Of a DNA stretch of 34,720 bases, positions 1 through 34,720 are shown piece after piece. The stretch's first letter is position 1; each line of letters starts with the position of its first letter. The stretch comes from an uncultured Sphingomonadaceae bacterium (lineage in GTDB: Bacteria > Pseudomonadota > Alphaproteobacteria > Sphingomonadales > Sphingomonadaceae), in contig CAIQHF010000043.1 in NCBI GenBank assembly GCA_903871605.1, forward strand, positions 1-34,720. Direction: 5' to 3'. The notes under the pieces are model-generated. The model was not told the DNA's origin and ran no database searches. It was given only the letters and a program-made list of their open reading frames with translations. A program made the translations under genes and the position numbers.

Positions 1-3
1 GTG

Positions 4-32
4 AAGCCCTGGGCCCCCGCCTGCGCGGGGGT
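4..32. repeat. Hairpin repeat, copy 1 (REP-like)
   Basis: A 7-bp perfect stem (CCCCCGC at 14-20, GCGGGGG at 25-31) with a 4-base loop is preceded by AAGCCCTGGG. The same arrangement recurs at 1385-1413 (AAGCCCTAGG, then CTCCCGC/GCGGGAG), so this is a dispersed intergenic palindrome. It lies just before the deoxyhypusine-synthase-like gene and could also act as the terminator of a gene outside the window. Similar short GC-rich palindromes are common between genes in sphingomonads (general knowledge). Confidence 0.6.
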
Positions 33-61
33 ACTGCACCGCCCGTGAAAGGCCGTACCCC

Positions 62-1120
62 ATGAACACCGAGACCCCGATCAACGACACCCGCAAGGCG
101 GAACTGCTGTCGACCACCGTCGAGCATATCGACATCAAGAGCTTCGACGCGCGCCCGATAGTCGATGCGATGAAGAAGATGAGCTTCACCTCACGCGATC
201 TCGGCCGCGCCACCGGCATCTACAACCAGATGCTGGCGGACCCGGACTGCTCCGTGATCCTCGTCATCGCGGGCTCGACCTCGGCGGGCGGCTGCATGGA
301 CCTTTATGCCGAGCTGGTGCGCAACAACATGGTCGACGCGATCGTCGCGACCGGCGCCTCGATCGTCGACATGGATTTCTTCGAGGGCCTCGGCCACAAG
401 CATTATCAGGCGCTCGAAATCCCCGACGACGACACGCTGCGCTCGCTCTACATCGACCGCATCTACGACACCTATATCGACGAAGTCGCGCTCCAGAACG
501 TCGACCACACCATCTTCGAGATCGCCGAGACGCTCGACGCCAAGCCGTACAGTTCGCGCGCGTTCATCAGGCAGATGGGCAAGTATCTGGTCGAGCACGG
601 AAACAAGGACAACAGCCTCGTCAAGCTCTGCTACGAGCATGACGTGCCGATCTTCTGCCCGGCGTTCACCGACAGCTCGGCCGGCTTCGGTCTGGTCAAG
701 CACCAGGTCGACGCGGTCAAGGCAGGCAAGCCCTATATGACGCTCGACAGCATCGCCGACTTCCGCGAGCTCACCGACATCAAGATCAAGGCGGGCACCA
801 CCGGGCTGCTGATGATCGGCGGCGGCGTGCCCAAGAATTTCGTGCAGGACACCGTGGTCTGCGCCGAGATCCTCGGCCACGACGATGTCGAGGTCCACAA
901 ATATGCGATCCAGATCACCGTCGCCGACGTGCGCGACGGCGCCTGCTCGTCCTCGACGCTGCAGGAGGCCGCCTCGTGGGGCAAGGTCAACACGGCGCTC
1001 GAGCAGATGGTGTTCGCCGAGGCCACCTCGGTGCTGCCGCTGCTGGCCTCCGACGCCTATCACCGCGGCCACTGGAAGCAGCGCGCCAAGCGCTCGTTCG
1101 CCAAGCTGTTCGCCGACTGA
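62..1120 (+). CDS. Deoxyhypusine synthase family protein (bacterial homologue)
   Basis: A 352-residue protein of the deoxyhypusine synthase fold. These enzymes use NAD to transfer the aminobutyl group of spermidine to a lysine or an amine acceptor. The nucleotide-binding GSTSAGG stretch near residue 71 and the C-terminal EAASWGKV motif are visible; the lysine of that motif (Lys308) matches the catalytic lysine of the eukaryotic enzyme. Bacteria lack eIF5A, so the acceptor cannot be the eukaryotic one. Bacterial homologues have been linked to homospermidine-like polyamines or guanidino-polyamines made from agmatine. The ATG at 62 has a modest GAAAGG sequence 9-14 bases upstream. The gene stands alone, next to a hairpin repeat; any polyamine partner would lie left of the window. 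Family assignment is firm, substrate is open. Confidence 0.88.
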   Translation: MNTETPINDTRKAELLSTTVEHIDIKSFDARPIVDAMKKMSFTSRDLGRATGIYNQMLADPDCSVILVIAGSTSAGGCMDLYAELVRNNMVDAIVATGASIVDMDFFEGLGHKHYQALEIPDDDTLRSLYIDRIYDTYIDEVALQNVDHTIFEIAETLDAKPYSSRAFIRQMGKYLVEHGNKDNSLVKLCYEHDVPIFCPAFTDSSAGFGLVKHQVDAVKAGKPYMTLDSIADFRELTDIKIKAGTTGLLMIGGGVPKNFVQDTVVCAEILGHDDVEVHKYAIQITVADVRDGACSSSTLQEAASWGKVNTALEQMVFAEATSVLPLLASDAYHRGHWKQRAKRSFAKLFAD

Positions 1121-1184
1121 GGCGAGCCCGATTCCCTTCGCGGACGCGGCGCGCTATGCTGCGGCGGACCGCGAAGGGGATGGC

Positions 1185-1331
1185 ATGCGAACGATCACGA
1201 CATTGGCTTTGCTGGCGGGCGCGCTGCTGGTGGCGGCCTGCAACACGGTCCACGGTGCTGGCGAGGATGCCAAATCGGTCGGCCGCGTCTTTTCGAGCCA
1301 TCCCGACGGCCCCCGCGATCGGGATCACTAG
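1185..1331 (+). CDS. Entericidin-like small lipoprotein
   Basis: A 48-residue protein starting at the ATG at 1185, five bases after a purine-rich ribosome-binding sequence (GAAGGGGA, 1173-1180). It has a short signal peptide ending in a lipobox (LLVAAC) followed by NTVHGAGEDAKSVGR, the pattern of the entericidin A/B family (C-N-T-V-x-G-A-G-x-D). These are tiny membrane lipopeptides linked to stress or toxin-antidote behaviour in enterobacteria; in alphaproteobacteria their role is largely unknown. It is followed by two hairpin repeats that probably end transcription. The longer open frame reading through from 885 is a shadow of the upstream gene. Confidence 0.85.
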   Translation: MRTITTLALLAGALLVAACNTVHGAGEDAKSVGRVFSSHPDGPRDRDH

Positions 1332-1340
1332 GGACATCGT

Positions 1341-1360
1341 GCTCCTGCGTAGGCAGGAGC
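1341..1360. repeat. Hairpin repeat, copy 2 (inverted), possible terminator
   Basis: Perfect 8-bp stem GCTCCTGC/GCAGGAGC with a 4-base loop (GTAG), followed by CCAGGTGAAG. It lies between the convergent entericidin and methyltransferase genes and forms a pair with the hairpin at 1396-1413. It may be a bidirectional terminator, a mobile REP-type palindrome, or both. There is no T-tract. Confidence 0.6.
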
Positions 1361-1384
1361 CCAGGTGAAGCGAGCGCCGCGCCC

Positions 1385-1413
1385 GAAGCCCTAGGCTCCC
1401 GCCTTCGCGGGAG
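1385..1413. repeat. Hairpin repeat, copy 3, possible terminator
   Basis: AAGCCCTAGG followed by a 7-bp stem (CTCCCGC at 1396-1402, GCGGGAG at 1407-1413, loop CTTC). It has the same design as the copy at 4-32, including the upstream AAGCCCTRGG. It lies 28 bases beyond the stop codon of the leftward methyltransferase gene and probably helps end both convergent transcripts. Confidence 0.6.
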
Positions 1414-1441
1414 AACGGCGGCGGGGCGTAGCGATGTCTGC

Positions 1442-2692
1442 CTAAGCCTCTCGCGTAAACCGCGCCGCGAGCTCGACATGCGTCGACCAGCGGAATTGCC
1501 CCACCGGCTTGACCCCCTCCAGCCGCCAGCCGCCGTCGACCAGCGTCCGCGCGTCGCGCGCGAAGGTCGACGGGTTGCAAGAGATATAGGCGATCCGCCC
1601 GCACGTCGCCTGCGCGAGCTCGGCGACCTGCTCGCGCGCGCCCGCGCGCGGCGGATCGAGCACCACCGCGTCGAAGCGCGACAGCTCGGCGGCGGTATAG
1701 GGCCGGCGGAACAGGTCGCGGTGATCGGCGACCAGCGGGCGGCCGGCGCGCGCTGCAGCGCTCTTGAGCGACAGGATCGTGGCGCGTTCGCTTTCCGCGG
1801 CCAGCACTCGCGCCGTCCGCGATAAAGGCAGCGCGAAGGTGCCGAGCCCGGTGAACAGATCGGCGATCGTCTTCGCGTCGCCGACCGCGTCGCACACCAC
1901 CGCGAGCAGCGCCGCCTCGCCATCCTCGGTCGCCTGCAGGAAGCCGCCCGCGGGAAGCCCGACCGGGACGCCCCCCAGCGTTACCGTCACCGGCTCGGGC
2001 TCCCAGCGGGCCTCGGGCCCGGCGCCGGCGTCGATCGACAGCCGCGCGAGGCGTTGCGTCTTCGCAAAATCGGTCATCGCCTCGATCGCCATCAGCCCGT
2101 CGGGGTCGATGCCGCTGATCAGCAGGTCGACGCCCTGATCGGTGAGCGCGAGCTCGACGCCCGCGGTCCGCCGGTCGGGCAGCAGCCGCGCGAGCAGCCC
2201 GCGCACGGGCGCGACCAGCGCGAACAGCTCGCGGCGCATGATCCAGCATTCGGCGAGATCGACGACGCGCCGGCTGCGCGCCTCGTTGAAGCCGAGCAGG
2301 ATGCGCTTGCCGCTTCGCTCGGCGCGCAACGAGGCGCGGCGACGCGTGCGCGGCGGCGAGAGATGCGGCGTCGCGATCTCGGTGCGGATGCCGACCGAAT
2401 GAAGCGCGCCGGCAATGCGGTCGACCAGAAAGCGTGCATAGGCATCGTCGTCGACATGCTGGAGCGTGCAGCCGCCGCACGTCGGGAAATGGCGGCAGGG
2501 CGGCGCCTGGTGGTGCACGCCGGGCAGCACCGCATCGTCCGGGCCCACCGTGTCGCCGGGGACCGCGAACGGCACGGCATAGCCGTCGGCGGTAACCCCC
2601 TGGCCGCTTGCGTTGAGACGGACGATAAGAGTTCCGTCGCCGTGCGCGCGCGCCGTCGGCGGCTCGCTGTCGATGTCGTTTGGGTGCGTCAC
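1442..2692 (-). CDS. TrmA/RlmD-family RNA (uracil-5-)-methyltransferase
   Basis: A 416-residue SAM-dependent RNA methyltransferase that makes 5-methyluridine in RNA, probably 23S rRNA. An N-terminal OLD-type region carries the iron-sulfur cysteines Cys66, Cys72 and Cys75 (CRHFPTCGGC), with a fourth candidate at Cys149 (AECWIM). The Rossmann SAM site is at DLFTGLGTFALPL, followed by VVLDPPRAG and YISCNPSTF, whose Cys372 is the catalytic nucleophile of this family. Length and motif order match RlmD/RumA. It is the last gene of a leftward run, 66 bases after the NAD(P)HX repair gene. Whether it modifies U1939 (RlmD), U747 (RlmC) or another site cannot be read from the sequence. Confidence 0.9.
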   Translation of the reverse strand: MTHPNDIDSEPPTARAHGDGTLIVRLNASGQGVTADGYAVPFAVPGDTVGPDDAVLPGVHHQAPPCRHFPTCGGCTLQHVDDDAYARFLVDRIAGALHSVGIRTEIATPHLSPPRTRRRASLRAERSGKRILLGFNEARSRRVVDLAECWIMRRELFALVAPVRGLLARLLPDRRTAGVELALTDQGVDLLISGIDPDGLMAIEAMTDFAKTQRLARLSIDAGAGPEARWEPEPVTVTLGGVPVGLPAGGFLQATEDGEAALLAVVCDAVGDAKTIADLFTGLGTFALPLSRTARVLAAESERATILSLKSAAARAGRPLVADHRDLFRRPYTAAELSRFDAVVLDPPRAGAREQVAELAQATCGRIAYISCNPSTFARDARTLVDGGWRLEGVKPVGQFRWSTHVELAARFTREA

Positions 2693-2758
2693 GAGAGTGC
2701 CCGTATCACCAAGCCGCCACCGACCCCACCCCCTCGCGCGACCGAACCGACGCGCAGG

Positions 2759-4135
2759 TCACAGGCAGCCGGCCACCGCGCCGCCGAGATGCGCCACCAT
2801 ATCGTCCGCGATCAGCAGCGGCCCCGCGCGCCGCGCCGCCTCGGCATGAAGCCACACCGCCGCCTGCGCCGCCGCGAACGGATCGCCAAGCTGCGCCAGC
2901 ATCGTGCCGAGGATGCCCGAGAGCACGTCGCCCGTCCCCGCGCTCGCCAGCCAGGCCGGCGCGGGCGCACCGATCGCGGCGCGGCCGTCGGGGTGCGCGA
3001 CCACGGTGCACGCGCCCTTGAGCAGCACCACCGCGCCCGAACGCCGCGCGCCCTCGCGTGCCTGATCGAGCGCCGACCCCGCGATCGCGCCGAACAACCG
3101 CACGAACTCGCCACCATGCGGGGTCAGCACCGCCGGCGGCTCGATCCGCGCGGGGCCATGCTTGGCGAGCAGGCTCACCGCATCGGCGTCGATCACCAGC
3201 GGCTTGCGCGTGTCGAGCGCGAGCGTCAGCCGGCGATGGGATTCGTCGTCGGTGCCCAGCCCGGGCCCGATCACGATCGCGCCGATCCGCGGGTCGCGAA
3301 GAGCGGCGTCGTCCCACCCACGTCGGACGAGCGCGTGCGGCTCGCCGCCGCCGCCGGCGCCCAGCAGCTCGACATAGCCCGCGCCCGCGCGCTGTGCCGA
3401 GAGCGCGGAGAGCATCGTCGCGCCGGGCATCGCCCCGGCGACGACGAGCAGCTTGCCCCTGGTATATTTGTTCGCCTCGAAGCCGGGCGCGACCAATTGG
3501 GGGCGGCCGATCTCGGTCACCTCGGCCGTCGAAGCGCCGAAGCCGATGTCGGCGACGGCGACCTCTCCGCATCGCGCGACGCCGGGCATCAACCGGTGCG
3601 ACCGCTTGAGCGCACCCAGCGCGACGGTGAGGTCGGCGACGGGCAGCTCGGTGAGCACGGCACCATCGTCGCTCGCCATCCCGCTCGGCAGGTCGACCGC
3701 AACGCGCCGACGGGCCGCCTGCATCAGCCGCCGTGCCGGCCCGGCGATCGCAGCATCGAGCGGCCGCGTCAGCCCGGTCCCGAACAATGCGTCGATCAGC
3801 AGCGCGGCGGGCGCGGCATCGGCAAGCGGCTCGACCGGCCCGCCCCACGCCGCCCGTGCCGCGCGGGCGGCCTCGGAGGCCGGATCGCCCGACGCAGCGA
3901 CGCGCACGCGAACGCCGCGATCCGCCAGCCTGCGCGCGATAACATAGCCGTCGCCGCCATTATTCCCCGGCCCGCAGACGACGAGCGTCTCGAGCGGCCC
4001 GAAGCGGTCCCATGCGATGTCCGCCGCGGCACGGCCCGCGCGCTGCATCAACGCGGCAACGGACACACCCGTCGCGAAGATCGTCGCTTCGGCGGCCTTG
4101 GTCTCGGCCGCGGTGAAGATCGGCCCGCCGCTCAT
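2759..4135 (-). CDS. nnr: Bifunctional NAD(P)H-hydrate epimerase / ADP-dependent NAD(P)H-hydrate dehydratase
   Basis: A 458-residue fusion that repairs hydrated NADH and NADPH. The N-terminal YjeF epimerase domain (about 1-200) shows CGPGNNGGDGYVIAR (residues 54-67) and AVDLPSG. The C-terminal ribokinase-like dehydratase domain (about 215-458) shows LLVVAGA, IGPGLG, LTPHGGEF and AGTGDVLSG, with Asp403 of GTGD as the likely catalytic base. The ATG at 4135 overlaps the stop codon of the upstream lipoprotein gene (ATGA), so the two are probably translationally coupled. Fusion of both activities in one chain is normal for bacteria. Cytoplasmic housekeeping enzyme. Confidence 0.95.
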   Translation of the reverse strand: MSGGPIFTAAETKAAEATIFATGVSVAALMQRAGRAAADIAWDRFGPLETLVVCGPGNNGGDGYVIARRLADRGVRVRVAASGDPASEAARAARAAWGGPVEPLADAAPAALLIDALFGTGLTRPLDAAIAGPARRLMQAARRRVAVDLPSGMASDDGAVLTELPVADLTVALGALKRSHRLMPGVARCGEVAVADIGFGASTAEVTEIGRPQLVAPGFEANKYTRGKLLVVAGAMPGATMLSALSAQRAGAGYVELLGAGGGGEPHALVRRGWDDAALRDPRIGAIVIGPGLGTDDESHRRLTLALDTRKPLVIDADAVSLLAKHGPARIEPPAVLTPHGGEFVRLFGAIAGSALDQAREGARRSGAVVLLKGACTVVAHPDGRAAIGAPAPAWLASAGTGDVLSGILGTMLAQLGDPFAAAQAAVWLHAEAARRAGPLLIADDMVAHLGGAVAGCL

Positions 4136-4512
4136 TGCTGCGGCAGGGGCTGCCCCTTGACCGTGGCGGGCAGGCGGTAGCGATCGTCGCCGACGGTCAC
4201 CTCGATCGTTCCGGGATCGACGACCATGACGCTCGCCTGTTCAGACCCGTCGGCGGTCACCACGCCGCGCCCGTCGGTGGTGACGAGCAGTCGGCGGAAG
4301 CCCCCATCGGGATGGTGCATCACCAGCATCAGGCCGTCGCCCGCGGCATTGCGCTCGACTGCGCATTCGCGCTTGAACGCCTTGGCGCCGGCGAGTGCGC
4401 AGGGGACCAGCGCACCATGCGCCGCAGCCTGCGCCACCGCATCATCGGCGCGCTTATGGCACCCGGCGAGCGCGAGGGCGAGGGCGAGGATGAAGAGCGG
4501 GCGTGGGTTCAT
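4132..4512 (-). CDS. Hypothetical lipoprotein
   Basis: A 126-residue protein of unknown function. The ATG at 4512 is chosen because AAGGAAGG lies about five bases upstream and because it gives a clean lipoprotein signal peptide (hydrophobic LFILALALALAGC, lipobox LAGC, Cys18). The mature part has two cysteines and a beta-rich C-terminal half (RRLLVTTDGRGVVTADG, IEVTVGDDRYRLPA). An in-frame extension to 4584 would bury the signal peptide and is unlikely. It lies between the N-formylglutamate amidohydrolase gene (32 bases upstream) and nnr (4-base overlap); nothing in the context indicates a role. Confidence 0.8.
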   Translation of the reverse strand: MNPRPLFILALALALAGCHKRADDAVAQAAAHGALVPCALAGAKAFKRECAVERNAAGDGLMLVMHHPDGGFRRLLVTTDGRGVVTADGSEQASVMVVDPGTIEVTVGDDRYRLPATVKGQPLPQQ

Positions 4513-4544
4513 GGCGCCTTCCTTAAGCGAGCGCGGCGGCGCCG

Positions 4545-5321
4545 TCATGACCCTTCCGCGGTCGCCCGCACCAAACTGTCCCATGTCGCGCCGATCACGG
4601 ACTCGAGCAGCACCGCCCAGCGCGCCACGCCGGATGCGTCCTCGATCTGGTCCTGGCGAACCTCGATGCCGAGATAGGGCCGCCCCGCGGCCTCGCCATG
4701 GCGGTTCATCGTCGCGTTGAGCACGCGGCCCGAATAGGGTTCGTTGTCACCCGTGACGATGCCGGCCGCCTCGAGCAGCGGGATCGCGATCCGCGCGGCG
4801 CGGTCGTCCTCGTTATAGAGGATTCCGGCATGCCATGGCCGCTGTTCGTCGGGGCGCGTGTCGAGCTGTGGGGTGAAGCTGTGCAGCGAAACCAGCAGGG
4901 CGGGATCATGCCGGGCGATCGCGGCCTCGATCGCCGCGTGGTAGGGCCGGAAGAACCGCGCGACCCGCGCTGCGCGTGCCGCCGGGCCCAGCGCATTGCC
5001 GGGAATCGCGATGCCATCGCTTGCGAGCGGCACCAGCCCGGGTGCATCCTCCTCGCGGTTGAGGTCGCAGACCAGCCGCGACACGCCCGCCAATATCCCG
5101 CCGCAGGCCAGGCTCTCGCACAGCGCGACGGCAAGCGGCGCGACACCGATGTCGATCGCGACATGCCGATCGAGGATCGCGGGATCGATGCCGAGATCGA
5201 TGTCCGCGGGCACGTGATTGGAAGCATGATCGGCGACGATCAGAATGCCGCCCGTCTGGGCACCGCCCCGTCCCGAGCTGCCGGCGATCTCCGTCCAGGC
5301 TTCCGCCCGGGCATCGCTCAT
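4545..5321 (-). CDS. N-formylglutamate amidohydrolase family protein
   Basis: A 258-residue protein of the N-formylglutamate amidohydrolase (HutG-type) family, which releases glutamate from N-formylglutamate or acts on similar N-acyl amino acids. Visible family features are ILIVADHASNHVP near the N-terminus, RLVCDLNRE, and LLVSLHSFTPQLDTR, supplying likely zinc-binding and catalytic His/Asp/Glu residues. The ATG at 5321 overlaps the stop of the crotonase gene (ATGA at 5318-5321), so the longer open frame reaching 5882 is not the protein. No other histidine-utilisation genes are nearby, so its physiological substrate is uncertain. Confidence 0.87.
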   Translation of the reverse strand: MSDARAEAWTEIAGSSGRGGAQTGGILIVADHASNHVPADIDLGIDPAILDRHVAIDIGVAPLAVALCESLACGGILAGVSRLVCDLNREEDAPGLVPLASDGIAIPGNALGPAARAARVARFFRPYHAAIEAAIARHDPALLVSLHSFTPQLDTRPDEQRPWHAGILYNEDDRAARIAIPLLEAAGIVTGDNEPYSGRVLNATMNRHGEAAGRPYLGIEVRQDQIEDASGVARWAVLLESVIGATWDSLVRATAEGS

Positions 5322-6052
5322 CCGCCGAAGCTGGGCTTGCGGCCGCTGCGGAACGCCTGCCAGCCTTCGGCGAAATCGGCGGAGGCAAAGGCATCGTCGA
5401 AGCGCTTGTCGACGCCGAAGCGTCCGGCGAGCGTCGCCTTGAGCGCGCACAGGCTGTAGGGCGCATTGCCCGCGATCCGCTCGATCATGTCGGCGCCGAT
5501 CTGCGCCTGGTGACAGATCAGCTCGACCAGCCCGATACGATGCGCCTCGGTCGCGTCGATCGTCTCGGCGCCATAGAGCAGCCGCGCGGCCTGGCCGGGA
5601 CCGACCAGTTCGGCCAGTCGCGCGAGATCGGGCTGCGGATAGGAGATGCCGAAGCGCGCGGGCGTGATCGCGTAGCTCGAGTTCGGGCCGGCGACGCGCA
5701 TGTCGCACGCCATCGCAAGCGACACCCCCGCGCCGAAGCAGCCGCCTTCGACCAAGGCCAGGGTCGGCTTGCCCACCGCACGGATCCGCGCCAGCGCGCT
5801 GCTCATCGCACCGCGGAAGATATGGCGTTTCTTGACGTCGTCGATCAGCGCGGGAAGCTCGGACAGATCGGCGCCCGCGCAAAAGCTGCCCGGGTCCGCC
5901 GAGGTGATCACGATCAATCGCGCGTCGCTGGCGGCGGCGTCGTTGACGGTGCGTTCGAGCGCGCTCCAGCAGGCGATCGGGATCGCGTTGCGCTTCTCGC
6001 CGCGATCGATCACCACACGGGCGACGGGGCCCTCGATTTCGAGCTTGAACAT
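5318..6052 (-). CDS. Enoyl-CoA hydratase/isomerase (crotonase) family protein
   Basis: A 244-residue crotonase-fold protein. The CoA/oxyanion-hole segments SFCAGADLSEL and EGGCFGAGVSLAMACDM are present. The two glutamates that hydrate the double bond in classical enoyl-CoA hydratase (GGGCELA and QPE) appear as Ser and Ala here (GAGVSLA, ITPARFG), so ordinary hydratase activity is doubtful; isomerase, hydrolase or another crotonase reaction is possible. The ATG at 6052 begins MFKLEIEG, the normal N-terminus for the family; the upstream in-frame extension is antisense to the next gene. First gene of a leftward run, with a divergent promoter upstream. Confidence 0.85.
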   Translation of the reverse strand: MFKLEIEGPVARVVIDRGEKRNAIPIACWSALERTVNDAAASDARLIVITSADPGSFCAGADLSELPALIDDVKKRHIFRGAMSSALARIRAVGKPTLALVEGGCFGAGVSLAMACDMRVAGPNSSYAITPARFGISYPQPDLARLAELVGPGQAARLLYGAETIDATEAHRIGLVELICHQAQIGADMIERIAGNAPYSLCALKATLAGRFGVDKRFDDAFASADFAEGWQAFRSGRKPSFGG

Positions 6053-6066
6053 GACAAGGATGTTGC

Positions 6067-6082
6067 TCCGAAAAAATTCGGA
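6067..6082. promoter_or_regulatory. Inverted repeat in divergent promoter (possible operator)
   Basis: TCCGAA-AAAA-TTCGGA, a perfect 6-bp inverted repeat with an A-only centre, lies in the 75-base gap between the leftward crotonase gene and the rightward DUF885 gene. It is the most AT-rich spot for several kilobases. The position suits an operator acting on both promoters; the binding protein is unknown. Confidence 0.4.
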
Positions 6083-6127
6083 TGTCACGAGGCTATTGCA
6101 GCCAGGACATAAGGCATCGCAACGGCA

Positions 6128-7909
6128 ATGAAGAGCACGAGAAGAGAGGCGATCGCGCTGCTCGCGGCGGGAGTGGCGCTGACGCGTGGCGCCGCCGGAC
6201 GTGCGCAGGCCGCGTCGGCCTGTCCGGGCGCGGCGACGATCGATGCGGACGGCGCACCGATCCTCACGCTGCTTCCCGAGGCGGCGGTGACCGCGGGGCT
6301 GCTCGAGGCGTCGGCAGGAGGGCCGGCGGCGCGGCGTTGCAACGACTGGTCGCCCGACGGCAATGCCGCGCTCAGGCAGGCCGTCGAGCGCGTCCGCACG
6401 GCGCTGCCCCCGCAAGGCTGCGACCCCGTCACGCGGGTCGTTCGCGCGCAACTCGACATGACCGCGGCCACCGCCGACATCGGCTATGGCCGCAACGGTC
6501 CGCTCGGCGGCACCCACCGCCCCTATCTGGTCACCGCCTTCGCCGGCCCGCATCTCTCGACATCGACGGCGATGCGCTTGATCCAGGATGTCGCGACACC
6601 CGCAGCGCTCGACGCGTGGCAGGCGCGACTCGAAAGCTATGCCCCCGCGCTGCTCGGTGCGGCGCAAAGCCTGCGCGCGGATTCCGCTGCCGGCTGCATA
6701 CCGCCCGCCGCGACCAGCCGCGCCGCGCTGCCGCAGATGGACGCTTTCGTGCTCACCCCGGCCGAGCGGCATCCGCTGGTGTTGGCGCTCGACGCGCGGA
6801 TGGCCGCGGCGGGCCTCGACCAGCCGACGCGCGCCCAGGCGACGATCCGCGCCGCAGCGACGCTCGCCAAGCATGTCCAGCCCGCGATGGCGCTGCTGCG
6901 TGACACGACCGCGTCGCTGACGCGGCGAGGCAGGTCTGACATCGCGCTCGCGGCGCAACCCCGCGGCGACGCGCTCTACGCAGCCAATGTCGCGCGCGCG
7001 GGCGACACGGCGATGGCGCTCGCCGATGCGCAGGCGCTGGGTCGTGCCGAGGCGCAGCGGATCGCCGCATTGCTCGACCGGCGGCTGGCGCTGCGCGGTC
7101 TGCGCAAGGGCGGGCTGAGCGAGCGGATCGCAGCGGCGTTCGCCGCGCATCCGGAATTCATCGAGAGCGACGACGAGGGCGGCCGCGCGGCGCTGCTGGC
7201 GCTCGCCACGACACGGATCGAGGCGGCGCGCGGCGCGCTCGCGCATATCCTTCCCGGCGGCGCGCTACCGCCGCTGGCGATCGTGCCGCTCCCCGACGCG
7301 GGCCAAGGCACGCCGGGCGGCTCCTGCTATTTGCCTGCCGCGATCGACGGCAGCCGCGGCGCGACGCTGTGGCTCGACGTGCGCTCGGTCCACGCCTTGC
7401 CGACGCCCGGGGTTTCGCCGATCGCCTATCATCTCGGCATCCCCGGCCAGCATCTCCAGGCAAGCCGGGCGACGACGGAGCGGCCGATCCTGACGCGCAT
7501 GGCGGCATGGCCCGCCTTCACCGAGGGCTGGGCCGGCTATGGCGAGCGGCTGGCCGCCGAGCAGGGGCTGTTCGCGCGCGATCCGTGGGGCGACGTCGCG
7601 CGACTGTCGGACGAACTGCTGCGCGCCGCGCGACTGGTGGTCGACATCGGCATCCATGCGCAACGCTGGCCGCGCGAACAGGCCGAGGCCGAGATGAACG
7701 ACATGACCGGCAGCATCCAGGCGGGAGCGATCGACCGCATCATCGCGCTGCCCGGCGAGGCGGTGAGCGGCACGCTCGGGCTGCACCGCCTGCTCGCGCT
7801 GCGCGACACCGCCCGGACGGGCAAGCATTTCGACGAGCGCGCCTTCCACGCCGCGGTGCTCGATCCGGGGCCACGGCCGTTCGCGATGGTCGAGCCGGGG
7901 CTGGCGTGA
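6128..7909 (+). CDS. DUF885 family exported protein, degenerate metal motif
   Basis: A 593-residue exported protein. It begins with a twin-arginine-like signal peptide (STRREAIALLAAGVAL, Ala-rich cleavage region near residue 28). The C-terminal half fits the DUF885 family, which resembles zinc peptidases with the motif HEGIPGHHLQ. Here the segment reads HLGIPGQHLQ: His435 is kept, but the Glu is Leu436 and the next His is Gln441. The second family signature, FTEGWAGYGERLA, is kept. It is therefore probably catalytically inactive or uses a different chemistry. The start lacks a strong ribosome-binding site. It ends before a terminator-like stem and converges on ispE. Confidence 0.82.
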   Translation: MKSTRREAIALLAAGVALTRGAAGRAQAASACPGAATIDADGAPILTLLPEAAVTAGLLEASAGGPAARRCNDWSPDGNAALRQAVERVRTALPPQGCDPVTRVVRAQLDMTAATADIGYGRNGPLGGTHRPYLVTAFAGPHLSTSTAMRLIQDVATPAALDAWQARLESYAPALLGAAQSLRADSAAGCIPPAATSRAALPQMDAFVLTPAERHPLVLALDARMAAAGLDQPTRAQATIRAAATLAKHVQPAMALLRDTTASLTRRGRSDIALAAQPRGDALYAANVARAGDTAMALADAQALGRAEAQRIAALLDRRLALRGLRKGGLSERIAAAFAAHPEFIESDDEGGRAALLALATTRIEAARGALAHILPGGALPPLAIVPLPDAGQGTPGGSCYLPAAIDGSRGATLWLDVRSVHALPTPGVSPIAYHLGIPGQHLQASRATTERPILTRMAAWPAFTEGWAGYGERLAAEQGLFARDPWGDVARLSDELLRAARLVVDIGIHAQRWPREQAEAEMNDMTGSIQAGAIDRIIALPGEAVSGTLGLHRLLALRDTARTGKHFDERAFHAAVLDPGPRPFAMVEPGLA

Positions 7910-7919
7910 CGGCGCCTGC

Positions 7920-7980
7920 TTAGGTTGGGGGTCTCAAACAGGCTGTTCCCGCCTAAGGCCGGGGCCAAGGCCCCACCTAG
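7920..7980. terminator. Bidirectional terminator-like stem between DUF885 gene and ispE
   Basis: The gap 7910-8061 lies between convergent genes. It contains a perfect inner stem GGGGCC-AA-GGCCCC (7961-7974) and an outer imperfect pair, TAGGTTGGGG (7921-7930) with CCCCACCTAG (7971-7980). There is no T-tract, so Rho-independent action is not certain. The rest of the gap shows no gene. Confidence 0.45.
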
Positions 7981-8061
7981 ATTATCCGGACGCCGCGCGC
8001 ACCGCAGCCTATGGACCCGGGCCCAGGCCTGCGCCGAAGAACAGACAGGCCGGCTCCTGCC

Positions 8062-8922
8062 TTAACGCAGGGCCGTCGCCAGCCGCCACCAATCGGGACG
8101 AGCCGCCGCGATCGACCGCTCCGCCGCATCGCGCGCGGCGACCCCGTCGAACAGCGCAAAGCATGTCGCGCCCGATCCCGACATCCGCGCGAGCGTCACG
8201 CCCGGCTGCGCCGCCAGCGCGGCGACGACCGCCCCGATCACCGGCTGGAGCGCGCGCGCGGGCAGCTCGAGGTCGTTGCGGCCGGCGCGTGCCGCCGCGA
8301 GCGGGTCGCCCGCTGCCAGCGCGCCGCGATCGATCCCGTCCCAGCGCTGGAACACCGGGCCGGTCGGCACCGCGACTCGCGGGTTGACGAGCAGCACAGG
8401 CATCCCGGCCAGCGCGCCATCGGGCAGGAAATCGAGCGTGTCGCCGCGTCCCTCGCCGCGGCAGGTGCGCGACGCCACGCAGGCCGGCACATCGGCGCCG
8501 AGCGCAGCCGCGATCGCATGGAGCGCCTCGGCGGATATGTCGCACCCCCAAAACCGCACCAGCAGCCGCAATGCTGCGGCGGCGTCCGCCGAGCCGCCGC
8601 CGATCCCCGAGGCAACCGGCAAATGCTTGTCGAGACGAATCGCGGCACCCGCCGTCGTTCCGGTCGCTGCGCGCAACGCCGCGGCCGCGCGCAGCACGAG
8701 ATTGTCGCCGCCGGCCGACAGGCCCTGACCGAACGGCCCCTCTATCGCCAGCGACAGATCGTCCGCGGGCGCCACCTCCAGCATGTCGCCATCCGTGCAG
8801 AAGGCGAACAGCGTCTCGAGCGCGTGATAGCCGTCGGGCATCCGGCGGCGGACGTGCAGCGCGAGGTTGATCTTGGCGTAGGCGGTCTCGGGGGCAGCCT
8901 TGGCGAACGGAGCGTCGGTCAC
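8062..8922 (-). CDS. ispE: 4-diphosphocytidyl-2-C-methyl-D-erythritol kinase
   Basis: A 286-residue GHMP-family kinase that phosphorylates CDP-methylerythritol in the non-mevalonate isoprenoid pathway. Visible motifs are AYAKINLALHV (residues 14-24), the ATP-binding LPVASGIGGGSADAAA (101-116), and the C-terminal MSGSGATCFALF. The start is taken as the GTG at 8922: its codon overlaps the stop of the upstream TPR gene (GTGA), and the protein then begins just ahead of the conserved AKINL block. The longer frame up to 9042 is a shadow. Translation is probably coupled to the TPR gene. Confidence 0.93.
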   Translation of the reverse strand: MTDAPFAKAAPETAYAKINLALHVRRRMPDGYHALETLFAFCTDGDMLEVAPADDLSLAIEGPFGQGLSAGGDNLVLRAAAALRAATGTTAGAAIRLDKHLPVASGIGGGSADAAAALRLLVRFWGCDISAEALHAIAAALGADVPACVASRTCRGEGRGDTLDFLPDGALAGMPVLLVNPRVAVPTGPVFQRWDGIDRGALAAGDPLAAARAGRNDLELPARALQPVIGAVVAALAAQPGVTLARMSGSGATCFALFDGVAARDAAERSIAAARPDWWRLATALR

Positions 8923-10580
8923 GGCGTCGCGGTCGGCCCGTTGTCGATCTTGGCTCGGAGCCGCGCCGCCTGCGCACCGTCGGCGACGACCAGCGCCGCA
9001 CGCCAGGCATAGCGTGCATCGAGCCGGCGCTGCGCCTTCCAATAGGCGTCGCCGAGATGCTCGTTGATGTCCGCCTCCGCGGGCGCACCGTGCGCGGCGC
9101 GTTCGAGCAGCGGGATCGCGCGGCCGAGATCGCCGCGCTGATACCAGGACCAGCCGAGCGAATCGGTGATCGAGGGATCGTCGGGCGCGAGCTTGCTCGC
9201 CTCAGCGATCAGCTGGGTCGCCGCCGCAACATCGCCGCCATGCTCGATCTCGGAATAGCCGAGGAAGTTGAGCAACGCGGGCTGCTGCGGCGCGAGCGCC
9301 AGCGCGCGCGTGGCCTTGGCCTTGGCACCCGGCCAGTCGCCCGAGTCGAGCAGCGCGCTCGCCTCCTGGAGCAGCAGTGGCCACGCCACTTCGGCCTGCG
9401 CCTTGTCGCCGCCCGACAGCGCCAGCGCGCGATCATAGGCCTGCGCCGCCTCCGCCGGCTGCTTGGCGTTGGTCAGCAGATCGCCCAGCCGCGCCCAATC
9501 GCTCATCGTCGCGTCGGGAGCCCGGCTCGCGGCGCGCCCTTCGGCGAGCGCCTGATCGGTTCGGCCGCTGCGGACGAGCAGCGACAGGCGCATGTCGCGC
9601 ATCGATCCCGCGAACGGATCGTCGGCCGCGACATGGCCGAGCGCCGCGAGCGCCGCCTCGTCGGCCCCGGCCAGCGCGAGCAGATTGGCGGTAACCAGCC
9701 ACGTCTCGCTGTCATCGGGGGCGAGCAGCGCACCGAGCCGCGCAAAACTGAGCGCGAGCGGCGCGGATTGACCCTTGTTGATGTCGGCGGCAACGCGGAC
9801 GAACAGCTCGCCGATTCCCGTCGCGGGACTGTCGATCGCGCCGGGCAGCTTGCCATGCCGCGCGAGCGTCGCACGGGCGGCATGCACTGCGGGCGCATCG
9901 CCGACCAGCATCGCCAGCGCCTCGTCGTGCCGGTGGCGCTTGTCGAGCGTCGCGGCCGACGCGATCGCCAAGCGCGACGCGCGGGCGGTATCGGGATGCG
10001 GCAGCGCGTCGAGCGCGGCCATCCCCGCGCTCTCGTTGCCGGTCGCGATCAGCAGCAGGCCGCGATGCTCCGCGGCATAGGTCGCCGCGAGACTGCCGGG
10101 TGCGACCGCGAGGATCGGGGCGAGCGGGTCGCCGCTGCGCGCGCCATAGGCGATCCAGCCGCGCAGCACGGGAACGAGGAAGCCGAACAGCTTTTCGCGC
10201 TCGACCCGGTCGGCCAGCGCCGCCCCCCGCTTCCAGTCGCGCGCGATCACCGCGTCCGAGAGCAGCAGCGTCCCGTCCGGCGGCAGCGAGCCCGACGCGT
10301 CGAGACCATGCGCAACCTTCGATGCAAGCGGCATGTCGCCCGCCACCACCGCCTGGCGGAACGCGCGGAGCGCAAGCGTCGTGTTGCCCGGATTGTCCTG
10401 CGCCGTCGCCGCGAAATCGGCCGCGGCGACATTGAGCTGGCCGAGATCGTCGGCGGCGCGCGCGCGGACATAGGTTGCCTGCGCGTCGCCTGCCAAAGCG
10501 CGGCGCGGGCGGTCAGCGGTCGCCGGTGCCGCGAACAGCCCGGCGATCGCGGTGAGGAGGACGGGGCGGGAAAGACGCAT
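8919..10580 (-). CDS. Exported tetratricopeptide-repeat protein
   Basis: A 553-residue protein with an N-terminal signal peptide (MRLSRPVLLTAIAGLFAAPATA) and many Ala/Leu-rich helical pairs typical of tetratricopeptide repeats, clearest in the last 200 residues (AQAYDRALALSGGDKAQAEVAW, AKATRALALAPQQPALLNFLGY, DPSITDSLGWSWYQRGDLGRAI). Such proteins act as periplasmic or membrane-associated scaffolds. The ATG at 10580 is chosen over 10658 because it opens directly with the signal peptide. It lies 82 bases after ETF-QO and overlaps ispE by 4 bases. Linkage of a TPR protein to ispE is by position only. Confidence 0.85.
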   Translation of the reverse strand: MRLSRPVLLTAIAGLFAAPATADRPRRALAGDAQATYVRARAADDLGQLNVAAADFAATAQDNPGNTTLALRAFRQAVVAGDMPLASKVAHGLDASGSLPPDGTLLLSDAVIARDWKRGAALADRVEREKLFGFLVPVLRGWIAYGARSGDPLAPILAVAPGSLAATYAAEHRGLLLIATGNESAGMAALDALPHPDTARASRLAIASAATLDKRHRHDEALAMLVGDAPAVHAARATLARHGKLPGAIDSPATGIGELFVRVAADINKGQSAPLALSFARLGALLAPDDSETWLVTANLLALAGADEAALAALGHVAADDPFAGSMRDMRLSLLVRSGRTDQALAEGRAASRAPDATMSDWARLGDLLTNAKQPAEAAQAYDRALALSGGDKAQAEVAWPLLLQEASALLDSGDWPGAKAKATRALALAPQQPALLNFLGYSEIEHGGDVAAATQLIAEASKLAPDDPSITDSLGWSWYQRGDLGRAIPLLERAAHGAPAEADINEHLGDAYWKAQRRLDARYAWRAALVVADGAQAARLRAKIDNGPTATP

Positions 10581-10662
10581 CTTGGATATGCTCGGTCGGA
10601 TGATGGGGCCCCTGCCCGTCTCTCTCGTCCATCGCGCCGCGCGTGGCAAGCCGATCACCCGC

Positions 10663-12315
10663 TCACATATTGGGATAGTTGGGCCCGCCGCCGCCCTCGG
10701 GTACCACCCAGTTGATGTTCTGCGTCATGTCCTTGATGTCGCAGGTCTTGCAGTGGACGCAGTTCTGCGCGTTGATCTGGAGGCGGGGATCGCCCTCCTC
10801 GCGCCCGACGATCTCGTACACGCCGGCGGGGCAATAGCGCTGCTCGGGACTTTCGTAGAGCTTGAGATTGACCTCGATCGGCACCGTGGCGTCCTTGAGC
10901 GTCAGGTGGATCGGCTGATCCTCCTCGTGGTTGACGCCCGAGATGAACACCGACGAGAGGCGATCGAAGCTGATCACATTGTCGGGCTTGGGGTAGACGA
11001 TCGGGTTTTGCATGTTGGCGCGCCACGTCGTCGTGTTGTCGGCATGCTTGTGCCGCATCGTGACGGGCAGCCCGATCCCCAGCGTGCGCATCCACATGTC
11101 GATGCCCGCCACCATCGTCCCGAACGAGCCGCCGAACTTGGCGACCGCGGGCTCGGCGTTGCGGACGAGCTTGAGCTCCTTGGCGATCCAGCTGGCGTTG
11201 AGGGCGTCCGGATAGCTCGCCAGCTCGTCGCCGCGACGATCCGCGACGATCGCATCATAGGCGGCCTCGGCGGCGAGCATGCCGCTCTTCATCGCGGTAT
11301 GGCTGCCCTTGATCCGCGGCACGTTGACGAAGCCCGCCGAGCAGCCGATCAGCGCGCCGCCCGGGAAGACCAGCCGCGGCACCGACTGCCAGCCGCCCTC
11401 GTTGATCGCGCGCGCGCCGTAGGACACGCGACGCCCGCCCTCGAGCAGCGCGCGGATCTCGGGGTGCTGCTTCCAGCGCTGGAACTCCTCGAAGGGCGAC
11501 AGCCAGGGATTCTTGTAGTCGAGCGCGACGACGAAGCCGAGCGCGACCTGGTGGTTGGCCTGGTGATAGATGAAGCCGCCACCCCAGGCGTCGTCGAGCG
11601 GCCAGCCCTGCGTGTGAATCACGCGGCCCGCGACATGTTTGGCGGGATCGACGTCCCACAATTCCTTGAGGCCGATGCCGTAGACCTGCGGGTCGCAGTC
11701 GCGCTCGAGCTCGAACTGGCGCTTGAGCTCCTTGGTCAGATGCCCGCGCGCGCCCTCGGCGAAGAAGGTGTATCTGCCGTGCAGTTCCATGCCCGGCTGG
11801 TAATCGGGCTTGTGCGTGCCGTCGCGCGCAACGCCGAGGTCTCCGGTTGCGACGCCCTTCACCGCGCCGTCGTCGTCGAACAGGATTTCCGCCGCGGCGA
11901 AGCCCGGAAATATCTCGACGCCCAGATTTTCCGCCTGGCTTGCAAGCCACCGGCAGAAATTGCCGAGGCTGAGCGTATAGGTGCCCTTGTTGTTCATGAA
12001 TGCCGGCATCGCGAAGTGCGGCAGCTCCATCTTGCTCTTGGCACCGAGCACCCAGTGATGGTTCTCGATCACCGGAACGGTCAACGGGCTGTCGCGCTCG
12101 GCCCAATCGGGAATGAGCTCGTTGAGCGCGATCGGATCGAGCACCGCGCCCGACAGGATGTGCGCGCCGACTTCCGAACCCTTTTCGAGCACGCACACCG
12201 AAAGCTCGCGACCATCCGCCTCGGCGCGCTGTTTCAGACGGATCGCCGCCGACAATCCCGCCGGCCCCGCGCCGACGATGACGACGTCATATTCCATCGA
12301 TTCGCGGTCCGACAT
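10663..12315 (-). CDS. Electron transfer flavoprotein-ubiquinone oxidoreductase
   Basis: A 550-residue flavoprotein that passes electrons from ETF (reduced by acyl-CoA dehydrogenases) to ubiquinone in the inner membrane. It has the FAD dinucleotide-binding motif VVIVGAGPAGLSAAIRL near the N-terminus and the C-terminal 4Fe-4S cluster cysteines (RYCPAG, then CVHCKTCDIKD). Length and order match the family. The ATG at 12315 follows GGGAGAGACC, a good ribosome-binding sequence; the in-frame extension to 12567 is antisense to the next gene. It would accept electrons from the acyl-CoA dehydrogenase at 19.2-20.4 kb, among others, though that is shared cell machinery. Confidence 0.95.
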   Translation of the reverse strand: MSDRESMEYDVVIVGAGPAGLSAAIRLKQRAEADGRELSVCVLEKGSEVGAHILSGAVLDPIALNELIPDWAERDSPLTVPVIENHHWVLGAKSKMELPHFAMPAFMNNKGTYTLSLGNFCRWLASQAENLGVEIFPGFAAAEILFDDDGAVKGVATGDLGVARDGTHKPDYQPGMELHGRYTFFAEGARGHLTKELKRQFELERDCDPQVYGIGLKELWDVDPAKHVAGRVIHTQGWPLDDAWGGGFIYHQANHQVALGFVVALDYKNPWLSPFEEFQRWKQHPEIRALLEGGRRVSYGARAINEGGWQSVPRLVFPGGALIGCSAGFVNVPRIKGSHTAMKSGMLAAEAAYDAIVADRRGDELASYPDALNASWIAKELKLVRNAEPAVAKFGGSFGTMVAGIDMWMRTLGIGLPVTMRHKHADNTTTWRANMQNPIVYPKPDNVISFDRLSSVFISGVNHEEDQPIHLTLKDATVPIEVNLKLYESPEQRYCPAGVYEIVGREEGDPRLQINAQNCVHCKTCDIKDMTQNINWVVPEGGGGPNYPNM

Positions 12316-12410
12316 GGTCTCTCCCTTCCTCGCAGCCGTAGCGGCACGCGCCCGATCCGGCGGATCGGCTCGCCTGCACAACGTCCTAGCGGTTAGCCGG
12401 TGCCCCGAGA

Positions 12411-12426
12411 TTGACCTGTCCGTCAA
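12411..12426. promoter_or_regulatory. Inverted repeat in divergent promoter (weak candidate)
   Basis: TTGAC-CTGTCC-GTCAA is a 5-bp inverted repeat in the 131-base gap between the leftward ETF-QO gene and the rightward glycosylase-fold gene. On the plus strand its left arm reads TTGACC and on the minus strand TTGACG, both similar to a -35 element, so the repeat may simply be two back-to-back promoter elements. Confidence 0.25.
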
Positions 12427-12446
12427 CCTCGCGGCATGGCAGGCTC

Positions 12447-13193
12447 GTGCTGAATGGGGGACAACATCGGTATCGCGACCTGGTCGCGAGCGCGCTCGGC
12501 TGGTGGACCGATGCCGGCGTCGACATGCTCGCCGACGAGGCGGCGCGCGACTGGCTTGCGCCGCCACCCGTCAAGCCCCCACCCGTCAAGGCGCCGACCG
12601 CGCCGCGTGCTGCCGCGAACGACGCGCCTGCAGTCGCCGCCTTGCCCGAGACGATCGAGGCATTGCACCGCCTGCTCGCAACCGGCGACTATGCGCCCTC
12701 ACCCGCTCCACCACGGCTTCGCGTCGCCCCGGCGGGCGATCCGAGCGCCGAGTTGATGATCGTCGCCGACATGCCCGATCCGGGCGACGCGGAGGCCGGC
12801 CGGCTGTTCGCGAAGGACACCGCTGCGCTGTTCGACGCGATGCTCGCCGCATTGGGCTACGAGCGCGCGCGCATCTATCTTGCCCCCTTCTCGCCCGCGC
12901 GCGCCGCCGGCCGGCTCGATCCCCGGCAGGGCGAGGCGCTCGCCGCGCTGATGCGCCGCCATATTTCGTTGGCATCGCCCAAGGCGCTGATCCTGTTCGG
13001 CGACAGCGTCGCGCAGTGCCTGCTCGGCGCGGACGCGCTCGCGACGCGCGGCGGGATACGGTCCGTTAACCATGACGGCGGCACTGTGCCCGCGATCGCG
13101 ACCTTCCACCCGCGCCATCTGCGCAGGATGCCGGCCCTCAAGGCGGCGACCTGGGCAGATATGCGCCTGCTGCTCGGAGTGCTTGCCCGGTGA
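12447..13193 (+). CDS. Uracil-DNA glycosylase superfamily protein (divergent)
   Basis: A 248-residue protein whose C-terminal half has the uracil-DNA-glycosylase fold: LMIVADMPDPGDAEAG where family 4/5 motif A should be, KALILFGDSVAQCLLG, and the closing FHPRHLRRMPALKAATWADMR, matching the HP-x-x-L-x-x-P motif B. The usual GE-x-P-G motif and the iron-sulfur cysteines are missing, so activity on uracil is not assured. The N-terminal 75 residues are a Pro/Ala-rich linker after a short helix. GTG at 12447 with upstream GGCAGG is preferred; an in-frame TTG at 12411 lies inside the promoter palindrome. The stop overlaps the GTG of the next gene. Confidence 0.75.
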   Translation: MLNGGQHRYRDLVASALGWWTDAGVDMLADEAARDWLAPPPVKPPPVKAPTAPRAAANDAPAVAALPETIEALHRLLATGDYAPSPAPPRLRVAPAGDPSAELMIVADMPDPGDAEAGRLFAKDTAALFDAMLAALGYERARIYLAPFSPARAAGRLDPRQGEALAALMRRHISLASPKALILFGDSVAQCLLGADALATRGGIRSVNHDGGTVPAIATFHPRHLRRMPALKAATWADMRLLLGVLAR

Positions 13194-14995
13194 CGTTCCG
13201 CCCCCTCGCCCTCGCTTCCGCGCTCGCGGTGGTCTTGGCCGCCAGCCCGTCCCACGCCGCATCCGACGCCATCCCGGCCCCCGCCGCGCTGCGCGCCGAG
13301 GGGGCGGCGACGAGCCCTGCCAGCCTCACGCTGACCGCCACGCAGCGCCCGGCCTATGCCGCCGTCTTCGAGGCGATCCGCCAGGGCCGCTGGTCCGATG
13401 CGCAAGCCGGCCTCGCCGCGATCGGCGACGGCGTGCTGACGCCGGTGGCACGCGCCGAACTCTTCCTCGCCAAGAACAGCCCGCGGGTGAGCGGCGACGA
13501 GCTCCTGGCATTGCTCAGCGCGGCACCGGACCTGCCGCAGGCGCCGCAAATCGCCCTGCTCGCCAAGAAGCGCGGCATCGTCGACCTCCCCGCGCTGCCG
13601 ACGTCGCGCGATCTCGACTGGGTCGATGGCATGCCGCGCCGCATCGCCGCGCGCGCCACCGGCGGCGACCTTGCCGCAGCGTCGCTCTCCGCGCAGGCCA
13701 AGCCGCTGCTCAAGGCCGACAAGCCCGCCGATGCCGAGGCGCTGCTGAGCACCGCGCTGGGACAACTCTCGCCCGAGGCTACCACCGAGTGGCAGCAGCG
13801 GATCGCGTGGAGCTATTATCTGGGCGGCGACGATGCCGACGCCACGCGGCTCGCCGCGATCGCCGCGCACGGCGCGGGCGACTGGTCGGTGCAGGCAAGC
13901 TGGGTGCAGGGCCTGTCGGCCTGGCGCCAGCAGCAGTGCGGCCCCGCCGAGGACGCCTTCACGCGCGTCGGCGCCAATGCCAGCGATGCCGAGATGCGTG
14001 CCGCCGGACTATTCTGGACGGCGCGCGCGGAGATGGCATGCGGTCGCTTCGACAAGGTCCAGCAGCGGCTGCGCGCCGCCGCGCGCAACCCCGAGACCTT
14101 CTACGGGCTGATCGCGGCGCGGCTGCTCGGCATCGTCGTCCCCGCCTCCGCGGTCGCGCCCCGGCTGACCACCGAGGAGTGGACCGAGCTTTCCGGTCAT
14201 GCCGACGTCCGTCGCGCCGCAGCCCTGGTCGAGATCGGGGAATATGGCCTCGCCGACGAGATGCTGCGCTGGCAGGCGCGAATCGGCGACGACGGCGATC
14301 ACAAGCGACTGCTCCATCTGGCGGCGCAACTCGATCTGCCCGCGACGCAGATCTGGCTGGCGCACAATTGCCCGACCGGCGAGATCATCGAGGCCTCGGC
14401 ACGCTATCCGGCGCCCAATTGGATGCCGCAAGGCGGCTGGCAGGTCGACAAGGCGCTGGTATTTGCGCACACGTTGCAGGAATCGCGCTTCCGCACCGAC
14501 GCGCTGAGCGGCGCCGGTGCGCGCGGATTGATGGGCGTGATGCCCGGCACCGCCGATCTTGTCGAGCGCCGCCGCGGTGGCGTCGCCGCCGATCGCAGCA
14601 CGCTCAACAGCCCGCAGGTCAACATGGCCTATGGTCAGGCCTATCTCACCCAGCTCGCGCAGCAGGCGGGAACCGGCGGCCTGCTCCCCAAGGTGATCGC
14701 CGCCTATAATGCCGGGCCAAACGCGGTCGCGCGCTGGAATCTCGCGGCGCGTGCGGACGCCGACCCGCTGCTGTACATCGAGAGCATCCCCTATGCCGAG
14801 ACGCGCGGCTACGTCACCACGGTGCTGCGCAACTATTGGATGTACGAGCGCCAGTCGGGCGAGAAGACGGTGAGCCTCAAGGCGCTCGCCCAAGGCGCGT
14901 GGCCGCGCTTCCCGGGGCTCGACGGCGGCGCGCACGCAGGCCTCGCCTCGGCCGGCGCGACGATGTCGCTGGCACCGGCGACGCTCGCCAACTGA
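13190..14995 (+). CDS. Soluble lytic murein transglycosylase (Slt family)
   Basis: A 601-residue periplasmic enzyme that cleaves peptidoglycan to 1,6-anhydro-muropeptides. It has a signal peptide ([23 protein letters not shown]), a long alpha-superhelical U-like domain (about 40-400) and a C-terminal SLT domain. The catalytic glutamate is Glu431 in HTLQESRF, followed by [24 protein letters not shown] and [13 protein letters not shown], all diagnostic for family 1A transglycosylases. It starts with GTG overlapping the stop of the upstream glycosylase-fold gene (GTGA), and its own stop overlaps the ATG of moaB (TGATG), so the three genes form a coupled operon. Confidence 0.92.
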
Positions 14996-15522
14996 TGGCG
15001 CTCGACGAGACGATCGCCTTCCGACCCGTTCGCATCGCCGTTCTCACCGTGTCGGATACGCGCGGCGCGGCCGACGACCGCTCGGGCGACGCGCTGGTCG
15101 AGCGGCTGGCAGACGCGGGCCACATCCTCGCCGATCGCGCGATCGAGAAGGACGATGCGGCGGCGATCGCCGAGCGGCTGCGCGGCTGGATCGCCGACCC
15201 CGCGGTCGACTGCGTGATCGCGACCGGCGGCACCGGCGTCACCGGACGCGACGTCACGCCGGAAGCGTTCGCGCAGGTGTGGGACAAGGAGATAGCCGGG
15301 TTCGGCGAGCTGTTCCGCTGGCTCAGCTACGCCAAGATCGGCACCTCGACGATCCAGTCGCGCGCCTGCGCGGGCGTCGCGCAGGGCACCTATCTGTTCG
15401 CCCTGCCCGGATCGACCGGGGCGGTGAAGGATGGCTGGGACGGCATCCTCTCGACCCAGTTGGACATCCGCCACCGTCCCTGCAATTTCGTCGAACTGAT
15501 GCCGCGCCTGACCGAGCGCTGA
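14995..15522 (+). CDS. moaB: Molybdenum cofactor biosynthesis protein MoaB
   Basis: A 175-residue protein of the MogA/MoaB family, which binds molybdopterin and adenylylates it before molybdenum insertion. Conserved segments are [11 protein letters not shown] near the N-terminus, [18 protein letters not shown] in the middle, and [18 protein letters not shown]. The ATG at 14995 overlaps the stop of the transglycosylase gene (TGATG); the longer frame from 14836 is a shadow. No other molybdenum-cofactor gene is in the window. It converges on the Gly/Tyr-rich lipoprotein gene. Confidence 0.92.
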
Positions 15523-15565
15523 CGGACGACGCCGTCCGCGGGATCCGCATGCGGCGGTGCATGCG
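15523..15565. terminator. Terminator-like hairpins between convergent moaB and lipoprotein genes
   Basis: Directly after the moaB stop lies CGGAC/GTCCG (15523-15538), and then a stronger 7-bp stem CGCATGC-GGCGGT-GCATGCG (15546-15565). They fill most of the 73-base gap between convergent genes and are the only structure in it. No T-tract follows. Confidence 0.4.
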
Positions 15566-15595
15566 CCCGCCCGATCGTAGCGGCCCGATCGCCGC

Positions 15596-15970
15596 CTAGT
15601 GGTGGCGGCCGCCACCGCGCGCGGGCGGCGGCGTGAACGTCCCGTGGATCGGATGATATTGGCCGCCGTGCTGCCGACCGCCTGGTTGCCCCTGGAAGCC
15701 GCCCTGCCCGCCATTCATGTCGTGGCGGAAATGGCCGCTGCGATCCGGGCGGAAACGGCCTCGCTCGGAATTGCGATAATAGAAGACGCCGCCGTCACCC
15801 CAGTAACCGTCGTAGATCGGGCCATAATAATCGTCGTAATAGCCGTCATAGCCGACCGGCCCCTCGACCGGGCCATTATAACCATAGCCGTAGCCGCCGC
15901 CGCCATAATAGTCCGCGCATCCGGCCAGCGGCAGGGCCGCGACGATGGCGATGAGCAGTGTCTTCTTCAT
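15596..15970 (-). CDS. Gly/Tyr-rich lipoprotein
   Basis: A 124-residue protein starting at the ATG at 15970, preceded by GGAGGACGCC. The signal peptide MKKTLLIAIVAALPLAGC ends in a lipobox. The mature protein is low-complexity: Tyr/Gly repeats (YYGGGGYGYGYNG), an acidic Tyr-rich stretch (YDGYYDDYYGPIYDGYWGDGG), then a Gly/Gln/His-rich tail ending in RGGGRHH. Composition suggests an extended surface or envelope protein, possibly metal-binding through the His-rich tail; no family is recognised. The upstream extension to 16006 is discarded because it precedes the signal peptide. Confidence 0.8.
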   Translation of the reverse strand: MKKTLLIAIVAALPLAGCADYYGGGGYGYGYNGPVEGPVGYDGYYDDYYGPIYDGYWGDGGVFYYRNSERGRFRPDRSGHFRHDMNGGQGGFQGQPGGRQHGGQYHPIHGTFTPPPARGGGRHH

Positions 15971-16049
15971 GGCGTCCTCCCGACGGTCGTGTCGTCGGCG
16001 ATACAACCGGCGGCGGCGGCGATGGTTGCGGCCAACGCAACCGTATTTC

Positions 16050-16388
16050 TCAGTGGTCCGCCTCCATCACCGCCAGCTCGTTGCCGGCCGGATCGACGAA
16101 GTGGAAGCGCCGCCCGCCGGGGAAGGCGAAGATCGGGCGGACCAGGCGCCCCCCCGCCGCCTCGATCCTCGCGGTCCAGGCGTCGAGGCCGTTAACCTCG
16201 ATGACCGGCAGCGGCGCCTTGGTCGCCTCGAGGCGGTCTCCCTGGAGACCGAGATCGACGTCGCCGGTCATCGTCGAGGCATAGCTCGGTCCGAACGCGG
16301 TCAGCGCCCATCTGAATGTGGTTTCGTAGAAGGCCTTCACCGAGGCGGTATCGCCGACCGGCAATTCGACAAAGTTGATCCGTGCCAT
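16050..16388 (-). CDS. VOC (glyoxalase/bleomycin-resistance fold) family protein
   Basis: A 112-residue single VOC domain made of two beta-alpha-beta-beta-beta modules. Typical features are MARINFVELPVGDTASVKAFYE at the start, VIEVNGLDAWTARIEAAGGRLVRP in the second module, and the closing FHFVDPAGNELAVME, whose final Glu is often a metal ligand. The start at 16388 is chosen because it opens the canonical domain; the frame upstream to 16550 is not related to the fold. Small VOC proteins include metal-dependent lyases, dioxygenases and binding proteins, so the substrate is unknown. Confidence 0.85.
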   Translation of the reverse strand: MARINFVELPVGDTASVKAFYETTFRWALTAFGPSYASTMTGDVDLGLQGDRLEATKAPLPVIEVNGLDAWTARIEAAGGRLVRPIFAFPGGRRFHFVDPAGNELAVMEADH

Positions 16389-16494
16389 CGCTGTCTCCCG
16401 TTCCCGTCTTGTTCTGGGCTCGGACGCCGCCCGGGTCAAGAGACGCGTCGAGCGACGACGTCGCACCATCCATGCTGCCTCGGCCGCGAAGCGA

Positions 16495-16923
16495 TCAGCC
16501 GTGCCGATCCGGCGCCCGATCTGCGGGGTGCGGGCAGGATGAACCATCATGCTGGACGGCGTCGCGGTGTCGGCGCGATCGTTGGAGCCGCTCGAGCCGC
16601 CGCAGCGCCGCGCCGACGGGCCGTACGATGCGCCGATACAGCAGCGAAGCCGCGAGCCGACCCGCGCCGATCAGTGCTGCGAGCCGGGGCGCAGTCACCG
16701 AATAGGCGGGCGAGGTCGGGCCAAAACGCCGGATATGATCCAGGCGCTTCAGCTCGCCGACGATGCGGCGGTCATGCGCACGTTGCGCATCGGTGCGCGA
16801 ACGCACGATCAAGCGCGCGCTGACGATGCCGATCGCATGCTCCCCGTGCCGCGAGAGGAGCTCGCGCGCGGCGCGTTCGGGGGACGACGTCGGCGACACA
16901 GCGCTGGATTTGGCATCGGTCAT
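16495..16923 (-). CDS. Hypothetical protein, basic
   Basis: A 142-residue frame of uncertain reality. The first half (ERAARELLSRHGEHAIGIVSARLIVRSRTDAQRAHDRRIVGELKRLD) looks like a helical small protein of a type common in sphingomonads, with an Arg/His-rich amphipathic pattern. The last 35 residues (RRLERLQRSRRHRDAVQHDG onwards) look like non-coding translation, so the gene may be decayed at its 3' end. The ATG at 16923 lacks a clear ribosome-binding site and lies 29 bases after the stop of the small membrane-protein gene at 16953-17114, so the two may be co-transcribed. Confidence 0.4.
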   Translation of the reverse strand: MTDAKSSAVSPTSSPERAARELLSRHGEHAIGIVSARLIVRSRTDAQRAHDRRIVGELKRLDHIRRFGPTSPAYSVTAPRLAALIGAGRLAASLLYRRIVRPVGAALRRLERLQRSRRHRDAVQHDGSSCPHPADRAPDRHG

Positions 16924-16952
16924 GCGGGAAATCTGCCGCCGCTTGCCCTGCG

Positions 16953-17114
16953 CTACTGCGACAGCATCGCGGCGAGCGCGATGATCGTAAACAGCACCAA
17001 TGCGATCCCGGCGAATATCAACGAATCGCGTTGCGCCACCGCGGACGGGGCGGTGGCTTCAATCTCAAACGCTTCGATATCGGGCAGGACGTCCGCACGG
17101 TGCCGCTGGGTCAT
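16953..17114 (-). CDS. Small single-pass membrane protein (53 residues)
   Basis: A short gene: ATG at 17114, TAG at 16953-16955, 53 residues. The N-terminal half is polar and acidic (MTQRHRADVLPDIEAFEIEA), and the C-terminal half is one clear transmembrane helix (SLIFAGIALVLFTIIALAAML). The sharp polar/hydrophobic division and GC-rich third positions support a real gene. No recognisable family. The ribosome-binding site is weak. The 277-base stretch upstream (17115-17391) contains an AT-richer island near 17285-17340 that could carry its promoter but no gene that I can support. Confidence 0.6.
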   Translation of the reverse strand: MTQRHRADVLPDIEAFEIEATAPSAVAQRDSLIFAGIALVLFTIIALAAMLSQ

Positions 17115-17391
17115 AGATATCCGCTGCCAATAGGGGCCGCCCTCTACGGTTCACCATAGCGTCTGCGCGCGAGCGACACGCCGACGCGGCAGATGGGTGC
17201 CAAGGCGGGCGCAAGTGAACCGCAGATGGTGCGGCAGGCCAGATGGAACATACGCAACGTCGTGATGATGGGATGCGGAGCTAAAGCGAGTTCGTTACTT
17301 GTACGCAATAAGTATCATTACGCATGCGTGCACTATTTCTGTGCGCCGCCAATGCGTTGCGGGCGACGCACACCCGGCCGCGCCACGGCGC

Positions 17392-18177
17392 TCACAGCTG
17401 CTTGAAGTCGGGTGGTCGCTTGGCGAAAAAGGCGGCGAGCCCTTCGCGACATTCGACGGACGCGCCGGCCGCGGCGATCGTGCGCGCCTCGCGTTCGAGC
17501 TGCGTCTCATATCCGCTCGCGAAACTCTGCTGGAGCAGCGCGCGGGCGGCGCCCAGCGCCGCGACGGGCGATGCGGCGAGCCGTCGCGCGGCGTCCCGCC
17601 CCTCGCCGGCTAGCGCCTCGTCGTCGACGAGCCGCGTGACCATGCCGATGCGTTCGGCCTCGTCCGCCTTGATGCGGCGGTTGGTGAGGATGATCTCCTG
17701 CGCCCTGCGGAGTCCGACCAGCCGCGGCAGCGTCCAGCTCATGCCACCGTCGGGGGTGAGGCCGAGCGCCCCATAGGCGGCGGTGAAATGCGCCGAGCGC
17801 GCGCACAGCACCACGTCGCCCGATATGGCGAGGCTGAGCCCGGCCCCCGCCGCCGGGCCGTTGACGAGCACGAGCAGGGGCTTTGCCATGCCCGCAAGAC
17901 GCGCGAGCGCCGCGTGGAGCGTGCCGGCGAGTTCGCTCAGCAGCGCCGGCACGCGGTCGCCGGCCGCGGCGAAGAGGCCGACGTCGCCGCCCGCGCAGAA
18001 CAGCCGCCCCGCGCCGGTGAGAACGACGCAGCGGATCGATGCATCGGTCTGGCAGCGGATCGAAGCCTCGGCGAGCGCGCGCGCCATCGGCAGGTCGACG
18101 GCGTTGCCCGCCTCGGGGCGGTTGAGGGTCAGCCAGGCGACGTCATCCGCGACCTCGACGATCAGCGGCGCGGTCAC
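17392..18177 (-). CDS. Enoyl-CoA hydratase/isomerase, PaaG-like
   Basis: A 261-residue crotonase-fold enzyme. It has the oxyanion-hole segments LFCAGGDVGLFA and GPAAGAGLSLAISGDVV. In place of the hydratase glutamates it has GALGLTPDGGMSWTLPRLVG; the Asp (Asp143) in the L-x-P-D-G-G block is where PaaG-type isomerases carry their catalytic Asp, so a double-bond shift or related isomerisation is likelier than simple hydration. Start is the GTG at 18177, overlapping the stop of the kinase-fold gene (GTGA); the frame running to 19317 is a shadow. Last gene of the mini-ORF/acyl-CoA dehydrogenase/kinase/crotonase operon controlled by the operator-like site at 20575. Confidence 0.9.
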   Translation of the reverse strand: MTAPLIVEVADDVAWLTLNRPEAGNAVDLPMARALAEASIRCQTDASIRCVVLTGAGRLFCAGGDVGLFAAAGDRVPALLSELAGTLHAALARLAGMAKPLLVLVNGPAAGAGLSLAISGDVVLCARSAHFTAAYGALGLTPDGGMSWTLPRLVGLRRAQEIILTNRRIKADEAERIGMVTRLVDDEALAGEGRDAARRLAASPVAALGAARALLQQSFASGYETQLEREARTIAAAGASVECREGLAAFFAKRPPDFKQL

Positions 18178-19244
18178 AGGCAGGCGGCCATGCTGTCGCT
18201 GGCGAGCGCGACGAGCTTGGGAAAGCTCGCGGCACGCTCGCGGGCATGCGCGGAGGCGGCGGTGCCGCGCGCCACGCGCCCCTTGATCCCGTGGAAGATC
18301 GCGGCCAATCGGAAATAGTTGAATGCGACGTAAAAGGCATAGTCCGCCTCCGAGATCAGCGGGCGGCCGACACGGCGGCAATAGGCGGCGAGATAGTCGG
18401 CCTCGGACGGGATGCCGAGCGCGGCCAGATCCGCCCCGCCCAGCCCGGCGACGATGTCGGGCGGCATGCGGAACATCATCGCATGATAGGCGAAATCGGC
18501 GAGCGGATGCCCGAGCGTCGACAGCTCCCAGTCGAGCACCGCGAGCACGCGGGGCTCGGTCGGATGGAAGATCATGTTGTCGCAGCGGAAGTCGCCGTGG
18601 ACGATGCGGGTCTCGTCGCCGGCCGGGATATGCGCGGGCAACCAGTCGACCAGCCGGTCCATGTCGGCGTCGCGACCCGCGTCGCCGTCCTCGAGATATT
18701 GCTTGGACCAGCGCGCGATCTGACGCGCGAAATAATTGCCCGGGCGGCCATAGTCGCCCAGCCCGATCGCTTGCGGGTCGATCCGGTGGAGCGCGGCGAT
18801 CGTCGCATTCATCGCGTCGAAATAGGCGGCGCGTTCGCTGCGGCCGACGCCGGGGAAGGTCGCGTCCCAGAAGATCCGGCCTTCGACCATCTCCATCACG
18901 AAGAACCAGCTGCCGATCACCGCGTCGTCCGTGCAGAGCGCATGGACATGCGCCACGGGAAAGCCGGCGGGTCCCAGCGCCGAGAGTATGCGCGCCTCGC
19001 GCTCGACCGCATGCGCGCCCTTCAGCAGCGGCCCGGGCGGCTTGCGGCGGAGCACATAGGCGCGCGCGGGGGTGACGAGCTTGTAGGTCGGGTTCGACTG
19101 GCCGCCCTTGAACTGCTCGACGGCGAGCGGCCCGCAATAGCCCTCGACATGCTCTTCCAGCCAGCGCGCGAGCCGCGCCTCGTCGAAGCGGTGCGCTTCG
19201 CGAACGGCGGTGGTGCCGGCATTGGCGGCGGCATCGACGCTCAT
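18174..19244 (-). CDS. Phosphotransferase (APH/ACAD10-11 N-domain-like kinase)
   Basis: A 356-residue aminoglycoside-phosphotransferase-fold kinase. The ATP-site start EQFKGGQSNPTYKL, the lysine/arginine region AYVLRRKPPG, the catalytic loop VHGDFRCDN (Asp218) and the metal-binding LDWELSTLGHP (Asp238) are all intact. This subtype is closest to the kinase domain fused to acyl-CoA dehydrogenase in human ACAD10/ACAD11 and to LvaA of levulinate catabolism, which phosphorylate 4-hydroxyacyl-CoA. Here the dehydrogenase is encoded by the gene immediately upstream with an ATGA overlap at 19241-19244, a split version of that fusion. A role in removing a hydroxyl from an acyl-CoA is inference from this pairing, not antibiotic resistance. 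Confidence 0.88.
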   Translation of the reverse strand: MSVDAAANAGTTAVREAHRFDEARLARWLEEHVEGYCGPLAVEQFKGGQSNPTYKLVTPARAYVLRRKPPGPLLKGAHAVEREARILSALGPAGFPVAHVHALCTDDAVIGSWFFVMEMVEGRIFWDATFPGVGRSERAAYFDAMNATIAALHRIDPQAIGLGDYGRPGNYFARQIARWSKQYLEDGDAGRDADMDRLVDWLPAHIPAGDETRIVHGDFRCDNMIFHPTEPRVLAVLDWELSTLGHPLADFAYHAMMFRMPPDIVAGLGGADLAALGIPSEADYLAAYCRRVGRPLISEADYAFYVAFNYFRLAAIFHGIKGRVARGTAASAHARERAASFPKLVALASDSMAACL

Positions 19245-20431
19245 CCCTGCCGTCCCTTCCAGTCGCGCTTGATCGTCTTGGCGAGACTCCATTTGTGGAC
19301 TTCGGTCGGGCCGTCATAGATGCGGAACGCGCGGATCTCGCGGAACACCTGCTCGACGATCGTGTCGCTGGTGACGCCCGTGCCCCCCATCACCTGCACG
19401 CAGCGATCGGCGACACGCATCAGCGCCTCGGACACCGCGACCTTGGTCATCGAGCTCTCGGTGCCACCCGGCTGGCCGGCGTCGAGCACGCCCGCGCACC
19501 AATCGACCATCAGCTCGGCCTGGCGCAGGTCGATCAGATTTTCCGCCAGCATGAAGCCGACGCCTTCGTGGTCGATCAAGGTCTTGCCGAATGCCTCGCG
19601 GCGACAGGCATAGTCGGTCGCGATCTCGTTGGCGCGGATGCACGCGCCGAGCCAGCGCATGCAGTGCGACAGCCGCGCGGGCGCGAGACGCACCTGCGCA
19701 TAGCGGAACCCCTCCCCCGGCTGTCCGAGCATCTGGTCGGCGGGAATGCGCAGATCCTCGATCGCGACCACCGCATGACCGCCCGGCATCGACGAGTCGA
19801 TCGTGTTCGGCACGCGCTCGATGCGGATCGCGGGATCGGGCAGGTCGACGAGGAACATGCAGGCGCCGCCCGTGCCGTCGGTGGCCTCGGACTTGGCCAT
19901 GACGATCCCGACCTGCGCGCCGTCGGCGCCGGTGATGAACGCCTTGCGGCCGTTGACCACCCAATGATTGCCGTCGAGCCGGCAGGTCGTGCGCATCATC
20001 GACGGATCTGAACCGGCGCCGCCCTCGTCGGCGGGCTCGGTCATGAAGAAGGCGGACCGCGCGTGGCCCTCGACCAGGGGCCGCAGGAAGCGCGCCTTGA
20101 TCTCGGGACTGCCGACCCTGCCGAGCAGATACATATTGCCCTCGTCGGGCGCCGCGGTGTTGAGCGCGAGCGGCCCGAGCGGCGAGAGGCCCGATGCCCG
20201 AAGCACGATCGCGGTCTCGCGCTGCGACAGATGGCGCCCGTCGCCGAGGATGTGCGGCGTCAGCACGCCCGCGGCGCGCGCTTTCTCCTTGAGCTCGGCG
20301 ACGAGTTCCTCGGTCGGGCAATCATGATGATCCCGGCGCGGATCCCGTTCGTAGGGCACCACAATGTCGCGCACGAAGGCCTCGACCTTCGCCGCGATCT
20401 CGGCGGTCTGCTCCGCTCCGACCCCGCTCAT
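19241..20431 (-). CDS. Acyl-CoA dehydrogenase (ACAD10/11-like)
   Basis: A 396-residue FAD-dependent acyl-CoA dehydrogenase. FAD-binding segments FFMTEPADEGGAGSDPS and NHWVVNGRKAFITGA lie in the first half; the C-terminal helices contain QVMGGTGVTSDTIVEQVFREIRAFRIYDGPTEVH. At the position where MCAD-type enzymes have the catalytic Glu (Y-E-G) there is Asp373 (Y-D-G-P-T-E), as expected for the ACAD10/11/LvaC-like branch. ATG at 20431 has only a weak GAGGCGG upstream and overlaps the stop of a 26-codon mini-ORF that has a much stronger ribosome-binding site, suggesting translational coupling. It is followed by the kinase gene with a 4-base overlap. Electrons would go to ETF and ETF-QO. Confidence 0.9.
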   Translation of the reverse strand: MSGVGAEQTAEIAAKVEAFVRDIVVPYERDPRRDHHDCPTEELVAELKEKARAAGVLTPHILGDGRHLSQRETAIVLRASGLSPLGPLALNTAAPDEGNMYLLGRVGSPEIKARFLRPLVEGHARSAFFMTEPADEGGAGSDPSMMRTTCRLDGNHWVVNGRKAFITGADGAQVGIVMAKSEATDGTGGACMFLVDLPDPAIRIERVPNTIDSSMPGGHAVVAIEDLRIPADQMLGQPGEGFRYAQVRLAPARLSHCMRWLGACIRANEIATDYACRREAFGKTLIDHEGVGFMLAENLIDLRQAELMVDWCAGVLDAGQPGGTESSMTKVAVSEALMRVADRCVQVMGGTGVTSDTIVEQVFREIRAFRIYDGPTEVHKWSLAKTIKRDWKGRQG

Positions 20432-20508
20432 CGCGACGCCGCCTCGAACAGCCGGATGCGCGCGACCGCCACGTCGGCGGTCCGCGCGGAGTCGAAACCG
20501 ATGTTCAT
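20428..20508 (-). CDS. Mini-ORF, 26 codons, coupled to acyl-CoA dehydrogenase
   Basis: ATG at 20508 is preceded by GGGAGAGAGGA, the best ribosome-binding sequence in this operon. It encodes 26 residues (MNIGFDSARTADVAVARIRL, then FEAASR) and stops at 20428-20430, overlapping the dehydrogenase ATG (ATGA). Almost all third codon positions are G or C, as in real genes here. It may be a translation-loading leader, a small protein in its own right, or the 5' remnant of a longer ancestral gene. In levulinate operons a small protein (LvaB) accompanies the kinase, but this one is far shorter, so I do not equate them. Confidence 0.45.
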   Translation of the reverse strand: MNIGFDSARTADVAVARIRLFEAASR

Positions 20509-20574
20509 TCCTCTCTCCCGATTATCCGGTTTCGCTAGACCGCCGGCACCGCGCTGGCAAGAATAATAGCCAAT

Positions 20575-20587
20575 ATCGTCCGACGAT
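20575..20587. promoter_or_regulatory. Operator site 1 for GntR/FadR-type regulator
   Basis: ATCGTCCGACGAT is a perfect palindrome except for its central base. It fits the T-N-G-T-NNN-A-C-N-A consensus of FadR-subfamily GntR regulators. It lies 66 bases upstream of the mini-ORF/acyl-CoA dehydrogenase start and immediately after the stop codon of the DUF5134-like gene. Its flanks (AAT on the left, CT on the right) are identical to those of site 2 at 24101-24113. Confidence 0.75.
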
Positions 20588-21172
20588 CTATCCCACCAGC
20601 AACATCCCAATCATGCCCACGTCCATCGCGACATGGGGGACGATCGACATCAGCGGCGCCGCTGTACGAAGGCGCTGCGGCAGCCTACCGGCGAAGACGG
20701 TCAGGGTCACGACGCTCGCCAGATCGAACAGGAAGAAAGCGGCGCACGCCCGTTCCAGCCAGACCAGCGGGTGCGGCATCGCCATCGCGCGCATCGGCGC
20801 GGGCGCCATCCCGACAATCAGCCACGCCATGAGCAACGCCGCCGCGACGTGGATAATCGCCGCGATCACGACGACGCTACGCTGGCCGGCGGGGGGCCGC
20901 CGCCGCAGCGCAGGAACGATCACGAGCAGCAGCGCGCACAGCGCGATCGCTGTCGCACTCGTCCGAGCGAGCGCGCCGGACCAGAGCGGCGTCATCATCG
21001 CCGCCATCGCGGCGTTCATCAGCAGGTGCGTGAATTCGGTCTCCCAGCCATAGCCAGCCAGCACGCGACGCCGCCCGCGCGCCAGCTGGCACAGCTCGAC
21101 GATGCCGATCAGGACCGCTGCGGCGGACAATGCCAGCAGCGCGTCGCGCAGCCAGACCGGAGCGGCGCTCAT
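20588..21172 (-). CDS. Six-pass membrane protein, DUF5134-like
   Basis: A 194-residue integral membrane protein with about six hydrophobic helices (starting near LRDALLALSAAAVLIG and ending PHVAMDVGMIGMLLVG at the C-terminus). Several helices carry His and Met at regular spacing (FTHLLMNAAMAAMM, MAMPHPLVWLER, VPHVAMDVGMIGM), which hints at heme or metal binding and fits DUF5134-type proteins as I recall them; the family call is tentative. The ATG at 21172 begins just ahead of the first helix. It lies 43 bases after the SDR gene, as the last member of the linalool-dehydratase-like operon, and its stop codon touches operator site 1. Confidence 0.75.
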   Translation of the reverse strand: MSAAPVWLRDALLALSAAAVLIGIVELCQLARGRRRVLAGYGWETEFTHLLMNAAMAAMMTPLWSGALARTSATAIALCALLLVIVPALRRRPPAGQRSVVVIAAIIHVAAALLMAWLIVGMAPAPMRAMAMPHPLVWLERACAAFFLFDLASVVTLTVFAGRLPQRLRTAAPLMSIVPHVAMDVGMIGMLLVG

Positions 21173-21215
21173 CGACGGTGGGCGGACATCCGCTCTGTCG
21201 GCCCCGTCGCGTCCG

Positions 21216-21980
21216 TCATGCCATGAGCCCACCGCAATTGGCGTGGAACACCTGGCCCGTCACGCACCCGGCGCGATCGGACGCGAGGAACGCCACGACC
21301 TCGGCGATCTCGCGTGGCTCGGCCAGGCGTCCGAGCGGCAGATTGCTGGTCACAGCAGCGGTCGCCCCCGTCGTGTCCACCTGCATCAGCGCGCGGACCG
21401 TCTCGGTCAGCGTCGGGCCCGCCGACACCGCGTTGACGCGGACGAGCGGCGCCGCCTCCGCGGCAGCCGCGCGGGTCAGCGCCTCGACACCGGCCTTGCT
21501 CGCGCCGTAGACGGACAGGCCGGGCGTCGGGAAGCGCGCCGCCATCGACGACATGTTGACGATCGCACCGCCGCCGCCCGCCCGCATCACGGGAATGGCG
21601 GCACGGCAGAGATTGAAGGTGCCGGCAAGATTGATCGCTATGCTGTCGGCGAACTGGCGGTCGTCCGTATGCTCGAGAAGCGCGGTCGGAAAGGCGCCGG
21701 CGATGTTGGCGACGATATCGAGCCGGCCGAAGCGCTGCATCGCGGCCTCGACCGCGCGCGTGGCGAGATCGCTGGCGGCGACGTCGCCGGCGACGGGCTC
21801 GACGCCCGTTCCCCGATCGATCGCGCGCGCGGCATCGGCGAGCCGAGTGGCATCCTGCCCGACGACGACGAGCGCCGCCCCGCGTTCCGCGAGTAGTTCC
21901 GCCACGGCACGGCCTATGCCGCGCGAGGCGCCCGTGACGATCGCGACCTTCCCGGCGAAGTCACCCTCACCATTCGCCAC
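21216..21980 (-). CDS. Short-chain dehydrogenase/reductase (SDR)
   Basis: A 254-residue classical SDR that oxidises an alcohol or reduces a ketone or aldehyde with NAD(P). The cofactor motif TGASRGIG, the NAG-equivalent NIAGAF, the active-site Ser in VNMSSMAARF, and the Y-x-x-x-K pair (Tyr158 and Lys162 in YGASKAG) are present. It starts with a GTG at 21980 that overlaps the 57-residue membrane-protein gene by 14 bases; no strong ribosome-binding site is seen, so coupling is likely. Being two genes after a linalool dehydratase/isomerase-like enzyme, it may oxidise the alcohol that enzyme forms (inference). Confidence 0.9.
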   Translation of the reverse strand: MANGEGDFAGKVAIVTGASRGIGRAVAELLAERGAALVVVGQDATRLADAARAIDRGTGVEPVAGDVAASDLATRAVEAAMQRFGRLDIVANIAGAFPTALLEHTDDRQFADSIAINLAGTFNLCRAAIPVMRAGGGGAIVNMSSMAARFPTPGLSVYGASKAGVEALTRAAAAEAAPLVRVNAVSAGPTLTETVRALMQVDTTGATAAVTSNLPLGRLAEPREIAEVVAFLASDRAGCVTGQVFHANCGGLMA

Positions 21981-22140
21981 GGCGCACCGCGGGCATCGGA
22001 TTGCGGCCGCGAAGCTTGCCGATCAGCGTCGCGGGATGCTCGCCCGGCCGCGCGCGCAACAGCCCCCAGTACAGGCCCCATCGCCGGACCGTCGCGAACG
22101 CCTGCGCGAGCAGATAGGCGGCGATGATGCAGCAGGCCAC
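21967..22140 (-). CDS. Small membrane protein (57 residues)
   Basis: A short frame from a GTG at 22140, three bases after the stop of the linalool-dehydratase-like gene, to a TGA at 21967. The 57 residues begin with one hydrophobic helix (VACCIIAAYLLAQAFATV) followed by a basic tail (LLRARPGEHPATLIGKLRGR). It fills the space between two operon genes and overlaps the SDR start by 14 bases, which supports a real gene. No family is recognised. The positive tail after the helix suggests a cytoplasmic C-terminus. It might anchor or assist the enzyme upstream. Confidence 0.55.
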   Translation of the reverse strand: MACCIIAAYLLAQAFATVRRWGLYWGLLRARPGEHPATLIGKLRGRNPMPAVRRGEW

Positions 22141-22143
22141 CGC

Positions 22144-24066
22144 CTAGGCGACCGGAACGAGGTGCAGTTCGAGGCGATTGGCGAGCATCACGTCGAGGCT
22201 CGCCGTGCCTTGCGCGTCCGCCACGATCTGCTCGCCGCTCTGCCGGACGCGGTAGGTCTGGCCCGGGACGAGCCTCGCGAAGCCGAGCCGCGTGCGGACT
22301 GCGTCGCCGCCGGGACGCAATACCAGGTCCAGCGCCTCGCCGTCGCTGACGGCGCGCGTCACGATGGTGTGCGGATAGACGGCCTCGGACAGGATCGGGC
22401 CGCGCGCCCACGCCTCGGGCAGGCCCTTGTTGACCATGTCGCGCACCGTGTTGCGCCCTGCCCACGACATGGCGTCGGCGATCCCCTCGCCATAGCGCTC
22501 GTCCATCGTCTTGCGGGTGGCCGCGATGATCGGCTCGTCGCCCATCTCCGCGGCCGCCCACAGCACCATCACCAGCGGATTGAGCTCGGGCCATTTGGAG
22601 AAGTCGGCGGGCTTGCGCGTATCCCAGCCGAGCGGCAATAGCCGGAAATCGAGCCCGCCGTCGGCGCCGACGCGCATGAAGTCCTGCTTGAGGATCTGCC
22701 ACAGCCGCTCCGCCTGCTCGGGCGCATGCGGGGTGAGGAAGCGGATGCCCCAGGTCTCGCCGAACAGCCCCGAAAGACTGGGCACCTGGAAGCCGAACGG
22801 CGCCGACGTGCACACCTTGATGCGCCCGTCGGGGAGCATCATCTCCTCGCGCATCGACTGCTCGAAGCGTTCGGCGATGGCATCCTCATAATGCGTGCCG
22901 TGCCGCTTGTCGTGGAAGCGCAAGGCGGTCCGGCCGACGAGATTGCACATCGAATAGATCCAGCGCGGCTCGCACGGGAACCAGCCGAAATCGTAGCGCT
23001 GATAGTTCTTGACCACCTCTTCGAGCAGCGACGCGTGATTATAGGGAAACGCCGTCTTGTCGTCCCAGCGGAAGGTGAGCGCACCGGGTTTGGCGAAGGG
23101 CTGCGTGCCGCTCGACGTCTCGAACATGCCGAGCGATACGCCGAGAAACCCCGACAGCATGATATTGTCGATGTGGACCGGATTCTTGTCGGGCTTGAAA
23201 TTGCCCCACAGGCTTTCCCAATACCAGTAATTCCATGTCTTCCGGTCGATATGCTTGCGGATCAGGTTTTCCTGCGCCGTGTTCAGATAGCCATGGAACG
23301 CGGGAAGCTGCGTATATTGGCCGAGCGACAAATTCCACGACATCGTGCAGATCTGGTAGCGTAGCGCGCCGTCCTGCCAGGTGTCGTTCATCGCAAAGCC
23401 GGTCCACGAGTCGACCGGCTGGAGCGCGAGATCGAGCATGCGGCGGAACTCGCCGATCTGCCCCGCCGGCATCTCGTCGCGGGCTTCGATCGGATGATCG
23501 CGCAGCAGTGGTTCGGCCGCGGCGATCCTGACGTTCCATTTCTTCGCGCGCGCCCTGGCGGCGGCGAAATTGCCACGGCGGCGCAGCGCCAGGCCACCAT
23601 GAACCGCGGCCATCGCGGCCGGCACGCCGATCTCCATCCAGGCGACGCCCGGCGATCCCTTTATCCACGCCGCCGAGAGCAAGGCGGTGCCGATCAGCAC
23701 GCCGGGTGGTCCCAGGATCACGCCACGCGCCCACCAGATGAACAGAATGACGAGGAATGCCGCGAACGAGGCGAGCGCGAACGCGACGCCCAGGACGCCG
23801 CCCGCGAAGAGGAAGCCGCCACCAGGCACGATCAGGCCGAGCCCGAAGGCCTTCCATTGGGAGCCCATCTGCAGCAGGCAGGGCAGCACCCCGATCACGA
23901 ACAGCGCCGCGAGCGCGGCATAGGACATCCTCAGCCGGCGCGCCGTCAGCGGACCATGCATCCGCGTGAGATCGGGGATCGGGGGGATGCGATCGATCAG
24001 CTTCGGGGGGAGCGGGGCCGTGCCCCGCCCCATATGTCCGACAGCCTCGACGAACTGCGTACTCAT
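22144..24066 (-). CDS. Membrane-anchored linalool dehydratase/isomerase-like protein
   Basis: A 640-residue protein. The N-terminal 180 residues hold about five hydrophobic segments (MSYAALAALFVIGVLPCLLQ, GGVLGVAFALASFAAFLVILF and others). The C-terminal part resembles the linalool dehydratase/isomerase of Castellaniella defragrans: the pair Cys365/Cys374 in FPCEPRWIYSMCN has the same nine-residue spacing and CEP...CN frame as the catalytic cysteines of that enzyme, followed by LRFHDKRHGTHYEDA. The family removes or adds water at, or isomerises, tertiary allylic alcohols. The histidine that I recall in the KGHLNLMYG segment of the model enzyme appears as Phe (SGFLGVSLG), so the substrate may differ. 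ATG at 24066 has GGGGGAGAGG upstream. First gene of an operon with operator site 2. Confidence 0.72.
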   Translation of the reverse strand: MSTQFVEAVGHMGRGTAPLPPKLIDRIPPIPDLTRMHGPLTARRLRMSYAALAALFVIGVLPCLLQMGSQWKAFGLGLIVPGGGFLFAGGVLGVAFALASFAAFLVILFIWWARGVILGPPGVLIGTALLSAAWIKGSPGVAWMEIGVPAAMAAVHGGLALRRRGNFAAARARAKKWNVRIAAAEPLLRDHPIEARDEMPAGQIGEFRRMLDLALQPVDSWTGFAMNDTWQDGALRYQICTMSWNLSLGQYTQLPAFHGYLNTAQENLIRKHIDRKTWNYWYWESLWGNFKPDKNPVHIDNIMLSGFLGVSLGMFETSSGTQPFAKPGALTFRWDDKTAFPYNHASLLEEVVKNYQRYDFGWFPCEPRWIYSMCNLVGRTALRFHDKRHGTHYEDAIAERFEQSMREEMMLPDGRIKVCTSAPFGFQVPSLSGLFGETWGIRFLTPHAPEQAERLWQILKQDFMRVGADGGLDFRLLPLGWDTRKPADFSKWPELNPLVMVLWAAAEMGDEPIIAATRKTMDERYGEGIADAMSWAGRNTVRDMVNKGLPEAWARGPILSEAVYPHTIVTRAVSDGEALDLVLRPGGDAVRTRLGFARLVPGQTYRVRQSGEQIVADAQGTASLDVMLANRLELHLVPVA

Positions 24067-24100
24067 GCTGACCTCTCCCCCGCTTGTGCGAGTTTCGAAT

Positions 24101-24113
24101 ATCGTAGAACGAT
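24101..24113. promoter_or_regulatory. Operator site 2 for GntR/FadR-type regulator
   Basis: ATCGTAGAACGAT keeps both TCGT and ACGA half-sites around a 3-base spacer and shares its flanks (AAT left, CT right) with site 1. It lies 34 bases upstream of the linalool-dehydratase-like start, in the 87-base gap between that gene and the stop of the TonB-dependent receptor gene. Confidence 0.75.
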
Positions 24114-24153
24114 CTCGTCGGATACGCAATGTCGCCGAGCGGCGACCCCCGGG

Positions 24154-26649
24154 TCAGTAGCGCCAGCTGACCTGGACGCCGTAGGTGCGCGGCATGCCGG
24201 CATAGCGCACGATCGACGCCAGCGTGTCCTGCACATTGGTCCAATAATAGGTGTTGCCGACATTGTTGACGAACACGCCGAGTCGCAGCTTGCTGCTCGG
24301 CAGCTCGACTCCGGCGCGCAGATCGACCAGCGCATAGGCCTTGATGTCGAACCGCGGATCGGCGGCGACGAAGGCGGTCGTCGTGTTGGCCAACGCGGTC
24401 GACGTCTTGCTGTTGTAGGTGAGTGATGCGCCGAGATACGGCTTGATCCGGTCGCTGATGGCGAAATCATATTCGGCATCGCCCGTCATCGTCAGCTTCG
24501 GCGCATAAGGGAATTTCTGACCCGCGAAATTCGCCTTCTGCGCGAACGCGTCATAACCGACGAAGTTGAGCACCTTGGTATCAATATAGGTGGCGCCGAG
24601 GCTGAGGCGAACGCCCGTGACGGGGCGCGCGAGGATCGACGCTTCGAGCCCCCAGAGCCGGCTCTTGGGGATCTGCACCAACCCGTCGAGCGTGCCGAAC
24701 ACCGGATCGGGCAGGCGGCCGCGGAGCTGCTTGTCCTTATAGTCGTAGTAGAAGCCGGCGAAGGTCAGCTCGACGCGGCGATCGAAGAAGGGCGTCTTGA
24801 TGCCGGCCTCATAGGCGAGCACCGACTCCTGCTTGACCGGCGCGTAGCCGGTGTAGCTCGCCACCGACGCGGTCGGGAAGCTTCCCGACTTATAGCCCTT
24901 GCTGACGCGCGCATAGAGCAGCGTGCCGCCGTCGAACTTGTAGTTGAGGCCGCCGTTCCACGAGACATTATGCTCGTTGAGCTGATCGAACAGCGCGGGG
25001 TTGTACGGCTGGAGACTGGCGTTGAGCGTGATGCACCCGCCTTCCTGGACATGGGTGCCGAAAAGCGCGTTCCACCAGATCGCGGTGGCACCGCCGAAGT
25101 CGTGCGTGCAGCCCTCGAAACTGCGATGGCTGTCGGTATAGCGGGCGCCGCCGATCACGGTCAGGTGATCGGTCAGCTTATATTCGGCGTTGGCGAAGGC
25201 GGCGAGATCGCGAATATTCTGCCGCGAGTCATTATAGGTCAGCACGCCGCGCGGGGCGCCCGGGATCATGTATAGCGGGTTTGACGACGGGCCCTGGCTG
25301 AAATTGTAGAACAGATTGTCGTAGGTGTCGGACTTGCTGTAGTTGCCGCCGACGATGAACGTCAGCCGGTCATATTTTCCGCTGACCCGCACTTCCTGCG
25401 AGAAGTTCTTGATGTAGCCGGTCGTGTTGGTGTCCGCCGTGAAATAGCGCGTCCCGTCGAAATCCTGAACCGAATCGGTGTTGTAGCGCGAATAGGCCGA
25501 GATGCTCGTCAGGGTCAGGTGATCGTCGAGTTCGAGATCGCCGCGCAGGCTGCCCTGATAGAAGTAATCGTTGCGCTTCGGACGCCGGCCGAAGATGCCA
25601 TAGCCCCAGTCCGCCGCGCGCGCATTGTGTGGCGCGACCGGGTATGCGCGGAAATTGTCGGCGTCGGGGCTCCCGCAGGTGCCCGCGCGTGAGGCGCCGC
25701 AATCGTCGGAGACGAACTGCGCCGCCTGGGTGTCTCCCGTATCGCGCCAGCCGTTGATGTTGAGCTGGAACTTCAGCTTGTCGCTCGGATCCCAGTCGAG
25801 CAGCACGCGCCCGTCAAACTCGCGCTTGCGACCGAGCGAGTCGTTGCGCGTATAGCTTTCCTGCCAGGTACCAGAATCGATCGTGCGCACCGCGATCCGC
25901 GCCTTGATCGTGTCCGACAGGGGCCCGCTGACGAACGCCGACACGATCCCGGTGTCGAACCGGCCGAAGCTGCCGTCGACGCCGGCGGTGAAATGATCGG
26001 TCGGCTTGCTCGCGATATAGTTGATCGCGCCGCCGGTCGTGTTCTGGCCGAACAATGTGCCCTGTGGCCCCTTCAGCACTTCGACGCGCTCGATATCGAA
26101 CGCCACGCCGCGCGTCATCGCCGCGAACGGGTAGGCGATCTCGTCCGAATAGATCGCGACCGTTGGCGATGCGGACAATGTCGTCTCATAGAAGCCGACG
26201 CCGCGCAGCGTATAGACGGGCGTATTGAACTGCGAGGGTTGAACGGTCAGGCCGGGGACGATCTTGCCCAGATCGGTGGGCGAAGTGATGATGCGTTTGA
26301 CGAGCGTGTCGCCGGTCTCGGCGGTGATCGACAGGCCGACATCATTGATGTTCTGCGCGCGCTTGTTCGCGGTGACCACGATCTCGCCGACCGCGCTCGA
26401 AGCGGCATGATCGGCCGCCGACGCCTGCGCCGCGGATGCGTCGGTAGGCGTCGATACGGGCGGCGCGACCGCGGGCGGCGCGCTCGGCATCCCCGTCGCC
26501 TGCGCGACTTCGGTGTTGGCGGCGGCCGCAGGCGGCGTCGCGGGCGCGGCGGCGGACTGGGCAAGCGCCGGCGCCGCGGCGGCGATGATGGCGGCGACCG
26601 ACGAGCCGACGATGGCCGACCGACGGAATGCGCGAATGCGATGCTGCAT
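24154..26649 (-). CDS. TonB-dependent outer-membrane receptor
   Basis: An 831-residue outer-membrane transporter driven by TonB. The signal peptide (RRSAIVGSSVAAIIAAAAPALAQ) is followed by an Ala/Pro-rich linker, the plug domain from about residue 85 (VGEIVVTANKR, YTLRGVGFYETTLSASPTV, RVEVLKGPQGTLFGQNTTGG), and a 22-strand-type barrel ending in an aromatic residue (GVQVSWRY). The plug type is that of sphingomonad receptors used for plant, aromatic and terpenoid compounds as well as siderophores; no signalling domain is present. ATG at 26649 has GGAGAGGGGA upstream. It is divergent from the GntR regulator, sharing the gap with operator site 3, so its ligand is probably the inducing compound. 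Confidence 0.93.
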   Translation of the reverse strand: MQHRIRAFRRSAIVGSSVAAIIAAAAPALAQSAAAPATPPAAAANTEVAQATGMPSAPPAVAPPVSTPTDASAAQASAADHAASSAVGEIVVTANKRAQNINDVGLSITAETGDTLVKRIITSPTDLGKIVPGLTVQPSQFNTPVYTLRGVGFYETTLSASPTVAIYSDEIAYPFAAMTRGVAFDIERVEVLKGPQGTLFGQNTTGGAINYIASKPTDHFTAGVDGSFGRFDTGIVSAFVSGPLSDTIKARIAVRTIDSGTWQESYTRNDSLGRKREFDGRVLLDWDPSDKLKFQLNINGWRDTGDTQAAQFVSDDCGASRAGTCGSPDADNFRAYPVAPHNARAADWGYGIFGRRPKRNDYFYQGSLRGDLELDDHLTLTSISAYSRYNTDSVQDFDGTRYFTADTNTTGYIKNFSQEVRVSGKYDRLTFIVGGNYSKSDTYDNLFYNFSQGPSSNPLYMIPGAPRGVLTYNDSRQNIRDLAAFANAEYKLTDHLTVIGGARYTDSHRSFEGCTHDFGGATAIWWNALFGTHVQEGGCITLNASLQPYNPALFDQLNEHNVSWNGGLNYKFDGGTLLYARVSKGYKSGSFPTASVASYTGYAPVKQESVLAYEAGIKTPFFDRRVELTFAGFYYDYKDKQLRGRLPDPVFGTLDGLVQIPKSRLWGLEASILARPVTGVRLSLGATYIDTKVLNFVGYDAFAQKANFAGQKFPYAPKLTMTGDAEYDFAISDRIKPYLGASLTYNSKTSTALANTTTAFVAADPRFDIKAYALVDLRAGVELPSSKLRLGVFVNNVGNTYYWTNVQDTLASIVRYAGMPRTYGVQVSWRY

Positions 26650-26766
26650 AAAATCCCCTCTCCATTCGCCGTTCGCCCGCCTGTTCGACGGATCGCTCGG
26701 CTGGCGCACAGACGCGCGCAACCCGGCTTGGAAGTTAACATCGCATATCCCGATTTTATCGTCAAT

Positions 26767-26779
26767 GTCGTTCGACGAT
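26767..26779. promoter_or_regulatory. Operator site 3, shared by receptor and regulator genes
   Basis: GTCGTTCGACGAT has intact TCGT and ACGA half-sites and one mismatch in the outermost pair. It lies in the 226-base divergent gap, 117 bases from the TonB-receptor start and 96 bases from the regulator start, allowing control of the receptor and autoregulation. The gap holds no gene. Confidence 0.75.
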
Positions 26780-26875
26780 ATCGATCGATGAAACCGACCG
26801 ACCTTGTTTCATCGCAGCATATGGACGCGGTTTCTCCTTCACCTTACAAGCCGTTGCCATGAGGAGCCGGCCCCA

Positions 26876-27607
26876 ATGACATCGATCGCCGCGTTAGCAC
26901 CTGAAAAACCGACACGAGTTGGCGCGGACGACCTCGCCGCGGGGGCGCCGAGCGCGACCGACAAGGTCACCGAGGCGATCACGCGGGGGATCCGCGCGGG
27001 CATGTTCGTTCCCGGCCAGCATCTGCTCGAACCCGAACTCACCCGCCGGCTGGGGATCAGCCGCGGCTCGCTTCGCGAGGCGCTCAAGCATCTTGCCGCG
27101 GCGGGGATCGTGACGCTCAATCGCTATCGCGGCGCCTATATAGGCGTGCTCGATCGCAAGTCGGTGCTCGATCTGCTCGACACGCTCGAACCGCTGGCGC
27201 GACTCGCCGCGCGCCTTGCGGCCGAACATTGCGACACCGACGCGGCGCGCGCGCGAATGCGCGAGACCGCCGAGGCGATCGACGATGCGGGCCGCCGCGG
27301 CACGCGCGTCGCCTATCTCGAGCAGCGCCGGCATTTCTACGACACGATGGTCGAAATCGGCGGGAATCGGGAATTGGCGCGCGTGATGCCGCTGTCGCGC
27401 ACCGACCTGTTCCGCGCGCAGGTCGAGACGGTGCAGAGCGAGCAGCAGCGCGCCAGGCATGCCGCGGGCTATGCCCGGATCGCGCAGGCGATCATCGATC
27501 GCGATCCGGCCGCCGCGGACCGTGCCGTCAAGAAGCATTTCGACGGGACGCGCAAAACGATGGACGAACTGCCCGCCGAGGCATTCCCGACCCGCGAGGC
27601 CGAGTAG
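26876..27607 (+). CDS. GntR family transcriptional regulator (FadR/FCD type)
   Basis: A 243-residue regulator. The N-terminal winged helix (about 30-90) shows VTEAITRGIRAGMFVPGQHL, LTRRLGISRGSLREALKHL and GIVTLNRYRGAYI. The C-terminal all-helical FCD ligand-binding domain (about 95-235) includes YLEQRRHFYDTMVEIGGNREL and a late His in VKKHF, candidates for the metal/ligand pocket. ATG at 26876 has GAGGAG 10-15 bases upstream. Regulators of this subfamily bind TNGTNNNACNA, which matches the five TCGT-NNN-ACGA sites around it. It is probably a repressor released by a carboxylate or acyl-CoA intermediate (inference), and it divides the two halves of the cluster. Confidence 0.93.
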   Translation: MTSIAALAPEKPTRVGADDLAAGAPSATDKVTEAITRGIRAGMFVPGQHLLEPELTRRLGISRGSLREALKHLAAAGIVTLNRYRGAYIGVLDRKSVLDLLDTLEPLARLAARLAAEHCDTDAARARMRETAEAIDDAGRRGTRVAYLEQRRHFYDTMVEIGGNRELARVMPLSRTDLFRAQVETVQSEQQRARHAAGYARIAQAIIDRDPAAADRAVKKHFDGTRKTMDELPAEAFPTREAE

Positions 27608-27649
27608 CGCCACAGCCCACCGGCGGTCGAAGTAATTCTGCTAGACGAA

Positions 27650-27662
27650 ATCGTCCGACGTT
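27650..27662. promoter_or_regulatory. Operator site 4 (imperfect)
   Basis: ATCGTCCGACGTT matches the other sites on the left half and has one mismatch on the right (ACGT instead of ACGA). An extra half-site, ACGA at 27645-27648, lies just to its left, so ACGA-AA-TCGT overlaps it. It is 46 bases upstream of the EthD-family gene, in the 101-base gap after the regulator gene. Confidence 0.6.
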
Positions 27663-27708
27663 GTTAGGCCATCCTCCGACCTCGTAAACGGGGCATGAGG
27701 AGAGGCGG

Positions 27709-28062
27709 ATGATCACCATATCGGCGGTGTATCCCAATCGGGCGGGCAGCCGCTTCGATGTCGATTATTATCGCGAGCGCCACGCGCCCTTCGCGCAGGC
27801 GTTGCTGGCGCCGCACGGCCTCGTCGGGCTGCGCATCAGCCAGGGCGCGTCCGGCCTCGACGGCGCGCACCCCGCTTTCTGGATGATCAGCGAGATGCGT
27901 TTCGCCTCGCGCGAGGCGTTCGATCGGGCGATCGCGACCTGCGGCGCGGCGCTGTTCGCCGATGCCCCCAACTACACCGATGTCGAACCCATACTGCAAT
28001 TCAACGCGCCAAGCGTCGAATTCGCATCCCCCACCTCCACGGAGAGCCACCCAGATGCGTAA
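27709..28062 (+). CDS. EthD family protein
   Basis: A 117-residue dimeric alpha+beta-barrel protein of the EthD type (ITISAVYPNRAGSRFDVDYYRERHAPFAQALL at the N-terminus is typical: phi-x-Y-P, then F-D-x-D-Y-Y-x-x-x-H). EthD-like proteins occur beside ether- or polyketide-degrading enzymes; their exact role is often unknown, some being cyclases or isomerases. GGAGAGGCGG precedes the ATG. The gene overlaps the next by 8 bases, so the two are coupled, and it is the first gene of a three-gene operon behind operator site 4. Confidence 0.82.
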   Translation: MITISAVYPNRAGSRFDVDYYRERHAPFAQALLAPHGLVGLRISQGASGLDGAHPAFWMISEMRFASREAFDRAIATCGAALFADAPNYTDVEPILQFNAPSVEFASPTSTESHPDA

Positions 28063-29239
28063 TTTCGTCCGCAACGAGATGAGCGATATCGGCCAGCTGA
28101 TCGCGCTCGACGAGCATCTCAACCACCAGATCGCCGACACCTTCGCGTCGACCGCGACCTCCGAGCATAGCTGGACCGAGAAGATCTGGTCGGCGATGGT
28201 GCGCCGGGACGGCACGATGTCGATCGATTTCGGCCTCGGCCGCTACCATAATCGCGGCGTGATGGACGGCTGGGGCGCGGTCGCGCGCGGACGGTCGCAA
28301 TGGACGGTGCGCGCCAGCCGCGAGCTGCGCGACGATCCGATGATCACCTCGGTCGGCCCGCTGACCTACGAGATCATCGAGCCGCTGCACAAGGTCCGCT
28401 ACGCGCTGGCGAAGAACGACATCCAGCCGATCGCCTACGACATCACCTTCACCTCGGACATGCCGCCCTTTTTCGAGGACCGCCACAAGCAGCGCGAGCG
28501 CGACGGCTTCCGGATCGGTTCGGACGTGATCCGCTATCATCAGATCGGCACGCCACAGGGCTGGGTCGAGATCGAAGGCGAGCGCATCGAAGTCCGCCCC
28601 GAGGACTGGACCGAATATCGCGATCACAGCTGGGGCACGCGGCTCGACGTCGGCGCGCACAATCCCGACATCCGCCCGACCTCGGACTTCGGCGACGTCA
28701 AGTTCGGCGAAGGCGAGTTCGTGCTGATCTGGAGCCCGTTCATGCTGGTCTCGCCCGATGGCGAGAAGATCGCCTATCATTTCTACTATCAGTCGAAGCA
28801 GGGACGGATCTTCTATTCGTCGGGCTATCGCAATCATCCCGACGGCACGCAGGAGAAGGTCGCGCGCGTCCGCCCCGAGCTCAACTATGACGACCGCACG
28901 CGCCGGCTGCTCGGGGGCCGCGTGCATTTCGACATGCTGCAGGGCGGCACGCACACGGTCGAGATCGAGGTTGCGGGCGAGACCGCGGTGCATCTCGGGC
29001 CCGGCCTCTATCTCGGCTTCGACGGCAAGAAGCACGGCTCGTGGAAGGGCGCGCTCGAGATGGACGGCGAGATGTTCGCCGACACGCTCGACATCCCGAC
29101 GCTCAAGCGCATCCGCCAGGTGCGCGACTGCCCGATCACCGTGCGCGAGGGCGACGCGGTCGGCCACGGCATCATGGAGACGGTGATCCATGGCAGCCAT
29201 CCCGAACTCGGCCTCACCGCCGCCAACTCGCTGATCTGA
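28055..29239 (+). CDS. Hypothetical two-domain beta-rich protein (DUF7064/7065-like)
   Basis: A 394-residue cytoplasmic protein without signal peptide or membrane segments. It is rich in Trp, Asp, His and Arg and has recurring beta-strand patterns: SIDFGLGRYHNRGVMDGWGAV, WTEYRDHSWGTRLDVGAHN, YHFYYQSKQGRIFYSSGYR and VHLGPGLYLGFDGKKHGSWKG. The internal pattern and the Trp-Gly motifs recall AttH/lipocalin-like lipid-binding barrels and the DUF7064/DUF7065 pair as I remember it; this is tentative. ATG at 28055 has GGAGAGCC upstream and overlaps the EthD gene. It is followed 10 bases later by a kinase-fold gene. A lipid- or terpenoid-binding or modifying role would fit the cluster but is not shown. 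Confidence 0.75.
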   Translation: MRNFVRNEMSDIGQLIALDEHLNHQIADTFASTATSEHSWTEKIWSAMVRRDGTMSIDFGLGRYHNRGVMDGWGAVARGRSQWTVRASRELRDDPMITSVGPLTYEIIEPLHKVRYALAKNDIQPIAYDITFTSDMPPFFEDRHKQRERDGFRIGSDVIRYHQIGTPQGWVEIEGERIEVRPEDWTEYRDHSWGTRLDVGAHNPDIRPTSDFGDVKFGEGEFVLIWSPFMLVSPDGEKIAYHFYYQSKQGRIFYSSGYRNHPDGTQEKVARVRPELNYDDRTRRLLGGRVHFDMLQGGTHTVEIEVAGETAVHLGPGLYLGFDGKKHGSWKGALEMDGEMFADTLDIPTLKRIRQVRDCPITVREGDAVGHGIMETVIHGSHPELGLTAANSLI

Positions 29240-29249
29240 GGAGCACCCC

Positions 29250-30233
29250 ATGGCGCGCGACACAGCCCATATCGCCGAAGGTCTCCGCCGCTACCTGCCG
29301 CGCGGCGAGCGCATCACCGGCGTCAAGACGCTCTCGGCCGGCCATTCGAACGAGACCTATCTGGTGCTCGGCACCGACGAGATCCTGCGCATGCCCCCGT
29401 CCGAGGAGGGGCTTCTGCCCCCTTACGACATGGCGCGCCAGCATGCGATCCTGACGGCGGTCCGCGCGCACAGCGCGGCGGTTCCGCTGCCCGACATGCT
29501 CGAACTGTGCGAGGATCCGTCGGTGATCGGGGATCCCTTCTTCCTGATGTCGTGCGTGCCGGGCGAGGCGTTCGAATATAGCGTGCCGGACTGGCTCGCG
29601 GCCGATCCGGACGACGGCGCCGACAGCGTCTGCCGGCAATGGTTCGGCGCGGTGACCGCCCTGCATGCGATGCCCGTCGCGTCGTTTCCGGCCGGAGGAC
29701 GCTCGGCCCGGGAGGAAGCGGCGCATTGGCTCGAGGTCGCGCGCGGCGCGGATGCGGACAAGCGCCTGATCGACGTGCTCGAGGATCTGGAGCGCCGTCC
29801 GCCAGCCGCCTCCGGTCCCGCGACGCCCGTCCACGGTGATCCGAAACACGGCAATTGCCTGTGGCACGAAGGCCGCCTCACCGCGCTGCTCGACTGGGAA
29901 ATGGCACAGGTTTCCGAGCCGCTACTCGATCTGGGCTATATCCTGATGTTCCACGATCAGGGTGCGGCATCGCTCGCCAATGCAGGGTTCGACCTGCCCG
30001 GCTGGTGGTCGCCCGAGCGGATGACCGCCGAATGGGAGCAGGCCACCGGCCGAACCGCGGTCGACATCGCCCGCTACACCGTGCTTGGCCAGGCAAAGGT
30101 CTCGGCGATCATCGCGCTCGGCTATCATCTGTTCACCAGCGGGCGCACCAAGGATGTGCGCTTCGAGGGCTGGGGATCGGTGCTGCCCGCGTATAACGAT
30201 CTACTCGTCGCGCGCGCGATGGCGGCGGCATAG
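29250..30233 (+). CDS. Phosphotransferase family protein (APH fold), second copy
   Basis: A 327-residue aminoglycoside-phosphotransferase-fold kinase, distinct from the one at 18174-19244. The start GVKTLSAGHSNETYLVLG, the catalytic loop VHGDPKHGN (Asp197) and the metal motif LLDWEMAQVSEP (Asp215) are intact. GAGGAGCACCCC precedes the ATG. Last gene of the EthD operon, closed by a strong hairpin at 30247-30281. Kinases of this branch often phosphorylate CoA-thioesters or small alcohols rather than antibiotics. Having two such kinases in one regulon suggests two hydroxyl groups to process or two stages of the pathway (inference). Confidence 0.85.
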   Translation: MARDTAHIAEGLRRYLPRGERITGVKTLSAGHSNETYLVLGTDEILRMPPSEEGLLPPYDMARQHAILTAVRAHSAAVPLPDMLELCEDPSVIGDPFFLMSCVPGEAFEYSVPDWLAADPDDGADSVCRQWFGAVTALHAMPVASFPAGGRSAREEAAHWLEVARGADADKRLIDVLEDLERRPPAASGPATPVHGDPKHGNCLWHEGRLTALLDWEMAQVSEPLLDLGYILMFHDQGAASLANAGFDLPGWWSPERMTAEWEQATGRTAVDIARYTVLGQAKVSAIIALGYHLFTSGRTKDVRFEGWGSVLPAYNDLLVARAMAAA

Positions 30234-30246
30234 CTGACCCATCCGG

Positions 30247-30281
30247 CGGAGCTGCGTGCCCGCGGCGGGCGCGCAGCTCCG
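30247..30281. terminator. Bidirectional terminator hairpin
   Basis: CGGAGCTGCG (30247-30256) pairs with CGCAGCTCCG (30272-30281), with a further inner stem GCCC/GGGC (30258-30261 with 30267-30270). It fills the 49-base gap between the convergent kinase gene and the biotinyl-domain-like gene. There is no T-tract, but this is the strongest stem in the window. Confidence 0.65.
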
Positions 30282-30282
30282 G

Positions 30283-30669
30283 TCAGTGAAGCGTCGCCAA
30301 TATGTCCTCGAATTCGACGAGCGCGCCCGCACGGCCGACGTGGCGCCCAATCGTGCCGGCGCGGTCGGCGATCAGGTCGATCGACTCGCCGAGCAACTCG
30401 ATCACGCCGTAGCGCTCGCCTGGAGCGATCGGCGTACCGATCGCGGCAAGCTCGACGAGCGTACCGAGATGCGGTGCGGTCAGCATCGTCTCGTCGACAT
30501 GCGCCGCCGCCGCCTCGACGATCCCGAGCATCGGATTGGCGTGCCCCGGCTCGCGCGCGACGAATATCTCGACCGCTTCGCCGCGGACATGGCAGCTCGC
30601 CCAATCCGACTTGAGGAAGAGATCGAAGAAGGCGGCTGCCTCGTCGAGCGGGGACTGGGTGATGGTCAT
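30283..30669 (-). CDS. Biotinyl/lipoyl-domain-like protein without the attachment lysine
   Basis: A 128-residue protein. Residues 62-127 read like a biotin carboxyl carrier domain: TAPHLGTLVELAAIGTPIAPGE corresponds to the S-P-M-x-G-T...V-x-x-G-x-x-V-x-x-G pattern, and DLIADRAGTIGRHVGRAGALVEFEDIL to the second half. At the hairpin where the carrier has E-A-M-K-L, this protein has ELLGE (residues 91-95), so Gly94 stands where biotin would be attached. It therefore cannot be biotinylated at the usual place and may be a structural or binding subunit. Start ATG at 30669 overlaps the stop of the dikinase-like gene (ATGA). Last gene of a four-gene operon. Confidence 0.7.
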   Translation of the reverse strand: MTITQSPLDEAAAFFDLFLKSDWASCHVRGEAVEIFVAREPGHANPMLGIVEAAAAHVDETMLTAPHLGTLVELAAIGTPIAPGERYGVIELLGESIDLIADRAGTIGRHVGRAGALVEFEDILATLH

Positions 30670-32399
30670 GCCGCCTTCGCCTTGTGGTCCGAGAGGATCG
30701 CGAGCAGCGCGGCGAGTGCGGGCTGCGTGACGATCGTGGTGACGCCGGCCGCATGCGCGGCGCGCGCCGCGACGGGTGCGGCGAGAAGCCGTCCACGCGC
30801 CTTGCTGTGGCCGGCAAGCGCCTTCTCGAGCGCATCGGCCTCGATCGCGTCGACGAGATGATCGACGTCGATCCCGTCCGTGCCGATATCGTCCGCCACG
30901 ACCGCGACGGGGCTGCGCGCATCCGCCCAGCCGATCAGCGTTGCGAGTATCGGATCGGCGCGCTCGTCGGGTCCGGTCACCGCGAGGCGATCGGCATAGA
31001 CCGCGCCGCTGCCGTCGACCGTGATGATCCGTCCCGCAAGCGCCATCACCGCGCTGCCGGCGCCGACCACGCAGGGCCGGCCTAGCGCGCGGCTGACGAC
31101 GGCGGCGTGGCTGGTGGCGCCGCCCTGCGCCGTCACGATTCCGCGCGCCGCGATCATGCCGTGGATATCGTCGGGGCTGGTCGTCTCGCGGATCAGGATG
31201 ACGTCCTCGCCCGCTTCGGCGCGGCGTTCGGCCTCGTCGGGATCGGCGACCGCGATCCCGCTCGCCACGCCCGGACAGGCGCCCTCGCCCGTCAGCAGCA
31301 ACGTCGCGTCGGCCGCCGCGCCCGCATCGAGCCGCGGCAGCAGGATCGCCGCGGCCTGCTCGGGGCTGACTCGGGTCAGCGCGGTATCGACGTCGATCAG
31401 CCCTTCGCCGACCATCTCGACCGCGATCCGTGCCGCCGCTTCGGGAGAGCGCTTGGCCGCACGCGCCTGGAGCAGGAAGAGCCGCCCCTTCTGCACGGTG
31501 AACTCGATGTCCTGCACGTCGCCATTCTCGCGCTCGAGCAGCGCGCAGGCGGCGAGCAGCGCGTCGTGCGCCGGCGCCACGCGCTCGCGCATCGCGTCGA
31601 GCGGCAACGGCGTGAAGCGGCCCGAGACGACGTCCTCGCCCTGCGCGCACGGCAGATATTCGCCAAACGGCCTGGCCTCGCCCGACAGCGGATTGCGGCT
31701 GAACAGCACGCCGGTGCCGCTGTCCTCATCGAGATTGCCGAACACCATCGCCTGGATGGTCACCGCGGTCCCCATGTCGTCCGCTATGCCATTATGCTGG
31801 CGATAGCGTTTGGCGCGGCGCGTGTTCCAGCTGTCGAACACCGCGCGGATCGCCGCATCGAGCTGGTCGCGCGGCGAGACCGGCATGTCCTCGCCCGCGG
31901 CATCGCGGATCGCGCTGCGCCAGGTGTCGAGACCGGCATGCGGATCGAGATGATCGAGCGGCGCCTTGAGCACGATCGCGGCATAGAGTTCGTAGAAGCG
32001 GCGATGCGTGTCCCTGGCGAAGCCCGGCTGCCCGGTCTCCGCGGCGAGCGCCGCCTCCCCCGCCCCGTCGATGCCGAGATTGAGCACCGTGTCCATCATC
32101 CCCGGCATCGAGATCGCCGCGCCCGAGCGCACCGAGAGCAGCAGGCGTTGCTCGCCCTGCGCGAAGCGCCGTCCGGTCTTCTGCTCGAGCCAGGCCAGCC
32201 CAGCGTCGATCTCCTCGACCAGCCCCGCCGGCATCGCGCCATCGGCGAGATAGGCGTTGCACGCCGCTGTGGTCACGACGAACGCCGGGGGAACGTCGAG
32301 CCCCATGCCGAGCATGCGCGCGATCGACCACGCCTTGCCGCCGATCAGCGCCTTGTCGGGAAGCGTCGAGCCATCGAGGCGAAGTGTCCAGCCGGTCAT
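30666..32399 (-). CDS. Truncated pyruvate-phosphate-dikinase-like enzyme (ATP-grasp + phosphohistidine domain)
   Basis: A 577-residue protein matching the first two-thirds of pyruvate phosphate dikinase. The ATP-grasp part shows LIGGKAWSIARM, SVRSGAAISMPGMMDTVLNL, MGTAVTIQAMVFGNLDEDSG and FSRNPLSGEARPFGEYL. The swivelling domain shows GGATSHAAVVSRALGRPCVVG with phosphorylatable His431. The C-terminal PEP/pyruvate barrel (about 300 residues in the 870-890-residue enzyme) is absent and is replaced by a short alpha/beta tail of about 100 residues. The acceptor must therefore be another molecule or another subunit, as in phenylphosphate synthase or rifampin phosphotransferase (known analogues). 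The ATG at 32399 overlaps the preceding stop. The operon has a separate second phosphohistidine domain. Confidence 0.85.
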   Translation of the reverse strand: MTGWTLRLDGSTLPDKALIGGKAWSIARMLGMGLDVPPAFVVTTAACNAYLADGAMPAGLVEEIDAGLAWLEQKTGRRFAQGEQRLLLSVRSGAAISMPGMMDTVLNLGIDGAGEAALAAETGQPGFARDTHRRFYELYAAIVLKAPLDHLDPHAGLDTWRSAIRDAAGEDMPVSPRDQLDAAIRAVFDSWNTRRAKRYRQHNGIADDMGTAVTIQAMVFGNLDEDSGTGVLFSRNPLSGEARPFGEYLPCAQGEDVVSGRFTPLPLDAMRERVAPAHDALLAACALLERENGDVQDIEFTVQKGRLFLLQARAAKRSPEAAARIAVEMVGEGLIDVDTALTRVSPEQAAAILLPRLDAGAAADATLLLTGEGACPGVASGIAVADPDEAERRAEAGEDVILIRETTSPDDIHGMIAARGIVTAQGGATSHAAVVSRALGRPCVVGAGSAVMALAGRIITVDGSGAVYADRLAVTGPDERADPILATLIGWADARSPVAVVADDIGTDGIDVDHLVDAIEADALEKALAGHSKARGRLLAAPVAARAAHAAGVTTIVTQPALAALLAILSDHKAKAA

Positions 32400-32998
32400 T
32401 CGTCGCGCACCGTGCCCATGATGCGGAGCAGGTCCTCGTGCAGCTCGAACCAGACGGTGTGGTAGCTTTCTCGGCGGATGTCGCTCACCCATTCGATGTC
32501 GCCATCCTCGGCGCGTTCAAGCGCCTCGGTCAGCTTGCGCAGATAGACGCCGAGACGCGGCAGCTTCGCCGCCAGCGCGCGCAGCACCGGCTCGATCTTC
32601 TCGTGGACGTCGGCGAGGCGGTCGATGACCTTCTGGTCATAGGCTTCGTCGCCATGATCGTTGGCGACGCGCTCGCCGCGCAGCTCCATCGTCTGCCAGT
32701 CAGTGACGACCTGCTTGAGCGTGCGATTGACCAGTTCGAAGCGTTGATAGGCCGCCTCGAACGCCGCATCGCCGCGGATCGCGCCATAGAGGCCGCCATA
32801 GCTCGCCTCGAGCGCGACGCGCGCCAGCGGGGTCAGCGTGAAGCCGCCCTTCGCCTCGAGCGCGCGACCCGACGCGACCGCGCCGGCAAGCTGCGCGGCG
32901 ACCACGGGCTCGGGCAGCTGGACCAGATCGGCGACCGCTGCGGGCGTCGCGAGGCGCTTGATGGCGAGGCCATGATAGGCGAGGTGGCGCGGGGTCAT
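32396..32998 (-). CDS. Hypothetical helical protein in PEP-utilising operon
   Basis: A 200-residue, mostly helical protein of no recognised family. The first 60 residues could form a winged helix (HLAYHGLAIKRLATPAAVADLVQL...ALEAKGGFTLTPLARVALE). The rest is long amphipathic helix with many charged residues (ELVNRTLKQVVTDWQTMELRG, VIDRLADVHEKIEPVLRALAAKLPRLGVYLRKLTEALERAEDGD). It may be an adaptor subunit joining the phosphohistidine-domain protein and the dikinase-like enzyme. Its start at 32998 and stop at 32396 both overlap neighbours by 4 bases, so it is an integral part of the operon. Confidence 0.8.
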   Translation of the reverse strand: MTPRHLAYHGLAIKRLATPAAVADLVQLPEPVVAAQLAGAVASGRALEAKGGFTLTPLARVALEASYGGLYGAIRGDAAFEAAYQRFELVNRTLKQVVTDWQTMELRGERVANDHGDEAYDQKVIDRLADVHEKIEPVLRALAAKLPRLGVYLRKLTEALERAEDGDIEWVSDIRRESYHTVWFELHEDLLRIMGTVRDE

Positions 32999-33744
32999 CG
33001 TGCGGCCTCCGTCGGCAGGCGCCAGATCCGCCCGACCTTCTCGGTGCCCGACTGATAATCCTCGGTGGTCTTGGCGGGCGCGGTCGCCTCGATCTCGACC
33101 AGGTCGCCGTCGTGCAGCCCGCTGATCCGCGAGTTCATCAGACATGGAATGCCATATTCGCGCGTCAATATGCCGAGATGCGAGCGCACCGACCCGCCCG
33201 CACAGATCACGCCGGCGAACTGGTCGATGATCGGCGCGGTCAGCGTGCCGCCCGAATCGTCGATCACCGCGATCGTGCCGGGCGGGACGCCGTCGGTGAG
33301 ATAGGCGAGCACGCGCGCGTTGCTGCGGATGTAGCGCGCGGTGCCGATGACGTTCGCGTCATGACGCACGACATTGTCGCCGACGCCGCGCTGTTCGCGG
33401 CCGCGATCGTCGGCCGAACCGACGACCGCATTGGGATGCTCGAAGGCGAAATCGGCGGCATCGTCCGCGCCCGCGGCAGGCCTGTAGGCCTCGGGCCGCT
33501 CGGCCGCCGAGATCGACGCCGACCAGTCGAAGCGATGACCGCTTGCGAGGATGCGCGTCTCGACATGGGCGATGTCGGCGGCGGTCACCGTATCCGAGCC
33601 TTCCGCGACGAAGCTCGCCCAGTCGCCGTCCCATTCTGAAAAGCGGCGGCGCACGACATCGCGGACGAGCTCGAGCGTCGCCTCGACGAGCGGGCTCGCC
33701 GGGGGATCGACACGACGAAGGCGATCGATCGGCAACGACTTCAT
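32995..33744 (-). CDS. Stand-alone PEP-utilising (phosphohistidine swivel) domain protein
   Basis: A 249-residue protein. The C-terminal 110 residues match the PEP-utilisers mobile domain: VPPGTIAVIDDSGGTLTAPII, then GVICAGGSVRSHLGILTREYG with His189 where the phosphorylated histidine of PEP synthase and dikinases lies, then SGLHDGDLVEIE. The N-terminal 140 residues are unrecognised and include a helix-rich start (ASPLVEATLELVRDVVRRRFSEW). ATG at 33744 lies 13 bases after GAGAGGG; an in-frame TTG at 33753 is at a better distance and may be the true start. First gene of the operon, divergent from surE across operator site 5. Confidence 0.82.
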   Translation of the reverse strand: MKSLPIDRLRRVDPPASPLVEATLELVRDVVRRRFSEWDGDWASFVAEGSDTVTAADIAHVETRILASGHRFDWSASISAAERPEAYRPAAGADDAADFAFEHPNAVVGSADDRGREQRGVGDNVVRHDANVIGTARYIRSNARVLAYLTDGVPPGTIAVIDDSGGTLTAPIIDQFAGVICAGGSVRSHLGILTREYGIPCLMNSRISGLHDGDLVEIEATAPAKTTEDYQSGTEKVGRIWRLPTEAAR

Positions 33745-33843
33745 GATGCGCAATGTCCCTCTCGCGACGGGCGCCGTACCGCGCCTCTTGTCGAGCTCAT
33801 ATCTGCCGGGCTGCCGTCGCCCTGTCAACTCCGTGAGATCGAT

Positions 33844-33856
33844 TTCGTAGGACGAT
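33844..33856. promoter_or_regulatory. Operator site 5, between PEP-utilising operon and surE
   Basis: TTCGTAGGACGAT has intact TCGT and ACGA half-sites with one mismatch in the outer pair. It lies in the 169-base divergent gap, 57 bases from the surE start and 99 bases from the phosphohistidine-protein start. It ties both transcripts to the GntR-type regulator 6 kb away. No gene lies in this gap. Confidence 0.7.
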
Positions 33857-33913
33857 TTTATTGGACGCGGTCCTTCGCCGATGGCACATCGTTCCAAACG
33901 GAGAGGATATAAG

Positions 33914-34708
33914 ATGACGGCTTCTGGCAAACCACGCGTGCTGATCGTCAACGACGACGGCATCGACGGGCCCGGCATAAAATTGCTCGAGGAGCTCGTC
34001 GGCCGGTTCACCGACGACATCTGGGTGGTCGCCCCCGACGAGGAGCGTTCGGGCGCCGGGCACTCGATCTCGGTCTCGCATCCGATCCGGCTGAGGCAGC
34101 GCGACGAGCGCCATTTCGCGATCAAGGGCTCGCCGACCGATTGCGCGCTGCTCGGCATCCACGAGCTGCTCGACCGCAAGCCCGACATCCTCTTCTCGGG
34201 GATCAACGCAGGCCCCAATCTCGCCGAGGACATCACCTATTCGGGCACCTGCTCCGCGGCGATGGAAGGGGCGATGCTCGGCATTCCCTCGGTCGCGCTC
34301 AGCCAGATGCTCGCCTATCAGCAGTTCGTCCACTGGGACACGTCGCGCGCGCTGCTGCCCCCGATCATCGAGCGGCTGATGACGTGCGACTGGCAGCCGG
34401 GCAGCTTCGTCAACGTCAACGTCCCCAATCTGCCCGTCGACCAGATCACCGGCACCCGCCTCACCCGCCAGGGTCGTCGCCCGCCCGGCAGCTATCTGCC
34501 CGTGCGCCGGGTCGACGAGCGCTTCGTGCCCTATTACTGGATCAAGATCGCGCAGCAGCCCGGCGGAACCGAGCCGGGCACCGATCTCGAGGCGGTGCGC
34601 GACGGTGCGGTCTCGATCACCCCGCTCCAGCTCGACATGACCGATCATGCGATGGCGGGCGGCCTCGAGCGCGCCTTCGCCGACCTGCTCGGAACCGCAG
34701 CAGCGTGA
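33914..34708 (+). CDS. surE: SurE-family 5'/3'-nucleotidase (phosphatase)
   Basis: A 264-residue divalent-metal phosphatase of the SurE family, which removes phosphate from nucleotides and other phosphomonoesters. The metal site VLIVNDDGIDGPG, RSGAGHSISVSHPIRL, the SGINAGPNLAEDITYSGT block and AAMEGAMLGIPSVALS are intact. The ATG at 33914 has GGAGAGG upstream. Housekeeping surE usually lies near pcm and nlpD; this copy stands opposite a phosphotransferase operon behind a shared operator, so it is probably a pathway-specific paralogue that dephosphorylates an intermediate (inference). Only 12 bases follow it in the window. Confidence 0.9.
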   Translation: MTASGKPRVLIVNDDGIDGPGIKLLEELVGRFTDDIWVVAPDEERSGAGHSISVSHPIRLRQRDERHFAIKGSPTDCALLGIHELLDRKPDILFSGINAGPNLAEDITYSGTCSAAMEGAMLGIPSVALSQMLAYQQFVHWDTSRALLPPIIERLMTCDWQPGSFVNVNVPNLPVDQITGTRLTRQGRRPPGSYLPVRRVDERFVPYYWIKIAQQPGGTEPGTDLEAVRDGAVSITPLQLDMTDHAMAGGLERAFADLLGTAAA

Positions 34709-34720
34709 CGCTCAGTCGCG

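Follow-up and report, generated by a model that had tools for sequence, protein, structure and literature searches.

FCD-domain regulators of the GntR family described elsewhere sit as dimers on their operators, acting as repressors, and are released by a pathway intermediate. For the FadR subfamily a GT-N3-AC signature is reported in the available text of PMC4494728, with TKGT/ACMA as the commoner consensus. The window analysed here, the whole stretch of 34,720 nucleotides, carries a series of 19-bp palindromes which we predict to be bound as operators by the GntR/FCD regulator whose gene lies at 26876-27607, together forming a local, autoregulated regulon; judged from sequence, we give this reading a probability of roughly 0.88. 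Its members would be a TonB receptor, the Ldi-SDR operon, the EthD/Rv3169-family/APH operon, the PEP-utiliser/PPDK operon, surE and a biotin-carboxylase operon, and in the window's genome probably also the ACAD/APH/ECH operon. Genes and sites are as follows.

17392..20431, minus strand: ACAD operon, with ACAD (19241-20431), the ACAD11-type kinase APH1 (18174-19244) and an enoyl-CoA hydratase (17392-18174)
20572..20590: site 1, AATATCGTCCGACGATCTA, 145 bp upstream of the ACAD start, 23.6 bits
20588..24066, minus strand: Ldi operon, with Ldi (22144-24066), an SDR (21216-21980) and a DUF5134 protein (20588-21226)
24098..24116: site 2, AATATCGTAGAACGATCTC, 36 bp upstream of the Ldi start, 24.8 bits
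24154..26649, minus strand: TonB-dependent receptor
26764..26782: site 3, AATGTCGTTCGACGATATC, mid-gap between the divergent TonB-receptor and GntR genes, 22.6 bits
26876..27607, plus strand: 243-aa transcriptional regulator of the GntR/FCD type, matching PF00392 and PF07729 above cut-off, proposed binder of the sites
27647..27665: site 4, GAAATCGTCCGACGTTGTT, asymmetric, 48 bp upstream of the EthD start, 20.2 bits
27709..30233, plus strand: EthD operon, with EthD (27709-28062), an Rv3169-family protein (28055-29239) and the kinase-like APH2 (29250-30233)
30283..33744, minus strand: PEP-utiliser operon, with a PEP-utiliser domain protein (32995-33744), a 201-aa protein (32396-33001), a truncated PPDK (30666-32399) and a 128-aa protein (30283-30669)
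33841..33859: site 5, GATTTCGTAGGACGATTTT, in the divergent PEP-utiliser/SurE gap, 25.5 bits
33914..34708, plus strand: SurE-family protein
C43:34712-42505, outside the window: biotin-carboxylase operon, with a site at 42521

A pattern scan of the window confirmed the palindromes, with exact copies of TCGTNNNACGA at 20576, 24102, 26768 and 33845 and a fifth at 27651 carrying a single mismatch (TCGTCCGACGT); the original prediction had named the same five, at coordinates one too low. Four exact copies compare with a mean of 0.66 per window in 300 first-order Markov resamplings (four attained in 1/300), and with 0.32 for the 20.4-33.9 kb interval (four attained in 0/1000). The original remark that no copies had been noticed elsewhere holds for exact copies in the window but fails once one mismatch is allowed, where there is no enrichment (13 matches versus 16.3 expected). 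All five sites are intergenic when gene starts are taken from homologues and ATG codons, which bears out their assignment to promoter gaps; simple ORF calling covers site 2 with an ORF drawn too long from a TTG start, and by the gene ends used here only 961 bp (5.5%) of 17392-34708 is intergenic. The flanks said to be common to sites 1 and 2 are indeed present in both (AATATCGT...ACGATCT), and the full 19-bp element approximates AATATCGT-NNN-ACGATATT. A sixth site (28.6 bits) lies to the right of the window at contig position 42521, before the biotin-carboxylase operon, so that the cluster of sites stands as predicted but its extent runs past the window. Site 3 occupies the gap containing the regulator's own promoter, and we propose autoregulation through putative binding there. 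In a promoter scan (4 matches in total versus 1.5 expected), a weak sigma-70-like match at 26735-26762 adjoins this site, but we give it no weight.

Specificity genome-wide resides in the 19-bp element rather than in the bare 11-mer. The 11-mer, with its eight fixed bases, is hardly enriched (54 copies versus 45 of a reversed control) and is ruled out as the motif; a one-mismatch 13-mer was likewise dropped (at least 106 sites versus 9 of its reversed control, which has different dinucleotides). In the genome motif scan that was put forward with the prediction as its refuting test, the 11-mer would fail, whereas the full element passes. Our main matrix, trained on 20 distinct sites (of 31) from related genomes with the window's genome excluded, ranked 42521, 33845, 24102, 20576, 26768 and 27651 as the top six in 54 kb, at 28.6-20.2 bits, the next match reaching 12.7. 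The same six led with an earlier matrix of 21 distinct sites (of 32), which included G070:C18:3177 upstream of c556, and again with the main matrix when the Ldi, GntR or PEP-utiliser training sites were omitted in turn. Across 200 Markov resamplings the best match averaged 11.0 bits, attaining at least 20.0 in 2/200 and at least 23.4 in 1/200, so a single site at the level of site 4 is not beyond chance. When the 21 distinct DTCGTNNNACGAT sites of the whole genome were scored with the earlier matrix, the five cluster members came out best (at least 23.4 bits, versus at most 17.6 for the other 16). Two candidate distant members were seen, one at C3:32603 (17.6 bits by the earlier matrix, intergenic) and one at C44:40586 (15.0 bits), preceding a gene that by eye resembles a response regulator. 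In 407,804 bases from relatives, 61 matches reached at least 14 bits, 55 of them no more than 450 bp ahead of a target gene and 6 elsewhere, the mapped cluster genes themselves being free of matches; stretches outside the training set gave 26.5, 27.0 and 26.0 bits, each at the expected place.

Conservation was computed with an upstream-site threshold of 14 bits in relatives, leaving out L063 and L064, taken to be the contigs of G177 and G035, and L074, a partial 41% match. Sites were found upstream of Ldi in 12/12 relatives, in the PEP-utiliser/surE gap in 11/11 and upstream of GntR in 15/17, the two without being L072 and L073, of which L073 has one in the TBDT/DUFx gap; these sites are mostly also matrix training sites, and on direct inspection they are exact TCGTNNNACGA. 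Upstream of EthD the site is weaker and asymmetric (5/12 at 14 bits, five more at 12.7-12.9 bits, with a different weak site in L060 and L062), and by eye a related asymmetric site precedes the EthD/Rv3169-family operon in 14/16 relatives. For c556, 6/6 relatives have an upstream site of at least 14 bits on site listing, including G070:C18:3177 used in the earlier matrix (2/6 when an overlong query N-terminus sets the start). Operon-internal genes of relatives have no upstream site (SDR 0/10, APH1 0/7, APH2 0/15, PPDK 0/10). Scored over 17-column windows, conservation peaks at the site in 3/3 aligned gaps, as judged from chosen subsets of 10, 9 and 8 sequences, the G177 row of the Ldi alignment ending before its site. 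Such conserved islands within otherwise diverged gaps, placed before and between divergent genes, make it exceedingly improbable that the palindromes arose by chance or act as RNA hairpins or terminators instead of binding a protein, despite the abundance of the 11-mer in the genome and the unremarkable number of one-mismatch matches in the window; the four terminator-like calls in 20400-34000 also fall away from every site.

The ACAD operon is the exception, with no counterpart of site 1 upstream of ACAD in any of five relatives, and in G177, G035 and G088 the ACAD gene follows Ldi in the same orientation, so that transcription from the Ldi promoter could reach it. A smaller regulon, in which sites 2-5 and 42521 are functional and site 1 is a chance or decayed copy, deserves consideration on this evidence; we nevertheless consider it unlikely, as site 1 scores 23.6 bits by the genome-blind matrix and lies in a gap.

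The regulator carries a GntR winged helix (PF00392, 47.0 bits versus a cut-off of 27) and an FCD domain (PF07729, 57.6 versus 24.3), and its DNA-binding region is nearly invariant across 19 orthologue sequences. It falls far short of the E. coli FadR equivalog models (23.9 bits versus 249.2 for TIGR02812, 22.2 versus 189 for NF003444). Some members are reported to have an FCD metal site made of Asp/Asn and three His; as we read the alignment, R151, Y155, Y199 and H221, all four invariant in nine sequences, stand at these places here, and the metal site is absent from this protein. Co-occurrence was computed as well: among 199 family genomes eight have the PEP-utiliser gene, and seven of these have the regulator (a GntR orthologue of at least 65%, or the window's own). 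The remaining genome, G108, shows a GntR match of only 15.7 bits and no site, and is a single negative case whose genes are only 39-59% identical. The model of the 201-aa protein matched winged-helix folds no better than E 0.017.

Assignment of the sites to this regulator is inferred from sequence, and they could instead serve an unlinked factor or a GntR paralogue, since a second GntR (46-49% identity) lies beside surE in G177, G035, L069 and L071, with a partial one in L066. We regard this as quite improbable, because the window's genome has all six sites with no close second copy (its next own match is 29% among the matches listed), in most relatives the GntR promoter has a strong site of its own, and the GT-N3-AC core, a FadR-subfamily signature in the text available from PMC4494728, is present in the palindromes.

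One regulon around the GntR/FCD regulator is thus supported by the genome-blind matrix, synteny, footprinting and co-occurrence; the single catabolic unit originally envisaged gains support on these grounds, except that site 1 is not conserved in relatives. By analogy with other FCD regulators, a regulator dimer would repress from the operators until released by a pathway intermediate, switching uptake and catabolism on together, and we infer as substrate one hydrophobic, possibly isoprenoid-type (terpene-like) compound. Enzymes of the ACAD10/11 type combine a hydroxyacyl-CoA kinase with a phosphate-eliminating dehydrogenase, and both the APH-like and the ACAD-like part are present here; Ldi carries its domain well above cut-off (PF18566, 248.7 bits versus 26.1). 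An undescribed sphingomonad pathway under one GntR can be sketched only tentatively, and taken as a whole is rather doubtful: the TonB receptor and the Ldi/Lis-like isomerase would act first, on an isoprenoid or tertiary alcohol; the barrel-less PPDK, paired with a separate protein of phosphohistidine type, and the ACAD11-type kinases would activate hydroxyl or enol groups by phosphorylating them; a pyruvate-carboxylase-type biotin enzyme would carboxylate a later intermediate, and the non-metal FCD pocket of the GntR would sense a ligand. No tie of geosmin or linalool to the cluster was found in the open-licence literature, and neither was retained as substrate. For a catabolic unit whose enzymes would otherwise carry unconnected annotations (TonB receptor, linalool isomerase-like enzyme, dikinase, SurE and carboxylase), the operators set a precise, testable boundary, and they can guide gene deletions, regulator purification and the choice of compound classes to try.

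In the open-licence literature searched we found no description of this regulon, and its gene content is not among the regulons described in the available text of PMC4494728. As in the FCD/FadR-subfamily regulons of that text, a winged helix-turn-helix with FCD is paired with a palindrome having a GT-N3-AC core, a single site per divergent gap and a site at the regulator's own promoter; unlike them, the half-site is TCGT rather than the commoner TKGT. The sites accordingly fit the predicted FadR-subfamily consensus in the form TNGTNNNACNA but not TKGT/ACMA; throughout sites 1-5 the K place is occupied by C and the M place by G. Similarly, the predicted GntR/FadR-type regulator proves to be GntR/FCD by its domains, yet its closest solved folds are 3ihu (GntR of Ralstonia eutropha JMP134, the top match), McbR (4p9f), PmiR (7xp0) and Atu1419/VanR, not E. 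coli FadR. The 3ihu protein shares 36-37% identity (TM 0.85-0.88 by target length) and, from the alignment, appears to have the same Arg/Tyr/Tyr/His set at its FCD pocket, whereas the Asn plus three-His zinc site of Atu1419 (available text of PMC7797058) is mostly replaced here. Ldi resembles Lis of Thauera linaloolentis and Ldi of Castellaniella in its domain and length (640 versus 644 aa; PMC4791888, available text); the CEP....C stretch of the solved Ldi (5hlr) is kept, although similarity to it is weak (profile E 2.3e-7). APH1 and ACAD match the two halves of ACAD11 (8v3u, 8v3v; residues 6-333 and 379-769), but are two separate genes here.

The five palindromes that the original prediction placed between 20.4 and 33.9 kb are present in the window: exact TCGTNNNACGA lies at 20576, 24102, 26768 and 33845 (sites 1, 2, 3 and 5), and 27651 (site 4) carries TCGTCCGACGT. 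Chance gives a mean of 0.66 exact copies per window (300 resamplings), and four exact copies within 20.4–33.9 kb were reached in 0 of 1000 resamplings; allowing one mismatch there is no excess (13 matches in the window vs. 16.3 expected). Site 3 lies near the middle of the gap between two divergent genes, 119 bp from one start and 98 bp from the other; site 5 is 101 and 59 bp from the starts flanking its gap. From left to right, the genes are:

Leftmost group, minus strand: enoyl-CoA hydratase (ECH), ACAD11-type kinase (APH1), ACAD11-type dehydrogenase (ACAD)
Next right of ACAD, minus strand, from low to high coordinate: DUF5134 protein, SDR, linalool dehydratase/isomerase domain protein (Ldi)
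Right of Ldi, minus strand: TonB receptor
Right of the receptor, 26876–27607, plus strand: GntR/FCD regulator (GntR)
Right of GntR, plus strand: EthD, Rv3169-family protein, APH2
Right of APH2, minus strand: 128-aa protein, truncated PPDK, 201-aa protein, PEP-utiliser protein
Right of the PEP-utiliser, plus strand: SurE
Right of the window, C43:34712–42505 (L013:712–8505), minus strand: thiolase, CoA ligase, PYC/OADA-type carboxyltransferase, biotin carboxylase, biotin carrier, c556 (a 556-aa ORF with no family match in Pfam or NCBIfam)

A 19-bp matrix was trained on 20 distinct exact-core sites from the Ldi, GntR and PEP-utiliser promoters of relatives, with the window's own genome excluded. 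Its best six positions in 54 kb of that excluded genome were 42521, 33845, 24102, 20576, 26768 and 27651, from 28.6 to 20.2 bits, the seventh reaching 12.7 bits; the same six led after the Ldi, GntR or PEP-utiliser sites were omitted from training in turn, and none of the promoter types of sites 1, 4 and 42521 was represented in the training set. The best match in 200 Markov resamplings averaged 11.0 bits (2 reached 20.0, 1 reached 23.4). Across 407,804 bases of relatives, 55 of the 61 matches of at least 14 bits lay before a target gene at a distance of 450 bp or less and 6 elsewhere, none within a mapped cluster gene (only cluster genes were mapped). Later-fetched stretches scored 26.5, 27.0 and 26.0 bits where sites were expected, with weaker additional matches upstream of a receptor in genome G070.

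The proposed motif scan of genes against gaps, run on the 4.28-Mb genome to which contig C43 belongs, had a divided outcome: the bare core is unspecific and was ruled out as a regulon marker (54 copies vs. 45 for the reversed pattern), but of the 21 distinct DTCGTNNNACGAT sites (the reversed control matched 0 times on one strand and once on the other) the cluster contains five, and these have the five best scores, at least 23.4 vs. at most 17.6 for the others. Site 4 does not fit DTCGTNNNACGAT. The ORF caller placed 12 of the 16 non-cluster sites in genes, although one of these 12, C44:40586, probably precedes the real start of its gene, and it also placed two of the five cluster sites (24102, 42521) inside ORFs with overlong starts.

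At a threshold of 14 bits, sites were found upstream of Ldi in 12/12 relatives, of GntR in 15/17 and in the PEP-utiliser/SurE gap in 11/11, counts not independent of the matrix, as most of those sites trained it; on direct inspection, these sites have exact cores. EthD had an upstream site in 5/12 relatives, ACAD in 0/5, and the operon-internal genes in none (SDR 0/10, APH1 0/7, APH2 0/15, PPDK 0/10). By eye, an asymmetric site, GAAATCGTY..AC[GA]C, precedes EthD or the Rv3169-family gene in 14 of 16 relatives, L060 and L062 being without it. When the upstream regions of SurE, GntR and Ldi are aligned, the site is the most conserved 17-column window, equalled by 0/168, 0/267 and 0/197 other windows, respectively. 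The carboxylase operon, with upstream matches in 6/6, occurs in all four stretches of at least 40 kb (G177, G021, G035 and G088) at 62–80% identity, its carrier protein at 46–55%.

Among 199 family genomes, own genome included, regulator orthologues (65–74% identity) occur in six others. PEP-utiliser orthologues are found in eight genomes, and the regulator accompanies them in seven, counting the window's own. In the remaining genome, G108, GntR similarity is limited to a partial match (15.7 bits, E 0.018), and no position scores more than 12.9 bits, that maximum falling within a gene. G108 carries a sub-cluster (C1:574514–583481) of PEP-utiliser, c556-type, CoA ligase, 201-aa-type, PPDK and carboxylase genes, mostly 39–59% identical, without regulator or operator. 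A second collection held 15 regulator loci (14 of them 60–75% identical) from Sphingopyxis, Sphingobium, Novosphingobium, Aquisediminimonas and MAGs, and relatives largely share the gene order. All three congeners in the sample lack a PEP-utiliser match at E 1e-20, so the distribution of the cluster is patchy.

The held-out matrix, conservation and co-occurrence thus support the reading of one regulon, but site 1 is a weakly supported member given the ACAD count, and the predicted reach stopped too early, the site at 42521 supporting inclusion of the further operon.

PPDK exceeds the NCBIfam PRK05878 cut-off of 456 with 667.9 bits, and its best PDB match spans residues 21–503 of an 876-residue chain; His189 of the PEP-utiliser protein is invariant in seven sequences. 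The 201-aa protein (32396–33001), of no family, gave a confident model (pLDDT 89.8) without significant solved relative, whose N-terminus appears winged-helix-like in our reading. A deoxyhypusine synthase family gene (PF01916) lies at 62–1120, in a bacterium.

We tentatively favour an isoprenoid or tertiary alcohol as substrate, because the Ldi-type proteins include linalool isomerase (PMC4791888), APH1 and ACAD each correspond to one half of ACAD11, and a kinase described as phosphorylating a tertiary alcohol in the side chain of a steroid (PMC8449060) offers, by its activity, a precedent for such activation. The Rv3169-family and APH-like genes at 28055–30233 recall the M. tuberculosis Rv3168–Rv3169 operon, which is reported to be under negative control of the TetR-like Rv3167c (PMC5340868).

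The open-licence literature searched yielded no account of this regulon or of its pathway; the regulon is of a known kind. The DNA-binding region of the regulator is nearly invariant in 19 sequences, and its model (mean pLDDT 86.8) is closest to 3ihu, whereas E. coli FadR ranks 30th. By our residue mapping, Arg151, Tyr155 and Tyr199 appear to take the places of metal ligands found in other FCD proteins, and His221 appears to be retained; these four residues are invariant in nine sequences. Single GntR sites near the middle of divergent gaps are reported in PMC4494728, which gives mostly TKGT for the GntR/FadR subfamily, whereas the motif here is TCGT.
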